Source of the DNA: Oceanobacillus timonensis
GTDB lineage: Bacteria > Bacillota > Bacilli > Bacillales > Amphibacillaceae
Reading direction: 5' to 3'
DNA length: 64,000 bases
Assembly (NCBI RefSeq): GCF_900166635.1
Contig: NZ_LT800497.1
Coordinates: 3,706,344-3,770,343 of the forward strand
The notes under the pieces were generated by a model, which was not told the DNA's origin, ran no database searches, and worked only from the letters and a program-made list of their open reading frames with translations. The first letter of the stretch is position 1. Each line of letters starts with the position of its first letter. Position numbers and translations under genes: made by a program. Positions 1-64,000 of the stretch are shown in pieces.

Positions 1-219
1 GTCAGCTTCCTGTGCTTCTCCTGTATAGCTGTTATTCTTCCAGTGATTCCAGGTTTCACTTAATGCCAACGCCCCAACGGTAATGCCTGCAGCTATCTGC
101 TCATTATCAAAAGGCAGAATTTGATAACCTAAAACCATTCCTGCAGTATTAATAAAAACTACCGCCAACACAATTAATCGTATCCATTTGTTATCGATGT
201 TTTTTAAAGTCTCTTTCAT
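1..219 (-). CDS. Phage holin, SPP1/phi LC3 type (3' end outside window)
   Basis: The open frame starts with ATG at 219 behind a strong ribosome site (AAGGAGAGGG, 5 nt away) and runs off the left edge after 73 codons. The product has a charged N-terminus, a hydrophobic stretch at about residues 13-33, a second apolar stretch near 43-53, and then a W-x-x-W-KNNSYTGEAQEAD tail. That tail closely follows the WKNNSFT...A..AD ending of SPP1-type holins. Holins form lesions in the cytoplasmic membrane that start lysis. The neighbouring XhlA gene supports the lysis assignment. Confidence 0.85.
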   Translation of the reverse strand, partial: MKETLKNIDNKWIRLIVLAVVFINTAGMVLGYQILPFDNEQIAAGITVGALALSETWNHWKNNSYTGEAQEAD

Positions 220-232
220 TAAAACCCTCTCC

Positions 233-508
233 TTAAAATTGATTTATTAGTAAGACAATCAGCGTAACCAACCCAAAAAGCCACCCGCCCCATTGACGGA
301 TGACTTCTAGAGTCTTACTTTTCCCTACTCCTGTTGCTTTCATATAAATGATCTCCTTCTGTAGCTTCGCAAGTTCTTCCCTCAGACCATTGTATTTCTT
401 TATAGTCTCTCTGGTCTGTTTCATTTCGGTACGTAGCTCAGTGAAATCATTACTCATGTGTGTTATGAGCTTGTGTAATTCTTTATTACTGTAGCCTTCA
501 TCTGACAT
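233..508 (-). CDS. xhlA: XhlA-like lysis-associated membrane protein
   Basis: A 91-residue protein with a long amphipathic, coiled-coil-like N-terminal part and one C-terminal membrane helix (GWLFGLVTLIVLLINQF). This is the layout of the haemolysin XhlA family, which works with holin in phage lysis. The start at 508 has an AGGGGG ribosome site 6 nt upstream. An alternative start at 535 overlaps the preceding small gene as TAATG, but has no ribosome site and would depend on coupling. It lies 13 nt before the holin. Confidence 0.75.
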   Translation of the reverse strand: MSDEGYSNKELHKLITHMSNDFTELRTEMKQTRETIKKYNGLREELAKLQKEIIYMKATGVGKSKTLEVIRQWGGWLFGLVTLIVLLINQF

Positions 509-534
509 GCTCGACCCCCTACTACAATTAGACA

Positions 535-645
535 TTAAAAAGAGGCTAGTGCATCACTAACCCCATAAAATAAACCTCTTTCAGTTTTAATAAATAAATA
601 CCACAACCTTTCAAGGTATGGAAAATAATCCTTAATCTGTTTCAT
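535..645 (-). CDS. Small phage protein (36 aa), unknown
   Basis: A short frame from ATG at 645 to TAA at 535, with GGCAGG about 6 nt upstream. The product is aromatic-rich (MKQIKDYFPYLERLWYLF...). It occupies the slot between the tail fibre/Tal gene and XhlA where many phages place a small XkdX-like protein, but I see no XkdX signature. Its stop overlaps a possible XhlA start (TAATG). Function unknown. Confidence 0.45.
   Translation of the reverse strand: MKQIKDYFPYLERLWYLFIKTERGLFYGVSDALASF
538..581 (-). terminator. Possible intrinsic terminator or attenuator overlapping the small gene
   Basis: On the minus strand an AAAGAGG arm (from 581) pairs with CCTCTTT near 541 and is followed by T residues. 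A second hairpin (TAGTG-ATG-CACTA) lies inside. It overlaps the last codons of the 36-residue gene, so it could be a coincidence of coding sequence. Confidence 0.35.
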
Positions 646-660
646 TTCTTACCTGCCTTG

Positions 661-2652
661 TTAAGTTCTGTGTCCAGTTTTCCCATTAGGGTAAAAGCTG
701 TGTCTAATTACTCCATCAGCGACCATTGCAACTTCACCATCTGTAAATATGCGGATACCGTTTCGGTTATTATCTGTTCCGATGAATACCGCATCCCCGT
801 AGTCACGAACTGTTGATGTTGACCCAACATCCAAACGATTCACCCATACGCTACTACTGTCAGCAACAAGACGTTTTGTAGCACCTTCTCGGTGGTTATA
901 CAGAACCTCAAATGTACTGTTGGATCCACTTCTACCGTAGTATTGAATATTTGAATGATTAGATGTTTGCAATCGTATCGATGCCTGATTATGCCTATAC
1001 GTTTCATTTAAGTCTTCCCATAATCTAGCAGATGAAAATAACCCTAGACTGGATTGACCGCTACTGTAAGTTCCTGAAACAATTGTCTCTTTGTTATTAG
1101 TCTCGTTTATAATTCTCAGGCTAGAACGACCATAACCCTCTGTTGTCACACCTAAAGAAAGTGCTCCTTCTCGCTGCATATGCATGCTTAAGATTGGGAT
1201 GTTTGTATTTTCGATGTATCCAACTGTAAAAGCTGTGAATAAAGTATTTTGGTCATAGTGATAAAAATCTAATCCATACCTACCAAAGTTCATCGTTAAC
1301 TTATCACCAACATAGCTCCAAACGCGACCGTCAGAGATATCAATCCGCCTATTTCCGCCTGCTGTAATCGTACCAGCCAAAATATGTTCTGCAAGAATGC
1401 CTCGACCAGTGATAGCGTTACGGAACGTCCTACCGCCATCTTGTGAAATACCTAAACCTGCACTGTTCAAGACAACAACCAAGTTTGGATTGTTCGGGTC
1501 ACGTGCGATAATGCCGTTTTCAAATTCCAATTCAGTTTGTGCAGAAAGCAGAGCGTTGGTTACTTGAGCTACCTCATTGTTCAAAGCATTCATCGGCAGT
1601 TTACGTTTACCCTCTAAAACATCATTAATGGCATTTGTGGCATTGTTCATTTTGGACTGGTGACGCTTAACAATGTCTTGACTACCAAAAGTAATATCAA
1701 GAGCGATAATTTCACCCTTCCAATTTTTTGTTTCCTTCTGATTAACAATCCGAACTTCCTCATTGAAGCCAATTCGTTCATCAATTAAAAACACCCTATC
1801 GCCAACATTTGTCTGGCCAATAGGATATCCTTGCTTACGTAAATCGTGAATATCAGCAGTAACACTGATTTTAATAGATTCGTCTACAGTCTTTTTCATT
1901 TTCTCGTGTAACGTAGATTCATTACGTATCCGACCATCTTTAACAGGTTCCGATTCACGAATACCAAGAATGTTTGCTAACGGAGAAGTATAATCACCTG
2001 TCAATTTTGCATCTTGCCAATCCCCAGCTTGTTTATCGCCCTCATAATCTGCATAACCTTTAATATAGGTATACATTTCAGAAGCATCTACATCATAAAC
2101 AATGTTAGAGGCATTTAGGCGATGGCGATACATGATGTTTTTATCTTCTCCAACCTGTTCGTCGATGAAAACAGTATTGCCTACTGGTGGTTGAAACTCC
2201 CCGCCATAGCGATTTAACCAATCTTGGAACATTTTGAGACGTTTCGTACCACCACCAAAATTATCCCATTCTGATGCAGAGTAATCACCATTTAACACGT
2301 AATCATAACCACTGTCAGCAAAGATGATATTTAATGCTCGTGTCGCAGTCATCGAACCACTATGCAAATCATGTACGATGGAAATATTGAAATCGTCAAA
2401 GAACTTCGGGATGGCACGTATTTGCGCTTTAATGTGCTGGCCTTCTCCCTGCTTTTGTACAGCAACTATCTTCCATTCTGTTTCGTCATCATCAACCAAC
2501 GTCCACAACTCTGCTAAATCCATTAAAAAACGGCTATTTGGTTTGTTATACTCCAAATCAGCCGTTAATATTTTATCACTATTTAAGTCATGGTCTACTT
2601 CGATTGTTGCCATAACAACATATTCTTTGTTATTTAAGTCTCTGACGTACAT
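661..2652 (-). CDS. Tail endopeptidase/Tal-like baseplate protein
   Basis: A 663-residue protein whose first 370 residues match the prophage endopeptidase tail (Tal, gp27-like) layout: N-terminal VRDLNNKEYVV, a central 'LHSGSMTATRALNIIFADSGYD' type segment, and a closing domain with GDRVFLIDER and ITFGSQDIVKR. The remainder looks like a tail-tip or fibre domain, with an 'ILAEHILAGTITAG' motif near residue 425 and a beta-rich C-terminus. In siphoviruses this hub protein closes the tail tube. It is the last large gene of the tail module, 18 nt after the BppU-like gene, with an AGGAGG site upstream. Confidence 0.8.
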   Translation of the reverse strand: MYVRDLNNKEYVVMATIEVDHDLNSDKILTADLEYNKPNSRFLMDLAELWTLVDDDETEWKIVAVQKQGEGQHIKAQIRAIPKFFDDFNISIVHDLHSGSMTATRALNIIFADSGYDYVLNGDYSASEWDNFGGGTKRLKMFQDWLNRYGGEFQPPVGNTVFIDEQVGEDKNIMYRHRLNASNIVYDVDASEMYTYIKGYADYEGDKQAGDWQDAKLTGDYTSPLANILGIRESEPVKDGRIRNESTLHEKMKKTVDESIKISVTADIHDLRKQGYPIGQTNVGDRVFLIDERIGFNEEVRIVNQKETKNWKGEIIALDITFGSQDIVKRHQSKMNNATNAINDVLEGKRKLPMNALNNEVAQVTNALLSAQTELEFENGIIARDPNNPNLVVVLNSAGLGISQDGGRTFRNAITGRGILAEHILAGTITAGGNRRIDISDGRVWSYVGDKLTMNFGRYGLDFYHYDQNTLFTAFTVGYIENTNIPILSMHMQREGALSLGVTTEGYGRSSLRIINETNNKETIVSGTYSSGQSSLGLFSSARLWEDLNETYRHNQASIRLQTSNHSNIQYYGRSGSNSTFEVLYNHREGATKRLVADSSSVWVNRLDVGSTSTVRDYGDAVFIGTDNNRNGIRIFTDGEVAMVADGVIRHSFYPNGKTGHRT

Positions 2653-2670
2653 GGAGCACCTCCTTTCTTC

Positions 2671-3915
2671 TTATTTATCCAAGAGGGGGACTGCTACAGA
2701 AAAAGTATTCGCGGTACCATGTTCTTTATCATGAGTATTAATTAAAATTTCATTAGCACTTTCGCTTGAACTGACTGAGAGTTGAATTGGTGTTAAATCT
2801 CCTGCCCCCGCATCTTTAGTACCCACTCCATACGTAGTCATGAATTTTTTATCGCTTGGAACGCCACTGACAACAACCGGTGTCCCACTTAAACTACCTT
2901 CTTCTGGCAAGATTAGCATGGACGTCATATATGCTACGTTATTACGGATGAATGCCAGAGTTCCATAAAAATCAGCACCTTCGATGCCACTTGTTAAAGT
3001 TAGCGAAATATCCTCGGAAGGCTCTCGAGGTATACTTTCCACGGTATCTTTCAGTGAATCCAGTTCTGTCTTAGTAGCTTGCTCCTCGTTTTTAACGTTC
3101 CCTAATCCTATCTGTGTCTTAGTGACGTTATGAGGATTACTTTTATCGTCAACATGATTTTTAAGCTGCCCCGAACCTGCCTTGTCATTAATATCCGATT
3201 GCATCTTCGCTTTTTCTCCATCAGAAAAATGCATATCTCCACTACCAACGTGACCCGAAAACTCTTGTCGTGTCACATAATTTAAATCACCAATTTTTTC
3301 GTCTATATCAGTCTGTGTAGCCTTATCATCCCAGCGTTTCTTATCGTCAACTGTCACGTGCGCATCATTATTTGATACATGATTATCAAAATCTGTCTTA
3401 GGAGCTTGTTGCACATTAGTCACATTATCTAACCCGATTTGTTCCGCTGTGACTTGATGAGGGTTATCTTTCCGACCAACATGCTCTAACAACCCTGGGT
3501 TATCACTTTCTAACTTTTGATAAACTTCATTAGCGACGACATCTAATCCATTTATATTAATGGCGACATTATAAAAATCATTGGCACTTTTATTGATACG
3601 TAGCGTGTAATTAACACTAGAAGGAAATACATAAGATGCATCATCATACTCTATTCGAATCTCTACATTATATTTATTAGCTGGAATGACAGCATCAATA
3701 TTAAACTCAATACGACTGTCAAAGACCGGTGACGTAGTTTGATACTGAATTTCATTTTTTGAATTGATAAAGTTCACAAGCGCAGTCCTGCCATTAAGAT
3801 ATGGCATTATAAGCTTATTATTGTCTAGCAGCTCGACAATAACTGTACTGGCATTATCACCTTGCGCAATGGATGTTACATTGTTAATTAATCTTACATT
3901 TAAGGCATTAGACAT
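2671..3915 (-). CDS. BppU-like baseplate upper protein / tail fibre
   Basis: A 414-residue protein. The first about 120 residues resemble the BppU N-terminal beta-sandwich (LIMPYLNGRTALVNF..., then EFNIDAVIPANKYNVEI). Next come linker repeats of the tail-fibre type, 'NPH-x-VT-x-x-QIGL-x-NV', at about residues 150-170 and 260-285, plus related 'HVSNNDAHVT' and 'HVGSGDMHFSDGEK' segments. The C-terminal 110 residues are probably the receptor-facing head. It overlaps the upstream protease gene by 8 nt. The role in host recognition is inferred from family and position. Confidence 0.75.
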   Translation of the reverse strand: MSNALNVRLINNVTSIAQGDNASTVIVELLDNNKLIMPYLNGRTALVNFINSKNEIQYQTTSPVFDSRIEFNIDAVIPANKYNVEIRIEYDDASYVFPSSVNYTLRINKSANDFYNVAININGLDVVANEVYQKLESDNPGLLEHVGRKDNPHQVTAEQIGLDNVTNVQQAPKTDFDNHVSNNDAHVTVDDKKRWDDKATQTDIDEKIGDLNYVTRQEFSGHVGSGDMHFSDGEKAKMQSDINDKAGSGQLKNHVDDKSNPHNVTKTQIGLGNVKNEEQATKTELDSLKDTVESIPREPSEDISLTLTSGIEGADFYGTLAFIRNNVAYMTSMLILPEEGSLSGTPVVVSGVPSDKKFMTTYGVGTKDAGAGDLTPIQLSVSSSESANEILINTHDKEHGTANTFSVAVPLLDK

Positions 3916-4936
3916 AACCCATCGCCTCCGTTTCTATCCATTTTCCATCTTTTTTCGCGTATGCTTCTGTTGCCTGCCACGTATAGTCGGTATAGCGTCT
4001 GAATTGATTATTCGCCTCATCTAATATCGGCAAAGAGTATAATTCAGCGGGCGGCATTGGTACGCCTCTGCCTTGTTGCTCCGAATTTAGTCCGGGTACC
4101 TTTTCGCAATTGTCGAAGACTTTTTCAATAATCTCTTGCGAGGGTAGGTCACTGAATAGCTGTTTGTACAATGCAATTATTCCCGCTATCTGAGGCGTTG
4201 ACATAGAAGTTCCAGACAGTTTTCCGTAATTATCGTTAACTATAGTCGATTTAATATAAGAGCCATATCCTGCAACATCAACCCATTTCCCGACTCCGCT
4301 CGCTTCACGTCTTGTATTAACTGGAGTAAGGTTAGCAACTGTGATAACATTTGGCATTTTCGGAAGTAATTCCTCAAATTCGATATTATCTTCGCCTCTT
4401 CCGTCGTTATGATTTCCTCCTGCAACTACGATAATAAGTCCGTTTTTATACGCCTTAAAGAACGCTTCGCGCATTTTTATCCGAAGGTGTTTAGGGGTTC
4501 CGGCCGAGCTACCTCTACCATCATCGTAATTGATGCTATTTTCTGCGATATGGATAGACATAAATAATATATCTACTTCCTTTTCGAGGCTATAATCTAT
4601 CGCCTCGACGAGCGATTTAATACGGTCGCCGTAAGTCCGAAGAAACATCCGTATATGATAATATTCTGCATCTGGCGCGACTCCAGCAGGCTGTCCGTTT
4701 TGCAAGTTCTTAGCGCAAGCAATGCCTGCACAATGCGTAGGGTGCTCGCTGGTTCCTTTCCACGCTGTTAAAGGTCCGCAGGCCATTCCATCAACAATAG
4801 GGAGCGCCTCATGCTCGTAGATGGGGTCGTCAATAGCAGCGACTTTTACACCTTGACCGGTAATACCTCGATTCCAGTAGTCGTCAATACGTAATTTCGG
4901 ATGGGCATAGGTTACTGTCGATTTTAATAGTTCCAT
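3908..4936 (-). CDS. Subtilisin-like (S8) serine protease in the baseplate module
   Basis: A 342-residue protein counted from ATG 4936, which overlaps the upstream stop as TGATG and has AGGTGAAG 5 nt before it. The S8 catalytic set is visible: Asp36 in VAAIDDP, His65 in EHPTHCAG, the oxyanion Asn175 in AGGN, and Ser244 in SGTSMSTPQ. There is no signal peptide or obvious propeptide, and the protein is shorter than secreted subtilases, so it probably acts inside the cell or in the virion. The unusual DDP replaces DTG and HPTH replaces HGTH. The gene sits between two baseplate genes with overlapping ends, so it is probably a virion component or processes tail proteins. That role is inference. 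Confidence 0.85.
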   Translation of the reverse strand: MELLKSTVTYAHPKLRIDDYWNRGITGQGVKVAAIDDPIYEHEALPIVDGMACGPLTAWKGTSEHPTHCAGIACAKNLQNGQPAGVAPDAEYYHIRMFLRTYGDRIKSLVEAIDYSLEKEVDILFMSIHIAENSINYDDGRGSSAGTPKHLRIKMREAFFKAYKNGLIIVVAGGNHNDGRGEDNIEFEELLPKMPNVITVANLTPVNTRREASGVGKWVDVAGYGSYIKSTIVNDNYGKLSGTSMSTPQIAGIIALYKQLFSDLPSQEIIEKVFDNCEKVPGLNSEQQGRGVPMPPAELYSLPILDEANNQFRRYTDYTWQATEAYAKKDGKWIETEAMGYV

Positions 4937-5628
4937 CAATCTTCACCTACCGGTTTAAACCAAAACTGAGCGTCTTGTGGAGGATTATTCCCAACGTAAA
5001 ATTGCTGTGGAGGCTTTACACTATCATTCGCAATTTTATAGACTTGTGCAATACTGGTTATAACTCGAATATTAAAAAACGTAGAATAGTGTCTCGACAT
5101 ATTAGACTGATCTAAAAACATACCACCCGCGAAATTTTCTAGTCCGTTATTTTCAAATGGGTATTCATTCCAGGGGAAGACGGTAACACCTGCATTTAAT
5201 ATAGATTCCGCTACGATTCTCCTAAAAATTGTGTATCGTTTTTGTTGTTCCACCGGGAAATTGAGTTCTACCTCATTCCATCCGCGTCTTAAATCAACGA
5301 TTTTATAATACAGTTCCGCAGTAGCTTCGCTGTTCATCTCTTGTTCCGCTAATCCTACTCCTAATTGTCCAGCTCGGTTAGCGTAAATAGATACTTTATA
5401 AATAATGCCGTTAACACCTGCCCGGAAGTTAATTCCATAATTATTAAGATTCCTCGTATCCAATTCTGTCGGTTTTACAATCCCGTTAACTCCTGGTGTC
5501 AACCTAGTCGGGTCTGCCGATAAAAAGTCTTGCATAATTTTATAATCTATTTTATCAAGCTTTTCAAAATTACTATTAATCTTTTCTAATTCATCCCGGT
5601 TTAACGGACTTCCTATTCTTTCAATCAT
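4936..5628 (-). CDS. Unknown phage baseplate protein (230 aa)
   Basis: The N-terminus, MIERIGSPLNRDELEKINSNF, looks like the short coiled or trimerising leader of baseplate proteins. The following 170 residues are rich in aromatic and beta-forming residues (GVNGIIYKVSIYANRAG, FNIRVITSIAQVYKI), suggesting a beta-sandwich carbohydrate- or receptor-binding domain. It lies directly between the Dit gene and the protease, overlapping the protease start. I do not recognise a named family. Confidence 0.6.
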   Translation of the reverse strand: MIERIGSPLNRDELEKINSNFEKLDKIDYKIMQDFLSADPTRLTPGVNGIVKPTELDTRNLNNYGINFRAGVNGIIYKVSIYANRAGQLGVGLAEQEMNSEATAELYYKIVDLRRGWNEVELNFPVEQQKRYTIFRRIVAESILNAGVTVFPWNEYPFENNGLENFAGGMFLDQSNMSRHYSTFFNIRVITSIAQVYKIANDSVKPPQQFYVGNNPPQDAQFWFKPVGED

Positions 5629-5637
5629 GTAATCACC

Positions 5638-7053
5638 TCACTTATAATAAAAAGGGAAATCAAAGGATACTCTTGCACTCTTACAATAATAGACTTCTAA
5701 AGTATTCCACCCCGGTGATAATTCCACAAAATCTTTTCGTGTATCCCTCAAAAACGCTAGATTATTTCTGGTAACGTCAGGGCCGTCATAGATAACAGTG
5801 TCTGTCGAGTTTAAAGGTACGTTAACCCTTGCTCTACTGCCGTTAGAGTGGTTTGTGATTTGAAACATTTCATCACTGCCTACTACATCTGTAATTATCA
5901 TTTTCAAATCTTGTTCAAATGGATGGATTGGTACATTCCCGGCGTTATAAATACGGAAGGGAGTTTTTTCTTTAGCGTTATGGGTAAAAGACATTGATTC
6001 ATTGTCATATAACAATCCCATTCCGTATCCCCACAACCCATCATCTATACCAATTCCTCCTGTTTTAATGGAAGGCTCTGCAACGATAAAATAAGCACCT
6101 TTTTCTGACGTTTGTTTCGTACCAATCATCAATGCATGTTCCCCAGTGTCATCCTCATGGATAAATGTTGCCGTGTATTTATAGACAGTCTTAGTATACC
6201 CACTGATATCTGCACTCCCAACGGCTATTTTGTCTAATGAAAGCCTACTAGTAAAAGTACCGTTTGACCTTAATATACCTGTATAATTAAAATCACTACT
6301 TAACCAATCAGATGTTGCACCAATAAAAGACAATTTATATTCCTTGCCTTTAATGAGATGGATATTATATCTAGTCCGAATTCTTCGATTATCACCAAGC
6401 GGAGCAGATGGAACAGAGACTCGTAAAAATGATTTATCGTAACCTTCATAACTTACAGGACTTGATGATGAAAAACTCGTATCGCCTATAGTAGACCAAA
6501 AATCATAATGGCTTGCTACAGTCAAGTCTGCATAAGAGATTAGATTTCCTGTGTCTATATCCGCAGTAGTTCCAATGGATTCAGCAAACGGCAATTCCGT
6601 AGTCTCGAATTCCAATTCACCTTCACCGTCATATACCATTTGTTCTAACTCAAACGTATTTTGTAAACGGACCTTATATATTTTTCCTCCGATAAATTTA
6701 TTGTTTGTAGATTCGTCCATCTTTGCAGGTTCATTCAAATCAACAAAAGCGTAAGCAAGCTGCTTTGCCCGCCTACGCTCTCTGATATAATAAGATTCTT
6801 TATCCAACACTTTTTCAAACAATAAATCTCGTAATAATGGATAGTCATGATAATCTCTAGCTCGAACCATGAATGGCACTTTTATGGTTCTCACGCCATA
6901 TGTTGATCCATAATCAACACGCCTGTCTGTGCCTTCAACTTCTCCATATTGAGGTTCTATAGGTATGGATGACACGATAAAATCTTTGACTATCACACCG
7001 AAATCCTCAAAATTAAAAGAATCTCCATTCTGTTTTATGATTTGTGCATCCAT
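5638..7053 (-). CDS. Distal tail protein (Dit) with inserted carbohydrate-binding-like domain
   Basis: A 471-residue protein. Residues 1-165 have the Dit N-terminal plan: FNFEDFGVIVKDF, then RTIKVPFMVRARDYHDYPLLRDLLFEKV and the paired strand region ending FETTELPFAES. About residues 170-340 form an extra beta-rich domain (FWSTIGDTSF..., YNIHLIKGKEYKLSFIGATS) like a CBM-type module. Residues 350-471 return to the Dit C-terminal fold, with FRIYNAGNVPIHPFEQ and STDTVIYDGPDVT. Such 'evolved Dit' proteins sit under the tape measure at the tail tip and add host adhesion. It follows the tape measure gene by 3 nt. Confidence 0.85.
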   Translation of the reverse strand: MDAQIIKQNGDSFNFEDFGVIVKDFIVSSIPIEPQYGEVEGTDRRVDYGSTYGVRTIKVPFMVRARDYHDYPLLRDLLFEKVLDKESYYIRERRRAKQLAYAFVDLNEPAKMDESTNNKFIGGKIYKVRLQNTFELEQMVYDGEGELEFETTELPFAESIGTTADIDTGNLISYADLTVASHYDFWSTIGDTSFSSSSPVSYEGYDKSFLRVSVPSAPLGDNRRIRTRYNIHLIKGKEYKLSFIGATSDWLSSDFNYTGILRSNGTFTSRLSLDKIAVGSADISGYTKTVYKYTATFIHEDDTGEHALMIGTKQTSEKGAYFIVAEPSIKTGGIGIDDGLWGYGMGLLYDNESMSFTHNAKEKTPFRIYNAGNVPIHPFEQDLKMIITDVVGSDEMFQITNHSNGSRARVNVPLNSTDTVIYDGPDVTRNNLAFLRDTRKDFVELSPGWNTLEVYYCKSARVSFDFPFYYK

Positions 7054-7056
7054 CGA

Positions 7057-10000
7057 TTAAAACCTCCTTATGGTTGCTTCTACTGCGTTCTGTTCATTGA
7101 CATATGCCCTAACGCCCTCTTTGTTATCATAGACGTTTATTTCAATAGGCTGCCTTCTAACATTTACATTTGCATTTACTCCAGATTGTACTTGAGCAGT
7201 AGCATTTCGCTTTATGCCTTTCAAGCTGGAACTAATCTGTGATGATTTCATGTCCATCTTTGGATTAAATGACTTCGTTGCCACAGATGCCATACCCGCA
7301 CTGGTATTGGCGACTTTACCTTTCATCCTATCAATACCTTTGATATACCCTTCAAAGGTATTGATACCGAATCCACGAAATACACGGGATGGTGAGTTAA
7401 TCCCTAATAGATTTTTAGCACCTTCAACAGCGTCACCTACAACGCCTTTTGCAGCATCAACGACATTTCCAGCCATGTCTTTAATACCGTCAATTAATCC
7501 CTGTATGATATCCGTTCCAACGTCGAATAAGTCAACTTCTCCGAAAAAGTCCATCACGTTACCCCAGATATCTGAAATCGTATCAAAAACGGAATCCATA
7601 GCTTCGCTCACTGCGTCTATAATATCACTGAATATATTAGACACCGTATCGAAAATAGAACTAACAACGTCCGATACAGTAGAGCTGATGCTATCCCAAA
7701 TGCTTGATATCGTATCCCAGACGCTATTCATAACGCTGCTGATTGTACTTAGAATATTGTTAAATATACTGCTTACCGTATCCCATATACTACTTAGCAC
7801 GCTTGATACAGTCGATACAATCGTATTCCACACTGATGATGTCACACTGGAAATTGTATTCCAGGTATCCGATATGAAACTTTTAACGGAATTGAATACG
7901 CTTGTTGCGACGGATTTTATTCCATTCCAAACGGAACTCAGTACGCCTTTTATAGCGTTCCACACTGCAGAAGAAACGGATTGGATGATATCCCAAACGG
8001 TAGATATCAAATCCTGAATTCCATTGAACTCCGTATTTGCCAGTGTTTTGATCCCGTTCCAGATGGAAGTGAGTACCGATTTTATTCCATTCCATACAGC
8101 GCTTGAAATAGATTTAATCGTATTCCATACCGTGGACACAACATTCATAACGTTATTAAATGCGCTGGTTGCGATACTTTTGATTCCATTCCAGACAGTT
8201 GTAAGGACTGATTTAATCCCGTTCCATACTGTGCTGGATACGGTTTTTATCGTGTTCCACACTGTTGTTACTGATGACTTAATGCCATTAAATATCGGGG
8301 AAACGATAGAAACCAACGTGTTCCAAATGGTTGTCAGTACTGATTTAATTGTGTTCCACACAGTCGTTGAAACAGATTTTATTCCATTCCACAATTCCGT
8401 GAAAAAGGATTTCAATTCAGTGAAAACCGTTGTTGCACCAGTTACTAATATATTCCATGCTGTCATCAATGCAGCTTTGATAGCATTCCACACCGTTACA
8501 GCCACAGTTTTTATCCCGTTCCATAACTCTGTGAAAAATGTCGACAACTTATTCCATACTGTCGTAGCGATCGCAACGATACCATTCCACACAGTTGTGA
8601 GGACTGTCTTAATAAAGTTCCATACAGTTGTTGAAACTTCCTTAATCTTGTTCCATAGTTCGGTGAAGAACGTAGACAATTTATTCCAAACTGGTATCGC
8701 AATCGAAACAATTCCGTTCCACACTGAAACTAAAATAGTTTTAATAACATTCCACGCTGCTCTAGCAGTTGTACTTATAAATGTCCATACACCTTGAATA
8801 AAGTCTGCAATGCCTTGGAATATTGGAATAGCAACCGATAGTATACCTTGCCAAATAGATGATAAGAAAGAAGTTATGGTTGTCCATACAGCAATTGCTT
8901 TTGTTTTTACTCCGTCCCATACTGAAACAAAGAAATCGACAATTCCAGTCCATATGGTTGTAGCTATTTCTTTAATAGACTGCCATGCGCTGGATAAAAA
9001 TGTAGTAATTGCAGTCCATGCTGCGGAAGCTTTATTTTGCGTTCCTTCCCATACTGAGCTGAAGAAATTCGTAATTGCTCCCCAAACTGTTGAAGCAATG
9101 CTCTTTATCTTCTCCCATGTGGTAGATAAGAAGTTGCTAATTGCTCCCCATACTTGAAGGGTAACAGCTTTAATCTTATCCCAGTTCTGGTATATGACAG
9201 TTGCCAGAGCGATTACAATTGATATTGCGATAGTGACCGGATTAATTAAACGTAACAAGAATTTGCCGATATTTAATATCCACGGTCCAACTGTAGTAAG
9301 TATATTGATGAATCCGGAAAATGCAGTGACAACCATCGTGATAAATGGCAGTAAAGCTAGTAAAGCTCCGCCTAGTAACGTACCAAGTGAAATCAATTTA
9401 CCTATAATTGGGTTGTTCTGCATCATGGAACTAGCCCATTCAAGGAATCCGTTTGCTAGATCTAGCATCTTGGAACCTAATGGAGCTAGTGCAACGCCCA
9501 AGTCTATAATAAACTGAATAACGTTACCTATCAGATCAATTACTTTCGGGCCATTCTCTTGCACGTATTGGATAAATTTCTGGAACCCGTCCGATTCCGC
9601 TATTGTAGATGACCATTCACGGAACCTTTTCATCATCTGTCCTAATGCATTAAATATAATTTCGCTGTTATCACTAAACGCAACAAACAGGTTGATAATT
9701 CCGTTAATAGCGTCGCCAAATATACCTCTGATTGTTGGCATGTTAGTTTTTACATAATCCACAAAAGACTGAAATGCTTTTGACTCACTTAGCCCACCCG
9801 TCCATTCCTTGAAACTTTCGGTCATTTCCAAGAAACCGGTGGACATTGATTTCGCGAGTGGATCAAACGCCACCATCATGTTTCCGAAGCCGGCAATCAG
9901 ATTGCCAATTGCTTTTCCCAAGGTTTCTACATAAAATCCTGCTGTATTCCCCATCCATTCAAAAAACGCTTGAGCGCCGCTGCCATTAATTGCTTCTTTA

Positions 10001-11088
10001 AATGAATTCGCAAGGTTTTCCATCGCACCCACAGTTGATGCCACGGCAGGTTTAAGTTGTTTCAGTGCATCTGTTGCACCTTCCATAAATGCTGTAAAGA
10101 TTCCATATATCGGCTCATAAAATTCGGTACGGAAATCTTTCCAAACGCTTTTGAATTCACTAATAGCCTCTATCGTCGCCTGCATGTAGCCCGGCAATTT
10201 ATTAAATGCTTCACCGCCTTTTTTAAGGTTTTGTTCCAAGCCGATCGCTCGACTGGCCACTTCGCCCATCAGGACAGCAAAAGGACCAAACCCTGCGGCG
10301 GCAGACGTGGCAGCACTTCCTAATCCTAAAACTCCGCCTCCCAATACGCCGATAGCATTACCAGCCGCCATGATAGCCGGAACTAAGGATGCAATGATTG
10401 GCACTAATGTAGATGAAAATGCCATCGCGATTCCGCCAACCATGCTCCGAGTGACGGTTCCGAATGACTGCATAAAGTTTGCCATCCGTTTAATGGCATT
10501 TTGGAATCGTTGTACTTCGGATTCAGCTGTGTTGAATACTTTCTTATTCATGTCTCCAAATGATTTTAGGCTTGCTAAAGCACTTTTCGCTTTTGCTCGA
10601 ATTGGAATATTGACCCGTCGTTCAAGAGCTTGTTTAACGGCTTGGAGCATCCCCATTTTACGGGTTGCTTCTGACGTATCAGCATCTACGTTCACAGTAT
10701 TTTTCGACTTAGTAAAAGCTTGCATCATCTTCCTGGCTTTACGGATATTACGCTGTAAAGGCTTTGTGTCTGCATCAATCGTCTTTTCAGATTTTCCTTT
10801 ATCAAAGCGCTCTACAGTTCGTTTGGCGGTTTCTACCGATTTATTAAATGGTTTCGTATCCGCATCAATATCTACTGTCGCATCTTCTTTGCTGAAATTA
10901 TCCAATGTCTTTTTAGCTTTTTTTATATTCGTATTAAAAGACTTTGTATCAGCGTTCAGTTCTGTATCTTCAACGGACTCCGATTCTCTTTTGAATTTTT
11001 GGGTTACTTTTCGTGCTGTATCAATTGCCCGTTTAAATTTACTAGCATTTGCTTTCAGCTCCGCCTCTATACTGTAATTGGCCATCAT
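7057..11088 (-). CDS. Tail tape measure protein
   Basis: A 1,343-residue protein, the longest of the phage, as expected for the ruler of tail length. Residues 1-190 hold about five units of some 36 residues built around 'DADTKxFNxxIxKAKKTL'. Residues 210-600 include hydrophobic membrane-like stretches. From about 650 to 1,190 there is a long run with Trp or Phe every 11 residues (VWNGIKSVLTT, VWNTIKSISSA and variants). The C-terminus has the usual LLGINSPSRVFRGFG and EGYIKGI motifs. No transglycosylase or peptidase domain is obvious. A ribosome site AAAGGAG precedes two ATGs at 11,088 and 11,085. Repeats cause long spurious plus-strand frames. Confidence 0.95.
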   Translation of the reverse strand: MMANYSIEAELKANASKFKRAIDTARKVTQKFKRESESVEDTELNADTKSFNTNIKKAKKTLDNFSKEDATVDIDADTKPFNKSVETAKRTVERFDKGKSEKTIDADTKPLQRNIRKARKMMQAFTKSKNTVNVDADTSEATRKMGMLQAVKQALERRVNIPIRAKAKSALASLKSFGDMNKKVFNTAESEVQRFQNAIKRMANFMQSFGTVTRSMVGGIAMAFSSTLVPIIASLVPAIMAAGNAIGVLGGGVLGLGSAATSAAAGFGPFAVLMGEVASRAIGLEQNLKKGGEAFNKLPGYMQATIEAISEFKSVWKDFRTEFYEPIYGIFTAFMEGATDALKQLKPAVASTVGAMENLANSFKEAINGSGAQAFFEWMGNTAGFYVETLGKAIGNLIAGFGNMMVAFDPLAKSMSTGFLEMTESFKEWTGGLSESKAFQSFVDYVKTNMPTIRGIFGDAINGIINLFVAFSDNSEIIFNALGQMMKRFREWSSTIAESDGFQKFIQYVQENGPKVIDLIGNVIQFIIDLGVALAPLGSKMLDLANGFLEWASSMMQNNPIIGKLISLGTLLGGALLALLPFITMVVTAFSGFINILTTVGPWILNIGKFLLRLINPVTIAISIVIALATVIYQNWDKIKAVTLQVWGAISNFLSTTWEKIKSIASTVWGAITNFFSSVWEGTQNKASAAWTAITTFLSSAWQSIKEIATTIWTGIVDFFVSVWDGVKTKAIAVWTTITSFLSSIWQGILSVAIPIFQGIADFIQGVWTFISTTARAAWNVIKTILVSVWNGIVSIAIPVWNKLSTFFTELWNKIKEVSTTVWNFIKTVLTTVWNGIVAIATTVWNKLSTFFTELWNGIKTVAVTVWNAIKAALMTAWNILVTGATTVFTELKSFFTELWNGIKSVSTTVWNTIKSVLTTIWNTLVSIVSPIFNGIKSSVTTVWNTIKTVSSTVWNGIKSVLTTVWNGIKSIATSAFNNVMNVVSTVWNTIKSISSAVWNGIKSVLTSIWNGIKTLANTEFNGIQDLISTVWDIIQSVSSAVWNAIKGVLSSVWNGIKSVATSVFNSVKSFISDTWNTISSVTSSVWNTIVSTVSSVLSSIWDTVSSIFNNILSTISSVMNSVWDTISSIWDSISSTVSDVVSSIFDTVSNIFSDIIDAVSEAMDSVFDTISDIWGNVMDFFGEVDLFDVGTDIIQGLIDGIKDMAGNVVDAAKGVVGDAVEGAKNLLGINSPSRVFRGFGINTFEGYIKGIDRMKGKVANTSAGMASVATKSFNPKMDMKSSQISSSLKGIKRNATAQVQSGVNANVNVRRQPIEINVYDNKEGVRAYVNEQNAVEATIRRF

Positions 11089-11089
11089 G

Positions 11090-11416
11090 TCACTCCTTTC
11101 TATTCAGGTTCATAGCAAGTTCTGCCGGAGAAGGCTGATCATTGATTGACTCTGTTTTTTCTTTTCGTTTGGTAAAGTCTTCATCAATCTGTTTCAATAC
11201 CTTCTCATAATCAAAAAAGTCCTCGAAATTTTCATATACATATTCTTCTTTAGGCTTTTTCTCAGTACCGACATTTTTCGTTGCGGATACGTTTCTGTTT
11301 AAAAAAGCAGATAAATGCATATTGTGTAATTCATCAATTTCTTTATACTGCTGTGCATACCGCTTGTAATGAAACTCCGATAAAGTCATCATTTCTACAT
11401 CACGTAATCGATTCAT
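11090..11416 (-). CDS. Tail assembly chaperone, frameshift product C-terminal part (T-like)
   Basis: 108 residues from the ATG at 11,416, acidic and charged (FEDFFDYEKVLKQIDEDF). The frame stays open well upstream of this ATG. Across the stop of the preceding gene (11,460-11,458) it reads RDGLTYNEVVIYALRKLG before MNRLRDVEMM. TYNEV...ALRKLG is typical of the T extension of siphovirus G/GT chaperones. The two frames are related by -1, so the real product is most likely a G-T fusion made by -1 ribosomal frameshifting rather than a separate protein. I found no perfect X-XXY-YYZ heptamer. It would bind the tape measure protein encoded next. Confidence 0.8.
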   Translation of the reverse strand: MNRLRDVEMMTLSEFHYKRYAQQYKEIDELHNMHLSAFLNRNVSATKNVGTEKKPKEEYVYENFEDFFDYEKVLKQIDEDFTKRKEKTESINDQPSPAELAMNLNRKE

Positions 11417-11457
11417 GCCGAGCTTTCGTAATGCATAAATGACAACCTCGTTATAAG

Positions 11458-11844
11458 TTAATCCGTCTCTGCTGTTTCCACTGCTTTGATTTTCGGTTCC
11501 TTCTTGAGATCGTCCGGAACTAGATTTCGGGTCATAGGTCGCTTTCCCAACTCTTCAATGACCTGTTCCCCAAACGCTTCAAAACCTTCTTTTTCGGCAA
11601 TGTCATCCAATACTTTTTCCAACTCTTCATAAGTTTTAGGCGACTTCTTGTCATGAGAAGATGCAGCTTTAATTACTTTGGAAAGACCGATGATATTTCC
11701 GGATTGTAATTTAGGTACAAGCATTTCTAAGCCTTCACCTAGATTCGCACCTTCAATTTCAAACCCTAATTCTTTATCAATTTCTGTTAATGTACGTAAT
11801 CCAAAAGATAATTCAATTTCTCGTCCGTTAAATGTAATATGCAT
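11458..11844 (-). CDS. Tail assembly chaperone (G-like)
   Basis: 128 residues, with FNGREIELSFGLRTLTEIDKEL at the N-terminus, the pattern of the Firmicutes tail assembly chaperone family (TAC_12-like). The C-terminus is charged (DDLKKEPKIKAVETAETD). The ATG has TAGGAGGAATT just upstream. It lies between the major tail protein and tape measure genes, where the chaperone that coats the tape measure is always found. Ribosomes are likely to shift -1 near its 3' end to make the longer G-T product. Confidence 0.85.
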   Translation of the reverse strand: MHITFNGREIELSFGLRTLTEIDKELGFEIEGANLGEGLEMLVPKLQSGNIIGLSKVIKAASSHDKKSPKTYEELEKVLDDIAEKEGFEAFGEQVIEELGKRPMTRNLVPDDLKKEPKIKAVETAETD

Positions 11845-11861
11845 ATAAAATTCCTCCTATA

Positions 11862-11890
11862 TTAAAAAAAGGGGCAAAATAGCCCCTTTT
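11862..11890 (-). terminator. Intrinsic terminator after the major tail gene
   Basis: On the minus strand AAAAGGGGC (11,890-11,882) pairs perfectly with GCCCCTTTT (11,875-11,867), with a 6-nt loop and a seven-T run. It starts inside the last codons of the +1 extension frame. It probably sets a high ratio of tail tube protein to downstream chaperone and tape measure transcripts. Confidence 0.8.
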
Positions 11891-11949
11891 ATCCTAATTT
11901 AAATGATTGTCCAATGGTAGCTTCCCCTATTGGCAGGGGCTGACTAGGG
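11889..11949 (-). other. Programmed +1 frameshift signal and 18-residue extension of the major tail protein
   Basis: The gene ends ACA-CCC-TAG. A +1 slip of the Pro codon from CCC (11,949-11,947) to CCT gives SQPLPIGEATIGQSFKLG and a TAA stop at 11,889. After a 4-nt spacer, CCCCT (11,939-11,935) pairs with AGGGG (11,928-11,924). The loop CCAAT (11,933-11,929) pairs with ATTGG (11,915-11,911), an H-type pseudoknot. The capsid gene has the same arrangement with the same distances. Listeria phage PSA is a known case of +1 frameshifting in both genes. Confidence 0.85.
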
Positions 11950-12507
11950 TGTTTCTTCTCCGCCACCTTCGTCTTCCTCTTCATCATCTGAAGCCAGGCC
12001 ATCATCTGCCGGGTCATCAGCCAAAATGTCATGGAAAACATAGTTCAGCGTTTCAATATCTCCGTCAGGTAAAGTCACTCTACCTTTTTGACGGGTACCT
12101 GATGTTAGGAAAGTTCCTTCAACTTCCGGATTGTCCTCTGAACCGTTGGTAGCTTCCCATTCGCTGATATACCCTTGTCTGTATTCAGCTCCGAACTTTG
12201 TGCTACCCTCAGAACTATCACGATCTGCAAGGTCTACTTCCCACATTTCTACTGGATAGTCTTCCACAATAGAGTCTTCCAGCATTGTAAATGTCGGGTC
12301 TTTTACAGACTGCAATGCAGTTACTGATACTTCATCTTCCAGTGCTGCAGAACCTTGCACCGCTCCATCTTTTGTTGGTGTGGACTCCCTGTCACGGGAA
12401 TATGATTTACTGTGTTCTGTTTGAAAAACTAGCTTAGCTGCTTCTGACGCTTCACCAAGCTTACGGAAATATAGCACTTTGTGTACGCCATTTGCTATTT
12501 TAGCCAT
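11944..12507 (-). CDS. Major tail tube protein
   Basis: 187 residues in the zero frame, of the TP901-1/phi13 major tail family: MAKIANGVHKVLYFRKLGE start, central YPVEMWEVDLADRD, and a beta-rich body. The C-terminal tail is very acidic, then GGGEETP. It polymerises as hexameric rings into the tail tube. A second form of about 205 residues is predicted by +1 frameshifting at the final CCC-TAG (see the separate entry). Ribosome site AAAGGAGGACAAAT precedes the ATG. Terminator-like hairpins stand on both sides of the gene. Confidence 0.9.
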   Translation of the reverse strand: MAKIANGVHKVLYFRKLGEASEAAKLVFQTEHSKSYSRDRESTPTKDGAVQGSAALEDEVSVTALQSVKDPTFTMLEDSIVEDYPVEMWEVDLADRDSSEGSTKFGAEYRQGYISEWEATNGSEDNPEVEGTFLTSGTRQKGRVTLPDGDIETLNYVFHDILADDPADDGLASDDEEEDEGGGEETP

Positions 12508-12530
12508 TTATTTGTCCTCCTTTTTACATT

Positions 12531-12551
12531 AAAAAAACACTCATTAGAGTG
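12531..12551 (-). terminator. Small intrinsic terminator before the major tail gene
   Basis: Minus-strand CACTC-TAAT-GAGTG hairpin (12,551-12,538) followed by seven T. The stem is only five to six pairs, so termination may be partial. It lies just past the stop of the tail terminator gene. Confidence 0.55.
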
Positions 12552-12552
12552 C

Positions 12553-12960
12553 TTAAGAAATTCTGTATTCTGCTGTAATAATGCTGTGTAACAAGTCATC
12601 ATCCGTGGAATTGTCATAGATTGTATTCGCATTAAGTGTGTCGTATCGCAGATAATAGTTTTCTAGTTTTGACAAACCTCTTAATGCCTGCTTTAACGCG
12701 AAAACCATTTCGGAATGTCTGGCCCGATTATTTGCATAACTCCATACATGCACGGTCTGTGCTAGATTAGCAGTGATAACCTGCTTATTATCCACAATAT
12801 CATTGTCTGTGGTTTCTCCCACATGCACGAATGGATACGGACCGTCATATTTCGTATGCGAGTAATCAATCGTGGTGTATCCCAATGCCAGTGATTTACT
12901 AAACACAGCATTAAATAATTGTATATCTGGTGCCTGCATATCACTCCACCAATCTTTCAA
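12553..12960 (-). CDS. Tail terminator / DUF3168-like tail completion protein
   Basis: 135 residues, with the pattern of small tail terminator proteins: an N-terminal helix (IQLFNAVFSKSL), then YPFVHVGET, a strand NLAQTVHVWSY and the helix SEMVFALKQALRGL. These ring proteins cap the tail tube and join it to the head. It overlaps the preceding HK97 gp10-like gene by 20 nt and precedes the tail tube gene, as expected for this position. Confidence 0.75.
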   Translation of the reverse strand: MKDWWSDMQAPDIQLFNAVFSKSLALGYTTIDYSHTKYDGPYPFVHVGETTDNDIVDNKQVITANLAQTVHVWSYANNRARHSEMVFALKQALRGLSKLENYYLRYDTLNANTIYDNSTDDDLLHSIITAEYRIS

Positions 12961-13288
12961 GGTCTGATAAGAATTGCGGGCGTTGTTTCAAGAAAGAGTC
13001 GCCCAAAAACATTGTTCCTTCCATAAAACGAGTGCCCCATTCAATAAAGCCACTATGTTCAGATGGCGACAGTGTTTTGTAGTGCATCTTATTCACCCTG
13101 TTTGTATCTAATTTACGAACCGTATAGCCAGTTGCATACCCTTTATTAAATCGCTGTTGGCCATTCTTGGCGGCTTGTCGAGTCATTTCAATCGTATTTT
13201 TCTTAACAACCTCACCAACGTCGTCGTCAATATCATCATGCATTCTATCAAGGTTTTTTAATAAGTCATCAAATCCATCTAAGTCCAT
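12941..13288 (-). CDS. HK97 gp10-like head-tail/tail component
   Basis: 115 residues with the family pattern: N-terminal helices (DDLLKNLDRMHDDID...), a basic centre (GYTVRKLDTNRVNK) and the closing segment HSGFIEWGTRFMEGTMFLGDSF. That closing segment is the hallmark of gp10-like neck or tail completion proteins. It overlaps both neighbours (by 10 nt and 20 nt), a tightly packed connector operon. Likely acts at the neck of the virion. Confidence 0.8.
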   Translation of the reverse strand: MDLDGFDDLLKNLDRMHDDIDDDVGEVVKKNTIEMTRQAAKNGQQRFNKGYATGYTVRKLDTNRVNKMHYKTLSPSEHSGFIEWGTRFMEGTMFLGDSFLKQRPQFLSDLERLVE

Positions 13289-13590
13289 TCGCTCACACCC
13301 TCTAAATAAAAAACACTCTCTGACCTGTGAGGTACATGCCGGAGAATGTTATATTTTTGAGTGCCTATCACTGCCTTATCAGCAACGCCTGTATATGGCC
13401 TTTGAAGCCTTGCTGTTGCAACGTTTCTTTTATATGAACCAAAGACGGCTTCTGTCTTATCTAAACTGACAGCAGAGACGTTACAAGGTAAAGTGACGCC
13501 CTCATCTACAACAATTTCCGTCTTTCCCGTCTCCGGAGTGTACTGCCTGCCGCTGGATTCGTGTAAGGTGATTCTATCTGTATAATTCAA
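13279..13590 (-). CDS. Head closure (stopper-like) protein
   Basis: 103 residues, a small beta-rich protein (DRITLHESSGRQYTPETGK..., RPYTGVADKAVIGTQKYNILR). Position and size fit the head closure/stopper protein of SPP1-like necks (gp16 role) and the minor capsid family. It overlaps the head-tail connector gene by 4 nt upstream and the gp10-like gene by 10 nt downstream. The family call rests mainly on order and size. Confidence 0.65.
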   Translation of the reverse strand: MNYTDRITLHESSGRQYTPETGKTEIVVDEGVTLPCNVSAVSLDKTEAVFGSYKRNVATARLQRPYTGVADKAVIGTQKYNILRHVPHRSESVFYLEGVSEWT

Positions 13591-13916
13591 AGGAAAAACA
13601 CCTTCCCCCGACGTTCCTTATGTGGAATATAAGTTTCTAAAATCCCCTGGTAAGGCAGAAAGTCATCCTCATTGTAAGTGACAGAACGTCCTTCCACGGA
13701 TTCAGATGCCATACCCTCTGAACCTAACTTTTGAAAACGACTGATTGCCATTTCTTCCACAATAAAATCAAGTTCAGAAGGTATGTTATCCAAGTCCGCA
13801 TGTTGTTTCAGCCATATTTTTAAATGTGACTGAACATTTTTGACAATGATATCAATGACTTTATCCTGTAATGTATCATCAATGCCTAAAATGGCTTTTA
13901 CATTATTTTTAATCAT
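13587..13916 (-). CDS. Head-tail connector (gp6/gp15-like adaptor)
   Basis: 109 residues, mostly helical: MIKNNVKAILGIDDTLQDKVIDIIVKN at the N-terminus, followed by VEEMAISRFQKLGSEGMASESVEG and YNEDDFLPY. The 'RxxKLGSEG-ESVEG' segment is characteristic of the phage gp6-like/SPP1 gp15-like adaptor family. It docks under the portal ring. First gene of the four-gene connector cluster. Confidence 0.85.
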   Translation of the reverse strand: MIKNNVKAILGIDDTLQDKVIDIIVKNVQSHLKIWLKQHADLDNIPSELDFIVEEMAISRFQKLGSEGMASESVEGRSVTYNEDDFLPYQGILETYIPHKERRGKVFFL

Positions 13917-13925
13917 GGAATCACA

Positions 13926-13994
13926 TCACTTTTTCTTATTACTTTTCAATCTACCGTCTTTTTTCGTACCTTTGCTAGGTTTTCCTTTAGCCAT
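13926..13994 (-). CDS. Very small basic phage peptide (22 aa)
   Basis: ATG at 13,994 follows a strong GGAGGGTG ribosome site (8 nt away) that lies in the last codons of the collagen-like gene. The product is MAKGKPSKGTKKDGRLKSNK plus two Lys. It is extremely basic and has no Cys or aromatic residues. Short 'KPSKGTxxDxRLKxN' peptides are found in the same slot in other phage head modules. Function unknown; nucleic acid or capsid binding is a guess from charge. Confidence 0.6.
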   Translation of the reverse strand: MAKGKPSKGTKKDGRLKSNKKK

Positions 13995-13996
13995 AA

Positions 13997-14269
13997 TTAT
14001 TCACCCTCCGTATTGCCTTCAAGCGTATCGACGCGGGCAATAAGTTCATTCCATTGTGTTTCAGTCGGAAACCCATCTTCTCCATCTGCCCCCGCTGGAC
14101 CTTGCTCACCAACAGCTCCTTTGTTACCTTTTTCACCCCTAGGTCCTTGTTCGCCTTGTGGACCCTCAGGACCCTGTTCTCCAGCAACGTCTATCAAGTC
14201 CTGCACATCTTGCTCCGTGATGACGTGGCCTTTTACTAATCGCTCTTTCAATTCTGCTTTCGTAGCCAT
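13997..14269 (-). CDS. Collagen-like protein in the head module
   Basis: 90 residues. Residues 1-30 form a charged helix (ATKAELKERLVKGHVITEQD), then 12 consecutive Gly-X-Y triplets at about residues 31-67 (GEQGPEGPQGEQGPRGEK...), then a C-terminal segment with FPTETQWNELIARVDTLEG that could be a trimeric coiled coil. This is the plan of phage collagen-like structural proteins, probably a trimeric fibre or capsid decoration. It lies between the capsid and connector genes rather than among the tail fibres. Confidence 0.8.
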   Translation of the reverse strand: MATKAELKERLVKGHVITEQDVQDLIDVAGEQGPEGPQGEQGPRGEKGNKGAVGEQGPAGADGEDGFPTETQWNELIARVDTLEGNTEGE

Positions 14270-14282
14270 TACTTAATCACTC

Positions 14283-14343
14283 CTATCCAATTTGAAATGT
14301 TTCTCCAATGGCGGCTTCCCCAATTGGTTGGGGTTCGTTAGGG
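14283..14343 (-). other. Programmed +1 frameshift signal and 18-residue extension of the major capsid protein
   Basis: The capsid gene ends ACT-CCC-TAA. A +1 slip from CCC (14,343-14,341) to CCT gives NEPQPIGEAAIGETFQIG and a TAG stop at 14,283. CCCCA (14,333-14,329) pairs with TGGGG (14,322-14,318), and loop CCAAT (14,327-14,323) with ATTGG (14,309-14,305). Spacer (4 nt) and linker (8 nt) lengths equal those at the tail gene. The closing pair changes from T-A to A-T between the genes, a compensatory change that supports a real RNA structure. Confidence 0.85.
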
Positions 14344-15309
14344 AGTTTCCCCACCATCTTCACCGCCATTGCCTGGTTCGGTTTTAGCAAATGCATCATC
14401 TTTGAGAACCATGAAACCAACATCCATAGTGGCACGGATTGCAATCAATTCACGCTCGAATAAATTAATCGGCTCGTTGTTTTCATCCACAATGGAAGAT
14501 AATTGTGCTTCTTCAGAAATGGCATAGCTCAAGTTGTACGGAATGCCATATCGAACATAATTGAAGTTCCCGCCGAACAACTCACCTTTATCCATTTCGG
14601 CAGAGTCTAAATCAGCTACTGGTGAACCGTCTAACGTATTTCCGCTACGGCTATACAAGCGTACCGGGTCTGTGATTGTTCCGTCCTCTTGCTCGTAACC
14701 ATCAACAATCCGGCGTAATGCAGAACGGTTTTGCTTTTTTGATACATAAGCATTAATGTCAAAGCCGTCCTCATTCACTAAATCGGAAAGATCAAAGAAA
14801 TTTTCATTTGTAATTCCACCTTGCACTACATGTCCTGCATCTGTAATAGAATCCTGTAATGATTGTTCAAACGGATTGTCCACTCCAAGAATAGTCGCTT
14901 CATCGAACTTTTTATAAAATGCTTCTGCGACTAATGGGCGCACTTGCGTAAAGAAGTCAGATAGTGTGTACTGCAAAAACTCACGCGACACCGGTACTAT
15001 AACGCCCAATTTCTTGGCGGTCATCTTTGCAGTGAGCCATTGTGGTTTAGAAGTACGGATGACTTCACCCTCACCAACCCAGTAAGCTCCAACGCCTTCA
15101 GCGAGATATTGAAATTCTTTTTCCTGTTTAGTCATTTCCTCGTACTGCGCAAGTTGCATCATGACAGAATTGGAAATGATGTCTTTCAGCACTAATGTTC
15201 CTTGTTCCTTTGGGATTTGACCATTTTTCGCGTCTTGCAACAGCACATTGTCCGGGTCAAATTCAGCAAAATGCTGTAAGTTAAGATTTAATAGCTTTTC
15301 TTTTTTCAT
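14338..15309 (-). CDS. Major capsid protein (HK97 fold)
   Basis: 323 residues in the zero frame, with an LNLQHFAEF leader, then the N-arm and an HK97-type core: AEGVGAYWVGEGEVIRTSKPQW, AKKLGVIVPVSREFL and a C-terminal RATMDVGFMVLKDDAFAK. Only a short N-terminal arm is present, because scaffolding is supplied by the separate upstream gene. The gene ends in an acidic, Gly-rich tail (GNGGEDGGETP) very like that of the tail protein. A longer form by +1 frameshift is predicted. Ribosome site TAGGAGGAT lies 11 nt before the ATG. Confidence 0.92.
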   Translation of the reverse strand: MKKEKLLNLNLQHFAEFDPDNVLLQDAKNGQIPKEQGTLVLKDIISNSVMMQLAQYEEMTKQEKEFQYLAEGVGAYWVGEGEVIRTSKPQWLTAKMTAKKLGVIVPVSREFLQYTLSDFFTQVRPLVAEAFYKKFDEATILGVDNPFEQSLQDSITDAGHVVQGGITNENFFDLSDLVNEDGFDINAYVSKKQNRSALRRIVDGYEQEDGTITDPVRLYSRSGNTLDGSPVADLDSAEMDKGELFGGNFNYVRYGIPYNLSYAISEEAQLSSIVDENNEPINLFERELIAIRATMDVGFMVLKDDAFAKTEPGNGGEDGGETP

Positions 15310-15324
15310 ATTGATTTCATCCTC

Positions 15325-15933
15325 CTATTTAATTAATCTGTTTTCCTGCGCTATTTTAGCAACAGAAGGTATTTTATTGCTTGACGTTCCACTGTTGCCA
15401 GCTGGTGGTGTGTCTTGGCGTAATTTTTCTTTAACAGCACCATTCACAGCATCATCAAACGCCTTTTTAAATTTATTGATGTTCTCTAACGTTTTTTCTG
15501 CGTCTTCCCCAAGTAAGAAATCAGCAAAATCAGAAGGCAGTTCTTTCTTCTGTAAGTCATCCACTGCCTCAGAACGTAATTCAGAACGTTTAATCTTTGC
15601 TTCTCGTTCCTGAATATCCTTTTCACGTTGAGTTAGCTGTTCTTCTTCTCGTTCTTTTTGAGAAAGTTTAGAGAGACGTTTCTGCTCTTCTAGGGCATCC
15701 TTAACAGCCTTATCGATAGCTTCTTGCTGTTTAACCTCCTGGTTTTGCTTGAAGGTTTCGACGGCTTTACTGACTTGACTGTCTACCTCGGATTTTGTGA
15801 AAGTATCTTTATTACCAGATTTATCTTCCGGATTATCCTTATCCTCAGGGTCATCCGTTTTATTTTCTGGGTCATCTTCCGGATTGTCAGCAAAAAACTG
15901 TAAGTTCAATTTCAATAAATCTTCTTTCAACAT
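15325..15933 (-). CDS. Scaffolding protein (DUF4355-like)
   Basis: About 202 residues, highly charged: an acidic N-terminal segment rich in DPED repeats, then a long Gln/Lys/Glu-rich helix (residues 60-150) and a C-terminal basic tail. This is the usual make-up of phage scaffold proteins placed just before the capsid gene. The ATG at 15,933 is 8 nt from AGGAGG and preferred over ATG 15,939, which is only 2 nt away. Its start (LLKLNLQFFADN) matches the capsid leader (LLNLNLQHFAEF). Confidence 0.88.
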   Translation of the reverse strand: MLKEDLLKLNLQFFADNPEDDPENKTDDPEDKDNPEDKSGNKDTFTKSEVDSQVSKAVETFKQNQEVKQQEAIDKAVKDALEEQKRLSKLSQKEREEEQLTQREKDIQEREAKIKRSELRSEAVDDLQKKELPSDFADFLLGEDAEKTLENINKFKKAFDDAVNGAVKEKLRQDTPPAGNSGTSSNKIPSVAKIAQENRLIK

Positions 15934-16089
15934 TTTCATATCCTCCTAATCCCATGCAGTCATTGCCTATCAATCTTTCATCAAATAAAAACAAGCCCCG
16001 TACAGTCCTTTCACAGCCCGTCCAGTGCTTATCCCTATAAAACTATTCAATTAATAATTAACGCCCACACAGTATTATATTTAGGCAAA

Positions 16090-16121
16090 ATAAAAGCACC
16101 TAACGCTTGTCTGCTAGGTGC
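16090..16121 (-). terminator. Intrinsic terminator before the scaffold gene
   Basis: Minus-strand GCACCTA (16,121-16,115) pairs with TAGGTGC (16,102-16,096), with TTTTAT after it. It lies directly after the small gene ending at 16,124. Positions 15,940-16,089 hold no gene and no clear promoter that I can see. Confidence 0.6.
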
Positions 16122-16123
16122 GG

Positions 16124-16312
16124 TTAATATTCAAACGTATTCGATGCTGTATTCATTACTCTGTTTGTTCTAATGAGCATATCGGCAGCAATATCCTTCA
16201 AGTAACTTTGACGAATTATTACCACCTCGCCTTTTACTTCGACCGATACTTCTTCTCCATTTATTATCCTTGCAATGTCTTTTTCAGACAAAATGATATG
16301 ATGTTTAGGCAT
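16124..16312 (-). CDS. Small unknown phage protein (62 aa)
   Basis: Starts MPKHHIILSEKDIARIINGEE and continues with a beta-hairpin-like VSVEVKGEVVIIRQ. The second half is helical. It overlaps the end of the DUF2829-like gene by 8 nt, so the two are probably translated together. No family recognised. It could be a partner of the DUF2829 protein; that is only suggested by the overlap. Confidence 0.6.
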   Translation of the reverse strand: MPKHHIILSEKDIARIINGEEVSVEVKGEVVIIRQSYLKDIAADMLIRTNRVMNTASNTFEY

Positions 16313-16523
16313 GTTCTACTACCTCCCATTTCTCTGAAAATAATTCGATATTTGTTTCTTTCCACGGCACCCTACCGAAACGACTTTCAACGTATAAATA
16401 CGGTGCAGTCATTTTGCTATGCTCATCCGGAAATTGAGCACGAATTACGACATCATCACTCCATTGTGGCAATCTCATGCCTTTACCTTGTTTCACTTGT
16501 TCAAATGCTTCTCCAAAGTTCAT
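16305..16523 (-). CDS. DUF2829 (Tad2-like) protein
   Basis: 72 residues. The N-terminus MNFGEAFEQVKQGKGMRLPQW and the closing segment PYLYVESRFGRVPWKETNIELFSEKWEVVE give the DUF2829 pattern (NFGEAL..K.GKk.aR..W ... vpW.ps..D.l..DW.vv). Tad2, the anti-Thoeris protein that binds the gcADPR-type signal, belongs to this family. Whether this member binds a nucleotide signal is not shown by sequence alone. It sits in the head module between MuF and scaffold genes, not in the early region, so it would be made late. Good ribosome site (GGAGGGATAAC). Confidence 0.7.
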   Translation of the reverse strand: MNFGEAFEQVKQGKGMRLPQWSDDVVIRAQFPDEHSKMTAPYLYVESRFGRVPWKETNIELFSEKWEVVEHA

Positions 16524-16586
16524 GTTATCCCTCCTTCCATCATTTACAAAGGCTACTACCTGTAGCTAGGAGATAGATGGACCACC

Positions 16587-16751
16587 TTACTTTTCTGCCT
16601 CAGAAGGCTTTACATTTTCTATGTTATTATCTGGTGGTTTTCCTTTTATAATTGGAGTATCTTTTGTAACAGTATTATTCTCTGTCAATGCATTGGCGAT
16701 ACGCTTCAAGCTATTGTCAATTGACTTTAGATATTTTTCTGTTTTATCCAA
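16587..16751 (-). CDS. Small phage protein with TTG start (54 aa)
   Basis: TTG start at 16,751 with AGGAGTGG 6 nt before it. The product begins (M)DKTEKYLKSIDNSLKRIANAL, a clear amphipathic helix, and ends in a flexible Pro/Lys-rich tail. It directly follows the MuF gene. This type of small helical protein is common downstream of minor head genes. Function unknown. Confidence 0.55.
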   Translation of the reverse strand: MDKTEKYLKSIDNSLKRIANALTENNTVTKDTPIIKGKPPDNNIENVKPSEAEK

Positions 16752-16762
16752 ATTAACCACTC

Positions 16763-17704
16763 CTATAAAGTGTATTTACCTTTCCGTTCTGCAAAGAAAG
16801 CTTCTCTCCATGCTCCTGCAAGCAGCACCGTACTCGACCTACAAAAAGGATGCATAGGCTCAGCATTAATGCCTGGCATCATATTTTTCACTTTGAACTT
16901 CTTACCGTTCAAACTTCTGCATGTCTTTGTGGTACGGCCATCCATCATCGCGATGAATTCATATTCAGCTTCCGGGTCATCCTTGGTCAAGGCTTCATAA
17001 CTTAGCTTCTGAGCCCCTGCCTGCACCCTAGCTGTTTCTGTAATTAATAACCTTCTAGCTTCAAAAGTGGTAACATCAAAACGCTCCCGTATATCTGGTA
17101 CGAATCTATCTGGATGAACACCGCGGATAATGGTGCTGTTCATAATCGTATCTAGTTCATCACGCAGTTTCTCCATGTCATCCCAAATTCGTGAGGACCA
17201 TGTCGCACTATGGAATGAAGCGCCAACGAGTGATAGCAGCGTTTCTGTGGAAATAACCATATCAGCACCTAATATACCTGCCTGTCTTGCCACTTCCTCA
17301 ATCCCGGCCTGTTCCAGGTATTCCTGAAAGGTAGTCTCTATATCATTTGCCATTGCAACAAGATGCGCATTTAAATACATCATCAGTAATTCTTGGCGGT
17401 TGATATACATTTTCGTGTTGTAGGTGGACAGCTCTCGATTCGCTTTATCGCTAAAATTCTTTTCTTTGACGTATCTTGCAGCAGTATCCTGGAAAGCTTG
17501 TACATCCATTTCAGAAACCCGCTTTTTAGCTTCTGCAGGAGTTAGTTTATTCTTAACAGCATACCTTGCATAAAAGCTTTGAATTTCCTTCTCCGCCTCG
17601 CGCAGAGCCACATTGATAATTCGGCGTATTTCCTTCACAATTTCCTCGTCTTTCATTTGCTCCTGTTTGATGTTTTCACGTTCACGATCTTGCCAATATG
17701 ACAT
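16763..17704 (-). CDS. Minor head protein, SPP1 gp7/MuF family
   Basis: 313 residues. The C-terminal MuF domain is seen at about residues 245-300: MDGRTTKTCRSLNGKKFKVKNM, then MPGINAEPMHPFCRSS. Its conserved Cys and His residues match the family pattern. The N-terminal two thirds are helical. Such proteins bind the portal and take part in head assembly or DNA ejection. There is no extra toxin domain at the C-terminus, unlike some MuF fusions. Confidence 0.9.
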   Translation of the reverse strand: MSYWQDRERENIKQEQMKDEEIVKEIRRIINVALREAEKEIQSFYARYAVKNKLTPAEAKKRVSEMDVQAFQDTAARYVKEKNFSDKANRELSTYNTKMYINRQELLMMYLNAHLVAMANDIETTFQEYLEQAGIEEVARQAGILGADMVISTETLLSLVGASFHSATWSSRIWDDMEKLRDELDTIMNSTIIRGVHPDRFVPDIRERFDVTTFEARRLLITETARVQAGAQKLSYEALTKDDPEAEYEFIAMMDGRTTKTCRSLNGKKFKVKNMMPGINAEPMHPFCRSSTVLLAGAWREAFFAERKGKYTL

Positions 17705-17718
17705 TTGATATCACCGTC

Positions 17719-17874
17719 CTATAACCACAAGACGCTTATAATAAATGAAGCCATTCCAGCTATGCTGACAGCTGTTAAACTTTTTCTAAGTTTAGTGTCT
17801 TGCTTTTCACCAACTACACCCATGAAGCCTAAAACTATTACGATTAATAATACAATTTGAAACGCTATGACCAT
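17719..17874 (-). CDS. Small phage membrane protein (51 aa)
   Basis: ATG at 17,874 behind GAGGG at the 3' end of the portal gene. Two hydrophobic segments are seen: residues 2-21 (VIAFQIVLLIVIVLGFMGVV) and 34-51 (LTAVSIAGMASFIISVLWL), joined by a short charged loop (GEKQDTKLRK). Probably a two-helix inner membrane protein. Its role among head genes is unknown. Confidence 0.6.
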   Translation of the reverse strand: MVIAFQIVLLIVIVLGFMGVVGEKQDTKLRKSLTAVSIAGMASFIISVLWL

Positions 17875-17885
17875 AATTCAATCCC

Positions 17886-19301
17886 TCAACTTTCTACCTC
17901 CATATAACTTGAAGTCTGTCGCTGTTGTTTCCGTTCTTCTTCACGCTTAGCTATCTCTTCTTGCGGATTTTCCACAAATGACAACAGGCTTAGTTTGGTC
18001 TCATCGGATAACTCACCACCAAGACTTGTGAAAGAGTCAATCTCATCTTTAATAGACTTCGGAAGATTCGGCGTAAACGTAATAGAAATGCTGTTTGGTT
18101 CAAAGCTACCCTCACTCGCAAGCGTCATAATATTATTAATTAAACGGTATCGCTCACGTAAGGATTTTTTGAACAGCCTTTCTTTTGTGGCTCTTTTCTG
18201 TTCCAGTCCGAACAATTTATATTTCAAAGCTTCGCCGGACTGATTTCCGGAAAAGGAATCGTCGTCCATATTCGGCGTGTACGTAAACATATGAATGTCA
18301 TTTTTCACTCGATCCTTGTACGATTCCGTTCCCTGCACATCATATTTTTTATAGATGTAGTCCGCGTCAGCAGAAGTCTGTTTCCCTTCTGCATCCGGCT
18401 CTGTCTGTAACAATATTAAATTGTGTTCTTTCATCTGTTTGGCGTCGTTCGCGTCTATATCCACATTGCCTGTAATTTTCAGCATGGCATCATTAAAATC
18501 TGTCATGTAGTTTGCTGTGTCAGATTCAGCTTCATCGTATAAATCAATCAATGACAGCACCTTTTCAAAGTCTCCACGACGAAAACGATTATTGCTGTAT
18601 TCGATAATGGGCACGCCATCAAAAGCATGTGACTGTTCGCTTAATAAAGTCAGACTGTAATCTTCTCTTAAATCATAGGAATTAATCACGCTGCTTGTAT
18701 ATAAATAAACAGTCGTCTTCTCGGAAAAAGCATTGTATAGATATCTGACACCAGCTATCGGATTCTGTTCCACCGTGTCATCATAAATAACAAATGTATG
18801 CTGGACTTCTGAAACTGTGAACCTTGTTTCATCTGCCTGCGAACGATATAGCAATTCATAAGCCCGGCCATAGATTGATTGGTCAAGTACCAACTCACTA
18901 TTATGCTCATCCGCGTCATTTACTCTATTAATCTCCCGCAGCTGTTCATCAACTGAATCAATGGGATAGTTGGTTTTTAAAGGAATACCCACCATATAGC
19001 CTTGAATAAATCCAGATACGTACTCACCAAATGCATGAACGGCTCTGTTATCTGCCAAATGGTCCTCGCGCCTGCGGTTCGGCCTTAATATATTTGTATT
19101 TTCAGCTTCATAGTACGACTGTAATGTCTCCAAGCGCGGACGTTGATGCAGCTGATGATGCTGTATCATTTCTGATAAGTCATCCAAGTTATCTAACAAT
19201 GCATTAATGCCTCTGTACGTATAATGCATGTTGGATTCTTTAGAAAAACGCTTAACAGATCTTGTAGAAACTAACCCTTTTTCAAACTCATTTACTTTCA
19301 T
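17886..19301 (-). CDS. Portal protein, SPP1 gp6 family
   Basis: 471 residues, of the usual length for the family. Features: YYEAENTNILRPNRRREDHLADNRAVHAFGEYVSGFIQGYMVGIP near the N-terminus, a wing region with PIIEYSNNRFRRGDFEKVLSLIDLYD, and the clip/stem helices with NQSGEALKYKLFGLEQKRATKE. These are hallmarks of SPP1 gp6-like portals. It forms the dodecameric DNA gate of the head and recruits terminase, whose gene is next upstream. Confidence 0.92.
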   Translation of the reverse strand: MKVNEFEKGLVSTRSVKRFSKESNMHYTYRGINALLDNLDDLSEMIQHHQLHQRPRLETLQSYYEAENTNILRPNRRREDHLADNRAVHAFGEYVSGFIQGYMVGIPLKTNYPIDSVDEQLREINRVNDADEHNSELVLDQSIYGRAYELLYRSQADETRFTVSEVQHTFVIYDDTVEQNPIAGVRYLYNAFSEKTTVYLYTSSVINSYDLREDYSLTLLSEQSHAFDGVPIIEYSNNRFRRGDFEKVLSLIDLYDEAESDTANYMTDFNDAMLKITGNVDIDANDAKQMKEHNLILLQTEPDAEGKQTSADADYIYKKYDVQGTESYKDRVKNDIHMFTYTPNMDDDSFSGNQSGEALKYKLFGLEQKRATKERLFKKSLRERYRLINNIMTLASEGSFEPNSISITFTPNLPKSIKDEIDSFTSLGGELSDETKLSLLSFVENPQEEIAKREEERKQQRQTSSYMEVES

Positions 19302-19313
19302 TTGCGCACCTCC

Positions 19314-20582
19314 TTACAAGCCAAGCGTTTTGAACGCCTCGTACTTTTTTCGCTTGTCTTTTTTCACTGGCCTGATTGGTTCACAGGCATACCTAATAGC
19401 ATCTATACAATGATTATAGGTATCTACCGGCTCATTGACATATTCATTGGTCTGCTTATCTTTTTTCCATGTGTAGTTTTCCAGTTCCTCAATCGTTTTG
19501 AAGCACCTTTCATCAACAATGATTTCAAACTGTTGTATGAATTGTATCCCTTGCATGATGCTGTCCTTCCCTTTTCTGGCTGGGATGATTCTATTAATCC
19601 CCCGTTGCTGAATCTCTGCTATGCTTTTCTTTTCAGCACTATCAGCAATGATTTTTTCTTTTGCATATCCCAAATTCTTTATAACCTCTGCTATTTGGTC
19701 ATTTAGCATTTCTTTCTTCACGTATTCATCCAGGATGTACAGTTTTCTGTTATCCACATCCACTTTTAAATGCACAAAAGCACTCGGGTCATTCACATAA
19801 CCGAAATCAAGTCCAAAAAAAGAAGGCAACCGTCTTATGCCTTCTCTGTCTATGATTTTCTTTGTAAATTTAGGAAACACCAATTTATCTAATGTCGCAA
19901 AGTCACCTAAAGCATAAATGCGATAATAAGCAGGATTACGATCTGCAAGATTTTCAAGGGTTCGATACACGGTTTCGTCCAAAAACTTATTATCTGTATA
20001 AGTAGAATGAATAATGGCTATATCATCTGACGGCTCATTTTCAAAAAAATATTTATATACCCAATTGAGTTTACTGACAGGGTTGAACATTAAATATAAT
20101 TGTTTATTTTTATGAGTTCTTTCTCTCAAACGGATAGTAAGTTGTGTGTAATCTTCCAAATTAAATTCTGTTGCTTCTTCCATCACGACATCAGAAATGC
20201 CTTTGATGGATTTTATTTTCTCCGGGTTATCCATCCCTTTAAATAAAAACACTGCTCCATTAGGCAACTCAATTCGATAATCAGTCATATTTATTTTACA
20301 GTAATCAAGTATTCCAAAATCACTTAAACATGATTTTACATCTTCAAAAATAGAATCTTTAATGGTTGCAGCCACTTTTCTGGTGAACAGTATCTTCCTG
20401 GGTTCGCTCCACGACTTCAATGCTTTAAGGATTACTTTTTGGACAACTCCATGACTTTTACCGCTAGAAGCACCACCATAATGCACTTCTGTAAAATGAG
20501 AGTAATCAAAAAGCACTTGATAAATCTTTTTGTTAAACACCTTATGCGGTTTTGGAATATTGATGTTAATCTGTGTCATCAT
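19314..20582 (-). CDS. terL: Terminase large subunit (PBSX/SPP1 type)
   Basis: About 422 residues. The ATPase part has Walker A GGASSGKS near residue 40 and Walker B ISDVVMEEATEF near 140. The RNase H-like nuclease part has FGLDFGYVNDPSA, IIADSAE and YNHCIDAIRYA, which supply its acidic residues. It drives and cuts DNA during packaging. It overlaps the small subunit gene. Candidate starts are GTG 20,588 and ATG 20,582 and 20,579; the ATGs are preferred. Confidence 0.92.
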   Translation of the reverse strand: MMTQININIPKPHKVFNKKIYQVLFDYSHFTEVHYGGASSGKSHGVVQKVILKALKSWSEPRKILFTRKVAATIKDSIFEDVKSCLSDFGILDYCKINMTDYRIELPNGAVFLFKGMDNPEKIKSIKGISDVVMEEATEFNLEDYTQLTIRLRERTHKNKQLYLMFNPVSKLNWVYKYFFENEPSDDIAIIHSTYTDNKFLDETVYRTLENLADRNPAYYRIYALGDFATLDKLVFPKFTKKIIDREGIRRLPSFFGLDFGYVNDPSAFVHLKVDVDNRKLYILDEYVKKEMLNDQIAEVIKNLGYAKEKIIADSAEKKSIAEIQQRGINRIIPARKGKDSIMQGIQFIQQFEIIVDERCFKTIEELENYTWKKDKQTNEYVNEPVDTYNHCIDAIRYACEPIRPVKKDKRKKYEAFKTLGL

Positions 20583-20991
20583 AATCACCTAAAGTGATAT
20601 CGATGTTTTTATTAGTCTGCTCAACTTCTTGTTTATCTCGCCATTCATTTGCTTTGCGATTTTTTAACCAGAATATTTGCGCCGTAGTATTAGGTTTATT
20701 GTATTTAGTGACCTCCACCACTTCGCCTTCTTGGGTTACCATTTCTTCTTGATAATGAAATCCTAAAGCTGTTTTAAGCATCGCGTTTTCCACTTGACGA
20801 TCAACTACCTCTTTACCTTTTTTTAAGGAGTCTTGAATGTCTTGATATTTCTTTTTCCATGTTTGTAAAGTGGAATAACCTATACCCATATTTAAAGCTA
20901 TTTGCTCGTCAGTTAAACCGTCTCTTGCCCAACCTTCTATTTTGATTAAACCTTCTTCTGTTATCCATTCAGCGTATTTTCCTTTTGCCAT
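20566..20991 (-). CDS. terS: Terminase small subunit
   Basis: About 141 residues. An N-terminal helix-turn-helix is clear: IEGWARDGLTDEQIALNMG, then GYSTLQTWKKKY. Next comes a helical oligomerisation region (ENAMLKTALGFHYQEEM) and the conserved end QIFWLKNRKANEWRDKQ typical of XtmA/Terminase_2 proteins. It recognises the packaging site, which may lie in the gene-free 20,992-21,200 just upstream. Confidence 0.88.
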   Translation of the reverse strand: MAKGKYAEWITEEGLIKIEGWARDGLTDEQIALNMGIGYSTLQTWKKKYQDIQDSLKKGKEVVDRQVENAMLKTALGFHYQEEMVTQEGEVVEVTKYNKPNTTAQIFWLKNRKANEWRDKQEVEQTNKNIDITLGDYDDTD

Positions 20992-21041
20992 CACATAAGC
21001 ACTCCCTCCCGATATTTGACGTTATGTTCTATGTATTTTTG

Positions 21042-21080
21042 TAAAAAGATGACGCACTCCCCTCACCAGGAAATGCGCCT
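21042..21080 (-). terminator. Possible intrinsic terminator between late regulator and terminase genes
   Basis: Minus-strand GCGCA ... TGCGTC stem with an inner CC/GG pair and ATCTTTTT after it. The stem is imperfect. The 200-nt space around it holds no convincing gene; a packaging site is possible but not recognisable. Confidence 0.4.
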
Positions 21081-21200
21081 CAATAAGATATAGGTAAACA
21101 CCGTCCTGCTCATACATAACCGATGTTTATTTTATTTAGCGGAACAACCAGGGTATCCCTACCTGTCCCACCTGCCATCCAGTTTACAGTAAAGGATTTC

Positions 21201-21650
21201 CTAGTTACAAATTCTTTCTTTTTGTTCCGTTTGTGCCATTTGTTCCGCTTGTATCGACGAATATATTTGATTAACTATATTGATTTTTCTTCGATTAACT
21301 GCGGATAAAGACATATCCATTTCAATCGCAATCTCTCTTAAGGGTTTGCCGTCCAACAATTCATCAAGTATTAATTGGTCACGCTCATTTTTAACTGCTG
21401 CAGAGTGCTTTTGAATCAAAATGATTTTATTTCTTATTTTTTTCGTTTTCCTTTCGTGCTTCTCCATCCTTATTATTTCTTGATAAACAGGGTCACTAGT
21501 ACTTCCTTGCGCTTTGGGCATAGTCGCTTCGATACCGTATTTAGATACAAGAGTATTAGTTTGTTCAACATTTTCCAGGCGTTTATTAATCAGCAATTTC
21601 ATCATCCAACGATAATTTTTAATTGTTTCATGTATTTCGTGCTTATTCAT
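21201..21650 (-). CDS. ArpU/RinA-like late transcription regulator
   Basis: About 149 residues from ATG 21,650, which overlaps the upstream stop. The N-terminal part is helical and basic. The C-terminal part carries a sigma-region-4-like helix-turn-helix, LILDELLDGKPLREIAIEMDMSLSAVNRRK. This plan and the position just before terminase match the ArpU/DUF1492-type activators that turn on phage late genes. The DNA target is not evident. It may act on the transcription that has to pass the terminator at 22,307-22,350. Confidence 0.7.
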   Translation of the reverse strand: MNKHEIHETIKNYRWMMKLLINKRLENVEQTNTLVSKYGIEATMPKAQGSTSDPVYQEIIRMEKHERKTKKIRNKIILIQKHSAAVKNERDQLILDELLDGKPLREIAIEMDMSLSAVNRRKINIVNQIYSSIQAEQMAQTEQKERICN

Positions 21651-22173
21651 TTGATTCAGCACCTTTCTTCAGCATGTAATAAGCATTGTTATCTTTGTGA
21701 TTATCAGCGTGACAACCTTGGCATAACAGGATGAGGTTATCTATATCCGTGGTACCACCTTTCGCAAATTCTTTCACGTGATGAATATGAAGATTATCGT
21801 TCGCTCCGCAAGAAGTGCACTTATTGCTGCATTTCTCATATACTTGCTTCTTTAAATTGGCACTGATATACCTGCCTTCTTTGAATGTTTCTTTTTTTCC
21901 ACTCAGTATCTCTCTGAATTGATTGACGTGATGCGTTGTGCACGATAAATATTGCATATATATCCCTGCTATTGGTGGAGGGGCAGGAACGGCATCATCT
22001 TTCTCTATTACTTTTAAATTATCTGCCGGAACACCTGTTACCTTTTCCATTTCTTTTAATGATTTCTTTCTTAACATCCTCATACCCATTAGTTCTCCGC
22101 CGTATATTTCTTCACTCCACCAAACCATTTTTCGGTCATTTATCACTTCAGTTTTGATTTGCTTGTTATTCAT
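21643..22173 (-). CDS. HNH endonuclease with N-terminal regulatory-like segment
   Basis: 176 residues. The C-terminal half is an HNH nuclease with zinc-binding CxxC pairs: EKCSNKCTSCGANDNLHIHHVKEFAKGGTTDIDNLILLCQGCHADNH, where HHV and N-x-x-LLC-x-x-CH are the catalytic motif. The first 95 residues hold an XRE-like helix segment (GMRMLRKKSLKEMEKVTGVPADNLKVIEKDD) that seems to be a remnant or working DNA-binding part. HNH enzymes next to terminase often assist cos cleavage; that role here is inferred. Confidence 0.8.
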   Translation of the reverse strand: MNNKQIKTEVINDRKMVWWSEEIYGGELMGMRMLRKKSLKEMEKVTGVPADNLKVIEKDDAVPAPPPIAGIYMQYLSCTTHHVNQFREILSGKKETFKEGRYISANLKKQVYEKCSNKCTSCGANDNLHIHHVKEFAKGGTTDIDNLILLCQGCHADNHKDNNAYYMLKKGAESNE

Positions 22174-22288
22174 TAATTCCAGCCCCTCTCAGCAGTTCTT
22201 TGTAGTATTTACTAGGCCTAACAGGGTTTAATACTCCCGTGCGTTTGTCGCGTCTGTATGGGCTTATTTTCCATAGGATTTTGTACAT
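22166..22288 (-). CDS. Small basic phage protein (40 aa)
   Basis: ATG at 22,288 with GGGGAG 8 nt before it. The product is MYKILWKISPYRRDKRTGVL and continues basic (NPVRPSKYYKELLRGAG). Its stop lies inside the start of the HNH gene (ATGAATAA), so the two are coupled. It begins only 19 nt after a strong terminator, so its mRNA must come by read-through. Unknown function. Confidence 0.6.
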   Translation of the reverse strand: MYKILWKISPYRRDKRTGVLNPVRPSKYYKELLRGAGINE

Positions 22289-22306
22289 TTCACCGACTCC
22301 CCTCAA

Positions 22307-22350
22307 ATAAAAAAGGACAGACTGGATTCCCTCAAATCCAAATCTGCCCT
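22307..22350 (-). terminator. Strong intrinsic terminator at the early/late junction
   Basis: On the minus strand GGGCAGA-TT-TGGATT (22,348-22,334) pairs with AATCCA-G-TCTGTCC (22,327-22,314), loop TGAGGG, followed by TTTTTT. Thirteen pairs with one small bulge. It separates the replication and accessory operon from the HNH, ArpU and terminase genes. Confidence 0.8.
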
Positions 22351-22392
22351 GATTGTTTCAGTAGCTTGTTATTTAGTTATGCTTGTATTTCT

Positions 22393-22626
22393 TTATATCT
22401 TTTCAATCCGTTCAAATCGATATTTCTGCATTGTCGGATTTTCCCTACCGTTTGGAACTTCTGATAAAAAGTCATTTATTGGTCTTATAAACATTTCACA
22501 GTCGCCTTCAATAGAATGATAAACAACAAATTCGTCAAATGTTTCATGGTCTCCTGCAATGCCGATAACATAATATAATCCGCCTTTGAAATGGCGATAT
22601 AAACAGAGCGCTTCAATAAACCTCAT
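22393..22626 (-). CDS. DUF1653 protein
   Basis: 77 residues. LYRHFKGGLYYVIGIAGDHETFDEFVVYHSI and MFIRPINDFLSEV match the DUF1653 pattern (YRHFKG..Y.V......ET.E..VVY.....vRp...F). The function of the family is not established. It is the last gene before the early-region terminator. Confidence 0.8.
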   Translation of the reverse strand: MRFIEALCLYRHFKGGLYYVIGIAGDHETFDEFVVYHSIEGDCEMFIRPINDFLSEVPNGRENPTMQKYRFERIEKI

Positions 22627-22635
22627 ATATTCACC

Positions 22636-22803
22636 TCATTTCATCGTATAACTAACCTTCTTGGCATGAATCTTTCCGTTCTGCCACGTAATACTCGTCT
22701 CCCCGAAACCGCTGTCTGGCTTTGGTACTTTTTCTATTTCACCGTTCTTCACCACAAGAACAGCATCTTCCCTCAGATTGATTTCTACTTTGCTTGTTTC
22801 CAC
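22636..22803 (-). CDS. DUF3954-like small protein (55 aa, GTG start)
   Basis: GTG at 22,803 with AAGGGTGATT upstream. The product begins (M)ETSKVEINLREDAVLVVKNG and ends ETSITWQNGKIHAKKVSYTMK. That matches the pattern of DUF3954 proteins found in Bacillus prophages (INL.E.AV.VVK.G ... T..WQNGK). Function unknown. Confidence 0.65.
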   Translation of the reverse strand: METSKVEINLREDAVLVVKNGEIEKVPKPDSGFGETSITWQNGKIHAKKVSYTMK

Positions 22804-22807
22804 ACAA

Positions 22808-22897
22808 TCACCCTTGTTCCTTAATTATTGAAATGCCCATAACGATTAATATTATCCAAACAGTTGTCCACCACGGATGAGCGTATATAATTTCCAT
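22808..22897 (-). CDS. Single-helix phage membrane peptide (29 aa)
   Basis: ATG at 22,897 overlaps the upstream stop (TGATG) and has GGAGGGTG 7 nt away. The product is MEIIYAHPWWTTVWIILIVM plus GISIIKEQG, a single membrane-spanning helix. Function unknown. Confidence 0.6.
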   Translation of the reverse strand: MEIIYAHPWWTTVWIILIVMGISIIKEQG

Positions 22898-23256
22898 CAC
22901 TTAACACCCTCCAATCTGTACACCTCAACCTCTGTGCGTTCTTCCTCTTTTCCACACTTTATAATACTAGATTCCATGTGCTTGACTTGCCTGTCATCGT
23001 TATATACGACCTTGTTAAGAGCGTCTGTTACTCCCTTGAATAGGTTATCAATATCAGCCCTATTACCATGCGCATAATGTGTTAATTTAACACCTACATC
23101 CCCATCAATCGGCTGCGTTTTCATGCTTGCCTTAGCTATCCAGGAGACTTGCTTTTTATACTGGAGATAACGCTTAGCGTATTTATTAGCATACATGCTT
23201 TTTTGAGTCATTCTGACGGCCGGAACAGGCTTTAATGGAATTACGAATTTAATCAT
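22897..23256 (-). CDS. rusA: RusA-like Holliday junction resolvase
   Basis: About 119 residues. The RusA signature is clear: HGNRADIDNLFKGVTDALNKVVYNDDRQV, which holds the Asp residues that bind Mg2+. The N-terminus (FVIPLKPVPAVRMTQK) also fits. RusA cuts four-way junctions arising from RecT/YqaJ recombination and replication. ATG 23,256 overlaps the preceding stop. Confidence 0.92.
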   Translation of the reverse strand: MIKFVIPLKPVPAVRMTQKSMYANKYAKRYLQYKKQVSWIAKASMKTQPIDGDVGVKLTHYAHGNRADIDNLFKGVTDALNKVVYNDDRQVKHMESSIIKCGKEEERTEVEVYRLEGVK

Positions 23257-23465
23257 CACCCTCTCTCCTTCACATAAACGGCCTCGTAATAGCCATCTTC
23301 AATCGTCGCGATAAATTGCCCTTTCTTGTTAAAAACCTTCTCGTGTGAGCCTATATACTCGATAGGGCGCACACACTCAAACCCCGACCGCTCTTTATCG
23401 ATACACAACATCAGACATTTTCGTTTATCGGCGTGTCTCACTCTGCTAACGGCTCTCATGCTCAT
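23256..23465 (-). CDS. Unknown phage protein (69 aa)
   Basis: Starts at ATG 23,465, 8 nt from GAGGAG. The sequence MSMRAVSRVRHADKRKCLML has a basic start and is followed by a beta-rich part (GQFIATIEDGYYEAVYVKERG). It overlaps the HNH gene upstream and rusA downstream. No family recognised. Confidence 0.6.
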   Translation of the reverse strand: MSMRAVSRVRHADKRKCLMLCIDKERSGFECVRPIEYIGSHEKVFNKKGQFIATIEDGYYEAVYVKERG

Positions 23466-23470
23466 ATCAA

Positions 23471-23854
23471 TCACTCCTCACTAAAGGGCTTCCCTTCTTC
23501 GCATCCATGCTTTTCAAACCAAAATGTAACCTTTACATCTGTTTCCTGTATCAATCCATAGCGCTTAGCCAGCCTGTACTGAGTCGAATCTCTATTTAAA
23601 CTAAAAACATATCCCTGAATAATCTTCCGCCAGCTTTCCAATGGCATTGAATGCTTATTGAGGTTGCAGGAAGCACATGCCGGCACTTTATTATCTTCTG
23701 TATCCAACTCTGGATGCTCACATGTTCCATCCCACCAGTTACGCTGTATCGGTTCAAAATGGTCTGCATGCCATCCTTTCTCCGGTAAATCACTACCACA
23801 GTACCAACACTTACCGCCAGATTTATCCCATATGGCTTGTCGTTTTTTATTCAT
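23471..23854 (-). CDS. HNH endonuclease (early region)
   Basis: 127 residues. Motif: GGKCWYCGSDLPEKGWHADHFEPI, then KVPACASCNLNKHSMPLESW. Two CxxC pairs bind zinc, and ADH...N..H supplies the active site. Differs from the HNH protein beside terminase. It overlaps both neighbours by 4 nt, so it is part of the early operon. It may be a homing or recombination nuclease. Confidence 0.85.
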   Translation of the reverse strand: MNKKRQAIWDKSGGKCWYCGSDLPEKGWHADHFEPIQRNWWDGTCEHPELDTEDNKVPACASCNLNKHSMPLESWRKIIQGYVFSLNRDSTQYRLAKRYGLIQETDVKVTFWFEKHGCEEGKPFSEE

Positions 23855-24159
23855 TGCAAATCACTTTCTTTAACAAACACACCGTTAACCATCTCGCCTT
23901 CCCTGCCTGCAATCTCTGAATATGCCAGACCAACACAATCCTCAATCAACCAGCCTTTTTGTTGTGCAAGAATAGTTAAAGTAACAAAACCATCACCAAT
24001 GGAATCCATAATTTGTTCCTCATTTCCTTTAGCTAAACCCTGCGCTAACTCACCAATCTCTTCCGTGACTTTTAACATCTGTTTCTCTGGCGCTGCTTTA
24101 TCCAGTCCTTTTTTCATTGCCCATACTCTGATTTGTTGTGTTAAATCATCTAAATTCAT
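23851..24159 (-). CDS. MazG-like nucleotide pyrophosphohydrolase
   Basis: 102 residues. KVTEEIGELAQGLAKGNEEQIMDSIGDGFVTLTILAQQKG has the E-E-x-x-E and D-x-x-(G)-D metal-binding motifs of the all-alpha NTP pyrophosphatase fold. The enzyme would hydrolyse nucleoside triphosphates, perhaps to adjust dNTP pools or alarmone response during infection. The substrate cannot be told from sequence. Confidence 0.85.
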   Translation of the reverse strand: MNLDDLTQQIRVWAMKKGLDKAAPEKQMLKVTEEIGELAQGLAKGNEEQIMDSIGDGFVTLTILAQQKGWLIEDCVGLAYSEIAGREGEMVNGVFVKESDLQ

Positions 24160-24171
24160 TCTGATTCACTC

Positions 24172-24288
24172 CTATTTAAAAATAATATAATCATAGTTTT
24201 TGACTTTGCTGTTAAACGTCTCGACCACCTGTAATTTATCGCCTTCACTATTTTTATAAGTGGATTCTCTGACGCAGATTTTAATCAT
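24172..24288 (-). CDS. Small unknown phage protein (38 aa)
   Basis: ATG 24,288 with GGGGAG upstream. It overlaps the end of the preceding gene. The sequence MIKICVRESTYKNSEGDKLQ is followed by VVETFNSKVKNYDYIIFK. Beta-rich, no family recognised. Confidence 0.55.
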   Translation of the reverse strand: MIKICVRESTYKNSEGDKLQVVETFNSKVKNYDYIIFK

Positions 24289-24604
24289 CGAGTAGCTCCC
24301 CATTTAATGCATCATCAATATCTTGCAGGATGCCTTTTGTGTGTTCATCCGGAAACGGAATCTTATTTATATATCCACGCGCAATGATAAGTCCGTGTTT
24401 ATATTGCCTGCTTTGTGCGTATAATTTTCTGTTTTTATCTGTTCTCAGCTGAAAAGCGAACTGCCATGCATCAGCCTGTTTAGCTTTATCAATCAAATAC
24501 TTCAAATCATCTGGATCAATATTAAAGCTGACCAGTTTTCCTTGATGGGCACGCTCATATATAGATTTTCTCCATTCGATGATGGATTTTAATTGGTCAT
24601 CCAT
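24281..24604 (-). CDS. Unknown phage protein (107 aa)
   Basis: A helical, charged protein (SIIEWRKSIYERAHQGKL, FNIDPDDLKYLIDKAKQADAW). The segment DPDDLKYLIDKAKQ resembles one in the next gene upstream (TQENLKWLIQQAEKAQ), so the two may be distant relatives. No known function. Early accessory operon. Confidence 0.6.
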   Translation of the reverse strand: MDDQLKSIIEWRKSIYERAHQGKLVSFNIDPDDLKYLIDKAKQADAWQFAFQLRTDKNRKLYAQSRQYKHGLIIARGYINKIPFPDEHTKGILQDIDDALNGELLDD

Positions 24605-24606
24605 TG

Positions 24607-24864
24607 TTATTCTCCACCTTCCATCATTTTATTGGTTAAATGTCTGCCTTCATGAGCTATCACGTAGCATCTGCTTGTTAAATAAAATAACTGTGATGAA
24701 TAACCCCGAATTTCTTGTTTTAAGCGTTCGTTATCTTCTTTCAGAGCTTGTGCCTTTTCAGCTTGTTGGATAAGCCACTTTAAATTTTCTTGAGTAATTC
24801 TGTGGCGCGGAATACCATTACCACTATTGATATAATCTGAAAATTCTTCCAGTCTTTCATCCAT
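24607..24864 (-). CDS. Coiled-coil phage protein (85 aa)
   Basis: Start ATG 24,864 behind AAGGAGTG. A predicted coiled coil covers about residues 25-60 (LIQQAEKAQALKEDNERLKQEI). The C-terminus contains CYVIAHEGRHLTNKM. It shares a QENLKWLI-type segment with the following gene. Unknown function. Confidence 0.6.
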   Translation of the reverse strand: MDERLEEFSDYINSGNGIPRHRITQENLKWLIQQAEKAQALKEDNERLKQEIRGYSSQLFYLTSRCYVIAHEGRHLTNKMMEGGE

Positions 24865-24910
24865 CACAATTCACTCCTTAGTTAGCTTAATTCCTCGAAC
24901 ATTTATGAGG

Positions 24911-25897
24911 TTAGATCATTTCCTCGTGTATCATTTTTATTGCTTTAAATATCGGATATATTTGCTGTGGTACTACTGCATTTCCTAATCCTCTAATTCT
25001 GTCCACCCGATCGGAAACCCCATTAGCCACTCGACCCACATCGGGTTCAATTGCCCAGTAGTCTCCGCCCGGATAGCGTCTGGCAGACTGTTGTTCAGGC
25101 TGCGTCCCTTTTCTTTTAGTTTTTCCGGTGTCCTTGCTCCCCGATAATCCCTTGCAACTGGAGTCGGCCATAATTTCGTTACAGCTGTATATAAATTGTT
25201 GCAGGAAGGATTTTTCGCCTTCTTCTCGTTGTAATTCTTGGTTCCCTCCTTGTTGAATCTCTTCCTGCTGTCTCTCGTATTCCATGCATCGCTCGCAGTT
25301 GGTGTCGGCCACATTTGCGCAGATTGTGATAGGTTCACACTGTGCATGCTCCCCTCTTTCTGCTGACTGCTTTTCAGCTTGTCGGTGTACACATCTGCTG
25401 TCGTTGGAGTAAGCCACGATGAAGGTTCGTTCCCTTTTGTGTTTGGCACCGACACCTGCAGCCGGTATAACAAACGCCCCCCCGGTGTAACCGATGCTTT
25501 CCAAGTCAGAAAGCGTTCTGTCGAGCTCCATGTTGACGAAGTTAGCAACATTTTCTCCAACAACCCAAATGGGTCTAATTTCTTCGATGATCCTAAACAT
25601 TTCTGGCCAGAGGTCGCGGTCATCTTCCGTGCCTCTTCGCTTCCCGGCAATACTGTAAGGCTGGCAAGGGAACCCCCCGGAAATAATGTCAATTGTTCCA
25701 ACGTCTACACCTCCATCAATTAATGCTTGTTTATTAAATGTTTTCACATCATCAAATATCGGTACATCAGGCCAATGTTTCTGTAACACTTTCTGGCAGA
25801 ATGGCTCTCTTTCACAAAATGCAACTGTCTCAATACCTGCCCATTCAGCAGCAAGACTAACTCCTCCAATACCTGCAAACAATTCAATGGATTTCAT
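24911..25897 (-). CDS. DNA (cytosine-5) methyltransferase
   Basis: 328 residues with the C5 methyltransferase motifs in order: motif I ELFAGIGG (5-12), motif IV GGFPCQPYS with catalytic Cys78, motif VI ENV (115-117), motif VIII AKHKRER and motif X GLGNAVVPQQ near the C-terminus. Residues 165-280 form the target-recognition region, with repeated ADT/ADS segments. No restriction enzyme gene is adjacent, so it is an orphan enzyme, most likely protecting phage DNA. Over 700 nt of it a second frame is open (see the separate entry). Confidence 0.93.
   Translation of the reverse strand: MKSIELFAGIGGVSLAAEWAGIETVAFCEREPFCQKVLQKHWPDVPIFDDVKTFNKQALIDGGVDVGTIDIISGGFPCQPYSIAGKRRGTEDDRDLWPEMFRIIEEIRPIWVVGENVANFVNMELDRTLSDLESIGYTGGAFVIPAAGVGAKHKRERTFIVAYSNDSRCVHRQAEKQSAERGEHAQCEPITICANVADTNCERCMEYERQQEEIQQGGNQELQREEGEKSFLQQFIYSCNEIMADSSCKGLSGSKDTGKTKRKGTQPEQQSARRYPGGDYWAIEPDVGRVANGVSDRVDRIRGLGNAVVPQQIYPIFKAIKMIHEEMI
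24985..25701 (-). CDS. Candidate overlapping gene inside the methyltransferase (238 aa, TTG start)
   Basis: A second frame, open for 717 nt on the same strand. A TTG start lies 6 nt after a GGAGGTG ribosome site. The product starts (M)EQLTLFPGGSLASLTV and has three related W-x-TPT-x-x-D segments (WLTPTTADVY, WPTPTASDAW, WPTPVARDYRG). It ends LNPMWVEWLMGFPIGWTELE, a segment that looks like the C-terminal region of other phage C5 methyltransferases. It may be a genuine overprinted gene or a relic frame. Expression is unproven. Confidence 0.35.
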   Translation of the reverse strand: MEQLTLFPGGSLASLTVLPGSEEARKMTATSGQKCLGSSKKLDPFGLLEKMLLTSSTWSSTERFLTWKASVTPGGRLLYRLQVSVPNTKGNEPSSWLTPTTADVYTDKLKSSQQKEGSMHSVNLSQSAQMWPTPTASDAWNTRDSRKRFNKEGTKNYNEKKAKNPSCNNLYTAVTKLWPTPVARDYRGARTPEKLKEKGRSLNNSLPDAIRAETTGQLNPMWVEWLMGFPIGWTELED

Positions 25898-26124
25898 TCT
25901 GTTTGATTCCTCTCCAACCGATTACTCAACTGCCAATAAGCATCAGTAATGTTATCTAAATCAATTTCCAAATTGATGTTATCCAATAGCAAATCAGCAT
26001 TTTCCTGCTTTAACTGCTCATTCTCCGCATGCACTTCCTTCACCGCATTAGCCATGTAAACCATTGCAATAACAGCCCCAACCAACAAAACAGCCAATCC
26101 AGCATCTAATATCTTTTGTTTCAC
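25894..26124 (-). CDS. Membrane-anchored coiled-coil phage protein
   Basis: 76 residues. One membrane helix at about residues 8-26 (AGLAVLLVGAVIAMVYMAN) is followed by a long coiled coil (VHAENEQLKQENADLLLDN). Overlaps the methyltransferase start by 4 nt. It might be a lysis-accessory (spanin-like) or exclusion protein, but the Gram-positive setting and early position give no firm clue. Confidence 0.65.
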   Translation of the reverse strand: MKQKILDAGLAVLLVGAVIAMVYMANAVKEVHAENEQLKQENADLLLDNINLEIDLDNITDAYWQLSNRLERNQTE

Positions 26125-26234
26125 CTAATCCCTCCAATCAAAATAAGCCATTTCTGAGACGTTTTAACACTTATGAGTATATCTAGTCTCGAATCTGTTA
26201 ATCTCTTTAAATAAGGTATCTCTCGTTACTAATT

Positions 26235-26495
26235 TCAATAGATATAAGCAAGTGGTCGAGTGATTTGTTCTTTATAAGCCAGATCAATTAATGCAAGCAA
26301 TATTTCCTTAATCGTCCTATCCTCCGCATCAGCTATTTCCGGTACATCCATTCCGCCGTTATATAAATCCGCAATACGTGATAGTTGCCCAGGAAAGAAA
26401 GCAAGTTCATCATCTTCAAAGATAAAGTCATTTTGTCCATTTAACGGGATCAAAGGTATTTGCTTGCCATTAGTCTTAAATTTAACTGCTCCCAT
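26235..26495 (-). CDS. Unknown phage protein (86 aa)
   Basis: Start chosen at ATG 26,495, which has GGAAGGTG upstream inside the end of the yopX-like gene. A longer frame begins at 26,630 but would overlap that gene by 149 nt. The second half (QLSRIADLYNGGMDVPEIADAEDRTIKEILLALIDLAYKEQ) looks like a helix-turn-helix or small helical fold. No family recognised. Positions 26,125-26,234 downstream hold nothing I can identify. Confidence 0.6.
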   Translation of the reverse strand: MGAVKFKTNGKQIPLIPLNGQNDFIFEDDELAFFPGQLSRIADLYNGGMDVPEIADAEDRTIKEILLALIDLAYKEQITRPLAYIY

Positions 26496-26868
26496 TGGTT
26501 GCACCTTCCAGCAAGTGACTGTCTTCGTAAATGTTTCCGATGACTTCAAATTGCTCATAACTAATTTGGATTGTTGTATAAGTTGATATTCCGAAAGGGT
26601 CAAATTTATCAACGAATACAAATGAGGCATGATCGTTTAAATATTCGACATATAACGGACCTTCTTCTCCATGGTCAGTTAATATATCCCCTTCACAAAT
26701 TTCCTTACCGTTCTTGTCCTTCAATCCGGTGTATTGCATGAATATAAAATCTTCAATTCCTTGATAGTTGGTTGCTACTAGTAGACTGCCAAGAGCACCA
26801 CCAATATTTTCACTGTCAGCCATTGTGTTTAATGCTTTGTTCCAAGCACGAAACTTAATCTCCCGCAT
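26482..26868 (-). CDS. YopX family protein
   Basis: 128 residues from ATG 26,868 (AGGAGG 8 nt upstream; stop-start overlap TGATG with the preceding gene). The YopX pattern is clear: MREIKFRAWNKALNTM at the N-terminus, FIFMQYTGLKDKNGKEICEGDILTDHG in the middle, and YEQFEVIGNIYEDSHLL at the end. These proteins are common in Gram-positive phages; function unknown. Confidence 0.9.
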   Translation of the reverse strand: MREIKFRAWNKALNTMADSENIGGALGSLLVATNYQGIEDFIFMQYTGLKDKNGKEICEGDILTDHGEEGPLYVEYLNDHASFVFVDKFDPFGISTYTTIQISYEQFEVIGNIYEDSHLLEGATNGSS

Positions 26869-27026
26869 CACGCATACCTCCTAAGATATTCTTGCGTCTC
26901 CTTAACTCCTGGCACTGCCTTATCCCCAACAGCACTATGATTATCACGCATCCAGTCCATGAATTTGGTTACTGTCTGCTCGTCCGTATCGTTTGAGTCA
27001 AATGTCATTACTGATTTCATGTTCAT
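26868..27026 (-). CDS. Small unknown phage protein (52 aa)
   Basis: ATG 27,026 with GAGAGGG upstream in the end of the previous gene. Acidic and helical: MTFDSNDTDEQTVTKFMDWM, then ETQEYLRRYA. Overlaps genes on both sides, as expected for this compact operon. Unknown function. Confidence 0.6.
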   Translation of the reverse strand: MNMKSVMTFDSNDTDEQTVTKFMDWMRDNHSAVGDKAVPGVKETQEYLRRYA

Positions 27027-27211
27027 ACCAGCACGCCCTCTCTCGATAGAATGTTTTTGATTTCATCGTAGGAATCTTCGATATAAATAAAGTTGTTTTC
27101 TGCAAATGTAATAACCACTCTTCCGTTTTTATCCGAGTCTATATCAGTTATTAGATTCAAATTAATCAATGTTTTTAATCCTGTGTGCCAGGAATTCAAT
27201 TCAATAAACAT
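27023..27211 (-). CDS. Small beta-rich phage protein (62 aa)
   Basis: Start ATG 27,211 (GGAGGAATGAGC upstream; ATG 27,217 is too close to the site). MFIELNSWHTGLKTLINLNL then ITDIDSD, RVVITFAENNFIYIEDSYDEI. The alternation resembles FlbD-like or other small beta-barrel proteins, but this is weak. Early accessory operon. Confidence 0.55.
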   Translation of the reverse strand: MFIELNSWHTGLKTLINLNLITDIDSDKNGRVVITFAENNFIYIEDSYDEIKNILSREGVLV

Positions 27212-27226
27212 GCTCATTCCTCCAAT

Positions 27227-27439
27227 TCAAAATATGTCTTCTGGCCAACCTCGTTTTTTTAATTCTTCAAGCAAATATTCTTCATGCTGTATTTGACGAT
27301 CTAATTGTTCTTGCGTCTTTTTTAGTTCTTTTATCAGCCAATTGATTTCTTTTTCCGAGAAGTAGCCTTTTGCTAGATTTCTTTCTATAACCGCAAGAAC
27401 TAAATTTTGTCCTGTTCTTATTGGTTTTATCTGACTCAT
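27227..27439 (-). CDS. Small helical phage protein (70 aa)
   Basis: Amphipathic helices (FSEKEINWLIKELKKTQEQLDRQIQHEEYLLEELKKRG) follow a short N-terminal segment (MSQIKPIRTGQNLVLAVIERN). It sits 4 nt behind the DnaC-like gene. Small helical proteins in this place can be helicase-loader partners, but there is no direct evidence. Confidence 0.55.
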   Translation of the reverse strand: MSQIKPIRTGQNLVLAVIERNLAKGYFSEKEINWLIKELKKTQEQLDRQIQHEEYLLEELKKRGWPEDIF

Positions 27440-27442
27440 TAT

Positions 27443-28423
27443 TCAAGCACCTCTTCGCAATCTATAATCTTCGCCCTCAACGGCATATAATCTATCTCCG
27501 CACATCCCTAGTAACCTACTAGATGCTGCATAGCCTATCTTTTCGCTCAAAGTACCCTTATCCTCGTTTGAACTAAAAATAATCGGACGCTTATGCAAGT
27601 ACCGCTCATTGATAATTTGGTAGTAAAGCCCTTCTTTTGATTCGGAATACTTTGCTTTCCCTAGGTCATCCCAGATAAGCACGTCCACATTAATGGCGTT
27701 ATGCAGCAAATTTTTGAATGTCTCGCCACCATCACCAGCCATTTTAGCGCTGGTTAGATCATCCATGAATGTGATGTCTGATACACAAAGCACCTGGCAA
27801 CCTCTATCGAATTTTGATTTTGTATTTAAATCCAAATTAAATCTTTTATTGGTCTCTGCATTCATTTCAATGTCATCACGGACCCGAATACGGTTAAGAA
27901 TCCATTTCGCAGCCGCCATTTGAAGATGCGTCTTCCCTAAACCAAAATTGTTATGGTCCTCTTTCGCTTGGTATTTCGCTTCACCTTGTAATGATCTGAT
28001 TCGAGTTTCCCCAAATGCAGCAATAAAGCCTAAGCTATTTCGCTCTGATTCATCTTCGATAATGTTCGGGAAGTCTTTTAAATACTCTTTAATTGCGTCA
28101 AATAACGTCTGCTGTGCATCTGTATTTATTTCGTAGTTATCAAACCGGGCGTTTTTAAATTCATCTGGAATCAGCGCATTTTTGAAAGCATTCTTTAAAG
28201 CTTTTTTTCGTACGCAATGGCATTGTCTTCCCAAGTCTTTTAGAACAACCTCGCCATTAGGTTGTGTCTGTTCTTTTTTCTCAATGATGAATCCAGTGTC
28301 GTTGCAGTCCGGGCAATTAATGTCTGCCGAATGCTCTGTTTGCGAGTTCGAGTTCTCGCTTTGCTTGCTCATAGCTTCCGCCCGAGCCATTACTTCCTGT
28401 ATTGCCGTTCCCAGATGTTGCAT
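27443..28423 (-). CDS. DnaC/DnaI-like helicase loader ATPase
   Basis: About 326 residues from ATG 28,423, which has AAGGGGAGC 8 nt upstream. The ATG at 28,447 has no such site. The N-terminal zinc segment reads CPDCNDTG ... CHC. The ATPase core has Walker A NNFGLGKTH, Walker B VDVLIWDDLGKA, sensor IIFSSNED and an arginine finger region SSRLLGM. It loads the host replicative helicase together with the DnaD-like initiator, whose gene overlaps by about 107 nt. Confidence 0.88.
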   Translation of the reverse strand: MQHLGTAIQEVMARAEAMSKQSENSNSQTEHSADINCPDCNDTGFIIEKKEQTQPNGEVVLKDLGRQCHCVRKKALKNAFKNALIPDEFKNARFDNYEINTDAQQTLFDAIKEYLKDFPNIIEDESERNSLGFIAAFGETRIRSLQGEAKYQAKEDHNNFGLGKTHLQMAAAKWILNRIRVRDDIEMNAETNKRFNLDLNTKSKFDRGCQVLCVSDITFMDDLTSAKMAGDGGETFKNLLHNAINVDVLIWDDLGKAKYSESKEGLYYQIINERYLHKRPIIFSSNEDKGTLSEKIGYAASSRLLGMCGDRLYAVEGEDYRLRRGA

Positions 28424-29201
28424 TATAATTCGCTCCCCTTTTAGCAAAGTTGTTCAATGGTTCTGCCTCATCAATAAACTTGCGAACATCTTTGTCTCTC
28501 ATAAGATCTGCAAAGGCATATTTTTGCGTAAACCAATGGACATCGCTTTTATAAACTGTTGCATAATTATCGATTACTTGAATAAGCTGTTCATAAGAGT
28601 AATCTTTTAATCTAGCGTTTACTGCTGATTTCATTGCGCTTGTAATATTTTTATGTTGAATGATATTTTTTGAAAGATAGTGCTCGAAAAGAGCACGGAC
28701 ATGGTTATATTCTTTTTCTTTTTCTTCTTCTTCTTCTTTTTCTTCTTCTTGTCCCCTTATCGTGGACGTATCGTTATACGACTCGTCGTGCGTATCGTAT
28801 AAAGCCTTGATTTCACTGCGTTCTATACGCTCAGACACAAAAGGAATAAGTGATTGATCTTTGACTAATTTCAATTCAGAAGAAACACAATCGAGTACAG
28901 GTTTTCCTCCGCGGTTGAAGTTGTATCGTCCCCAATTTTTAATCGCTAATTCTCTTGTATCTGAGTTATAAACAACCAATCTATGATGATTAACGAATCG
29001 TTCCATGAGGGAATTGACACTTTCCATGGAATACCCCAAATCAAAAGCCATCTGTTTTTTTGTAATCTGATAAATTCCTATCTGCGTTGTATTTGAATTG
29101 GTCAAGAGATACAAGAAGAAATATTTATCTTCTGGCGTCATTTCTTCAACTACCTTCGGGTCATCCCAAAACTCCGTATGAACCATTCTGAATTTAGCCA
29201 T
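28317..29201 (-). CDS. DnaD-like phage replication initiator
   Basis: About 294 residues. The first 110 residues form a winged-helix type domain (MAKFRMVHTEFWDDPKVVEEMTPEDKYFFLYLLTN, QIGIYQITKKQMAFDLGYS) of phage replisome organiser proteins. A run of Glu/Lys separates this from a DnaD-type C-terminal domain (LKDYSYEQLIQVIDNYATVYKS). The Gly/Asn/Ser-rich tail overlaps the helicase loader gene. The origin often lies inside such a gene; the region around 28,690-28,760 is AT- and TTC-rich. Confidence 0.85.
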   Translation of the reverse strand: MAKFRMVHTEFWDDPKVVEEMTPEDKYFFLYLLTNSNTTQIGIYQITKKQMAFDLGYSMESVNSLMERFVNHHRLVVYNSDTRELAIKNWGRYNFNRGGKPVLDCVSSELKLVKDQSLIPFVSERIERSEIKALYDTHDESYNDTSTIRGQEEEKEEEEEKEKEYNHVRALFEHYLSKNIIQHKNITSAMKSAVNARLKDYSYEQLIQVIDNYATVYKSDVHWFTQKYAFADLMRDKDVRKFIDEAEPLNNFAKRGANYNATSGNGNTGSNGSGGSYEQAKRELELANRAFGRH

Positions 29202-29226
29202 TCTCAATCACTTCTCCTTGTTAAAA

Positions 29227-29859
29227 TTACTTATCTAATCTCTCATCTGCTTTGGTCACCAGACGCATTTCTTCAAAATGAGTTACTACAGATTGATTGG
29301 ATCGAATCATTCTCACCCTATAAATATCAGTAGTTTTCTTTGACTCGATAAATCCGTAATCTCCATGTTCGTCAACGATAAAATCATCTTCCTTGTATTC
29401 ATCTTCTTTTCTTCCGATTCTGTCCCAAAACCGACGTTTCTTTTCTTGTTGGATTTCTTCTGGTGTGGCGTGTCTGAAAAAGCGTTCCGGATCGCAAATA
29501 TATTTTTCTTCCCAAAAGTACATTCGCTTAATATCTTCAATATCAATAAAAATCAGAGTTTGACCCGATGATTCTTCTATTTTTGTGATTTTTCCTACTT
29601 CACCATCATCATGACGAACCCATTCTCCAACCTTGAATTGAGGTATAACCTCGTAGCTACCTGGAACGAATAAAATCTTTGCCATATCTTCTACGGATAT
29701 TTTGTTTAAGCATTTGTAGTCGTTAATCCATGTGTCATTATCATCTACAACCACACATTTGGTGTGCCTAGCTAATAATTTAACTTCACTCCTTGCTGTT
29801 CCGTCTAATTCACTTTCGATTTTTTCCAATTGTTCTTGCGTCAAACTAACCTTCTCCAT
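29227..29859 (-). CDS. Unknown phage protein with SH3-like segment
   Basis: About 210 residues from ATG 29,859 (GGAGTGATTGG upstream). The N-terminal part has helices (SLTQEQLEKIESELDG). Near residues 85-130 is a KOW/SH3-like strand pattern (FKVGEWVRHDDGEVGKITKIE), and a similar strand pattern recurs around residues 150-205 (YKEDDFIVDEHGDYGFIES). HATPEEI motifs are common in phage proteins of unknown function. Between recT and the DnaD-like gene. Confidence 0.6.
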   Translation of the reverse strand: MEKVSLTQEQLEKIESELDGTARSEVKLLARHTKCVVVDDNDTWINDYKCLNKISVEDMAKILFVPGSYEVIPQFKVGEWVRHDDGEVGKITKIEESSGQTLIFIDIEDIKRMYFWEEKYICDPERFFRHATPEEIQQEKKRRFWDRIGRKEDEYKEDDFIVDEHGDYGFIESKKTTDIYRVRMIRSNQSVVTHFEEMRLVTKADERLDK

Positions 29860-29869
29860 CCAATCACTC

Positions 29870-30031
29870 CTATCTTGGTATCTGGCATATAGCAAATCTG
29901 CCTTTTACTTCTAAAACGGTATATCCGGGATAACGCTGCATATACTGTAGGATGCGCTGTTTTAGCTCCTGTTCGTTTTTTGATTGCTCCCAGAGTGATT
30001 CCGGGAGCAATACGTTGCTTTTGTTATGCAT
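29870..30031 (-). CDS. Small phage protein (53 aa)
   Basis: ATG 30,031 overlaps the recT stop as ATGCATAA. The product is MHNKSNVLLPESLWEQSKNE, then KQRILQYMQRYPGYTVLEVKGRFAICQIPR. Basic, with a helix and a C-terminal hairpin. No separate ribosome site is visible, so coupling to recT is likely. Function unknown. Confidence 0.55.
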   Translation of the reverse strand: MHNKSNVLLPESLWEQSKNEQELKQRILQYMQRYPGYTVLEVKGRFAICQIPR

Positions 30032-30902
30032 TTACATCAAAATTTGCTTCAGTTTGTCCGTTATCTTCTGTACTTTCATCTGCTCCCATTTCTTCTGTAG
30101 CTTCTGCATTGATATAATCTGGAGCATCAATGAAAATATCATCTTCTGGAGTGATGTCTTTAGCACTCTTTGCCGTTCCTTCATCATGAGCCACTTGTTG
30201 TTGCAACTCTACGCTAATAGGAAGATACTTCCACATGTGACGAATAACTGTTTTATTAGCCATTTCCTCATAAAAATTGTTCCAAGGACTATATTTTGAA
30301 CGCCCTCCAGGACTAGACGTGCGACGTTTTTCAATCTCCGCTTTTGGCATGAATTCCATTTGATAACCGCCATCTTTGAAATGAGCTACTGCATAAGAAC
30401 CAATGAAATCTCCTTTATCCCCATCCATTGTTGGAGTGTGTTTCAAAGTTGGATTAAGACCTAACTCATATTCAAAGGAATCATTTTCATATACTGCGTG
30501 TGCATAAATAGACTGAATATGACCGGACCTTCTCGCTAGATCAATCATCCCTTTATAACCAATAATAAATTGCACCTCTGTGATGCCTTTTTTATTGTTT
30601 TTGAAAGGCAACAGATAACACTGGCCCAAGAGACCTGGTTCTAGCCCTAATTGCGCCGCTTGCATCACTCCGCCTAACAAACTGCCTGGATCTGCTTGTT
30701 TTAATTCTGGTGTCGTTCTGATAGTTGTCATTGTCAGTCGTAATAATCTATCTACATCCATGTGTTTAGGTAGAGCCTGTGACATCGCTGGAGCCATTTG
30801 TTTTAGATAATCCTCGATAGTTTTGGGCTTGTCTTTTGCGACAGCACCACCATTATTTTTCTTTGTTGCCATTTGATTTTTCATTTCTTCTGCTGTAGCC
30901 AT
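30024..30902 (-). CDS. recT: RecT-type single-strand annealing recombinase
   Basis: 292 residues. The family core is plain: DPGSLLGGVMQAAQLGLEPGLLGQCYLLPF, then VQFIIGYKGMIDLARRSGHI and KTVIRHMWKYLPIS. It pairs complementary strands during phage recombination. It directly follows the YqaJ exonuclease gene, the usual partner. The C-terminus is acidic (EATEEMGADESTEDNG). Confidence 0.95.
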   Translation of the reverse strand: MATAEEMKNQMATKKNNGGAVAKDKPKTIEDYLKQMAPAMSQALPKHMDVDRLLRLTMTTIRTTPELKQADPGSLLGGVMQAAQLGLEPGLLGQCYLLPFKNNKKGITEVQFIIGYKGMIDLARRSGHIQSIYAHAVYENDSFEYELGLNPTLKHTPTMDGDKGDFIGSYAVAHFKDGGYQMEFMPKAEIEKRRTSSPGGRSKYSPWNNFYEEMANKTVIRHMWKYLPISVELQQQVAHDEGTAKSAKDITPEDDIFIDAPDYINAEATEEMGADESTEDNGQTEANFDVNA

Positions 30903-31844
30903 TTAAATAGCCTCCTGTTCAATTTGTTTTATAGTTAATCTTCTTCCTGTTGTTTGATTGGTGTACTTTTCAGCAATCTTTGGCAAGTCCTTCTTTAATG
31001 TTTTGCTGTCCAATCGATTTTGAGAGAAAGATTTCAATTTTATTTCGTATCTTGGAGTTACCCCTAATTGAGCATCCCCCATCATGAGTTTTAATTTATT
31101 TTCATACTCTTTCTGCAGCTGTTGTTTATCCTTTACCTCTGCTTTGATACTCTCAATTGCTTCGATAAGCATTTCGGCATTATCAGATTTCAACATGATT
31201 GTTTCTCCGTTATCTTCCGGGTACATCTTATTAAGCAATTCACTAGCAGACTCACTACCATCAATCTCTGGCGGAATTTCCTTTAGCACATGTTCCTCCC
31301 AGAACTGTTTTTCTTGTTCAATCATCATTTCAATGAAGTCATCATCCCTGTCCACCTCTTTCCAAACGAACTTCTGGCCGCCAATCAAAACAGCTATATA
31401 TGCTTTCTCATAATCCAGAACAGCCATATAATGTTGCAATTGACAGATATAAGCTGGGGGAATTTGTTCACCCTCCCAAGCCTCTGCGTTGAATGCGTTA
31501 GTTGTTTTACACTCAAGCAATGCTTTTTCTCCAATTACGTCACGATCAATGTTTGCCATCATAAAATCATATTCAGGATGTTTGAACATCTGATTGCGCC
31601 GCCGTACTTTCTTACCCGTCAATTCCATAAATCGTTGAGCTACTTTATCCTCCAAAGCATTGCCCCAATAGATAGCTTCATTGTCAATTTCTTCAACTCT
31701 GCCACCTGTTTTATCCATATATAGTTCAAACGGTGATTTCCAAGGATTAAAACCTAATATGACAGAGGAATCACTTCCGCCAATCCCCTTTGTTCGTTCC
31801 TGGAGCCATTCTTGATGGCTCATTTCGATTGTGTTTTTAGCCAT
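30903..31844 (-). CDS. yqaJ: YqaJ-type exonuclease (lambda Exo-like)
   Basis: 313 residues of the YqaJ viral recombinase family. Visible motifs: WLQERTKGIGGSDSSVILGFNPWKSPFELY near the N-terminus, then EAIYWGNALEDKVAQRF, NIDRDVIGEKALLECKTTN (the D...E-x-K catalytic centre) and ICQLQHYMAVLDY. It degrades one strand of double-stranded DNA and hands the single strand to RecT. It is the most upstream gene of the recombination operon; the minus-strand promoter is not obvious. Confidence 0.93.
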   Translation of the reverse strand: MAKNTIEMSHQEWLQERTKGIGGSDSSVILGFNPWKSPFELYMDKTGGRVEEIDNEAIYWGNALEDKVAQRFMELTGKKVRRRNQMFKHPEYDFMMANIDRDVIGEKALLECKTTNAFNAEAWEGEQIPPAYICQLQHYMAVLDYEKAYIAVLIGGQKFVWKEVDRDDDFIEMMIEQEKQFWEEHVLKEIPPEIDGSESASELLNKMYPEDNGETIMLKSDNAEMLIEAIESIKAEVKDKQQLQKEYENKLKLMMGDAQLGVTPRYEIKLKSFSQNRLDSKTLKKDLPKIAEKYTNQTTGRRLTIKQIEQEAI

Positions 31845-31874
31845 TATTTAAGACCTCCGATTCTTCATTAGTTA

Positions 31875-31903
31875 TTCACTTATAGTGATAAAGTTGTTAT
31901 AAT
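31875..31903 (+). promoter_or_regulatory. Sigma-A-type promoter of the plus-strand RNA gene
   Basis: -35 TTCACT (31,875-31,880), a 17-nt spacer and a perfect -10 TATAAT (31,898-31,903). Transcription would start near 31,910. The -35 region overlaps a short dyad CACT-TAT-AGTG (31,877-31,887), a possible operator. Confidence 0.65.
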
Positions 31904-31909
31904 TTAGTT

Positions 31910-32293
31910 GTTCAAACCTTTTAGACGGGAGTGGTCATTTTGTCCACATTTTTGAACTACGCTGATCTTTGATAATCTGAACCTTCCGTCGAGAGAACGA
32001 GGCTTCCAACTGAGTTCAATCAATGAGTAGTAATAGATGTTATGGATGCGAGAACTGCCTGTTGTCACGACGTTTAGGGGCAGAGCCTAACGTATAGAGT
32101 TGGGACCGAACTAAACGGGCAAACAGGATGGAACTTTTCTCGGTAACGTCTATTTAAGGGAATGATTACCTGGTCTACCAGCGTTTGCGTTGGCGCATGT
32201 ACAACGAAAGGACTGGGGCCTAATCCACTTTATAGGTTCAATTTTTATCAATTCGTGCACCCTGTCGATATAAGTGGTATTGACAGGGTTTTT
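31910..32293 (+). ncRNA. Structured plus-strand non-coding RNA, about 385 nt
   Basis: No open frame of note on either strand. The stretch has a promoter, a terminator and many possible helices. An 11-pair closing helix joins 32,032-32,042 to 32,144-32,154 (one G-T pair). Inside it are CGAGAA/TTCTCG (32,049-32,054 with 32,137-32,142), CCTGTT/AACAGG (32,058-32,063 with 32,122-32,127) and a hairpin ACGTTTAGG/CCTAACGT (32,070-32,093). A 5' hairpin (31,907-31,960) has GACGG in its loop that could pair with CCGTC at 31,986-31,990, a pseudoknot. 3' of these lie small hairpins such as CTGG-TCTA-CCAG and TGCG-TTGG-CGCA. I cannot assign it to a named RNA family. Confidence 0.7.
32260..32293 (+). terminator. 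Intrinsic terminator of the plus-strand RNA
   Basis: CCCTGTC (32,260-32,266) pairs perfectly with GACAGGG (32,282-32,288), followed by TTTTT. The minus direction has no T run, so it serves the plus-strand RNA only. It ends exactly at the stop of the convergent XRE gene. Confidence 0.85.
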
Positions 32294-32495
32294 AAAAGAA
32301 ATCATTCATATCAACTTCATCACCAAAAGTTTCTTTTAACTTCTTCAGAAATTGATAACTTGGATATTTAAACCCACCTTCAATTTTTGAATAAAACGAA
32401 ACTGATACTCCGACTTTATCCGCTATGTCTTTTTGAGATAGTTTGTGTATCTTTCTGAATGCTTTCAGGTGGTTCAAAGACCTCTCATCACTCAA
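32292..32495 (-). CDS. XRE-family small regulator
   Basis: 67 residues, a single helix-turn-helix domain: LNHLKAFRKIHKLSQKDIADKVGVSVSFYSKIEGGFKYPS. The protein is little more than this domain. It lies convergent with the non-coding RNA gene. It may adjust early or late transcription; the operator is unknown. Confidence 0.85.
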   Translation of the reverse strand: MSDERSLNHLKAFRKIHKLSQKDIADKVGVSVSFYSKIEGGFKYPSYQFLKKLKETFGDEVDMNDFF

Positions 32496-32510
32496 ATATC
32501 CTCGCCTCCT

Positions 32511-32621
32511 TCATTCGCAATCCTCACAGCTACGGGGAAATCCTGTTTCTTCCCCGTCTATTAAAGAGCCGCATTGTTCGCATGAAAATCCTTCAAGCAT
32601 CATATCTACCGTGTCGCTCAT
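32511..32621 (-). CDS. Small zinc-ribbon-like protein (36 aa)
   Basis: Start set at ATG 32,621, which has GGGAGGATTTAGCA upstream; a longer frame from 32,699 has no site. MSDTVDMMLEGFSCEQCGSL ... CEDCE carries two Cys pairs (C-E-Q-C and C-E-D-C) 13 residues apart, a probable zinc knuckle. Function unknown. Confidence 0.6.
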   Translation of the reverse strand: MSDTVDMMLEGFSCEQCGSLIDGEETGFPRSCEDCE

Positions 32622-32708
32622 TGCTAAATCCTCCCGAGTGCCGTATAATAGGCACATAATTAAATTTGTGTTGATGACCTTATTTGTTCTGCAAAACAAG
32701 TAAGGTTT

Positions 32709-32897
32709 TTATTTTGCAACAACTTCTCCCCTCCAGGAGTGTTCAATCTCGATATTGTCATCAGATCTTGCTGAATGACTTGGATGTTCGAAATAAATGT
32801 TTCCATCATCAATCACTGTGTAAATAACGTTGAGATATTCCCATTTGTCTCCGATTTTTAATTCGTTTCCATTACCATCAAAATATCCTGTAAGCAT
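32709..32897 (-). CDS. Small unknown phage protein (62 aa)
   Basis: MLTGYFDGNGNELKIGDKWE then YTVIDDGNIYFEHPSHSA; beta-rich with the 'DGNGNELKIGDKW' opening often seen in small YopX-like or SH3-like phage proteins. A ribosome site (AGGAGG, 7 nt) supports the start. Function unknown. Confidence 0.6.
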   Translation of the reverse strand: MLTGYFDGNGNELKIGDKWEYLNVIYTVIDDGNIYFEHPSHSARSDDNIEIEHSWRGEVVAK

Positions 32898-32908
32898 GTT
32901 TAGTCCTC

Positions 32909-33127
32909 CTATTTTGCAATTTCGTACCCTGCTCCAAGTTGTTCCAATATTTCTCTTGCGTCTGCAGACAACTCGTCCACAAGATAAAACTCGTCATCAA
33001 GTTTTAATATCTCATCCCCACTATGAACATCATTTCCGAGACCATCTGTAACGTACATTTGCCTCCGCTCGCTGTATGGAGAGCCTGTGCGTCTTACTCT
33101 TGTGATATCCGGATGTTCTAAATCCAT
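32909..33127 (-). CDS. YqaI-like small phage protein
   Basis: Start ATG 33,127 (AAGGGTGCTTAAC upstream), giving 72 residues; a longer start at 33,157 lies inside the preceding gene. The pattern MDLEHPDITRVRRTG ... GNDVHSGDEIL ... LVDELSADAREILEQLGAGYEIAK agrees with the YqaI-type family (HP-x-I-x-x ... G-x-E-V-x-x-GDEI). Function unknown. Confidence 0.65.
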   Translation of the reverse strand: MDLEHPDITRVRRTGSPYSERRQMYVTDGLGNDVHSGDEILKLDDEFYLVDELSADAREILEQLGAGYEIAK

Positions 33128-33128
33128 G

Positions 33129-33227
33129 TTAAGCACCCTTTCTTTGTGTTTTGTCATACCAAAGTTTTACAAGAATTTCTTTATGATCGTATTTTAATGA
33201 CTGCCATGCTCCTGCTTTGATTTTCAT
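33129..33227 (-). CDS. Very small phage protein (32 aa)
   Basis: ATG 33,227 with a near-perfect AAAGGAGG 6 nt upstream. MKIKAGAWQSLKYDHKEILV then KLWYDKTQRKGA: basic, helical. The ribosome site is the main evidence that it is real. Function unknown. Confidence 0.6.
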   Translation of the reverse strand: MKIKAGAWQSLKYDHKEILVKLWYDKTQRKGA

Positions 33228-33244
33228 TTGATTACCTCCTTTAA

Positions 33245-33424
33245 TCAGTAAAGAACATCTTCTATATGAGTTTCTTTTCTGTCATACATATACAGTTCCA
33301 AGATATTAATTGCGTCCACATAAGCCTGTATCTTTTCCAATAAAATATCCTGCGATACGACACCTTGAAGCAATTCCAATTCCGAATGCATATCCGATTT
33401 AAGAATTTCAATTGAATGTTCCAT
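33245..33424 (-). CDS. Small helical phage protein (59 aa)
   Basis: ATG 33,424 behind GGAGGGTGATT; the longer frame from 33,442 lacks a site. Entirely helical (SIEILKSDMHSELELLQGVV, LLEKIQAYVDAINILELY). Function unknown. Confidence 0.6.
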   Translation of the reverse strand: MEHSIEILKSDMHSELELLQGVVSQDILLEKIQAYVDAINILELYMYDRKETHIEDVLY

Positions 33425-33434
33425 AATCACCCTC

Positions 33435-33521
33435 CTAAACATTAATTAACATGTAATAAAGAAACGTCATTGCTCCGATAAAACCGATGGTGTGCAACCA
33501 TTTGTAAAATCGTTCGCTCAT
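33435..33521 (-). CDS. Single-helix phage membrane peptide (28 aa)
   Basis: ATG 33,521 overlaps the preceding stop (ATATGAG) and has GAGG upstream. MSERFYKWLHTIGFIGAMTF then LYYMLINV: charged start and one membrane helix. Function unknown. Confidence 0.5.
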   Translation of the reverse strand: MSERFYKWLHTIGFIGAMTFLYYMLINV

Positions 33522-33763
33522 ATGCGGGACCTCAGGAACTCGCCGTGCGACTTATTGATATTGTCGATTAACGACTGCACGGCAATACTCTTGCTTTCCT
33601 CTCCAATGTTTCTTAGTGCGTTTAAAGAGTTTTGTGCATCTTTATAGAATTGATCAGATTTTTCAAACTCTCCATTTTCAATGGCTTGCATTCCTGACAT
33701 GCAACAATCTATAAAACATGCACTTTGTTGTTTTAATCTTTCGTTAATGTCATTTGTGTACAT
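33518..33763 (-). CDS. Helical phage protein (81 aa)
   Basis: MYTNDINERLKQQSACFIDCCMSGM... with several Cys and predicted long helices (AIENGEFEKSDQFYKDAQNSLNAL). The ENG-x-F-x-x-S-x-x-FYK-type segment also occurs in the protein at 35,691-36,107 (DIENGNFAEAVELYKNL), hinting at a shared repeat-like helical fold. Function unknown. Confidence 0.6.
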   Translation of the reverse strand: MYTNDINERLKQQSACFIDCCMSGMQAIENGEFEKSDQFYKDAQNSLNALRNIGEESKSIAVQSLIDNINKSHGEFLRSRI

Positions 33764-33766
33764 GGT

Positions 33767-34090
33767 TCACTCTCCTCTAAAAATATCTTTAAAATTTTTG
33801 TCCAAGAAATCTGCCATCTTGCTTGCTTGAAAACTCCAAGTTTGTCCTTTTGATTTCGGATAATAAACGAAGCCGCCATTTTCTACATCGAGAATCTTTT
33901 TGAAATGAGTCGGATACAAAATGTTCTCTTTTATCCAAACTTGTTTCCTTCCGACTTTCTCCTCTAAATCTTTCATGGTCCAATACACTCCAGATAATGA
34001 TTGGTTTTGAAGATTCTCTAATTCAATCTTGCTAATCACAACTTGGTCATCAGGGACCGGAACCGATAGATTAACGTTGAATTGTTGCAT
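33767..34090 (-). CDS. DUF771-like excisionase/MerR-type DNA-binding protein
   Basis: 107 residues. After a short strand region, WTMKDLEEKVGRKQVWIKENILYPTHFKKILDVENGGFVYYP matches DUF771, a winged-helix, excisionase-like fold found in the early regions of Gram-positive phages. It may bind DNA during excision or early transcription; not proven. Three nt from the next gene. Confidence 0.75.
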   Translation of the reverse strand: MQQFNVNLSVPVPDDQVVISKIELENLQNQSLSGVYWTMKDLEEKVGRKQVWIKENILYPTHFKKILDVENGGFVYYPKSKGQTWSFQASKMADFLDKNFKDIFRGE

Positions 34091-34103
34091 TTTTCCACCT
34101 CAC

Positions 34104-34286
34104 TTAAATACCTAAAATTTTTCGGATATGCTTTACATGTTCTTGAGCTTTCGGGCCGTTTCTTTTCCCGTTAAGAATGTCACTCAAATACGGACCGGAA
34201 ATCCCCAACATCTCTGCTAATTCAGCGTGTTTCATTTTTCTTTTATAGAGTTCAGAACGAACTCTAATACTTAAATCCTCTGGCAT
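34104..34286 (-). CDS. XRE-family regulator
   Basis: 60 residues from ATG 34,286 (GGAGGTTGAATAAA upstream). The domain IRVRSELYKRKMKHAELAEMLGISGPYLSDILNGKRNGP is a compact helix-turn-helix. It follows the antirepressor. Its target is not evident. Confidence 0.8.
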   Translation of the reverse strand: MPEDLSIRVRSELYKRKMKHAELAEMLGISGPYLSDILNGKRNGPKAQEHVKHIRKILGI

Positions 34287-34287
34287 T

Positions 34288-35028
34288 TTATTCAACCTCC
34301 TGTTCAATAATTGGAATAATTTCGTTTTCTTTCAGTAATTCATAGAGAAACAATCTTCCTTTTTGAGTCCACTTTGTATTCATGGTCACGTCTGGTGTCC
34401 CATCTTTCCTTGTAATATCAATTGTGTTCGAATGAGTATATCCTTTGTCTTGGTACTTGCTATAAAGAAGCCATTGGTCACCTTGTTTATACTGAATTCT
34501 TAATTCATGCAATTTCTTATTCATTGATTGGGCAGACATCCCATAGTCTTTTGCTATCTGACCGATTGTGACGGTTCCTTTACTTTTCAGTATCTTGTCT
34601 GTGTAGTCCGCTTTAGGCTGTAGCTCATTGTTTTGTTGTACAAGCATACTGTTTTGTGTTTCTAGTTTTTCTTTTTCTTCCTCTGATTCAACTAATTGAA
34701 TAAGTGCTTCTTTATAATTTCCTGGAAGTTTATAAGGTTGCTGTGCATTTTCTAATTCTTCTATTCGCTTAATGACTCTGAATCGAGTTTTAGCATCATA
34801 CTTTAAAGCAAGTTGCATAGCTCCATCTTTACCGAATTCGTAATAAGGTCTCTTTTGATTATTCTTATCTTTATAAGAGCCGGGCTCAAAAATGAGCTGG
34901 GCGGATTCGTTCCCCAAGTCCTCAATTTCATTACGAATATCACGCATCACATTCTTGTGCTCTTTACCTACAATCTCCGCAATATCCAAACTTGTCATTT
35001 TAACGTCTGTTTTTAGTAATTCGTTCAT
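34288..35028 (-). CDS. Rha/KilAC antirepressor
   Basis: 246 residues. N-terminal Rha domain: MTSLDIAEIVGKEHKNVMRDIRNEIEDLG, then YYEFGKDGAMQLALKYDAKTRFRVIKRIEELE. A coiled coil follows (residues 115-140), then a KilA C-terminal domain: SKGTVTIGQIAKDYGMSAQSMNKKLHELRIQYKQGDQWLLY. Such proteins interfere with phage or host repressors. It overlaps the Cro-like gene by 4 nt. Confidence 0.92.
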   Translation of the reverse strand: MNELLKTDVKMTSLDIAEIVGKEHKNVMRDIRNEIEDLGNESAQLIFEPGSYKDKNNQKRPYYEFGKDGAMQLALKYDAKTRFRVIKRIEELENAQQPYKLPGNYKEALIQLVESEEEKEKLETQNSMLVQQNNELQPKADYTDKILKSKGTVTIGQIAKDYGMSAQSMNKKLHELRIQYKQGDQWLLYSKYQDKGYTHSNTIDITRKDGTPDVTMNTKWTQKGRLFLYELLKENEIIPIIEQEVE

Positions 35029-35228
35029 TTAGATTGCTCCTTTCTTAAATCCTCTAATGAAACCTCTAATGCATCTGCTATCTTGCACACTAATTCAAAA
35101 CTAGGTTTTTTAATTTTGCCATTCTTCAAATAAGTGATTGTATTTGTTCCTACACCAGCCTTTTTTGCTAGCTTATATTGAGTAAACCCTTTTTCTTTCA
35201 TAATTTCTTCAATCTCAAACCACAACAT
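35025..35228 (-). CDS. Cro-like XRE repressor, first gene of the early operon
   Basis: 67 residues: EEIMKEKGFTQYKLAKKAGVGTNTITYLKNGKIKKPSFELVCKIADAL. A single helix-turn-helix domain. The gene begins just left of a 24-bp palindrome (35,247-35,270), probably its own or the CI-like operator. Leads the leftward early operon. Confidence 0.85.
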   Translation of the reverse strand: MLWFEIEEIMKEKGFTQYKLAKKAGVGTNTITYLKNGKIKKPSFELVCKIADALEVSLEDLRKEQSK

Positions 35229-35246
35229 ATAGTTGAAACCTTTCTT

Positions 35247-35289
35247 TTTAACTCAATATATTGAATTAAATTATATATTTTGGTACAAT
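35247..35289. promoter_or_regulatory. Operator palindrome and plus-strand promoter
   Basis: A 24-bp palindrome is centred at 35,258/35,259 with 11 of 12 positions matching (core TCAATATATTGA). It overlaps the -35 TTGAAT (35,261-35,266) of a plus-strand promoter with a 17-nt spacer and -10 TACAAT (35,284-35,289). It also covers the region upstream of the leftward Cro-like gene. This sequence differs from the ACTAGT operators near 36,220-36,415. Confidence 0.7.
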
Positions 35290-35312
35290 CTCCCACGAAG
35301 GGAGGCGAGAAT

Positions 35313-35702
35313 GTGATCGATTATTTCGCGCTTTACCAATCCATTCTAAAATCTGTTAGAGATGATAAACCTGGTAACAGAAAAGAGTTGATAAAATCCT
35401 TAACCTATGACGAATACATCAAGAAAATGCGTTCGAACGGAATTGCAGATGATTTATTGATTGAGTCTATTTTTGAGACAGTTGATAACTTATTAGATGA
35501 CGGTCTTATCAAAGGCGAAAAATTACCGGTAAAAGAAGAAGACCCATATTCGTTTAAAGGATTATCAACTTTCGGTCACCAGTATTTATCTGCTGTAGAA
35601 AAGCCAGAATTCAAGGAAAGACTAAAAGCTATTCTTAAAGAAGAAGGTCTCCCTTTGAATCCGCAATCTGTATCTAAAGCGATTTCTAATTTACTTTGGT
35701 GA
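35313..35702 (+). CDS. Unknown phage protein, possible winged-helix (129 aa)
   Basis: GTG start at 35,313 with GGGAGGCGAG 3-8 nt upstream; a TTG at 35,280 has no site. Sequence (M)IDYFALYQSILKSVRDD..., IESIFETVDNLLDDGLIKGEKL and LSTFGHQYLSAVEKPEFKERLKAIL resembles small YjcQ-like winged-helix proteins, but the match is weak. It is one of few plus-strand genes left of the repressor and converges on the next gene. Confidence 0.6.
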   Translation: MIDYFALYQSILKSVRDDKPGNRKELIKSLTYDEYIKKMRSNGIADDLLIESIFETVDNLLDDGLIKGEKLPVKEEDPYSFKGLSTFGHQYLSAVEKPEFKERLKAILKEEGLPLNPQSVSKAISNLLW

Positions 35703-36107
35703 TTTTTTTAAACAATCTTTGAAGTCTTTGGCGAGAAATGAGAATGTAACAATAACATCTTCGCCAAAGGCTTCCGTTTTAACAGAATCTTCTAGAACAT
35801 ATTCAACAACAAAGCCATCGATATATACTGTTTTATCCGTTTCAATCACTTCGCGTTTCTTGTTTAACTCCGGTGCTAGTTCTTTATTTCTTTTATGTTC
35901 TTTCAATTCTTGCAACCTCTCTAACGTAAACGTAAGGTTCTTATAGAGTTCTACAGCTTCAGCGAAATTACCATTTTCTATATCTTCAGAAACTTTTTCT
36001 GCGATATAGTGATAAGAATTTAGGTAAACATTTGCTAATCTACGGTCTGTATCTTTAAACATGAATTCCATTCCATCTGTCAGATAATTTTTCTCCACCT
36101 TCTCCAC
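35691..36107 (-). CDS. Unknown phage protein under the leftward operator-controlled promoter
   Basis: 138 residues with a helical N-terminal half (LANVYLNSYHYIAEKVSEDIENGNFAEAVELYKNLTF) and a beta-rich C-terminal half (VETDKTVYIDGFVVEYVLEDS-like). GTG start at 36,107 or 36,098 (GGGAGTGGAG upstream). It shares a helical segment with the gene at 33,518. It overlaps the 3' end of the plus-strand gene by 12 nt. Function unknown; its promoter position suggests an immunity or lysogeny-related role. Confidence 0.55.
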   Translation of the reverse strand: MEKVEKNYLTDGMEFMFKDTDRRLANVYLNSYHYIAEKVSEDIENGNFAEAVELYKNLTFTLERLQELKEHKRNKELAPELNKKREVIETDKTVYIDGFVVEYVLEDSVKTEAFGEDVIVTFSFLAKDFKDCLKKSPK

Positions 36108-36207
36108 TCCCTTTATTAGCTATTTAATCTGTACATAATATACCGTCGTCGGCTCGGTATCACAGCGCATTAATTTAAATTAAAAGCTAATTAACTAGCG
36201 AAAGTTA

Positions 36208-36236
36208 TTGACAAATATTAAAACTAGTTTTAATAT
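36208..36236 (+). promoter_or_regulatory. Rightward promoter with operator O1
   Basis: -35 TTGACA (36,208-36,213), 17-nt spacer, -10 TAATAT (36,231-36,236). A perfect 20-bp palindrome (36,216-36,235, core AAAACTAGTTTT) fills the spacer and -10. It would be switched off by a bound repressor. It points to the CI-like gene. Confidence 0.65.
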
Positions 36237-36364
36237 ATAGACATAGCTAAATAAGATTATAAAAAGCCTGTAATTTCACATTTTGTCAGCTCCCCAGCGA
36301 AAAAATGTATTTAGATAGGTCGTATTTTTTATTGTCTTTTTTGCTAATCAAATAGCTTACCTAG

Positions 36365-36415
36365 AGTATATTAAATCTAGTTTTAAAAGTCAACACAAAA
36401 ATAAAACTAGTTTTA
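36365..36415 (-). promoter_or_regulatory. Leftward promoter with operators O2 and O3
   Basis: Minus-strand -35 TTGACT (36,393-36,388), 17-nt spacer, -10 TATACT (36,370-36,365). O2 (36,371-36,386) lies in the spacer, one mismatched pair. O3 (36,402-36,415) has core AAAACTAGTTTT. O2 and O3 centres are 30 bp apart, about three DNA turns. The rest of 36,108-36,431 has no gene. Confidence 0.7.
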
Positions 36416-36431
36416 AAATGTTAGGTGAATA

Positions 36432-36872
36432 ATGAAAGGAAAAGTTGATATGACAGCTTTCGATCGTTTAAAAAAACTTTGTGATGAACAAGGACTATCG
36501 GTAAATAAATTAGAAGAAAAAATAGGATTAAGCAAAAACACTTTATATTCTTGGAAGAAAAATACTCCCAAAGGTAGCAATCTTACGAAAGTAGCAGACT
36601 TTTTTGACGTATCCACTGATTACTTATTAGGTCGTACAGATAAAAAACGCTACTACGATTTAACAGAACAAGATGAAAAAGAAGTTGAAGAAGAGCTTGA
36701 ACGTATTCTTAAAAACTCCGAGAGCAACTTTGGATTTGCTGCATTTGATGGTGAAGTACCTGACGAATCCGACAAGGAAGATTATGAAATGTTTGTTTCT
36801 GCTATGCGGGTCGCAATACGTTCGCATAAAAGAATGGCTAAGAAAAAGTTTACACCAAAGAAATACCGGTAA
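36432..36872 (+). CDS. CI-like phage repressor
   Basis: 146 residues. The N-terminal helix-turn-helix is FDRLKKLCDEQGLSVNKLEEKIGLSKNTLYSWKKNTPKGSNLTKVADFF, followed by DVSTDYLLGRTDKK, typical of phage repressors. The C-terminal half is helical and acidic. There is no LexA-type peptidase domain, so release should depend on the ImmA peptidase encoded next. Starts at ATG 36,432 or 36,450 (AAAGGAAAAG upstream). It most likely binds the three ACTAGT operators just upstream. Confidence 0.88.
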   Translation: MKGKVDMTAFDRLKKLCDEQGLSVNKLEEKIGLSKNTLYSWKKNTPKGSNLTKVADFFDVSTDYLLGRTDKKRYYDLTEQDEKEVEEELERILKNSESNFGFAAFDGEVPDESDKEDYEMFVSAMRVAIRSHKRMAKKKFTPKKYR

Positions 36873-36884
36873 GGGAATGATTGC

Positions 36885-37304
36885 TTGAATATAGAAAAGA
36901 AAGTCAATCAGTTAGTTGATAAGTATGGTTCTAGAGATCCATTTGAAATTTGTAGGGTTATGGGAATCGATATAATTTATATGCCCTTAGGGAAATCAAG
37001 AAAGGGTTTTTTCAGCCGTTTGTATAGAACAGCCGCTATACTTATAAATGAAGATTTATCTTACGAAAAACAAAAAACGACTTGTGCACACGAATTAGGA
37101 CACATTATATTACATTCAGAACTTAATGCAGCCTTTTTAAATTCAAATACTTATCAAATAACAGATAAGTATGAAATAGAAGCTAACGAATTTATGTTAG
37201 AGCTGTTATTTAATGAAAATGAACCATATCCGATAACGATAGAAGAAGCTACAGAAGAATATGGCATCCCTGAACAGCTTCTAAAGAAAAAATTTTACCC
37301 TTAG
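36885..37304 (+). CDS. immA: ImmA/IrrE-type metallopeptidase
   Basis: 139 residues from TTG 36,885 with AAGGGAATG upstream. The zinc motif is HELGH (TTCAHELGHIILH), followed by IEANEFMLELL, the third-ligand region. In ICEBs1, ImmA cleaves the ImmR repressor to induce the element. The same pairing here suggests induction by proteolysis of the CI-like protein. Confidence 0.92.
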   Translation: MNIEKKVNQLVDKYGSRDPFEICRVMGIDIIYMPLGKSRKGFFSRLYRTAAILINEDLSYEKQKTTCAHELGHIILHSELNAAFLNSNTYQITDKYEIEANEFMLELLFNENEPYPITIEEATEEYGIPEQLLKKKFYP

Positions 37305-37334
37305 AAAGAACATATATTCTATAAGAGGAGGGGT

Positions 37335-38444
37335 ATGATGGCTAGCTTCACTAAGCGCGGCAAAACATGGCAGTATACTATCAGTAGAATGGTGAACGGT
37401 AAATCTAAACCTATACGCAAAAGTGGCTTCCGAACAAAAAAAGAAGCTCAAATTGCAGCTGCGGAAATAGAAAACAAGATGAACAGAGGGATGCCCGTCC
37501 ATTTAAAATTAGAACCGATCGATGAATATTTCGAGCAATGGGCTAACCTTTATAAAAACCATGTTTCAAAAGGGACAAGACAACTATACGATTACACGCT
37601 GAACTATATAAAAGAGTATTTTCAAGATACGCCGCTACAACACATTAATTATAATGAATATCAAGCATTTATTAACAAGTTAGGTGAGAGCTATTCTAGA
37701 GAAACGGTAAAGAAAGTGAATTCTCATATTAGAGCCTGCGTGCGCGATGCGATGGACGATGGGATTATTCATATCGATTTCACGCGTAAAGTAGTTTTGT
37801 CGGGAAAAGATGGTAAACGGGCAATAGAGAAGCACTTGCAATACAGTGAAAGTCAAACGCTATTACACGCACTATTTGACTACCTGGAAAAAGAACACCG
37901 TTCGGTTTATTATATTATTCTGCTGGCTTTGACATCGGGCATGCGGTTTGCGGAGATGGCGGCCTTAACCAGAAAAGACTTTGATTTTGTTAATAATACG
38001 ATTGATGTCAATAAATCGTGGGGCTATTTGCCAACGACTGAAAACGGAGTGCGAATCACAAAGACTGAAAGCTCTAACCGTGTCATAAACATGGACCCTC
38101 GGACCATGAAGGTATTTAAAAAATTCTTTGAAGAAGTACCTGAAAATATACACCAGCTCGTATTTTTCAATCCGGCCTCAAAATATAAAATTTACAGTAA
38201 CACAGGAGTGAACAAAGCGTTAAGAAAATTGTTTGAATCATTAGAACTTGACGGCGTTTCTATACACGGGTTGAGACATACTTATGCCTCGGTATTGCTG
38301 TACAAGGATGTATCTATACAATATATTTCCGAACAGCTAGGACACTCTGATGTCGATACTACAATTCGGGTTTACACTCATCTGCTTAAAGAAAAAAGAT
38401 ACGTCGATAGAGATAAGGCGACTCGTATTTTTTCCACAATGTGA
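37335..38444 (+). CDS. int: Tyrosine integrase
   Basis: 369 residues. The N-terminal arm-binding part (GKTWQYTISRMVNGKSKPIRKSGFRTKKEAQIAA) matches the AP2-like domain of Gram-positive phage integrases. The core-binding SAM-like domain spans residues 60-150. The catalytic domain shows Arg in ALTSGMRFAEMAAL, HGLRHTYASVLL, QLGHSDVDTTIRVYTHLL with the Tyr nucleophile. Ribosome site GAGGAGGGG. It cuts and joins DNA at att sites; the right attachment site is just downstream. Confidence 0.95.
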   Translation: MMASFTKRGKTWQYTISRMVNGKSKPIRKSGFRTKKEAQIAAAEIENKMNRGMPVHLKLEPIDEYFEQWANLYKNHVSKGTRQLYDYTLNYIKEYFQDTPLQHINYNEYQAFINKLGESYSRETVKKVNSHIRACVRDAMDDGIIHIDFTRKVVLSGKDGKRAIEKHLQYSESQTLLHALFDYLEKEHRSVYYIILLALTSGMRFAEMAALTRKDFDFVNNTIDVNKSWGYLPTTENGVRITKTESSNRVINMDPRTMKVFKKFFEEVPENIHQLVFFNPASKYKIYSNTGVNKALRKLFESLELDGVSIHGLRHTYASVLLYKDVSIQYISEQLGHSDVDTTIRVYTHLLKEKRYVDRDKATRIFSTM

Positions 38445-38516
38445 TTCGTTTTACACATATTTTACACATTTCTATTTACAAACACCCGTAAACACTGGTA
38501 TCATAAGCAGAATTGA
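38445..38516. other. Likely right attachment region (attR)
   Basis: Between the integrase stop and the riboswitch lie two direct copies of TTTTACACAT (38,449-38,458 and 38,460-38,469), which look like integrase arm sites. A stretch with short repeats (CGTAAACACTGGTATCATAAG) follows and could hold the core. The core cannot be defined without the left end, which is outside the window. No tRNA gene is present. Confidence 0.45.
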
Positions 38517-38553
38517 ACGTGGTTCGTAACCATCCCACGCTAAAAAACTAGGA
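38517..38553 (+). promoter_or_regulatory. preQ1-I riboswitch of queT
   Basis: P1 stem CGTGG (38,518-38,522) with CCACG (38,535-38,539), loop TTCGTAACCATC and the A-rich tail TAAAAAACTA, which fits the class I preQ1 aptamer consensus. The tail runs straight into the ribosome site AGGAGG, so binding of preQ1 should block translation. It controls the transporter for queuosine precursors just downstream. Confidence 0.9.
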
Positions 38554-38566
38554 GGAAAAACAACAA

Positions 38567-39049
38567 ATGAATATAAAGACACTTGTGGTTAACGGTATTA
38601 TTGCAGCATTATATGTTGCCGTATCTTTGCTGGTCTCGCCAGTTGCATTCGGAGCGATTCAATTTCGGATATCTGAGATGTTTAACCATTTAATTATCTT
38701 TGATAAACGATACTTTTTCGGGATTACAGTTGGTGTATTTGCTTCTAACTTATTTTCCATGGCAGGCGGTCTGGATCTCTTATTCGGAACAGCACACACT
38801 GCTATATCCTTAGGAATCATGATTTTCTTGAAAAAATATATTAAAAACACATTGGCATTATTCTTCCTGAATACGTTGATTTTCAGTTTTAATATGTTTA
38901 TTATCGCCTTTATGTTGAATATTGCCGTACATCTGCCATTCCTATTTACATGGCTTACAACTGCAGCCAGTGAATTAATCGTACTACTAATAGGTATCCC
39001 CATCTTTTATACTTTATATAAACGGATACACTTTGATAAAATGATTTAA
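38567..39049 (+). CDS. queT: Queuosine precursor transporter QueT
   Basis: 160 residues, five or six membrane helices. Family pattern: ALYVAVSLLVSPVAFGAIQFRISEMFNHLIIF, DKRYFFGITVGVFASNLFS, GGLDLLFGTAHTAISLG and ELIVLLIGIPIFYTLYKR. It is the S-component of an ECF transporter taking up preQ0/preQ1. The preQ1 riboswitch directly upstream confirms the substrate class. Confidence 0.93.
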   Translation: MNIKTLVVNGIIAALYVAVSLLVSPVAFGAIQFRISEMFNHLIIFDKRYFFGITVGVFASNLFSMAGGLDLLFGTAHTAISLGIMIFLKKYIKNTLALFFLNTLIFSFNMFIIAFMLNIAVHLPFLFTWLTTAASELIVLLIGIPIFYTLYKRIHFDKMI

Positions 39050-39054
39050 AATAG

Positions 39055-39086
39055 AAAAAGACGGTGAGGGAATCATCGTCTTTTTT
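39055..39086 (+). terminator. Terminator after queT
   Basis: AAAGACGGTGA pairs with TCATCGTCTTT around a GGGAA loop, then TTT. Stem of 11 pairs with one G-T. Confidence 0.85.
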
Positions 39087-39173
39087 ATAACTGGAAGGCA
39101 TACTTTATCATGGCATATGAACCGAACCTTTAAGCAACCAAAAACGACCATTATGGTGGAAAGAAGGCTTCAG

Positions 39174-39941
39174 ATGATTATCCGAGATCAAGGGGAACAT
39201 TTTATATTCATATCGCAAGTGGATCATGCGCTTTTATCAGGAGAAATGTTGAAACAGTTAGACCCTGTTTATTTCAATCATACGTCTTATCAGGATGCTG
39301 TTATCTATGCTGCTTACCAGCATGATTCTGGTTGGGAAGCGTTTGACCGGCAGCCTTTTTGGAATGACAAGGCAAATCAGCCGTATTCATTTATGGATTT
39401 CCCGGTGATTCCAAAAACGGTATTATATACACACGGAATAAATCAAGTTCAGGAACAAGACAGTTATGCAGCATTGCTCTGCAGTGAACATTATAAACAC
39501 TTCCTGGCAGAAGTCTCTGTGAAGGAAGCAAAAAACTTTGTGCAACAAGAAGCAGAACGACAGGAATCGCTGATCAGTACGATGAAAGATTTTGACAAGA
39601 AGCAGTTCGCAGCAGATTATACGCTTTTGCAGTTTTCTGATACGCTTTCCCTATTTGTATGTTTAAATGAAGCCGGAGCTGCGGATAAAGACCTCCACCC
39701 TTTTTTTAAAAATGGATTAGCTATATCCAACAATGCTTCTGATTTGCCATCTGCTTTTTCTATCAGCTGGGCAGATACCGAAACGATTAGTATGGACCCT
39801 TTTCCATTTTCATCCGTGTTCGCCATCGTCCTGAAATACAAAAGCATCTCCAAAACAGACATTCAACAACAGGGATTAATTGATGCTTATGAACATGCTT
39901 CTGTTTTGTCAAAAACGATATGGGTCAAACCCGCGAGATAA
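39174..39941 (+). CDS. DUF3891 protein
   Basis: 255 residues from ATG 39,174 (AAGG 7 nt upstream); longer starts at 39,117 and 39,153 are possible. The pattern MIIRDQGEHFIFISQVDHALLSGEML and AAYQHDSGWEAFDRQPFWNDKANQPYSFMDFP fits DUF3891, where His/Asp residues suggest an HD-like metal site (QVDHALLSG, YQHDSGW). No function is established. It stands alone between terminators. Confidence 0.85.
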   Translation: MIIRDQGEHFIFISQVDHALLSGEMLKQLDPVYFNHTSYQDAVIYAAYQHDSGWEAFDRQPFWNDKANQPYSFMDFPVIPKTVLYTHGINQVQEQDSYAALLCSEHYKHFLAEVSVKEAKNFVQQEAERQESLISTMKDFDKKQFAADYTLLQFSDTLSLFVCLNEAGAADKDLHPFFKNGLAISNNASDLPSAFSISWADTETISMDPFPFSSVFAIVLKYKSISKTDIQQQGLIDAYEHASVLSKTIWVKPAR

Positions 39942-39998
39942 TTACTGGCGGGTTTGATCCATAAAAATAAGGCAGGTCTTGCCCGCTGCCTTATTTTT
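39925..39998. terminator. Two stacked terminator hairpins between DUF3891 gene and metA
   Basis: First hairpin TCAAACCCGC (39,925-39,934) with GCGGGTTTGA (39,948-39,957), overlapping the DUF3891 stop. Second hairpin AAAAATAAGGCAG (39,963-39,975) with CTGCCTTATTTTT (39,986-39,998), perfect 13 pairs with T/A runs on both sides, so it can act in both directions. Confidence 0.85.
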
Positions 39999-40135
39999 AC
40001 ATATTAAAAGAGGGCCGGACGCATCCGAACCCCTTAAGTGCAAGCCGAAGCAATACACCGCAATTCATTCAATAGATCAATCAACAAAACCAAAAGAAAT
40101 CATTATCTTTAATGGTACTACATTTGCCTCTATTT

Positions 40136-41050
40136 TCACTCTCCACCCCACACATACGGAGTTTCCTGATACACATAATAATTCAACCAATTCGAAAACA
40201 ACAGACTGGAATGGCTTTTCCACCGATGCTTTGGCCGCTTGTCCGGGTCATTATCCGGATAATAATTTTCCGGTATTTCCGTATCCACCCCGCGGGCATG
40301 GTCTCTTTCATATTCTTCTTTCAGTGTTGACGCTGTATATTCTAAATGACCCGTTGCCATAATATGCTTTCCATCCTTGGAAGCAAGCAAGAATACGCCG
40401 GCCTTTTCGGACTCCGCAACCAGCTGCAAATCCGGATGGTTTTCAATTTCTTCTGCAGACACCGTTGTATAGCGGGAATGCGGTGCTAAAAATACTTCAT
40501 CAAATCCTCTCACCAGCCGCTCTTTCGGTGTCAATACGTCATGCTCAAAGATACCAAAACATTTTTTCGAAAGTGGGTGTTTATCAATGCCATAATGATG
40601 ATATAAAGCTGCCTGTGCCCCCCAACAGATATGGAGCGTGGAGGTCACATGGTCATTTGTCCAATCCATAATTTCCTGCAATTCTTCCCAATAATCCACA
40701 TCAGCAAAATCTAGATGTTCGACAGGAGAACCTGTTATAATCATGCCATCAAATGTTTTATCCCGCACTTCTTCAAACGTCTTATAAAAGGTATTCAGAT
40801 GGTTCTGACTGGTTGTCTTTGATTCATGCGAAGCCATCCTTAAAAAAGAAATCCGCACTTGCAGCGGCGTATTCCCTAAATAGCGTAACAGCTGTGTTTC
40901 TGCTTTTTGTTTTTCCGGCATTAAATTCAGAATAAGAATACTAAGCGGACGGATTTCCTGTGAAGCAGCACGCTGCTCATCCATCACAAAGATATTTTCC
41001 TCTTCTAGAATTTCTTTTGCCGGTAACTCTCTAGGAATTTTAATTGGCAT
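40136..41050 (-). CDS. metA: Homoserine O-acetyltransferase (MetA type)
   Basis: 304 residues, usual length. Catalytic Cys142 in HICWGAQA, His235 and Glu237 in TGHLEYTA are present. Residue 111 is Glu (SPVEHLDF), the residue that marks acetyl-CoA rather than succinyl-CoA use in Bacillus enzymes. First step of methionine synthesis from homoserine. I see no S-box (SAM) riboswitch in the 170 nt upstream; control is unclear. Confidence 0.93.
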
Positions 41051-41221
41051 GATTTAACCTCCACTTTTATTTGTAAACTTCATTATTTCCCCAATATGAA
41101 GTATTGCTTTTTTATATCCGGTTGAACTTTTCTAAAAAATAAGTTTATCCCTATTTTAAACGCTCTTCTAAAAAGGTCAACCCTTTCTCATCTATTTTCA
41201 GAAAAAGGGACAGATGTTTAT

Positions 41222-41818
41222 TTATACTCGGGGACGCAGGATATGTACTTGTCTCATACTTTGCAAAATGAATAAAAGCTGTTCTGCCATATAATCTGCA
41301 CTATAAATAAAATCCTTTTCTGCCCATTCCGATATCATACCAATAATCGCACTTGCAAAAAAGCTCGCCTGCATTGTAGGATCCGGCTGAACCGCTTCTT
41401 TTTTTGTACGCATCAAATCGTGAATCGCCAAATCTTTTAACACATGAAAAATTTGCGCTTGAAAAGAAGGAAGCCGATCCGTCTGAAACATTAATGCATA
41501 GAAACTCTGATAATTTTCTACGTGCTCAAAAATCTTAATTGTTGAAGCAGACAACTCATTGACGACAAAAATATGCTGTTCTTTATAAGGCATGCGATAA
41601 GCTTTCATTAAATCTGCCATCACATCCTCAGTCAATTCATTTAAAATATCTGTTTGCGTCGTATAATGTCTGTAGAAAGTCCCCCTGTTCAAATCTGCAC
41701 ACTCCACAATATCAGTTACCGTAATTTTGTTAAAATCCTTCTCCTCAATTAATTGAATAAGCGCATGACGCATCGCTTTTTTTGATTTGTTAATCCGTCG
41801 ATCTTCAGGTTTTGACAT
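41222..41818 (-). CDS. TetR/AcrR-family regulator
   Basis: 198 residues. The N-terminal helix-turn-helix: KKAMRHALIQLIEEKDFNKITVTDIVECADLNRGTFYRHYTTQTDIL, then a helical ligand/dimer domain of the TetR_C_7 type (YQSFYALMFQTD, FFASAIIGMISEWAEK). It is divergent from the short-chain dehydrogenase gene 150 nt away and probably controls it. Confidence 0.9.
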   Translation of the reverse strand: MSKPEDRRINKSKKAMRHALIQLIEEKDFNKITVTDIVECADLNRGTFYRHYTTQTDILNELTEDVMADLMKAYRMPYKEQHIFVVNELSASTIKIFEHVENYQSFYALMFQTDRLPSFQAQIFHVLKDLAIHDLMRTKKEAVQPDPTMQASFFASAIIGMISEWAEKDFIYSADYMAEQLLFILQSMRQVHILRPRV

Positions 41819-41970
41819 TTGCAGATGCCTCCCAAAATGAAGTAAATAGACAAATAAGTGTGAAAGTGTTGATAAACATACAGTATCGACACGTTTTGCA
41901 TATTGTTAGCAGGTTACCCCTATTATAAGATGGATAAGAGAGGGGCACAATTTTTTAAGGAGGGCTCAAA

Positions 41971-42732
41971 ATGAAATTAAAAGACAAAGTAGCGGTTGTA
42001 ACTGGAGCAGCTTCCGGTATGGGGAAGGCGATTGCAGAATTGTATGCAAAAGAAGGCGCTAAAATAATTGTTGCAGACTTGAATTTGGAGGGTGCAGAAG
42101 AAACAGTCCAAGCAATTACGAACAGCGGCGGTACAGCAAAAGCGCTGGAAGTAAATGTTGCCAAGCTGGAAGATATCGAAAGTATGATTGATACAGCTGT
42201 TTCTTCATTTGGAACACTTGATATCTTAGTGAATAATGCTGGCATCATGGATGGCATGGAAGCTGCCGGAGATATTGGTGATGAAAAATGGGATCTTATT
42301 TTTGATGTCAATACAAAAGGTGTTATGCGCGCCATCCGAAAAGTCATTCCCATCTTCTTGAAACAAGGCAAAGGAAATATTATTAATACCGCTTCTACAG
42401 GAGGATTAAACGGAGCACATGCCGGAGCTACTTATGTTGCATCGAAACATGCCGTTGTTGGTTTAACCAAAAATACAGGCTTTATGTATGCCAAAGAAGG
42501 AATTCGCTGCAATGCCATTGCTCCGGGTGCCGTTGAAACGAATATTAGCTCTTCGATGTCAAATGTGAATGAGTTTGGAATCAGTCGCACACAATTAACA
42601 CATGGTTTATCGCCAAGGTCTGGACAATCGGAAGAAATTGCACAGGTTGCTTTATTCTTAGCTTCAGATGAATCCAGCTTTGTAAATGGAACAGTCATTA
42701 CAGCTGATGGCGGCTGGACAGCTGCTTTTTAA
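41971..42732 (+). CDS. Short-chain dehydrogenase/reductase
   Basis: 253 residues of the classical SDR family. NAD(P) motif TGAASGMG (11-18), NNAG (88-91), catalytic Asn114, Ser142, Tyr155 and Lys159 (YVASK), and the PGAVET segment. The Asp in VADLN (about 36) after strand 2 favours NAD(H). Substrate unknown. Strong AAGGAGG site. Probably repressed by the divergent TetR. Confidence 0.92.
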   Translation: MKLKDKVAVVTGAASGMGKAIAELYAKEGAKIIVADLNLEGAEETVQAITNSGGTAKALEVNVAKLEDIESMIDTAVSSFGTLDILVNNAGIMDGMEAAGDIGDEKWDLIFDVNTKGVMRAIRKVIPIFLKQGKGNIINTASTGGLNGAHAGATYVASKHAVVGLTKNTGFMYAKEGIRCNAIAPGAVETNISSSMSNVNEFGISRTQLTHGLSPRSGQSEEIAQVALFLASDESSFVNGTVITADGGWTAAF

Positions 42733-42741
42733 TATATATGT

Positions 42742-42777
42742 AAACGAATGCGGATATCGTATCTGCATTCGTTTTTT
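42742..42777 (+). terminator. Terminator after the SDR gene
   Basis: AAACGAATGC pairs with GCATTCGTTT, extended by GGATA/TATCT inside, followed by a six-T run. Confidence 0.85.
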
Positions 42778-42868
42778 ATTTGGCAAATATCCTTTATGCA
42801 CGGTTAAATTCATCTGAATTGGCTATCCTAATGAAGAAGAAATCTATAAAGGAAATGAGGTTGAACAC

Positions 42869-44467
42869 ATGTCTGATAAAGAAAAATCCACTAATCAAAC
42901 CAATATAGAAAATGATAAGACGTTAACAACCCGTCAAGGCCATCCTGTTACCAATAATCAAAATATCCGTACAGTCAGTAATCGTGGGCCGGCAACGTTA
43001 GAGAACTATGATTTCATTGAAAAAATCAGTCACTTTGACCGTGAAAAAGTGCCGGAACGTATTGTCCACGCCCGAGGCGCCGGAGCGCACGGCTATTTCG
43101 AAACCTATGGAACCGTCGGAGATGACCCTGCTTCCAAATATACTAGAGCAAAAGTTTTTCAGGATAAAGGCAAACAGACACCTGTATTTGTCCGCTTCTC
43201 AACAGTAGTTCATGGTACGCATTCTCCAGAAACGGTCCGTGATCCGCGCGGTTTTGCAGTGAAATTTTACACTGAGGATGGCAACTGGGATCTTGTAGGC
43301 AACAACATCAAGATTTTCTTTATTCGTGATGCGATGAAATTCCCAGATATGATTCATGCTTTCCGACCAGACCCCGTAACAAATATTCAAGATTCCGAGC
43401 GCTTCTTTGATTTTTGCGCCAACTCGCCAGAATCGTTTCATATGGTAACATTTATTTATTCACCGTGGGGTATTCCTGCCAATTACCGCATGATGCAAGG
43501 TTCTGGTGTAAATACCTACAAATGGGTTAATCAAGATGGAGAAGCAGTTCTTGTGAAGTACCATTGGGAGCCGAAACAAGGGATTAAAAATTTAACCATG
43601 AAAGAAGCTGCGGAAATTCAAGGCGAGAATTTTAACCATGCGACACAGGATTTATATGATGCCATTGAAAAAGAGGATTATCCGGAATGGGAACTGCTGG
43701 TACAAATCATGTCAGACGATGATCATCCGGAGCTTGATTTTGATCCATTAGATGATACCAAACTGTGGCCGGAGGATAAATTTCCATGGCTGCCGGTCGG
43801 TAAAATGGTATTAAATAAAAATCCGGAGAATTATTTTACAGAAGTAGAGCAGGCGTCATTCGGTACCGGTGTATTAGTTGACGGGCTGGATTTTTCGGAT
43901 GATAAAATGCTTCAGGGTCGTACTTTCTCCTACTCTGATACACAGCGTTATCGTGTCGGTGCGAACTACTTGCAAGTACCGATTAATGCGGCGAAAAAAC
44001 GTGTGGCAACCAATCAGGAAGGCGGCCAGTTACGTCAGCAAAATGATAAAGCACCCGGCCAGAACCCACATGTCAATTATGAACCATCTGTACTCGGCGG
44101 TCTGGAAGAGGCAGAACAAACTGGTAAAGAGTATACACCTCATGCAGAGGGAAACCTGGTACGTGAATCGATTAAACGCAATGACAACACGAAACAGGCC
44201 GGCGAAACCTTCCGTCAGTTTGAGGACTGGGAAAAAGATGAATTATTATCCAACCTGATTGGTGATTTATCAACCTGTGACAAGAAAATCCAGGATAAGA
44301 TGATTGCATTGGCAGAAGAAGCGGATGAAGAATACGGACGCCGTCTGCGAGAAGGTTTAGAGCAGACGAAAAAGCATGGCACCAGCCAAAACCCACTAGG
44401 TGCATCGGATGCCGAACAGGCTCCGAAACATGCAGAAGATATCGGACATGACGCAGATCCATATTAA
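42869..44467 (+). CDS. katA: Monofunctional haem catalase
   Basis: 532 residues, clade of KatA/KatX-like catalases. Active-site region [20 protein letters not shown] with the distal His near residue 67, NADPH/haem region [26 protein letters not shown], and haem ligand Tyr in [12 protein letters not shown] near residue 357. The acidic, His-containing C-terminal tail ([10 protein letters not shown]) is common in Bacillaceae enzymes. It breaks down hydrogen peroxide. A clear PerR box is not seen upstream. Confidence 0.95.
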
Positions 44468-44475
44468 TAGACAAC

Positions 44476-44514
44476 AACAGTGCCTCAAGAGCTGATGCTT
44501 TTGGAGGCACTGTT
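44476..44514. terminator. Bidirectional terminator between catalase and SRPBCC genes
   Basis: AACAGTGCCTC (44,476-44,486) pairs with GAGGCACTGTT (44,504-44,514). T-rich on the plus side; the two genes converge here. Confidence 0.85.
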
Positions 44515-44517
44515 ATT

Positions 44518-45012
44518 TTATTTATCTTCCTCTAAAAATGGTTGTACTATCTTTTTATATGCTTCATACTCCGCTTTCCATGATTCCACTGGAAAATCTA
44601 TTGGTTCCCCATTCAGCGCTGCCTGAAACATATCTAAACAGATATGCCAGCCAGCTAAATCTTTGGGAGTATGGTCATTTAGTATCGGAATATATTCTTT
44701 TAATACGAACTTACATCCCTCTTCTTCCGCTTCCAATTCAAACCGGACAGATTCATCTCCCCATTCAAATTGCCAATGAGACTGCGCTTGAAAATCTAAA
44801 ATAGAAATACCAAAGGAGTTTCCTGTCCCATCATTCATATGGAATGTCATCGTTCCATTCTTACGCAAGTCTACCACTTCTAAATTCGGCATCCATTGCT
44901 GCAGTTTGTTATTCTGTGTAAGAACAGACCATACTTCTTCTACTGTATTTTCCCAATGACGTTCAAATGTTGCTATATATTCATTTCCTACTTGTTCTAA
45001 CGTTGCTAACAT
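44518..45012 (-). CDS. SRPBCC/AHSA1-domain protein
   Basis: 164 residues: FERHWENTVEEVWSVLTQNNKLQQWMPNLEVVDLRKNG is the start of the AHSA1 (Aha1 C-terminal-like) fold, and GWHICLDMFQAALNGE closes it. Such small lipid- or ligand-binding proteins have varied roles. Stands between catalase and the flavoprotein gene. Specific ligand unknown. Confidence 0.85.
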   Translation of the reverse strand: MLATLEQVGNEYIATFERHWENTVEEVWSVLTQNNKLQQWMPNLEVVDLRKNGTMTFHMNDGTGNSFGISILDFQAQSHWQFEWGDESVRFELEAEEEGCKFVLKEYIPILNDHTPKDLAGWHICLDMFQAALNGEPIDFPVESWKAEYEAYKKIVQPFLEEDK

Positions 45013-45173
45013 CTATTTTCCCTCCTTCAATAACAATCGAATTCATTTATTAGTTTCTTGTCCAATATTGATATTTTGAACATTTTCTAACCACCTTACC
45101 AAATCTCTTTTCATCGTTGTACAGATTACATTCTCCTGTTGTTTAACCATATTAACAGGCAGGTTCCATTCTT

Positions 45174-45187
45174 TGAAAGCGATTACA
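45174..45187 (+). promoter_or_regulatory. CcpA-binding cre site
   Basis: TGAAAGCGATTACA matches the cre consensus TGWAARCGNTTWCW at every position. It lies about 75 nt before the flavoprotein start and over 160 nt upstream of the divergent SRPBCC gene. It suggests carbon catabolite control of the flavoprotein gene. No other feature is seen in 45,013-45,260. Confidence 0.75.
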
Positions 45188-45260
45188 AAAAGCATTATAC
45201 TTAAAATAGAGCATAGTATATTATAACATAACTCGAAGTATGGAAAGGGAGGTCACAATT

Positions 45261-46967
45261 TTGGAAAAACAGTGGGATAATCACTATGATGTTGTTGTCG
45301 TCGGTTCAGGTGCTGGAGGATTAACGACTGCTTTAACTGCAAAATTACGCGGACTCTCGGTCATTGTCATTGAAAAAACAGCCTTATTCGGCGGCTCCAC
45401 CTCTAAATCAGGTGGAACCATCTGGATCCCAAATAATCCTTATTTAGACGAGGCTGGAGTCAAGGATACGTATGAGCAGGCAAAAACATACTTGGATTCC
45501 ACTATCGGTGACCGAGTGCCAGACACATTAAAAAATGCTTATCTGACAAAAGGCCCGGAAATGGTATCCTATTTACATGAAAACACGGAACATTTCAGAT
45601 GGGAATACACACCCAAGTATTCCGATTATTATCCAGAAGCACCTGGTGGGTTAGCTTCAGGCAGAGCAGTTGAAGCGCAGCTTTTCGACCTTCGAAAATT
45701 AGGAGATGATTTGCAGTATTTACGTACATCTGGTTTACCAACAAAAGGGATGGTACTTAAATCAAGTGAATTCCATAAGGTGAATATGATTATGAGGACG
45801 TGGATTGGAAAGGCAAAGGCAATGAAAGTAGGAATGCGTCTTATCCGCACGCTCATTTCCGGATACAAGCCGACCACTTTGGGAGAAGCTGTTGTTGCCC
45901 GTCTATATACCTCTCTCAAAGAAGCAGGCGGTGAAGTTTGGCTCCAAACACCATTTAAAGACTTGATTTATGAAAATAATCGCGTCACAGGAATTATCGC
46001 CGAAAGAAATGGAAAGGAAGTCAACATTCAGGCTCGTCAAGGTGTTGTTTTTGCTTCGGGCGGATTTTCTCATAGTAAAGAACTGCGGGAAAAGTATTTG
46101 CCACAGCCCACTAATACGGAATGGACATTATCAGCTGAAGAACAGACAGGTGATGTGATTGCTTCAGGAGTAAAACTGGGTGCACAATTGGATTTAATGG
46201 ACAAAATGTGGGGAACGCCTACATCCGCACCTCCTGGATCCCCGGCATTTATGCCTGTTGCGGAGCGCGCTACACCTGGATTGATTATTGTGAACAGCAA
46301 TGGCGAACGCTATATCAACGAATCCGTTCCATATCATGAATTTGTCGATCAAATGTATAAAAATAATACAGAACAAAGCTCCACCATACCATCATGGATG
46401 ATTTTTGATAAACGAGTTAAAAATCGGTATCTCGTTTTTGGAATCATGCCATTGCAGCCGCTCCCTAAAGAATGGTTTGAAAGTGGATATGCTAAAAAAG
46501 CAGATACTCCAGAAGAATTAGCGAAGCAAATCAATGTCCCTCCAGAGAAACTTGCTCACACCATTTCCAGATTTAATACCTTTGCAACAAATGGAAAAGA
46601 TGAAGATTACCATCGTGGTGACAGTGCTTATGACAGATACTATGGCGACCCGACATTGGCAAATCCGAATCTGGCATCACTAGATAAAGCACCTTACTAT
46701 GCCATCCCAATATATCCTGGCGATATTGGCACCAAAGGCGGACTTGTTATTGATGAATCTGCAAGAGTGCTGACAAAAGAGGGTCGATCCATTCCAGGAT
46801 TATATGCTACCGGAAATTGTACCGCCTCTGTCATGGGAGAAACCTATCCCAGACCAGGTGCGACGATTGGAGCATCAATGGTGTTTGGCTACGCAGCTGC
46901 AATAGATATAGCTGAAAATAGAGAAAAGAGAGACAGTCAGATTCCTAAAATAACTATGACGGTTTAG
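45261..46967 (+). CDS. FAD-dependent dehydrogenase, 3-ketosteroid dehydrogenase/fumarate reductase flavoprotein type
   Basis: 568 residues from TTG 45,261, which has GGGAGG 8 nt upstream; the ATG 21 nt before has none. FAD motif VVVVGSGAGGLTTALTAKLRGLSVIVIEK, then FGGSTSKSGGTIWIPNN, and the C-terminal GLYATGNCTASVMGETYPRPGATIGASMVFGYAAA, close to 3-ketosteroid delta-1-dehydrogenases. The true substrate may be another enone or acid. Regulated by a cre site. No steroid gene cluster is near. Confidence 0.85.
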   Translation: MEKQWDNHYDVVVVGSGAGGLTTALTAKLRGLSVIVIEKTALFGGSTSKSGGTIWIPNNPYLDEAGVKDTYEQAKTYLDSTIGDRVPDTLKNAYLTKGPEMVSYLHENTEHFRWEYTPKYSDYYPEAPGGLASGRAVEAQLFDLRKLGDDLQYLRTSGLPTKGMVLKSSEFHKVNMIMRTWIGKAKAMKVGMRLIRTLISGYKPTTLGEAVVARLYTSLKEAGGEVWLQTPFKDLIYENNRVTGIIAERNGKEVNIQARQGVVFASGGFSHSKELREKYLPQPTNTEWTLSAEEQTGDVIASGVKLGAQLDLMDKMWGTPTSAPPGSPAFMPVAERATPGLIIVNSNGERYINESVPYHEFVDQMYKNNTEQSSTIPSWMIFDKRVKNRYLVFGIMPLQPLPKEWFESGYAKKADTPEELAKQINVPPEKLAHTISRFNTFATNGKDEDYHRGDSAYDRYYGDPTLANPNLASLDKAPYYAIPIYPGDIGTKGGLVIDESARVLTKEGRSIPGLYATGNCTASVMGETYPRPGATIGASMVFGYAAAIDIAENREKRDSQIPKITMTV

Positions 46968-47081
46968 GACGTGTTTATTGAATAAGCGTGAAGAACAAAA
47001 AGGATCTCGATGAGCAGCTGCTTATCCTAACAGCCATATCAACATCCTTTTTTTTCGTGCGCTTTATTTTTAAACCCCTTA

Positions 47082-47852
47082 TCAATCACCCATTGACTTA
47101 TCCAGCACATCCAGCACTTGCCGCAGCTCTCCAACCGGTACCTGTCCCGGCGCAGAAGCTTTTTCTCCCGCTCCAAAAGTTAAAGCAGATCCGAAAACTT
47201 GACCGGATAACCGGCTGACTACTCCAAGCGGACCCATTGCCATTGTAATCATCGGTTTCTTTGTATCCTTTTTCATTTCATTTGTTGCAGCGAGCAACGC
47301 TAACACATCGTCTGTCTCCTTTGGCATAACAGCAATTTTTAATACATCACCGCCAAGCTCCTCTGCTTGTTTTAGACGACTGACAATGTCAGATTTAGGC
47401 GGTGTTTTTTGAAAATCATGATTCGAAACAATCACATATGTATGCTGTTGATGAGCTGTAGAAATCAGATTCTGAACTGTATCTTCTCCCTGATAGAGTT
47501 CAACGTCCACAAAATCGACCAGACCAGTCTCGATAACAAATTGATTCAGTGCCACATAATCCGCTGTGGAAAGCTCCTTCTCTCCTCCCTCTTGATGGCT
47601 GCGGAAGGTAAAAATAAGCGGAATTCCTTTTAAAACTGCCGTTAAGTCTTTTAACACCTGCTCCACAGCTGTATGATTTTCCACTTCTTCAAAGATATCA
47701 GCACGCCATTCTACAACATCTGCTCCCTCCTGCTGGTAACGCGCAGCCTCCTCAATAAGGGCTGCTTTTGTGGAAGAAGTTAAAGGAATACAAATACACG
47801 GTTTCCCCTCTCCCAATACGATATTTTTAACTGTTAATGCTTCTGTCATCAT
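47082..47852 (-). CDS. aroD: Type I 3-dehydroquinate dehydratase
   Basis: About 256 residues from ATG 47,852 (GGGAG upstream). Family features: EGADVVEWRADIFEE, PLIFTFRSHQEGGE, the catalytic His in VIVSNHDFQKTP, Schiff-base Lys in DVLKIAVMP, and MAMGPLGVVSRLSG. It converts 3-dehydroquinate to 3-dehydroshikimate. As a lone gene it may serve quinate or shikimate use as well as aromatic synthesis. Confidence 0.93.
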   Translation of the reverse strand: MMTEALTVKNIVLGEGKPCICIPLTSSTKAALIEEAARYQQEGADVVEWRADIFEEVENHTAVEQVLKDLTAVLKGIPLIFTFRSHQEGGEKELSTADYVALNQFVIETGLVDFVDVELYQGEDTVQNLISTAHQQHTYVIVSNHDFQKTPPKSDIVSRLKQAEELGGDVLKIAVMPKETDDVLALLAATNEMKKDTKKPMITMAMGPLGVVSRLSGQVFGSALTFGAGEKASAPGQVPVGELRQVLDVLDKSMGD

Positions 47853-48107
47853 ACATACATCTCCCATTCTCCACCAATTTTAAATGGGAACTACCTTCGT
47901 TCCTCATCTGTCTCTTACTTTTCCTTTTCATCTCATAAGGTTCTTAGGGCATTTTCTTTTTACGTTTTCAACTTACTTTCCAATATATCATACGTTTCAA
48001 ACAAATTTCTTTGCCTATTTTATATTTTCGTAAATAGGAATATTTCTTTCTATTATAGCCTATTTTGCAGAAGGCATTCTATATTTTATTGACAATTCAT
48101 CATCACA

Positions 48108-48145
48108 CTGTTACGGTTATACACATAAGTATATAACCATAACAG
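48108..48145. promoter_or_regulatory. Operator dyad for the YtrA-like regulator
   Basis: CTGTTACGGTTATA (48,108-48,121) and TATAACCATAACAG (48,132-48,145) form an inverted repeat with 13 of 14 pairs and a 10-nt centre. A TTGACA lies at 48,089-48,094, but I find no -10 at the proper distance. The rest of 47,868-48,107 is AT-rich and shows no gene. Confidence 0.7.
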
Positions 48146-48181
48146 TATACGTGTTAAAAATATATATAAAGGAGAATGTAT

Positions 48182-49060
48182 ATGCCTTATTCCATTGAAG
48201 TACGCCATTTAACGGTACATTATAAGAAGTTTAAAGCGTTAGAAGATGTAACCTTTATACTGTCCCCAGGCAAAGTTCATGGCATATTAGGAAGAAACGG
48301 CGCTGGTAAAACCACCTTGTTAATGCACCTTGCTTCCTTTCACAAAGTAAAGCATGGCTCGATTGCCATTGATGGAGAAGACCCTTTTGAAAACGAACGG
48401 ATCTTGCAGGGAACATCTTTTATTTATGATAAAGATAACACCTATGACTACGATAAAATTGCCAAATTAATCAAAGAGATGCTCTATTTTCATCCGAATT
48501 TTGACGAAGCTTATGCCAAAGATTTAGCAGCAAAGTTTAACATTCCGATGGATAAAAGCGCTGACCAATTATCCAAAGGACAGTATTCCGCTTTACAGGT
48601 CACCATTGGTCTGGCAAGCAGAACGCCGCTTACGATTTTTGATGAAGCCTATCTGGGTATGGATGCACCGGCAAGAGAGTTATTTTATAAAGAAATCTTA
48701 TTAGAACAGGAAAGACATCCGCGTACGATTTTATTTTCTACCCACCTTGTTTCCGAAATGGAATACCTCTTTGATGAAGTACTTATGATCAATAATGGCA
48801 AGGTTTTATTGCAGGAAACAAGTGAGCAGCTTCTGGAAAAAGGCTTCTCTATTACAGGATCTAAAGAAGATGTGAATGCATTTACAAAAACAATGAAAGT
48901 GATTCATGAGAAGTCGCTTGGCGGCACAAAATCTGTGATGGTGTATGGAACGTTGACGGAACAAGCGCAGCGAGAAGCAGCTGAGCTTGGTTTAGAGATT
49001 GGCACATTATCTTTAAATAATCTCTTTATTCATTTGACAAAGGAAGGTGAAGAAGCATGA
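48182..49060 (+). CDS. ABC transporter ATPase (YtrB-like), copy 1
   Basis: About 292 residues from ATG 48,182 (GGAG 7 nt upstream). Walker A GRNGAGKTT, signature QLSKGQ, Walker B PLTIFDEAYLGMD and the switch His in STHLVSE. The D-loop sequence AYLGMDAP and the C-terminal part match the second ATPase in the operon very closely. Pairs with the permease that overlaps its 3' end by 4 nt. Confidence 0.9.
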   Translation: MPYSIEVRHLTVHYKKFKALEDVTFILSPGKVHGILGRNGAGKTTLLMHLASFHKVKHGSIAIDGEDPFENERILQGTSFIYDKDNTYDYDKIAKLIKEMLYFHPNFDEAYAKDLAAKFNIPMDKSADQLSKGQYSALQVTIGLASRTPLTIFDEAYLGMDAPARELFYKEILLEQERHPRTILFSTHLVSEMEYLFDEVLMINNGKVLLQETSEQLLEKGFSITGSKEDVNAFTKTMKVIHEKSLGGTKSVMVYGTLTEQAQREAAELGLEIGTLSLNNLFIHLTKEGEEA

Positions 49061-49752
49061 AACAATCGCAATTAGGATGGGCTTTATTCGCAGAACAGAT
49101 GAAATGGGCTGCTTGGTTTTTCGGCATAATGATTATGTTGACGATTGGAATTACGATAGCAAATCATTGGGGTGTCTTGGATAACCTTGATGTTAGCAAT
49201 ACAACTTCGAATGTATTTTTGTTGATTATCGGATTGCTTTATTCTTATGGGTTCTTAGACTACTACTTTAAATTAGGGATCTCCCGGAAAAAGTTCTTTA
49301 AAGCTTCTTTATTCGCATCCGTGTTGCTTTCCGTTATTTTAGCTTTTGCGATGAGCCTCATGATTGGTTTATTTGAGACACTTGTTCCAGCTTTCGGTTT
49401 TACTGTTCCATGGTCAGATTTATTGAGCAGCGGTGGCATATTATCTTTTCTAAAAAGTATAGCCGATTATTCTGTCAGCCATTTTCTCTATCTTTTAATT
49501 GGCTGGTTTATGGGGCTTGGTTTTTATCGGTTTCGCTGGAAGATTGGATTATTATTTATCCTTCTTTCCTTTCCATTTTTCGGGATATCCGCATTGTTGC
49601 AGGATCAGGATGATATTGCACATACGATTAACTTTTTCACCTCTAACTCGCACATTATCAGCATGGGACCCTATGCTATTTTCTTTATCATGATAGCCAT
49701 TTTAATTATCTGTAACTACCGTCTGACCAAAAACGTACCAATTCGATTATAA
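49057..49752 (+). CDS. ABC transporter permease, copy 1
   Basis: 231 residues with about six hydrophobic segments (FFGIMIMLTIGITIA, VFLLIIGLLYSYGFLDYYF, ASVLLSVILAFAMSLMIG and others). Shares the LYxxxFxxYYxxxGxxRxxFF region with the second permease (51,035). Forms the membrane part with the ATPase encoded upstream. Substrate unknown. Confidence 0.85.
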   Translation: MKQSQLGWALFAEQMKWAAWFFGIMIMLTIGITIANHWGVLDNLDVSNTTSNVFLLIIGLLYSYGFLDYYFKLGISRKKFFKASLFASVLLSVILAFAMSLMIGLFETLVPAFGFTVPWSDLLSSGGILSFLKSIADYSVSHFLYLLIGWFMGLGFYRFRWKIGLLFILLSFPFFGISALLQDQDDIAHTINFFTSNSHIISMGPYAIFFIMIAILIICNYRLTKNVPIRL

Positions 49753-49782
49753 AAACTTGCCAGAAAGGAGGCTACACGCATC

Positions 49783-50160
49783 ATGTCCACACAATTTCGA
49801 AGTGATAAACCTATTTTTCTCCAAGTCCGGGAACAGATTGAAGACCAGATTGTCAATGATCAGCTGAAAGAAGGCGAGCAAGCCCCTTCCACCAATCAGC
49901 TGGTGCAATTTTATAAAATTAATCACGCCACTATTTCCAAAGGCGTTACACAGCTTGTAGACGAAGGCATTTTATACAAAAAGCGGGGTGTCGGCATGTT
50001 TGTCGCAGAAGGAGCAAAACAAAAACTCGTTCAAAAACGAAAGCAGGACTTTATGGAAGATTACGTTATCGGCTTAGTCCAGGAAGCAGAGAAGCTTCGT
50101 ATTACAGAGGATGAAATTATTGATTTAATTAAAAAAGCAAAAAAGGGGGATAACGCATGA
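49783..50160 (+). CDS. GntR-family regulator, YtrA type
   Basis: 125 residues. DKPIFLQVREQIEDQIVNDQLKEGEQAPSTNQLVQFYKINHATISKGVTQLVDEGILYKKRGVGMFVAEGA is a complete GntR winged helix. The C-terminal helical part is short, as in YtrA. In Bacillus YtrA represses an ABC operon induced by cell-wall antibiotics. It lies in the middle of the operon, between the two transporter pairs, and should bind the dyad at 48,108. Confidence 0.92.
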   Translation: MSTQFRSDKPIFLQVREQIEDQIVNDQLKEGEQAPSTNQLVQFYKINHATISKGVTQLVDEGILYKKRGVGMFVAEGAKQKLVQKRKQDFMEDYVIGLVQEAEKLRITEDEIIDLIKKAKKGDNA

Positions 50161-51038
50161 GTTATGCAGTTGAAGCCTCAAATATCCGTGTACAATATAA
50201 AGATTTTACTGCTATCGATCAAATTAGTTTTCAGCTCACACCTGGAAAAATTCATGGTTTATTAGGAAGAAATGGAGCTGGAAAAACAACGTTGCTCTCT
50301 GTTTTGGCATCTTTTCGAAAAGCAGATGCAGGAAGTCTTACCATTGATGGTGAAGACCCTTTTGAAAATCCAAGAATTATGCAGGGCACAATCTTCCTAT
50401 TTGATCAGCACAAAGATTTGGAATACAGCTATGATAAGGTTGGCGAAACATTAAAGGAAATGGCTTACTTCCGCCCAAATTTTGATGATACCTTTGCCCT
50501 TCAGTTAGCTGAAACGTTCAAGCTTCCTTTAAATAAAAAGGTGAATCAGCTGTCGAAAGGAAAAAAATCAGCGTTTCAAGCGATTATTGGTTTAGCAACT
50601 AGAGCTCCTTTAACCATTTTTGATGAAGCTTATTTAGGAATGGATGCGCCGACAAGAGAAATATTTTATAACGAAATATTAAATGATCAAGAGGAGCATC
50701 CAAGAACCATTATCTTTTCGACACATCTTGTTTCGGAAACAGATTACCTGTTTGATGAGGTGCTGATGATTCATAACGGAAAGGTTTTATTGCAGGACAC
50801 CAATGAACAGATTATTTCTAAAGGATTTTCCATTACAGGTTCACAGGAACAAATAGATGCATTTACTGAAGGGTTAGAGATTTTAAACAGTCAAATACTT
50901 GGCGGAACAAAATCCGTTATGGTGTACGGGGAAATGACGGAACAGCAAAGAAATGCCGCAAATCAAGCTGGACTTGAAATTGGACCGCTCTCTCTGCATG
51001 ATTTGTTTGTGCATTTGACGAAGGAGGAAGAAGAATGA
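50157..51038 (+). CDS. ABC transporter ATPase (YtrB-like), copy 2
   Basis: 293 residues. Walker A GRNGAGKTT, signature QLSKGK (instead of Gln), Walker B PLTIFDEAYLGMD. Overlaps the GntR gene by 4 nt. Identical blocks with copy 1 (GRNGAGKTTLL, IDGEDPFEN, STHLVSE, LGGTKSVMVYG) show a tandem duplication. Confidence 0.9.
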   Translation: MSYAVEASNIRVQYKDFTAIDQISFQLTPGKIHGLLGRNGAGKTTLLSVLASFRKADAGSLTIDGEDPFENPRIMQGTIFLFDQHKDLEYSYDKVGETLKEMAYFRPNFDDTFALQLAETFKLPLNKKVNQLSKGKKSAFQAIIGLATRAPLTIFDEAYLGMDAPTREIFYNEILNDQEEHPRTIIFSTHLVSETDYLFDEVLMIHNGKVLLQDTNEQIISKGFSITGSQEQIDAFTEGLEILNSQILGGTKSVMVYGEMTEQQRNAANQAGLEIGPLSLHDLFVHLTKEEEE

Positions 51039-51742
51039 ATTCTATTATCTTATCACCGAGAAAAATAGGAAGGTTCTTGTTTATGGAACAAGCGAAATGG
51101 ACGACATGGTTTCTTTCCTTTATGTTTGTGATCTACATTGTCGTTATAAGTTTTGCTACCGGTCCACACTCCAGTTTTATCGACTTGGCAAATTTCTCAA
51201 ACGGCTCATCATCTATTTACATGCTCGTTCTTGGTATTCTGACAACGTCGTCTTTCTTTTATTATTATATGCTGCAAGGCGCTACCAGAAAAAATTTCTT
51301 TTTTGGCACATTGATATCGACCGTCTTACTAGCAGTGACAATAACGATCATCTTCATGTTGTTAGCTTTTATCATCCAATTTGTATCAGGCTGGGTAGGA
51401 TGGAATATACATGCACCCGAAGTTGATTTCACTAGTAGCTTCTCTGCATTTATTGATACTTTTGGCAGTTTTGTCATTGTACACCTTATTTATTATTTAA
51501 TCGGCTGGATGATAGGGTTAACCTTTTACCGTTCAGGCTGGCTGTATGGACTTTTTTCAATTGTTCTTAGCCTCTTCATTTTAGCAATAACAGGGATTCT
51601 AATGGAAATGACACTTTTTTCTTTTTTCTCTCAAGTCTTTTATTTACCAACCTTTGTTACCATCCCATTAAGTCTGGTGCTAGTTGTGGCTCTTTATGGA
51701 ACCAATTATCGCTTAATGAAAGATATCACGATAAAAGTATGA
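51035..51742 (+). CDS. ABC transporter permease, copy 2
   Basis: 235 residues, about six membrane segments (FLSFMFVIYIVVISFATG, IYMLVLGILTTSSFFYYYM, LLAVTITIIFMLLAFIIQF...). Relative of the permease at 49,057. Last gene of the operon; an IS1182 element begins 31 nt after its stop. Confidence 0.85.
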   Translation: MNSIILSPRKIGRFLFMEQAKWTTWFLSFMFVIYIVVISFATGPHSSFIDLANFSNGSSSIYMLVLGILTTSSFFYYYMLQGATRKNFFFGTLISTVLLAVTITIIFMLLAFIIQFVSGWVGWNIHAPEVDFTSSFSAFIDTFGSFVIVHLIYYLIGWMIGLTFYRSGWLYGLFSIVLSLFILAITGILMEMTLFSFFSQVFYLPTFVTIPLSLVLVVALYGTNYRLMKDITIKV

Positions 51743-51931
51743 TTTCACAACTATTTTCCTAAAAAATGATAGAAAGGAGCTGTCGCAAAATGCATATTAT
51801 GCATTTGCTGACAGCTCTTTTTTCTATATGAGATTGCTCTTTTTAAGATTCATTATTTTATTTATGGTGATAAAGGGAAAATCAATCGTTTTTTGACGCA
51901 GTTAAATAAGCTTCACCTTTTTTAAAATTTT

Positions 51932-53542
51932 TTAAGCGGTCTTTAATGGATGATAATAAAGATTCAGGCGATCAGCTTGGATTTTTGTATGTATTTTATT
52001 AAGATTATAACCAAATGCCAGAATCAATAGCTCGTTTCGTACATTCCCTGTTCCTCGCGTACGAAACTTTTTCAGTTGATAATCTTCCTTCAACACGCCG
52101 AATGTTCCTTCCACTTGAATGGAACGATTCATACGGTACAGTGTGCCTGTTTCTGTTAGAATATTTTCTTGCGCGGTTTCCCGGTAAGCCAGAAATTCCT
52201 TGGCTACATGCAGTTGGCGATTCCCTTTGGCTTTCGTACATTTTTCTTTGAACGGGCACCCTGTACAGTCTTCACTTTCGTACACCGTTACTTGAGATTG
52301 GTAGCCTGTCTGCGAGGTTCGCGTGTAGTTTCGAATGGCATGTAATTGCTGGTCATTGGCGCAGGTATAGGTATCTGTGCCTTTGTCATAAGTCATGTTT
52401 TCCCGATATTTGATATCCTTTTTGAAAGAAGCTTTTTTCTTGCGCTCATGATTTTGCGGCTTGATATAGGCCATCTGTTCTTGCTTCTTTAAATACACAT
52501 AATTTTCTTCGCTTTCATATCCAGAATCTGCGACGATATGGCGATACGTAAAAGGAAGGTGCTCCTTTAAATATTGAAGCATCGGAATCAATGTTGTCGT
52601 GTCGTTTCGATCGGAAAACGCATTGATCCCAACGATAAATTCCGCATCCACGGCAGCCTGGACATTGTAAGCTGGCTTGAGTTGGCCATTCCGCATATGA
52701 TCGTCTTTCATCCGCATAAACGTGGCATCATGGTCTGTTTTGGAATAGCTGTTTCGTTTCTCTCCCATAATTTCGTTGGAAGCATCATATTGTTCTTTGC
52801 GCTGAAGCATTTCCTTTACTTGTTCATGGTAACGTTGAAGGACGTTTTTTCTTTTCCCTTTGCCATATACAAACGTGATGTTCTCTTCTTCCTGTATTTT
52901 CTCCAGGAAAACAAGCACTTTTTTCAAATCTTCTAAAAACGTCTCATAGGGGCTTGTGAAGAGCTGACAGTACGTCGTATTGATCTGTTCCAGAAGGGCT
53001 TGCCATTTGGCGTACATCTTCGCTTCATGTTTGGTGATTGCCTTTTTCCATACGAAAGAATACCGATTGGCATATGCTTCGATTTTTGTGCCATCGATAT
53101 AGAGTGTTTCTCCGGTAATGGCTTTTTGTTCGTAGAGCCATACGACTTGTTGAAAGAAGAGCTGTTCCATCACGGTATCGGTCAGATATTTTTGCTTGAA
53201 TCGACTGATGGTCGCATGGTCAGGAGCTGCATACCCCTGAAGAAGCCAGCGAAAATTGATATCCCGGCGGCAAGCTTTTTCTATCCCTCGGGAAGAATAG
53301 ATTTTTTGGGAAGCTGCGTAGGTAATGACTTTAAATAGAATGACTGGATCGACTGCCGGTTTTCTCCCTTTTGGAGAGTATGCCTGTAATAGTTCTCTAT
53401 AATCCATCCTTTCACATAAGAGGCAGTGGAGCCGGACCGAATCATCTAAAGGAATCATTTCTTCCACGTCCATCGGTAAATATAATTGATAGTTAGCGGA
53501 AGTTTGCGTATAATTGAATTGTATTATTTGTTTATTAGTCAT
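51932..53542 (-). CDS. IS1182-family transposase
   Basis: 536 residues, full length and without stops. The DDE residues appear in LYIDGTKIEAYANRYSFVWKK, IVADSGYESEENYVYLK and SIQVEGTFGVLKEDYQLKKFR. The N-terminal DUF772-type part has AVDPVILFKVITYAASQKIYSSRGIEKACRRDINFRWLL. A zinc-like CTGCPFKEKC motif is seen. It is likely active. Confidence 0.95.
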   Translation of the reverse strand: MTNKQIIQFNYTQTSANYQLYLPMDVEEMIPLDDSVRLHCLLCERMDYRELLQAYSPKGRKPAVDPVILFKVITYAASQKIYSSRGIEKACRRDINFRWLLQGYAAPDHATISRFKQKYLTDTVMEQLFFQQVVWLYEQKAITGETLYIDGTKIEAYANRYSFVWKKAITKHEAKMYAKWQALLEQINTTYCQLFTSPYETFLEDLKKVLVFLEKIQEEENITFVYGKGKRKNVLQRYHEQVKEMLQRKEQYDASNEIMGEKRNSYSKTDHDATFMRMKDDHMRNGQLKPAYNVQAAVDAEFIVGINAFSDRNDTTTLIPMLQYLKEHLPFTYRHIVADSGYESEENYVYLKKQEQMAYIKPQNHERKKKASFKKDIKYRENMTYDKGTDTYTCANDQQLHAIRNYTRTSQTGYQSQVTVYESEDCTGCPFKEKCTKAKGNRQLHVAKEFLAYRETAQENILTETGTLYRMNRSIQVEGTFGVLKEDYQLKKFRTRGTGNVRNELLILAFGYNLNKIHTKIQADRLNLYYHPLKTA

Positions 53543-53560
53543 AAGTTAATAATACACGAG

Positions 53561-53587
53561 AGCAGACCCTTTGTGGTCTGCTTTTTT
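53561..53587 (+). terminator. Terminator inside the IS upstream of the transposase
   Basis: AGCAGACC (53,561-53,568) pairs with GGTCTGCT (53,575-53,582), then TTTTT. It points away from the transposase and would stop plus-strand transcripts. Confidence 0.7.
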
Positions 53588-53645
53588 GTGTATACAAAAA
53601 AAACTGTTGCACGCTCAGTTTCCTGATTGTGCAACAGCCCCTTTT

Positions 53646-55379
53646 TCACGTCAACTGCTGTTCTGCAAAAGAACGGTACAATTCATGTGACTCCAATAAT
53701 TCCTGATGCGTCCCTTTTCCGGTGATCTCTCCATTTTCAATAAAGATAATCTGGTCTGCATCAATAATCGTCGCCAAACGATGGGCGATCACAAATGTCG
53801 TTCTTCCTTCCATCAATCGCTGTAATGCTTTTTGCACCACCTGTTCCGATTGACTGTCGAGACTTGCTGTGGCTTCATCCAGCAATAAAATCTTTGGGTC
53901 ACGTAAGAAAGCTCTGGCAATATTAATACGCTGCCGCTGTCCACCCGATAATTTTGTACCACGCTCGCCGACTTGCGTATCCATTCCATTTGGGAGCTCT
54001 TGAATAAATTGAGCAGCATAAGCCATTTCTGCTACTTCCCAAAGTTTTTCAGCCGCAATTGCTTCTGCATTTTCTAATCCATATGTCAGATTATCACGAA
54101 TCGTTCCTGACATCATCGAGCTCTCCTGTGATACATACCCAAGTTGTGAACGCCAGGAGACAAGCGAAATATCCTGAATCGATTCATCGCCAAGCAAAAT
54201 CACACCTTCATTGGGCTCATAGTAACGTTCAATCAAGCCAAATACCGTACTTTTCCCGCCGCCGCTTGGCCCTGCGAAGGCAACCATTTCTCCCGGTGAC
54301 GCCGAAAATGAAATGTTATGCAAGACCTGCTCGCCTGCTTCATAAGAAAAGCTGACTTCGTTAAACGCCAACGGAAGCTCGCTAATTTGTTTTACAGAAC
54401 CAGGTAATACTTCTTCCTCTTCTTCCTGCAAAATTTCTGAAATGCGTTCGGTCGCTCCCTTTGCCTTTTGCAATTCCGTAAAGAACATCGCAAAGGTGGT
54501 GAGCGGCATCACAATCTGGAATAAATACAAGAGAAAAGCAACAAGCGACCCTGTCGTCATGGTCCCCTGCTCCACACGAATACCGCCATAGCCAATAATC
54601 ATCACAATCACAAGCATGACGATCATATACATAAACGGAGCAATAACCGAGAAAATCTTCGCTTCTTTTAAACCAGTCTGCAATAGCTTGAAGATTCCTC
54701 GCAAGCCCCGCTTCTCTTCTTGCTGTTCTGCGGTAGAAGATTTCATCAGTTTGATTTCACTGACTGTCTGCTGAATTTCTCCCTGGAAATTCGCTGTCTG
54801 GTCTTGGAGACTGCGTGATACTTTTGCCATCTTTCTTCCGAGCGGCAACATCACCATTAACGTAACCGGAACAGCAATAAACATGATTAAAGTCATTTTC
54901 CAGTCCATGAAAAGCAAAATGATAACTGCCCCTATAATCGAAATCAGACCGGAAATAAATTGCGGAAAATGCTGAGAAACCAAATCTTTTACAATCCCCG
55001 TGTCATTAATTACACGACTGACCGATTCTCCGCTTGGCTGCTTTTGAAAATAAGGAACCGGCAGGCGAATCAGCTTTTTCCACAAAATTTCCCGAAGCCT
55101 GGCTACTACCTTTTGTCCGACATAAGCCAGGGCATAAGCGGACAATCCGTCTACCAGTGCATGCACAATAAAGACACCAATAATAATGACAATAAAACGC
55201 CAATCTAAATCAGCAATGGAAAATCCGTCCACAAGCTCTCTCGTTAGAAGCGGAATCGTGAGCCCGACCAAGGTGGTCAATACACTTCCTATTAAGCCTA
55301 ATATTAATACAAGCTTTGGTATCCTTGTAGATAGTAATAACTTCATAAAATTACTGGATGATTGTTTCGATGATGCCAT
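53646..55379 (-). CDS. Multidrug ABC exporter (fused permease-ATPase, BmrA/LmrA type)
   Basis: 577 residues. Six membrane helices in residues 15-310, then an ATPase with Walker A GPSGGGKSTVFG, Q-loop YVSQES, signature KLSGGQRQR, Walker B KILLLDEATASLD and switch IAHRLAT. Works as a homodimer to expel lipophilic compounds. It directly follows the MerR gene, whose 3' end holds its ribosome site (AAGGAGAGG). The IS1182 element ends 2 nt after its stop. Confidence 0.93.
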   Translation of the reverse strand: MASSKQSSSNFMKLLLSTRIPKLVLILGLIGSVLTTLVGLTIPLLTRELVDGFSIADLDWRFIVIIIGVFIVHALVDGLSAYALAYVGQKVVARLREILWKKLIRLPVPYFQKQPSGESVSRVINDTGIVKDLVSQHFPQFISGLISIIGAVIILLFMDWKMTLIMFIAVPVTLMVMLPLGRKMAKVSRSLQDQTANFQGEIQQTVSEIKLMKSSTAEQQEEKRGLRGIFKLLQTGLKEAKIFSVIAPFMYMIVMLVIVMIIGYGGIRVEQGTMTTGSLVAFLLYLFQIVMPLTTFAMFFTELQKAKGATERISEILQEEEEEVLPGSVKQISELPLAFNEVSFSYEAGEQVLHNISFSASPGEMVAFAGPSGGGKSTVFGLIERYYEPNEGVILLGDESIQDISLVSWRSQLGYVSQESSMMSGTIRDNLTYGLENAEAIAAEKLWEVAEMAYAAQFIQELPNGMDTQVGERGTKLSGGQRQRINIARAFLRDPKILLLDEATASLDSQSEQVVQKALQRLMEGRTTFVIAHRLATIIDADQIIFIENGEITGKGTHQELLESHELYRSFAEQQLT

Positions 55380-56192
55380 TTAATCCTCTCCTTCTTCCTC
55401 ATCCCATAATGGACTTAAATAAGCCATTGTTACTTGCTGAAGCCACGTCTCTTCCTCTTCCGTAATCGGCGTCGGGATAAGACGCTCGATTTCTTGAATA
55501 TATGCCTCCAGCTGTTCTTCACTCTCTTTGTCTTCCATATCTAAAGAAAAAATATCTGACAATTCTTCTAAAGAATCCTTTTCAAATATCTCTAAGATTA
55601 AATGATAAAAATCCCCCAGCATTTGTCTCACCTCTGGATGATCTGCTGGCTTTCCACAATGCTCCTTGACCCGTTTGTAAAATGTCAATATTCCCTGTTC
55701 AAAAAGCATCTTCTCCTTCGCCGTCTGCGGAAACATCTTCTTCATGATATCTTCTTTAATGATTCCTTTTGACAGCTCCTGCTGTTTCTTTTCGTTTTGC
55801 ATATTAGCCAGCAAACTGACAAGTACAGCTTGATCTACCTCCTTTTCATTTTCTAATAGAGGGATCGTCCGCTGGATAGCCTCTAATGCAATATCAATCT
55901 GTTCCTTATCCTTCATCAACTTTGATTCCTGCAATCGTAATGTATCAATAAAGCTTAAATCAAACGTATCGGGCTGCATATAATCCTTGATGTCCTCTAA
56001 GCTCATTCCTAAAAATTTCATCGTTAAAATTTTATGCAGCTGAATCATATCCTCTTTTTCATACACACGATGTCCCGTATCTTCATCCCGTTTTGGCTTC
56101 AATATGTTCTTCTCATCATAATAATGCAGTGTTCGTACAGATACGCCTGTCGATTTAGCAAATTCACTGATCGAGAACCGTTCTTTTTTCAT
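55380..56192 (-). CDS. MerR-family regulator (TipA-like C-terminal part)
   Basis: About 270 residues from ATG 56,192. N-terminal MerR domain: RFSISEFAKSTGVSVRTLHYYDEKNILKPKRDEDTGHRVYEKEDMIQLHKILTMKFLGMSLEDIKDYM. The C-terminal part is helical with TipAS-like features (FYKRVKEHCGKPADHPEVRQMLGDFYHLI). It probably senses a drug and turns on the exporter gene next to it. Confidence 0.9.
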   Translation of the reverse strand: MKKERFSISEFAKSTGVSVRTLHYYDEKNILKPKRDEDTGHRVYEKEDMIQLHKILTMKFLGMSLEDIKDYMQPDTFDLSFIDTLRLQESKLMKDKEQIDIALEAIQRTIPLLENEKEVDQAVLVSLLANMQNEKKQQELSKGIIKEDIMKKMFPQTAKEKMLFEQGILTFYKRVKEHCGKPADHPEVRQMLGDFYHLILEIFEKDSLEELSDIFSLDMEDKESEEQLEAYIQEIERLIPTPITEEEETWLQQVTMAYLSPLWDEEEGED

Positions 56193-56240
56193 TTCCAACC
56201 AAATCCCCTCTCGATGGATAGTTTCATCATACCACCTCAC

Positions 56241-56274
56241 GTTACGTCAGGCACAGCTATTTTTGATACGTAAC
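56241..56274 (-). promoter_or_regulatory. MerR-type operator dyad
   Basis: GTTACGT (56,241-56,247) and ACGTAAC (56,268-56,274) form a 7-bp inverted repeat around 20 bp, just before the MerR gene. This size fits a MerR operator. The exact -35 and -10 are not certain. Confidence 0.55.
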
Positions 56275-56366
56275 TGACATTAACATAAATGGTTATCCTG
56301 CATAGCTTGTATCCTTTTCATGAAAGGGTAAAATAAAAGTATACCACCATGAAAGGAATGCATAGC

Positions 56367-56819
56367 ATGCAAAAAATTACTTTAGCACGAAATCTTTCTT
56401 TTTTAAGAAGTGAAAATAACTACGCTCAAGAAGAATTAGCCGAAAAAATTGGTGTCACCAGGCAATCCATTGCAAAGTGGGAAAACGGCGAGTCTTTACC
56501 GGACATTATCCATTGTGATGCCCTCGCCTCCTTATTTGATGTTTCTTTGGACAATTTCATTCATTACGATCAAAAAGAAAGCGGCTTTCCAATCCCTCCA
56601 AAGGGGAAGCATATGTTTAACACAACTCCATTAGAGAAGGATGGTTATGTTCAATTGCCGGATAAGGCTTTAAATATGGTCCACATGCAAGCAGGTGACC
56701 ATTTTATGGTGTTGGGTGACGAGAATCCGGAAAGTATTGGTATCGCTTTGGTTCCGGCAGAATTTTTTACGACCATGGCACAAGGAATCTTGAATCATAC
56801 AAAGGACACTAAAAAATGA
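56367..56819 (+). CDS. XRE regulator with C-terminal AbrB-like domain
   Basis: 150 residues from ATG 56,367 (AAAGGA 9 nt upstream). N-terminal helix-turn-helix: LSFLRSENNYAQEELAEKIGVTRQSIAKWENGESLPDIIHCDALASLF. The C-terminal part (EKDGYVQLPDKALNMVHMQAGDHFMVLGDE) is like an AbrB/MazE swapped hairpin. It overlaps the ABC ATPase gene by 4 nt and most likely controls it. Confidence 0.85.
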   Translation: MQKITLARNLSFLRSENNYAQEELAEKIGVTRQSIAKWENGESLPDIIHCDALASLFDVSLDNFIHYDQKESGFPIPPKGKHMFNTTPLEKDGYVQLPDKALNMVHMQAGDHFMVLGDENPESIGIALVPAEFFTTMAQGILNHTKDTKK

Positions 56820-57733
56820 CGCATTATATTCTGGAAGCAAAAAACATCTCCAAATCCTATAACGGTTTTCAAGCATTAGAAGATGTATCAGTAGCTTTGG
56901 AAAAAGGAAAAATCTACGGTTTGATTGGTCAAAATGGAGCCGGTAAAACAACGCTCATGCGGATGATTGCCGGCTTGTCCTTTCCTACTTCCGGAGAGCT
57001 ATATTTATTTCATCATTCCAGTCAAAAAGCATTACAGACTGCACGAAAGCAGATGGGCAGTATGATTGAAAATCCCAGTATCCTCGACAACATGAACGCA
57101 CGGGATAATCTCCGCGTTCATAAAATCATGAAAGGGATTCAAGAAGAAAATGCAGAACAGCGAGTACTCGAGCTTGTTGGATTAGGGCATACCGGAAAAA
57201 AGAAAGCAAAAGATTTCTCCTTAGGAATGCGCCAGCGCTTAGGGATTGCTATCACCCTGCTTGGCAACCCGGAGATATTGATGATTGATGAACCTGTTAA
57301 TGGGCTCGATCCAAGCGGCATTGCAGAGATGAGACAGCTTATAAAAGAATTAGCCGCCAAACACCAAATGACGATTCTGCTGTCCAGCCACCATTTAGCA
57401 GAGCTTCATCAAACGGCAGATGAATTCATTATTATGAATGAAGGGAAAACCCTAAAAACACTGAACCACGACACATTAGAACAACAAATTAATAAACATC
57501 TTCTGATTCATTGTAACGAACCAGAAAAGCTGCAGAAGGTGCTGAGAGAATCCCTTCATACAGAAAATTTTATTGTGCAGCCTGATCAAAGCGTGAAATT
57601 ATACGATTTCACCAATGAAAAAGAGAAATTATCACGAACTTTGATCGAACATGGTATTATCGTAACCACTTTCGCAACGCAGGAAGAAAGTTTAGAAAGC
57701 TATTACCTTCAGTTAATAGGAGGTGCGAGCTGA
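56816..57733 (+). CDS. ABC transporter ATPase (BcrA-like)
   Basis: 305 residues. Walker A GQNGAGKTT, signature FSLGMRQR, Walker B ILMIDEPVNGLDPSG, switch LLSSHHLAE. The C-terminal 80 residues match BcrA-type ATPases of bacitracin/lantibiotic exporters (LESYYLQLIGG). Pairs with the permease that overlaps by one nt. Confidence 0.92.
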   Translation: MTHYILEAKNISKSYNGFQALEDVSVALEKGKIYGLIGQNGAGKTTLMRMIAGLSFPTSGELYLFHHSSQKALQTARKQMGSMIENPSILDNMNARDNLRVHKIMKGIQEENAEQRVLELVGLGHTGKKKAKDFSLGMRQRLGIAITLLGNPEILMIDEPVNGLDPSGIAEMRQLIKELAAKHQMTILLSSHHLAELHQTADEFIIMNEGKTLKTLNHDTLEQQINKHLLIHCNEPEKLQKVLRESLHTENFIVQPDQSVKLYDFTNEKEKLSRTLIEHGIIVTTFATQEESLESYYLQLIGGAS

Positions 57734-58518
57734 TGCAACTATTAAAAGCCGATTTCTTTAAATTAAGCAAATCGATATCCCCATGGGTACTATTCATGTT
57801 AGCTATGGTCAGTGCGATTATTTTTGCTGCCTGCTCCCATTATGTAGCGACAGGCCGTTTAAGTTTAGAAACTGCATCAGGCAGCTTGTCTCTATTTTCC
57901 GAAACGCAGATGATGGCATTATTGGGAAGTATCGCTGCAGGCATTTGCCTGACGACCGATTTTGAAAATAAAATCATTGAAAATGCCATTTCTGGCGGAC
58001 ACAGCAGAAATGCGATTATGATGAATAAAATGATTTCCTTTTTTATGTTAATGGCATTGTTGTATTTGCCTTACGTAATCATCACGATGATTTTTGCTTT
58101 TTCAAATACTGCATTCAGTGGTTTTATCCCGACACCAACTTTAAATATTTTATCAGAAGCAGCTACCCGGGAATTCACAGCAGGTTTATTTGGTAACATC
58201 CTTTTAACCAGCAGTGTATCCTTGCTCCTTTTTATAAGTCAGCTGATGATCAGCATTTTCTATATGTTCCTATTAAAAAAGGCTGTTCTAGTCATCGCTG
58301 CTACGTATATAACCAGCTTAATCCTTGGACCTATCTCAAGCTTGAATGAAACCGTTCATTCTATAATGGCTTATACGCCTTATGGGATTGATTTATCCGA
58401 ATTAACAATCGCAATGAGCGGTGCATTTATAGCCAAAAGTATCCTTATCTGTTTGTTATTTATACTCCTTTTCTATCTTGCCAGTTTCCTGGTCTTTCGG
58501 AAAACGGAAGTGAAATAA
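57733..58518 (+). CDS. ABC transporter permease (BcrB-like)
   Basis: 261 residues, about six membrane segments (WVLFMLAMVSAIIFAACS, MALLYLPYVIITMIFAF, ILLTSSVSLLLFISQLMI...). The N-terminal MQLLKADFFKLSKSISPW is typical. It completes an antimicrobial-peptide or drug export system with the upstream ATPase. An ISLre2 element lies 92 nt downstream. Confidence 0.88.
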   Translation: MQLLKADFFKLSKSISPWVLFMLAMVSAIIFAACSHYVATGRLSLETASGSLSLFSETQMMALLGSIAAGICLTTDFENKIIENAISGGHSRNAIMMNKMISFFMLMALLYLPYVIITMIFAFSNTAFSGFIPTPTLNILSEAATREFTAGLFGNILLTSSVSLLLFISQLMISIFYMFLLKKAVLVIAATYITSLILGPISSLNETVHSIMAYTPYGIDLSELTIAMSGAFIAKSILICLLFILLFYLASFLVFRKTEVK

Positions 58519-58601
58519 TATTATTAGACAAAACGCAGCATAACACGCATTTTTCACAGCTAAACCCTCTCTCTCAACATAGGGGGCAAAGGACAAGTGA
58601 A

Positions 58602-58610
58602 AATCGTATA
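58602..58610. repeat. Target-site duplication, left copy (ISLre2)
   Basis: AATCGTATA, repeated exactly at 60,286-60,294 on the other side of the element. Nine bp is the usual ISLre2 duplication. Confidence 0.9.
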
Positions 58611-60285
58611 GTATGTGTAAAATTATACTCGAGGGTTCAAGAACTTCCAGATAGCTAAAAAAGAGAAGGTACTCTATCATAAAATGTATGCTTTGCACGG
58701 CATAATACATTTACGAAAGAGGCCTTCTCATGAAAACTATTATATCAAAGCTCTATAAAATAATAAAGGAAACAGCCAATTTCATTGAAATGGAGGAACA
58801 GGCATACCAGACGATGTACGAGTACTTCACTTCTTTCATTGGGGATATATTTAGTGAAATAGATGAAGCCCTGGTATCGCAAAAGCTTACAGAAGGATGG
58901 AAAAAGAGCGAGTAGACAACAGGAGCGTACAGTTTATGTTTGGAACCGTGACTTTTTCTCATACCTTGATGATCAATACCGCAGGAGCGTCTATCTATCC
59001 CTTTGACGAATGGATGGGAATACGCAAAAACCAACGATATAGTCCATTGATTGAGTTAAAGGTGGCGGAGATGGCTAGTGAAAGCACTTATAGAGAAGTA
59101 GCTCATACGCTGGAAGAATGGACACCTGTTCACCTGAGTCATCAAACCGTTGGAAATATGGTGAAAACAGTAGGGAAAGCACAGGCAAAAGCCGATCAGG
59201 AAATGGTAACAGAAATGGAAGAGGCAGCGTCTTTACCAGAAGGAAAAAAAGTGGACTACTTCTGATGGAGTGTTTATTCGAGGACTTCAGAAGAAACGCC
59301 ATATGGAAGTACACCACGCCGTCATGTATGAAGGTTGGGAGAAGAATGGCAAACGTGTAGCTCTGAAGCAGCCAACCGTTATCATGACAACGCAAACCAC
59401 TGATGCTTTCTGGGATGAAACACAAGCCATGGCGGCAAGTCGTTATACATTAGAAAACGCTCAGGTGGTTACGAATAGTGATGGTGGCCAAGGATATACG
59501 GCAGAAAAGTTTCAGACAGCCTTTTCCCAGTCGAAACATCCTGTTTTAAATCAATTGGATGCTTATCATGTCGCCCAAGCTGTGAATCGTGGTTTTGGGA
59601 GTGCAGAAAAGGCATATAGACAGGCAGTCAGGAAAGCATTGAAAGAACATGATTTAGATGCTTTCAAGCTTCAGACAGACACCTATGAAAGCACCTTGGA
59701 AGAAGAAAAACAGATAGAGAAAATCAAGCAATTTCGTTCGTATATTCTTGGTCATTGGGATCGTATTTATGATTGGCGAGAAATCGTGACATCCTGTCCA
59801 GAAGATGCCAGGAAGCTGGGAGCCATGGAATCCAATCAGCGGCATGTATCCTTCCGCATGAAGAAACGCGGGATGCATTGGAGTGAAATAGGCGGAGAAG
59901 CAATGGTAAAGGTGAAACAAGGTATATTCAATCAAACCTTACGAACAGCTTATTTAGAGCATCATCAGCGTAGTAACCGAAAGCAGCGAGCGGTGAAAAA
60001 AGCCGTCAAAATAGCCTCGTTATTACGTCAGCGAACACAGCCATCGATTGGTGTGAAGCAAGGTGTGATTCCTTTATACGAAGCGCATTCTACAGCGATG
60101 GGAAAGTTAGTAAAAAGTTTTTAAATACCATACCTTGATGAAAGGTGAAGGTTCTTGAATTGTAGAACGTTCACCTTCCATCAAGGGGAACAAGCGATAG
60201 CGCGTTAGCCGAGTTATAGGTGTACAAAATGATGAGGCCGGAAATACTGGTGGGAAAATCCTTTCGAGAAAAAATTGACACATAC
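58611..60285 (+). mobile_element. ISLre2-family insertion sequence with broken transposase
   Basis: 1,675 bp. Ends GTATGTGTAAAATT and, reading inward from the right, GTATGTGTCAATTT. Flanked by 9-bp direct repeats AATCGTATA. A long hairpin (60,133-60,186, CCTTGATG ... CATCAAGG) stands after the transposase. Because the target duplication is still exact, insertion is fairly recent, yet the transposase is frameshifted. Confidence 0.88.
58730..60124 (+). pseudogene. ISLre2-family transposase, frameshifted
   Basis: Three reading-frame pieces: 58,730-58,915 (MKTIISKLYKIIKETANFIE...), 58,897-59,265 (VQFMFGTVTFSHTLMINTAG..., ending EEAASLPEGKKVDYF) and about 59,270-60,124 (GLQKKRHMEVHHAVMYEGW ... 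TNSDGGQGYTAEKF). Together they make the expected product of about 460 residues. The frame changes near 58,900 and 59,260 break it, so no intact transposase is made unless frameshifting occurs. Confidence 0.88.
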
Positions 60286-60294
60286 AATCGTATA
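60286..60294. repeat. Target-site duplication, right copy (ISLre2)
   Basis: AATCGTATA, matching 58,602-58,610. Confidence 0.9.
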
Positions 60295-60301
60295 GTTTCA
60301 T

Positions 60302-60330
60302 TTGACATCACAATAACATGCCGATATCAT
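60302..60330 (+). promoter_or_regulatory. Promoter of the esterase gene next to the IS
   Basis: -35 TTGACA (60,302-60,307), 17-nt spacer, -10 TATCAT (60,325-60,330). It begins only 7 bp after the target duplication, so the promoter survived the insertion, but upstream regulatory DNA was displaced. Confidence 0.7.
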
Positions 60331-60356
60331 ATTCATTATGAAAGCGAGTGACGAAC

Positions 60357-61223
60357 ATGAAAACATATACGTATAAAGTAAGCCGTGAATGTGAAATAAA
60401 TGGAACATTGCATGAAACGACAGAAAAACAAGCGCCGCTGCTCATGTATATTCATGGCGGCGGTTTAATTTGGGGCACCAGAGATGATTTGGATAAAAAA
60501 CAGATTGAGTTGTACACCAACGCCGGGTTTCACGTATTTTCCATCGACTATCGACTGGCCCCGGAAACGAAATTACCGGAAATTGTAGAAGATATACGCG
60601 ATGCGATTGGATGGCTCGTAGAAGAAGGAAGCCAACAATGTGACTTTGATAAAGAAAATATTGCTGTCATCGGCTCTTCTGCTGGTGCTTATCTGGCATT
60701 AATGTCCGGGACACTCCAAAATCGGCCAAAGGCAATTGTTTCCTTCTATGGTTACGGAGACATCACTGGTGACTGGTATACAGAGCCTAGTCCACATTTT
60801 ACAAAAATGCCTGCTGCTCCGGAAATGCTTGCCAAACAGCTGATTATGGATAAGGAAATCGCTGGTTCGCCAATTGAAAAAAGGTACGCCATCTATCTAT
60901 TTTGCCGGCAGCAGGGAAAATGGATTGATTATGTAACGGGCAAAAGTTCCAAAGAAGATCTAGCTTCCTTAAATGCATACTGTCCTGCCCGTCTCGCAGA
61001 CAGTAACTATCCCCCGACTTTATTATTACATGGCGATGCGGATGAAGATGTACCATATCAAGAATCCGTTCATATGAAACAAGTATTGGATGAAGCAGGA
61101 GTGGTTAATCAACTGATTACAATATCCGGCGGAAAACACTCATTCGATCAAGATATGGAAGATCCGCAAGTTATCGAGGCATTTGAAAAAGTGATTCAAT
61201 TTCTGAAGCAGCAGCTTGATTGA
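60357..61223 (+). CDS. Alpha/beta hydrolase (esterase, hormone-sensitive lipase type)
   Basis: About 288 residues. Oxyanion motif MYIHGGGLIW, nucleophile elbow VIGSSAGAYLAL, acid in LLHGDADEDVPY and catalytic His in GGKHSFD. SIDYRLAPETKLP is also typical of the HSL family. Cytoplasmic, no signal peptide. Substrate unknown, probably short acyl esters. Start ATG 60,357 rather than GTG 60,348. Confidence 0.9.
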   Translation: MKTYTYKVSRECEINGTLHETTEKQAPLLMYIHGGGLIWGTRDDLDKKQIELYTNAGFHVFSIDYRLAPETKLPEIVEDIRDAIGWLVEEGSQQCDFDKENIAVIGSSAGAYLALMSGTLQNRPKAIVSFYGYGDITGDWYTEPSPHFTKMPAAPEMLAKQLIMDKEIAGSPIEKRYAIYLFCRQQGKWIDYVTGKSSKEDLASLNAYCPARLADSNYPPTLLLHGDADEDVPYQESVHMKQVLDEAGVVNQLITISGGKHSFDQDMEDPQVIEAFEKVIQFLKQQLD

Positions 61224-61264
61224 TTTCTTATTATATCTTTCAATATATAACTTGCTTCAGGTAT

Positions 61265-61312
61265 AGAAAAAGACAGGAAGACACCTTTACAGCGTGCTTC
61301 CTGTCTTTTTCT
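61265..61312. terminator. Bidirectional terminator between esterase and YfcC genes
   Basis: AGAAAAAGACAGGAAG (61,265-61,280) pairs perfectly with CTTCCTGTCTTTTTCT (61,297-61,312); T/A runs at both ends. Confidence 0.9.
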
Positions 61313-61389
61313 GTATTGCTGTTCATCCTACACTGGCCGGCAAAGCCTTTGTTTTCCTCCGAAGAATAAATGCTCGCCAGATTATATGA

Positions 61390-62832
61390 TCAAGACCACT
61401 GCATGACTTGAGCGATGATTAAAATGACTACCGCAGCTCCAAACCACATAAAGAACAGCGGCAAATAAAATCGAACCCATTTCTCCCATGATACGCCAGC
61501 TAAAGCGATGGTCGCCATAAAATAACCAGAAGTAGGGTATAACAGATTTCCAATCCCGTCTCCAAACTGATAAGCTAATACAGCTGTCTGACGTGTCACT
61601 CCAATCAAGTCTGATAAAGGTGCCATAATCGGCATGGTCACTAGAGCTTGTCCACTTCCGGAAGGCACAAGGAAATTAAACAGCATTTGCACAACTGCCA
61701 TACCAATTGCCCCAAAAACAGATGGCAGTTCGCCGACAAGGCTGCCGAGACTATTCACAATAGTATCCATTACCATACCATCTTCCATGACGACAGCAAC
61801 CGCTCGGGCAACACCAATAATAAACGCGCCGATTAATACTTCTCGAAAGCCATCATTGAAACCCTCACAGATTTCTGTAAAATTTAATCCGGAGATTCTG
61901 CCAACGACAACGCCCATGAGAATAAATAACCCGGCCATTTCGATCATAAACCATCCTTGCGTCACTACGCCGTATATTAACAGACAAAAGAACACCAAAA
62001 TAAACACAGACGCAATTTTTTGCCTGATGGTAGCTTTACGCGGACTCCCTGTTTCTGATTTTTCCAGGTATTGTTCCCTCTTATCTGCATCGTCTTCATA
62101 TACCAGACTGGCTTTTGGATTTTTCTTCACTTTTTGTGCATAACGGATAAGATAAGTCAATCCGATAACAACAAATACCACAAAAGCGATTAACCGCAGT
62201 TCTATGCCTGAAAAAACCGGTAAGCCGGATATTTTTTGGCCCAGTCCTGTGTTCACCGGGTTAAGAAAGCCGGTCGTAAATCCAGCGGCCGTACCTATCA
62301 AAGCAAGACCTGCAGCAACAATGGAATCGTATCCCAATGCAATCATTAAAGGCAGCATAACAGGAACATACACCAGGCTCAGCTCCTGTGTTCCGATTAA
62401 ACCGCATATTGTTGCAAATAAGATAAATAAAACCGGAATAACCATAATACTGTTACTTGAAAACCTTCTAGTCAGCTTATCTACTCCAATTTCAATAAGC
62501 CCTGTCTTTTTAATGACTGCAAATAAACCGCCTATAATAAAAGTAAAGAAAACAATTTCTCCAGCTTCAATTAATCCTCTAGGGATAGCAGTCATAAAAT
62601 CAATGATTCCAATTGGTGACTGTTCGACACTTTGAAAAGAATTGGGATCAATGGTTTCCCTTCCCTCTGGTCCAGGAACCCTGTCATACATCCCGGCAGG
62701 AATAAAGTAAGTGGCAATAGATGCCAGGACGATAAAGGTAAACAGGATAACATAGATATGAGGCATGGTAAACTTTTTTTTCTTTGGTTTATCGGGATTC
62801 AGATTATTTTCAGATTCTTTCTGCTCAGACAT
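61390..62832 (-). CDS. YfcC-family membrane transporter
   Basis: About 480 residues from ATG 62,832, which has AAGGAGG 5 nt upstream. 11-12 hydrophobic segments. Family segments: PHIYVILFTFIVLASIATYFIPAGMYDR, IIGGLFAVIKKTGLIEIGVDKL, TQELSLVYVPVMLPLMIALGYDS and FLVPSGSGQALVTMPIMAPLSDLIGV. YfcC proteins belong with DcuC/ArcD-like carriers of dicarboxylates or amino acids. The substrate is not known. Confidence 0.9.
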   Translation of the reverse strand: MSEQKESENNLNPDKPKKKKFTMPHIYVILFTFIVLASIATYFIPAGMYDRVPGPEGRETIDPNSFQSVEQSPIGIIDFMTAIPRGLIEAGEIVFFTFIIGGLFAVIKKTGLIEIGVDKLTRRFSSNSIMVIPVLFILFATICGLIGTQELSLVYVPVMLPLMIALGYDSIVAAGLALIGTAAGFTTGFLNPVNTGLGQKISGLPVFSGIELRLIAFVVFVVIGLTYLIRYAQKVKKNPKASLVYEDDADKREQYLEKSETGSPRKATIRQKIASVFILVFFCLLIYGVVTQGWFMIEMAGLFILMGVVVGRISGLNFTEICEGFNDGFREVLIGAFIIGVARAVAVVMEDGMVMDTIVNSLGSLVGELPSVFGAIGMAVVQMLFNFLVPSGSGQALVTMPIMAPLSDLIGVTRQTAVLAYQFGDGIGNLLYPTSGYFMATIALAGVSWEKWVRFYLPLFFMWFGAAVVILIIAQVMQWS

Positions 62833-63250
62833 TTTATCCTCCTTCATTTACATGGAAAGCCAATTTATACGCTTACGTCTATGCTTCATACTCCGTAAAC
62901 AGATAATATGTAATTTTTTGCTTAAATATTTTTGGTTTATCAACATGTTGGTTGTCATTTTTTGCAGTTAACGTACTTCTTGGCTAAATTTTATATTTTC
63001 CTATACTGTGAAAGAAATTCAACAATGTTCTATATTTAGACATCATTTTCATGCCAGTACGCACATAAAATCCCATTATGCACTATTGTTATTCTACCAC
63101 ATCTGAACAAGAACGTATATAAACGTTGTCATCGTAATAGGCGGGCACCATGCCTACCAGTATAGGAATTGTTTTTCTTTTTCCAAGAAAATGAAAAACT
63201 GATTTGGAAAGTAGGTTCGTTATTAGCTTCATAATTTCCTCGCATATTAA
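62833..63250. other. Gene-free AT-rich region
   Basis: No supported gene. It should hold the promoter of the YfcC gene, but I cannot pick one with confidence. A 70-residue minus-strand frame (63,129-63,341) continues through the terminator stem and looks spurious. Confidence 0.6.
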
Positions 63251-63290
63251 AAAGAACAGTCTGCAATAATCCTGTTGCAGACTGTTCTTT
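63251..63290 (-). terminator. Terminator after the aminotransferase gene
   Basis: AAAGAACAGTCTGCAA (63,251-63,266) pairs perfectly with TTGCAGACTGTTCTTT (63,275-63,290), followed by TTTTT on the minus strand. Confidence 0.9.
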
Positions 63291-63340
63291 CAGTTTAAAT
63301 TTAATCTTTCTATCATTTTTCGCATCTTTACGCAGCTTCA

Positions 63341-64000
63341 TTACTCGGCAGACTCGTATACGTCAAGTGCAGCTTGCAGTCCTTTTCCAGCATTCACCTG
63401 TACTCCATGACGGATTAATACACCTTCCATTGCCGAAATAACAAATAGTACATTTTCTTTCCGGCAGCTGTATCCCATCGTACCGATACGCCATATTTTC
63501 CCATGTAAAGGACCAAAGGAACTTGCGATTTCAATTCCAAATTGTTCAAGAAGTATTCTTCTGACAGAATCCCCATCAATACCATCTGGAATTTTTATAC
63601 AAGTTACCATCGGCAGTTTCCAGCCAACATCATTAAACAGCTCCAGCCCCATGGCTTTTATTCCTTCCATAAGCGCCTTTTCATGCAGTTTATGACGTTC
63701 AAACCGAGCGGACAGCCCTTCCTGTAAAACAATTCTTACGCCTTCCCGTAATCCGTACAGCATCGTAGTTGCTTCTGTATGATGGTTCAGTCTTCTAGGT
63801 CCCCAATAATCCTGTAACTGACTTAAATCAAAATAATTACTTTGAATCGGTTCACGTGTTTCAACATTATCATCAGCTGTTGCAATCCCTTTTTCAACCT
63901 TTTTGCGGGATGAAAGGATACGTTCAATACGTTCATTATATGTGATTGGTGCCATACCAGAAGGAACGGACAGACATTTTTGCGTCCCGCCAATGACCGC
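63341..64000 (-). CDS. pucG: PucG-like alanine/ureidoglycine-glyoxylate aminotransferase, 3' part
   Basis: The frame is open to the right edge (219 residues in the window, start outside). At the edge it reads AVIGGTQKCLSVPSGMAPI, in which the Lys of GTQKCL is the PLP-binding lysine. Further on come LNHHTEATTMLYGLREGVRIVLQEG, SSFGPLHGKIWRIGTMGYSCR and AALDVYES, all typical of the PucG/AGXT class V aminotransferases. In Bacillus PucG works in purine (ureide) breakdown. No other puc gene is visible here. Confidence 0.9.
   Translation of the reverse strand, partial: AVIGGTQKCLSVPSGMAPITYNERIERILSSRKKVEKGIATADDNVETREPIQSNYFDLSQLQDYWGPRRLNHHTEATTMLYGLREGVRIVLQEGLSARFERHKLHEKALMEGIKAMGLELFNDVGWKLPMVTCIKIPDGIDGDSVRRILLEQFGIEIASSFGPLHGKIWRIGTMGYSCRKENVLFVISAMEGVLIRHGVQVNAGKGLQAALDVYESAE

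Follow-up and report, generated by a model that had tools for sequence, protein, structure and literature searches.

In Listeria phage PSA, +1 frameshifts in the cps and tsh genes were reportedly described by Zimmer in 2003. To our knowledge, the purpose of minority C-terminal frameshift extensions in phages (PSA, T7) is still largely open. Excerpts of one account place the PSA shifts at CCC near the 3' ends of the major capsid and major tail genes, where they give C-terminally longer forms; of the two sites, the capsid one alone has a pseudoknot, the other having a stop codon (PMC5009743). In phage SPP1, the tail tube gene (gp17.1/gp17.1*) ends with a +1 shift at CCCUAA, compatible with a 3:1 ratio in tails; it is the only gene listed with a +1 shift in the excerpted text, and gp17.1* gains 87 residues with an FN3 motif (PMC6316719). 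Ig-like/CBM extensions are, in the excerpts available, modules common to different virion proteins, which acquire them by a +1 shift, a -1 shift or no shift (PMC5009743; 936 TpeX, PMC6669499).

In this study, we analysed a window of 64,000 nucleotides, the whole stretch of DNA presented here. It contains a prophage of an Oceanobacillus-type host with CCC-stop +1 sites at the 3' ends of both major virion genes (Table 1). The window phage resembles PSA in having a predicted +1 CCC slip in both the major capsid and the major tail gene, and its tail gene resembles that of SPP1 in the CCC-stop shift ending a tail gene. When CCCT is read as one step, the tail protein is extended by SQPLPIGEATIGQSFKLG and the capsid protein by NEPQPIGEAAIGETFQIG, with 10 of 18 residues identical. 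The extension differs from SPP1 gp17.1* and from the Ig-like/CBM extensions, which are whole domains in the excerpts cited above, whereas the window tag is a peptide of 18 residues with a candidate partner encoded nearby; an extension of 18 codons past the slip is too short for an Ig-like domain. Unlike those of the window phage, the two PSA extensions are dissimilar, and neither contains the IGEAxIG motif; for lack of the motif, PSA was rejected as the source of the tag. PSA was also absent from the 13 records matching a partner-domain query.

The original prediction for this stretch had claimed twin +1 CCC-stop signals in the two genes, 18-codon extensions with this degree of identity, and one geometry in which CCCCN/NGGGG lies 4 nt past the stop with a six-base loop whose CCAAT can pair with ATTGG 8 nt on, at equal spacings. 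All of these were reproduced, as was the covariation of the closing pair between the sites (A-T in the capsid, T-A in the tail). The predicted slippage is backed by comparison with relatives. A degenerate DNA pattern for PIGEAxIG occurred at only two places in the 4.49 Mb genome that contains the window, namely the capsid and tail sites. An Rfam search of window positions 9000-18000 gave no match.

Table 1. Features of the capsid and tail shift sites and of the candidate partner gene (positions in the window)
Feature	Position	Strand	Evidence
Major capsid protein gene, zero frame, 3' end ACT CCC TAA	14338..15309	minus	ORF; phrog_10 E 4e-47; PF05065 E 1.9e-26
Capsid slip site CCC and zero-frame stop TAA	14338..14343	minus	CCCT read at P323
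Capsid +1 frame extension P-NEPQPIGEAAIGETFQIG and stop TAG	14283..14342	minus	Tag profile A1 E 1.5e-9 (own sequence is in profile)
Capsid hairpin CCCCA-ACCAAT-TGGGG, 4 nt past stop	14318..14333	minus	Family covariation; alone not significant
Capsid possible second helix CCAAT/ATTGG (pseudoknot of the original prediction)	14305..14327	minus	Can pair; family conservation absent
Major tail protein gene, zero frame, 3' end ACA CCC TAG	11944..12507	minus	ORF; phrog_238 E 2e-44; PF06199
Tail slip site CCC and zero-frame stop TAG	11944..11949	minus	CCCT read as one step
Tail +1 frame extension P-SQPLPIGEATIGQSFKLG and stop TAA	11889..11948	minus	Tag profile A1 E 4.1e-9 (own sequence is in profile)
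Tail hairpin CCCCT-GCCAAT-AGGGG, 4 nt past stop	11924..11939	minus	Family covariation; alone not significant
Tail possible second helix CCAAT/ATTGG	11911..11933	minus	Can pair; family conservation absent
Proposed partner, 90 aa, collagen-like, N-terminal fibre-type domain, first gene after capsid	13997..14269	minus	PF01391; domain alignments

Related phages were searched for the motif in the +1 frame after capsid and tail stops, and the motif recurred in them. Slip, spacing, stem and peptide were found together at 62 distinct sites in 42 clusters, most of which were retrieved by patterns containing slip and peptide. CCC-T was present in 80 of 80 collected sites (78 directly before the stop, 2 one codon earlier), most of them obtained with CCCTRA-containing patterns. 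A search for the partner domain, made independently of CCC, retained loci with 43 +1 sites, and all 43 of these also had CCC-T. Of the 394 proline codons in the ORFs lying upstream of the representatives of the 42 clusters, 11 were CCC. Most of the 90 stretches matching the PIGEAxIG pattern lacked an upstream frame whose end would permit a shift into them; 28 loci were examined in detail. By eye, L004, L005 and L196 resemble antisense reads of a permease-like gene.

We examined the RNA downstream of the slip in these clusters. The full 5-bp stem was present in 39 of 40 standard-spacing clusters, compared with a mean of 2.1 and a maximum of 7 in 2000 synonymous recodings. The closing pair of the stem was Watson-Crick in 25 of 25 cases, in three types, against 9.7 expected. 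A hairpin at p<=0.05 was found in 29 of 42 +1 clusters and in 3 of 17 in-frame tag sites, which served as control; at four -1 sites a strong downstream stem was not seen. The register tests exclude 2 of the 42 clusters (both L164, with different spacing), and the combined hairpin p of 3e-30 is an overstatement, as the four stem registers were defined after viewing the sequences and the clusters are related. The two window hairpins alone are unremarkable (synonymous-recoding p 0.377 for the capsid and 0.257 for the tail; shuffle z -0.98 and -0.13), so the support for the hairpin at +1 sites is comparative.

The original prediction had also held that the shift depends on twin pseudoknots, shared by the capsid and tail genes through probable duplication. 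A pseudoknot is possible at the two window sites, where the second helix can form. Across the family, the second helix was at chance: it was complete, with all five pairs, in 8 of 40 clusters, where codon choice would give 8.4, and its one free position paired in 7 of 15 P6 sites against 6.9 expected. The same position paired in 15 of 25 CCCC/GGGG-register sites against 10.4 expected, a weak contrary signal (p 0.011, uncorrected). We therefore rejected the pseudoknot as the conserved signal of the family and regard twin pseudoknots as the driver of the shift as highly improbable. Thus the predicted downstream RNA element stands as a conserved hairpin and the extension is kept in relatives, while the second helix is not. 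These comparisons indicate that the selected downstream element is a hairpin, not a pseudoknot.

As the hairpin is strongly conserved, RNA structure might be the only conserved element, for example as a regulatory hairpin, and the likeness of the peptides a by-product of base pairing. However, in-frame sites such as the controls above encode a similar peptide although most of them lack the hairpin, and A10, I12 and G13, which lie outside the main stem, are conserved while the stem registers differ. This makes an explanation by RNA alone scarcely credible.

The distribution of the peptide was then determined. The tag, P-x-x-P-x-x-IG-[ED]-A-x-IG, was seen behind head proteins from four PHROG families and behind tail proteins from three; the 30 proteins that were scanned comprised 14 major head proteins, 15 major tail proteins and a single decoration-like one. 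In 48 loci of type A, the main type of the partner protein described below, it was reached by a +1 shift in 43, by a -1 shift at GGGAAA[CG] in 4 and in frame in 1. The two shifts can also coexist in a single phage: L251, L253 and L254 each use a +1 shift for one of the two genes and a -1 shift for the other. The in-frame site of L193 is related to the +1 site of L307. Since the tag is reached by +1, by -1 or in frame, these comparisons indicate that the conserved trait is the tag rather than the shift.

Outside the family, the tag profile at E<=0.001 matched 1 of 397 genomes of the order and 1 of 398 of the phylum (the own genome in both), and 2 of 398 of the class (the own genome and G762). 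Virgibacillus phage Mimir87 was the sole match among annotated phages, hit by two of the three tag queries; its capsid and tail genes both bear the tag, and its ORF7 encodes a collagen-like protein. When the tail protein of L224, whose tag is in frame, was searched against a protein database, nothing was found at E<=0.01, and no solved structure matched a strict tag profile.

The first gene after the capsid encodes a small protein that we propose as the partner of the tag. This gene did not figure in the original prediction. The C-terminal end of its product is coiled-coil-like by eye. BLAST relatives of the protein were found in 16 of 22 other tagged contexts, and relatives of the Mimir87 copy in 21 of 22, although some of these matches may rest on collagen repeats. 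A tag lies just upstream of the partner in 48 of 48 type-A loci, a pattern written after the loci had been seen; the count becomes 48 of 49 if L255, a look-alike that fell outside it, is included (478 aa, beginning with a comparable KAELK and lacking a tag). These include 17 of 17 loci on contigs new to the analysis, several of which are near-copies of each other or of known loci. In the partner-domain search, 26 of 106 loci were not retained, and 5 of 32 other domain loci had no adjacent tag. Lactobacillus phage LpeD has the domain with no tag beside it. Viewed from the tag, the domain follows 32 of the 33 head-type tagged sites that have downstream sequence.

Domain and tag (E<=0.002) occurred in the same 9 of 159 family genomes and in none of the other 150, although 57 carry a PF05065 capsid. 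Profiles A1 and A3 include sequences of tagged genomes, so that only the absence elsewhere is informative in this comparison. The cut was set after the result; E<=0.05 gives 11 of 159, and in the two additional genomes (G031 and G091) the matches lie inside longer frames. No description of the tag-partner pair was found in the excerpted open-licence literature, a set that does not include the original PSA study.

A translational role of the shift was also considered. In many phages the partner gene begins a short distance past the stop of the extension, and ribosomes that pass the capsid stop might thereby reach the next gene and couple its expression to that of the capsid, the peptide mattering little. 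However, behind most tags at tail sites the next 700 nt contain no partner gene, tag residues are conserved beyond the needs of RNA pairing, and in-frame tags keep the peptide without a slip. Coupling as the purpose of the shift is therefore very doubtful.

Tag and partner might be adjacent simply as parts of one module, with no contact between them. The extension would then be a stand-alone surface peptide, binding the host or modifying assembly, comparable to the Ig-like extensions of other phages, and the collagen-like gene a mere neighbour. Frameshift-made C-terminal domains are known on capsid and tail proteins, as far as the excerpts report (PMC5009743; TpeX, PMC6669499). Against this, the neighbour is retained whether the gene beside it encodes a head protein of one family or another, a tail protein or a decoration-like protein, and also where the tag is in frame or made by a -1 shift. 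Moreover, only its N-terminal domain is constant; the C-terminal part varies and is collagen-like in 37 of 48. We consider a stand-alone peptide unlikely.

The N-terminal domain of the partner resembles the N-terminal regions of fibres of known structure (8uur, AfpX13, E 3e-4; 9qgo, tail fiber protein, E 9e-4). In extracellular contractile injection systems (eCIS), excerpts state that fibre genes mostly follow Afp11/12-type genes and that fibres anchor to Afp12/Pvc12 (PMC12923769). The partner domain is comparable to the N-terminal anchor domains of these eCIS fibres (eBAP1, Pvc13) through its sequence similarity to AfpX13 residues 43-67, which presumably belong to the anchor domain. Unlike the partner, eCIS fibres are described there as receptor-binding and located on the baseplate (PMC12923769). 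SPP1 gp12 is a small collagen-like head trimer, listed for host adhesion, and the partner candidate is likewise a small protein with a collagen repeat (PF01391), encoded among the head genes, directly after the capsid gene. Unlike the partner, gp12 sits at the capsid hexamer centre, and a frameshift tag goes unmentioned in the excerpts (PMC6316719; PMC7602432).

Taken together, these observations suggest that the minority tag made by the shift is probably a docking peptide that holds accessory fibres on head and tail. A minority of ribosomes would pause at the rare CCC before the capsid or tail stop, helped by the hairpin 4 nt past the stop, and would slip +1 to CCU, adding 18 residues. The PIGEAxIG peptide and its hydrophobic tail would then serve, on some of the head and tail subunits, as a docking tag onto which the N-terminal domain of the partner would plug. 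Head and tail would thus both bear this fibre in limited number, its probable role being weak adhesion to the host surface. We infer the slippage and its efficiency, the binding of tag and domain, the trimeric state of the partner and its fibre function from sequence comparison. A candidate partner next door makes the purpose of such an extension testable, as a possible means of metering accessory fibres per head and tail. The locus would also offer a very short, portable docking tag together with its likely socket, and a +1 frameshift signal consisting of a simple hairpin with strong comparative support.

The same relationship may extend further. Tentatively, and at somewhat less than even confidence, we propose a general peptide-socket code in which a C-terminal IG-x-x-x-IG-x-x-x-x-[IL] on nearly every kind of shell, tail or baseplate protein receives whatever fibre begins with an LKxxFxxGxxPTxxDFxxLID domain, either metered by frameshifting or in frame. 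Oceanobacillus and Virgibacillus phages and many viral contigs would meter the tag by +1 or -1 on head and tail, whereas type-B contigs, a Flavobacterium phage and a crAss-like phage would encode it in frame, with a fixed number of copies. Contractile injection systems would perhaps also use it in frame. A weak match (E 1.6) at 9rce_A 1296-1308, GIGELVIGEQFIV, gave a hint that Afp12 may end in an IG-x-x-x-IG peptide; the strict tag profile mentioned above gave no match.

Finally, head and tail tags were compared within and between phages. In 28 distinct head-tail pairs, gathered by script, mean identity was 0.668 within a phage and 0.567 between phages (permutation p 5e-5). The values were 0.661 and 0.560 in 22 pruned pairs, and 0.652 and 0.553 in a smaller set of 17 pairs that leaves out several twin phages. 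Likeness among the head tags of different phages was no higher (0.558), and among their tail tags it was higher by a small margin (0.596). The likeness within a phage fits concerted evolution on one shared partner, and copying of one site onto the other by duplication may also have produced it.

The source genome of the window is 4.49 Mb in size, and its minus-strand prophage has the usual order of terminase, portal, minor head, scaffold, capsid, connector genes, tail, chaperones, tape measure and tail tip. The capsid ORF ends in ACT CCC TAA and the tail ORF in ACA CCC TAG, and at both sites the +1 frame is open for 18 codons past CCT. Re-reading of the window sequence confirmed the coordinates, the spacings and the 10/18 identity of the two extensions in the original prediction. 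Among same-genus genomes, the sites were identical to those of Oceanobacillus indicireducens and O. jeddahense records, which places the host among bacteria of this type. The shared peptide is referred to here as the tag, and the small fibre-type protein that it is predicted to dock as the partner.

Coordinates of the features, for prophage genes in the window and for L-numbered loci on fetched contigs
Feature	Position	Strand	Observation
Major tail gene	11944-12507	-	tagged
Major capsid gene	14338-15309	-	tagged
Proposed partner gene	13997-14269	-
Two tail-chaperone ORFs	11090-11844	-	phrog_183 and phrog_441; layout resembles the usual G/GT pair
DNA methyltransferase gene	24911-25897	-	phrog_363; BLAST relatives in two other tagged contexts (of 23 compared)
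L050	about 6183	+	142-aa ORF, then -1-frame peptide with LPIGEAEIGSTLVIG
L155	1338-1739	+	tag behind a 134-aa protein, partner domain immediately after
L174	4882-8578	+	two sites of one phage share the stem with one pair flipped (G-C vs C-G, codon 4/codon 10)

Relatives were gathered by pattern and profile searches, and the gathered loci were then scanned by script. This yielded 62 distinct +1 sites, which fell into 42 clusters at 85% nucleotide identity. The slip codon and motif were partly selected for, since CCCTRA or the peptide was built into most fetching patterns. The partner-domain search used neither, and CCC-T was present at 43/43 of its +1 sites. A scan in which the gap could vary from 8 to 22 found a single spacing among the matches preceded by a long ORF, except for one extra codon at L164 and L172. 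The IG begins at extension residue 7 in 70 of 80 sites. The zero-frame stop lies one codon later at two sites and 39 nt past the start of the CCC codon at one. These genes seldom use CCC, which makes up 11 of their 394 Pro codons.

The original prediction combined a hairpin with a second helix (CCAAT/ATTGG) into a pseudoknot. The main stem (CCCC/GGGG) pairs extension codons 4-5 with codons 7-9. With three further stem registers added after looking at the sequences, a complete 5-bp stem was found in 39 of 40 standard-spacing clusters; 2000 synonymous recodings gave 2.1 such clusters on average and never more than 7. The main register was set by the outer four pairs alone, and the fifth pair, not part of that definition, was Watson-Crick in 25/25 sites (T-A 13, A-T 7, G-C 5) against a shuffle mean of 9.7. 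Folding energy reached p ≤ 0.05 in 29/42 clusters and in 3/17 in-frame tag sites, which require no shift. It was not significant for the two window sites alone (p 0.377 and 0.257), and folds were weak at the four -1 sites. The second helix was complete in 8/40 clusters versus 8.4 expected, and its free position was paired at 7/15 P6 sites versus 6.9 expected. A contrary signal came from the main register, with 15/25 sites paired versus 10.4 (p 0.011). The hairpin is thus the supported element, because the stem is kept far above recoding while the second helix stays at expectation over the family. A pseudoknot may form in some members.

A PHROGs scan covered 30 tagged proteins, including both window proteins, and the remaining clusters were labelled head or tail by likeness or ORF size. 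By best hit, 14 were major head proteins (phrog_10 ten, phrog_29 two, phrog_422 one, phrog_840 one), two of them contig-edge fragments, and 15 were major tail proteins (phrog_88 eight, phrog_238 five, phrog_820 two). The L155 protein had a best hit without function, and its named hits were head decoration and major head. In a separate observation, the capsid match of PQ554527.1, labelled Acinetobacter phage D2SVT, equalled that of Enterococcus phage vB_ElaS_B1578 in identity, E-value and bit score; its host label may be wrong.

For 28 distinct head-tail pairs, tag identity was 0.668 within a phage and 0.567 between head and tail of different phages (p 5e-5). Between phages, head-head tags gave 0.558 and tail-tail tags 0.596. 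The 22 pruned pairs gave the same picture. Such likeness is expected if both tags must fit one partner, and likewise if one site was copied from the other.

The tag was also reached by other routes. It lies in frame at gene ends in L193 and L194, and the L193 site has a relative in L307 in +1 form, which suggests, from these related genes, that the frameshift was gained or lost through small changes. A -1 shift at GGGAAA[CG] leads to the tag in L251, L253, L254 and L276. In L251, the +1 site follows a 333-aa ORF and the -1 site a 188-aa ORF; in L253 and L254, the -1 sites follow 306-aa ORFs and the +1 sites 183- and 220-aa ORFs. Among the 33 loci of the main partner type (type A) whose flanks extend at least 1.5 kb upstream and at least 4 kb downstream of the domain, 19 had two tags, 13 had one, and one (L252, in frame) had none by +1/-1 slip patterns. 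Judged by sequence, the peptide is the conserved trait.

The commonest shared gene in 23 tagged contexts compared by BLAST encodes a small collagen-like protein. The copy of Mimir87, a Virgibacillus phage, was related in 21/22 other contexts and the window copy in 16/22, counts that collagen repeats may inflate. The constant part of this partner is approximately its first 28 residues (ELKxxFxTGxxPTxxDFxxLID); the remainder is variable, and 37/48 type-A proteins are collagen-like. Downstream sequence was available for 33 of 35 head-type tagged sites, and the domain lay directly behind 32 of these (30 recognised by pattern, L141 and L087 by reading). In the sole exception, L035, it lies behind the tagged tail gene instead. 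Most tail-type sites have no partner behind them; a prophage typically has a single partner gene.

Searching in the other direction, from the domain to viral contigs, turned up 106 loci; 80 of them were examined. The type-A pattern, drawn up after the loci had been seen, matched 48/80, and the tag was immediately upstream in 48/48 (43 +1, 4 -1, 1 in frame); including L255, an untagged 478-aa protein with a similar start outside the pattern, this becomes 48/49. By domain core these 48 form 12 groups. All 17 type-A loci on newly fetched contigs had the tag, several being near-copies. For the other 32 loci, an in-frame IG-x-A-x-IG ends the gene just upstream in 27, which are closely related to each other, and in none of the remaining 5. 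A second domain-protein family (146-185 aa; L286, L296, L274 and relatives) lies behind short ORFs that end in an in-frame IG-x-A-x-IG; the ones read are 71-117 aa long.

Of 159 family genomes, 9 were matched by the domain profile, and precisely these 9 by the tag profile at E ≤ 0.002 (Fisher p 7e-15). What carries information is that the other 150 gave neither match, because both profiles include sequences from matched genomes and the cut was chosen after the result. The PF05065 capsid was present in 57/159, and 51 of the 57 had neither tag nor domain. Among annotated phages, Flavobacterium phage lotta8-1 and crAss-like phage cr127_1 have a similar peptide at the end of the gene preceding the domain; the likeness is weak in VRE9_1, and in Larrie the peptide lies two genes from the domain. 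In LpeD, the gene before the domain has no similar terminal peptide.

There are known examples of frameshift extensions, of portable domains and of collagen-like head proteins, each on its own. In the parts of the open-licence literature available, no case was found in which head and tail proteins unrelated to each other share a short, frameshift-metered docking peptide that is paired with an adjoining fibre gene. In SPP1, the same CCCUAA slip-stop yields a short and a long tail protein (PMC6316719). Since their amounts are compatible with a 3:1 ratio, as many as roughly a quarter of the subunits here could, by analogy, carry the extension. On head and tail alike, the tag would serve to hold the small fibre by its N-domain. 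The head fibres SPP1 gp12 (collagen-like) and phi29 gp8.5 are listed for host adhesion (PMC7602432).

A relaxed tag profile matched two PDB chains at E ≤ 10. In 9rce_A, a baseplate J-like protein, GIGELVIGEQFIV stops 15 residues short of the chain end (E 1.6); we treat this match as a lead, not a result. Two fibres of known structure matched the domain profile: AfpX13 (8uur) over residues 43-67 at E 3e-4, and a tail fiber protein (9qgo) over residues 31-55 at E 9e-4. Injection-system fibres bear N-terminal baseplate anchor domains, about 90% of their genes lie behind tail_P2_I and Afp11/12-type genes, and fibre anchoring to Afp/Pvc12 is visible in PVC structures (PMC12923769).
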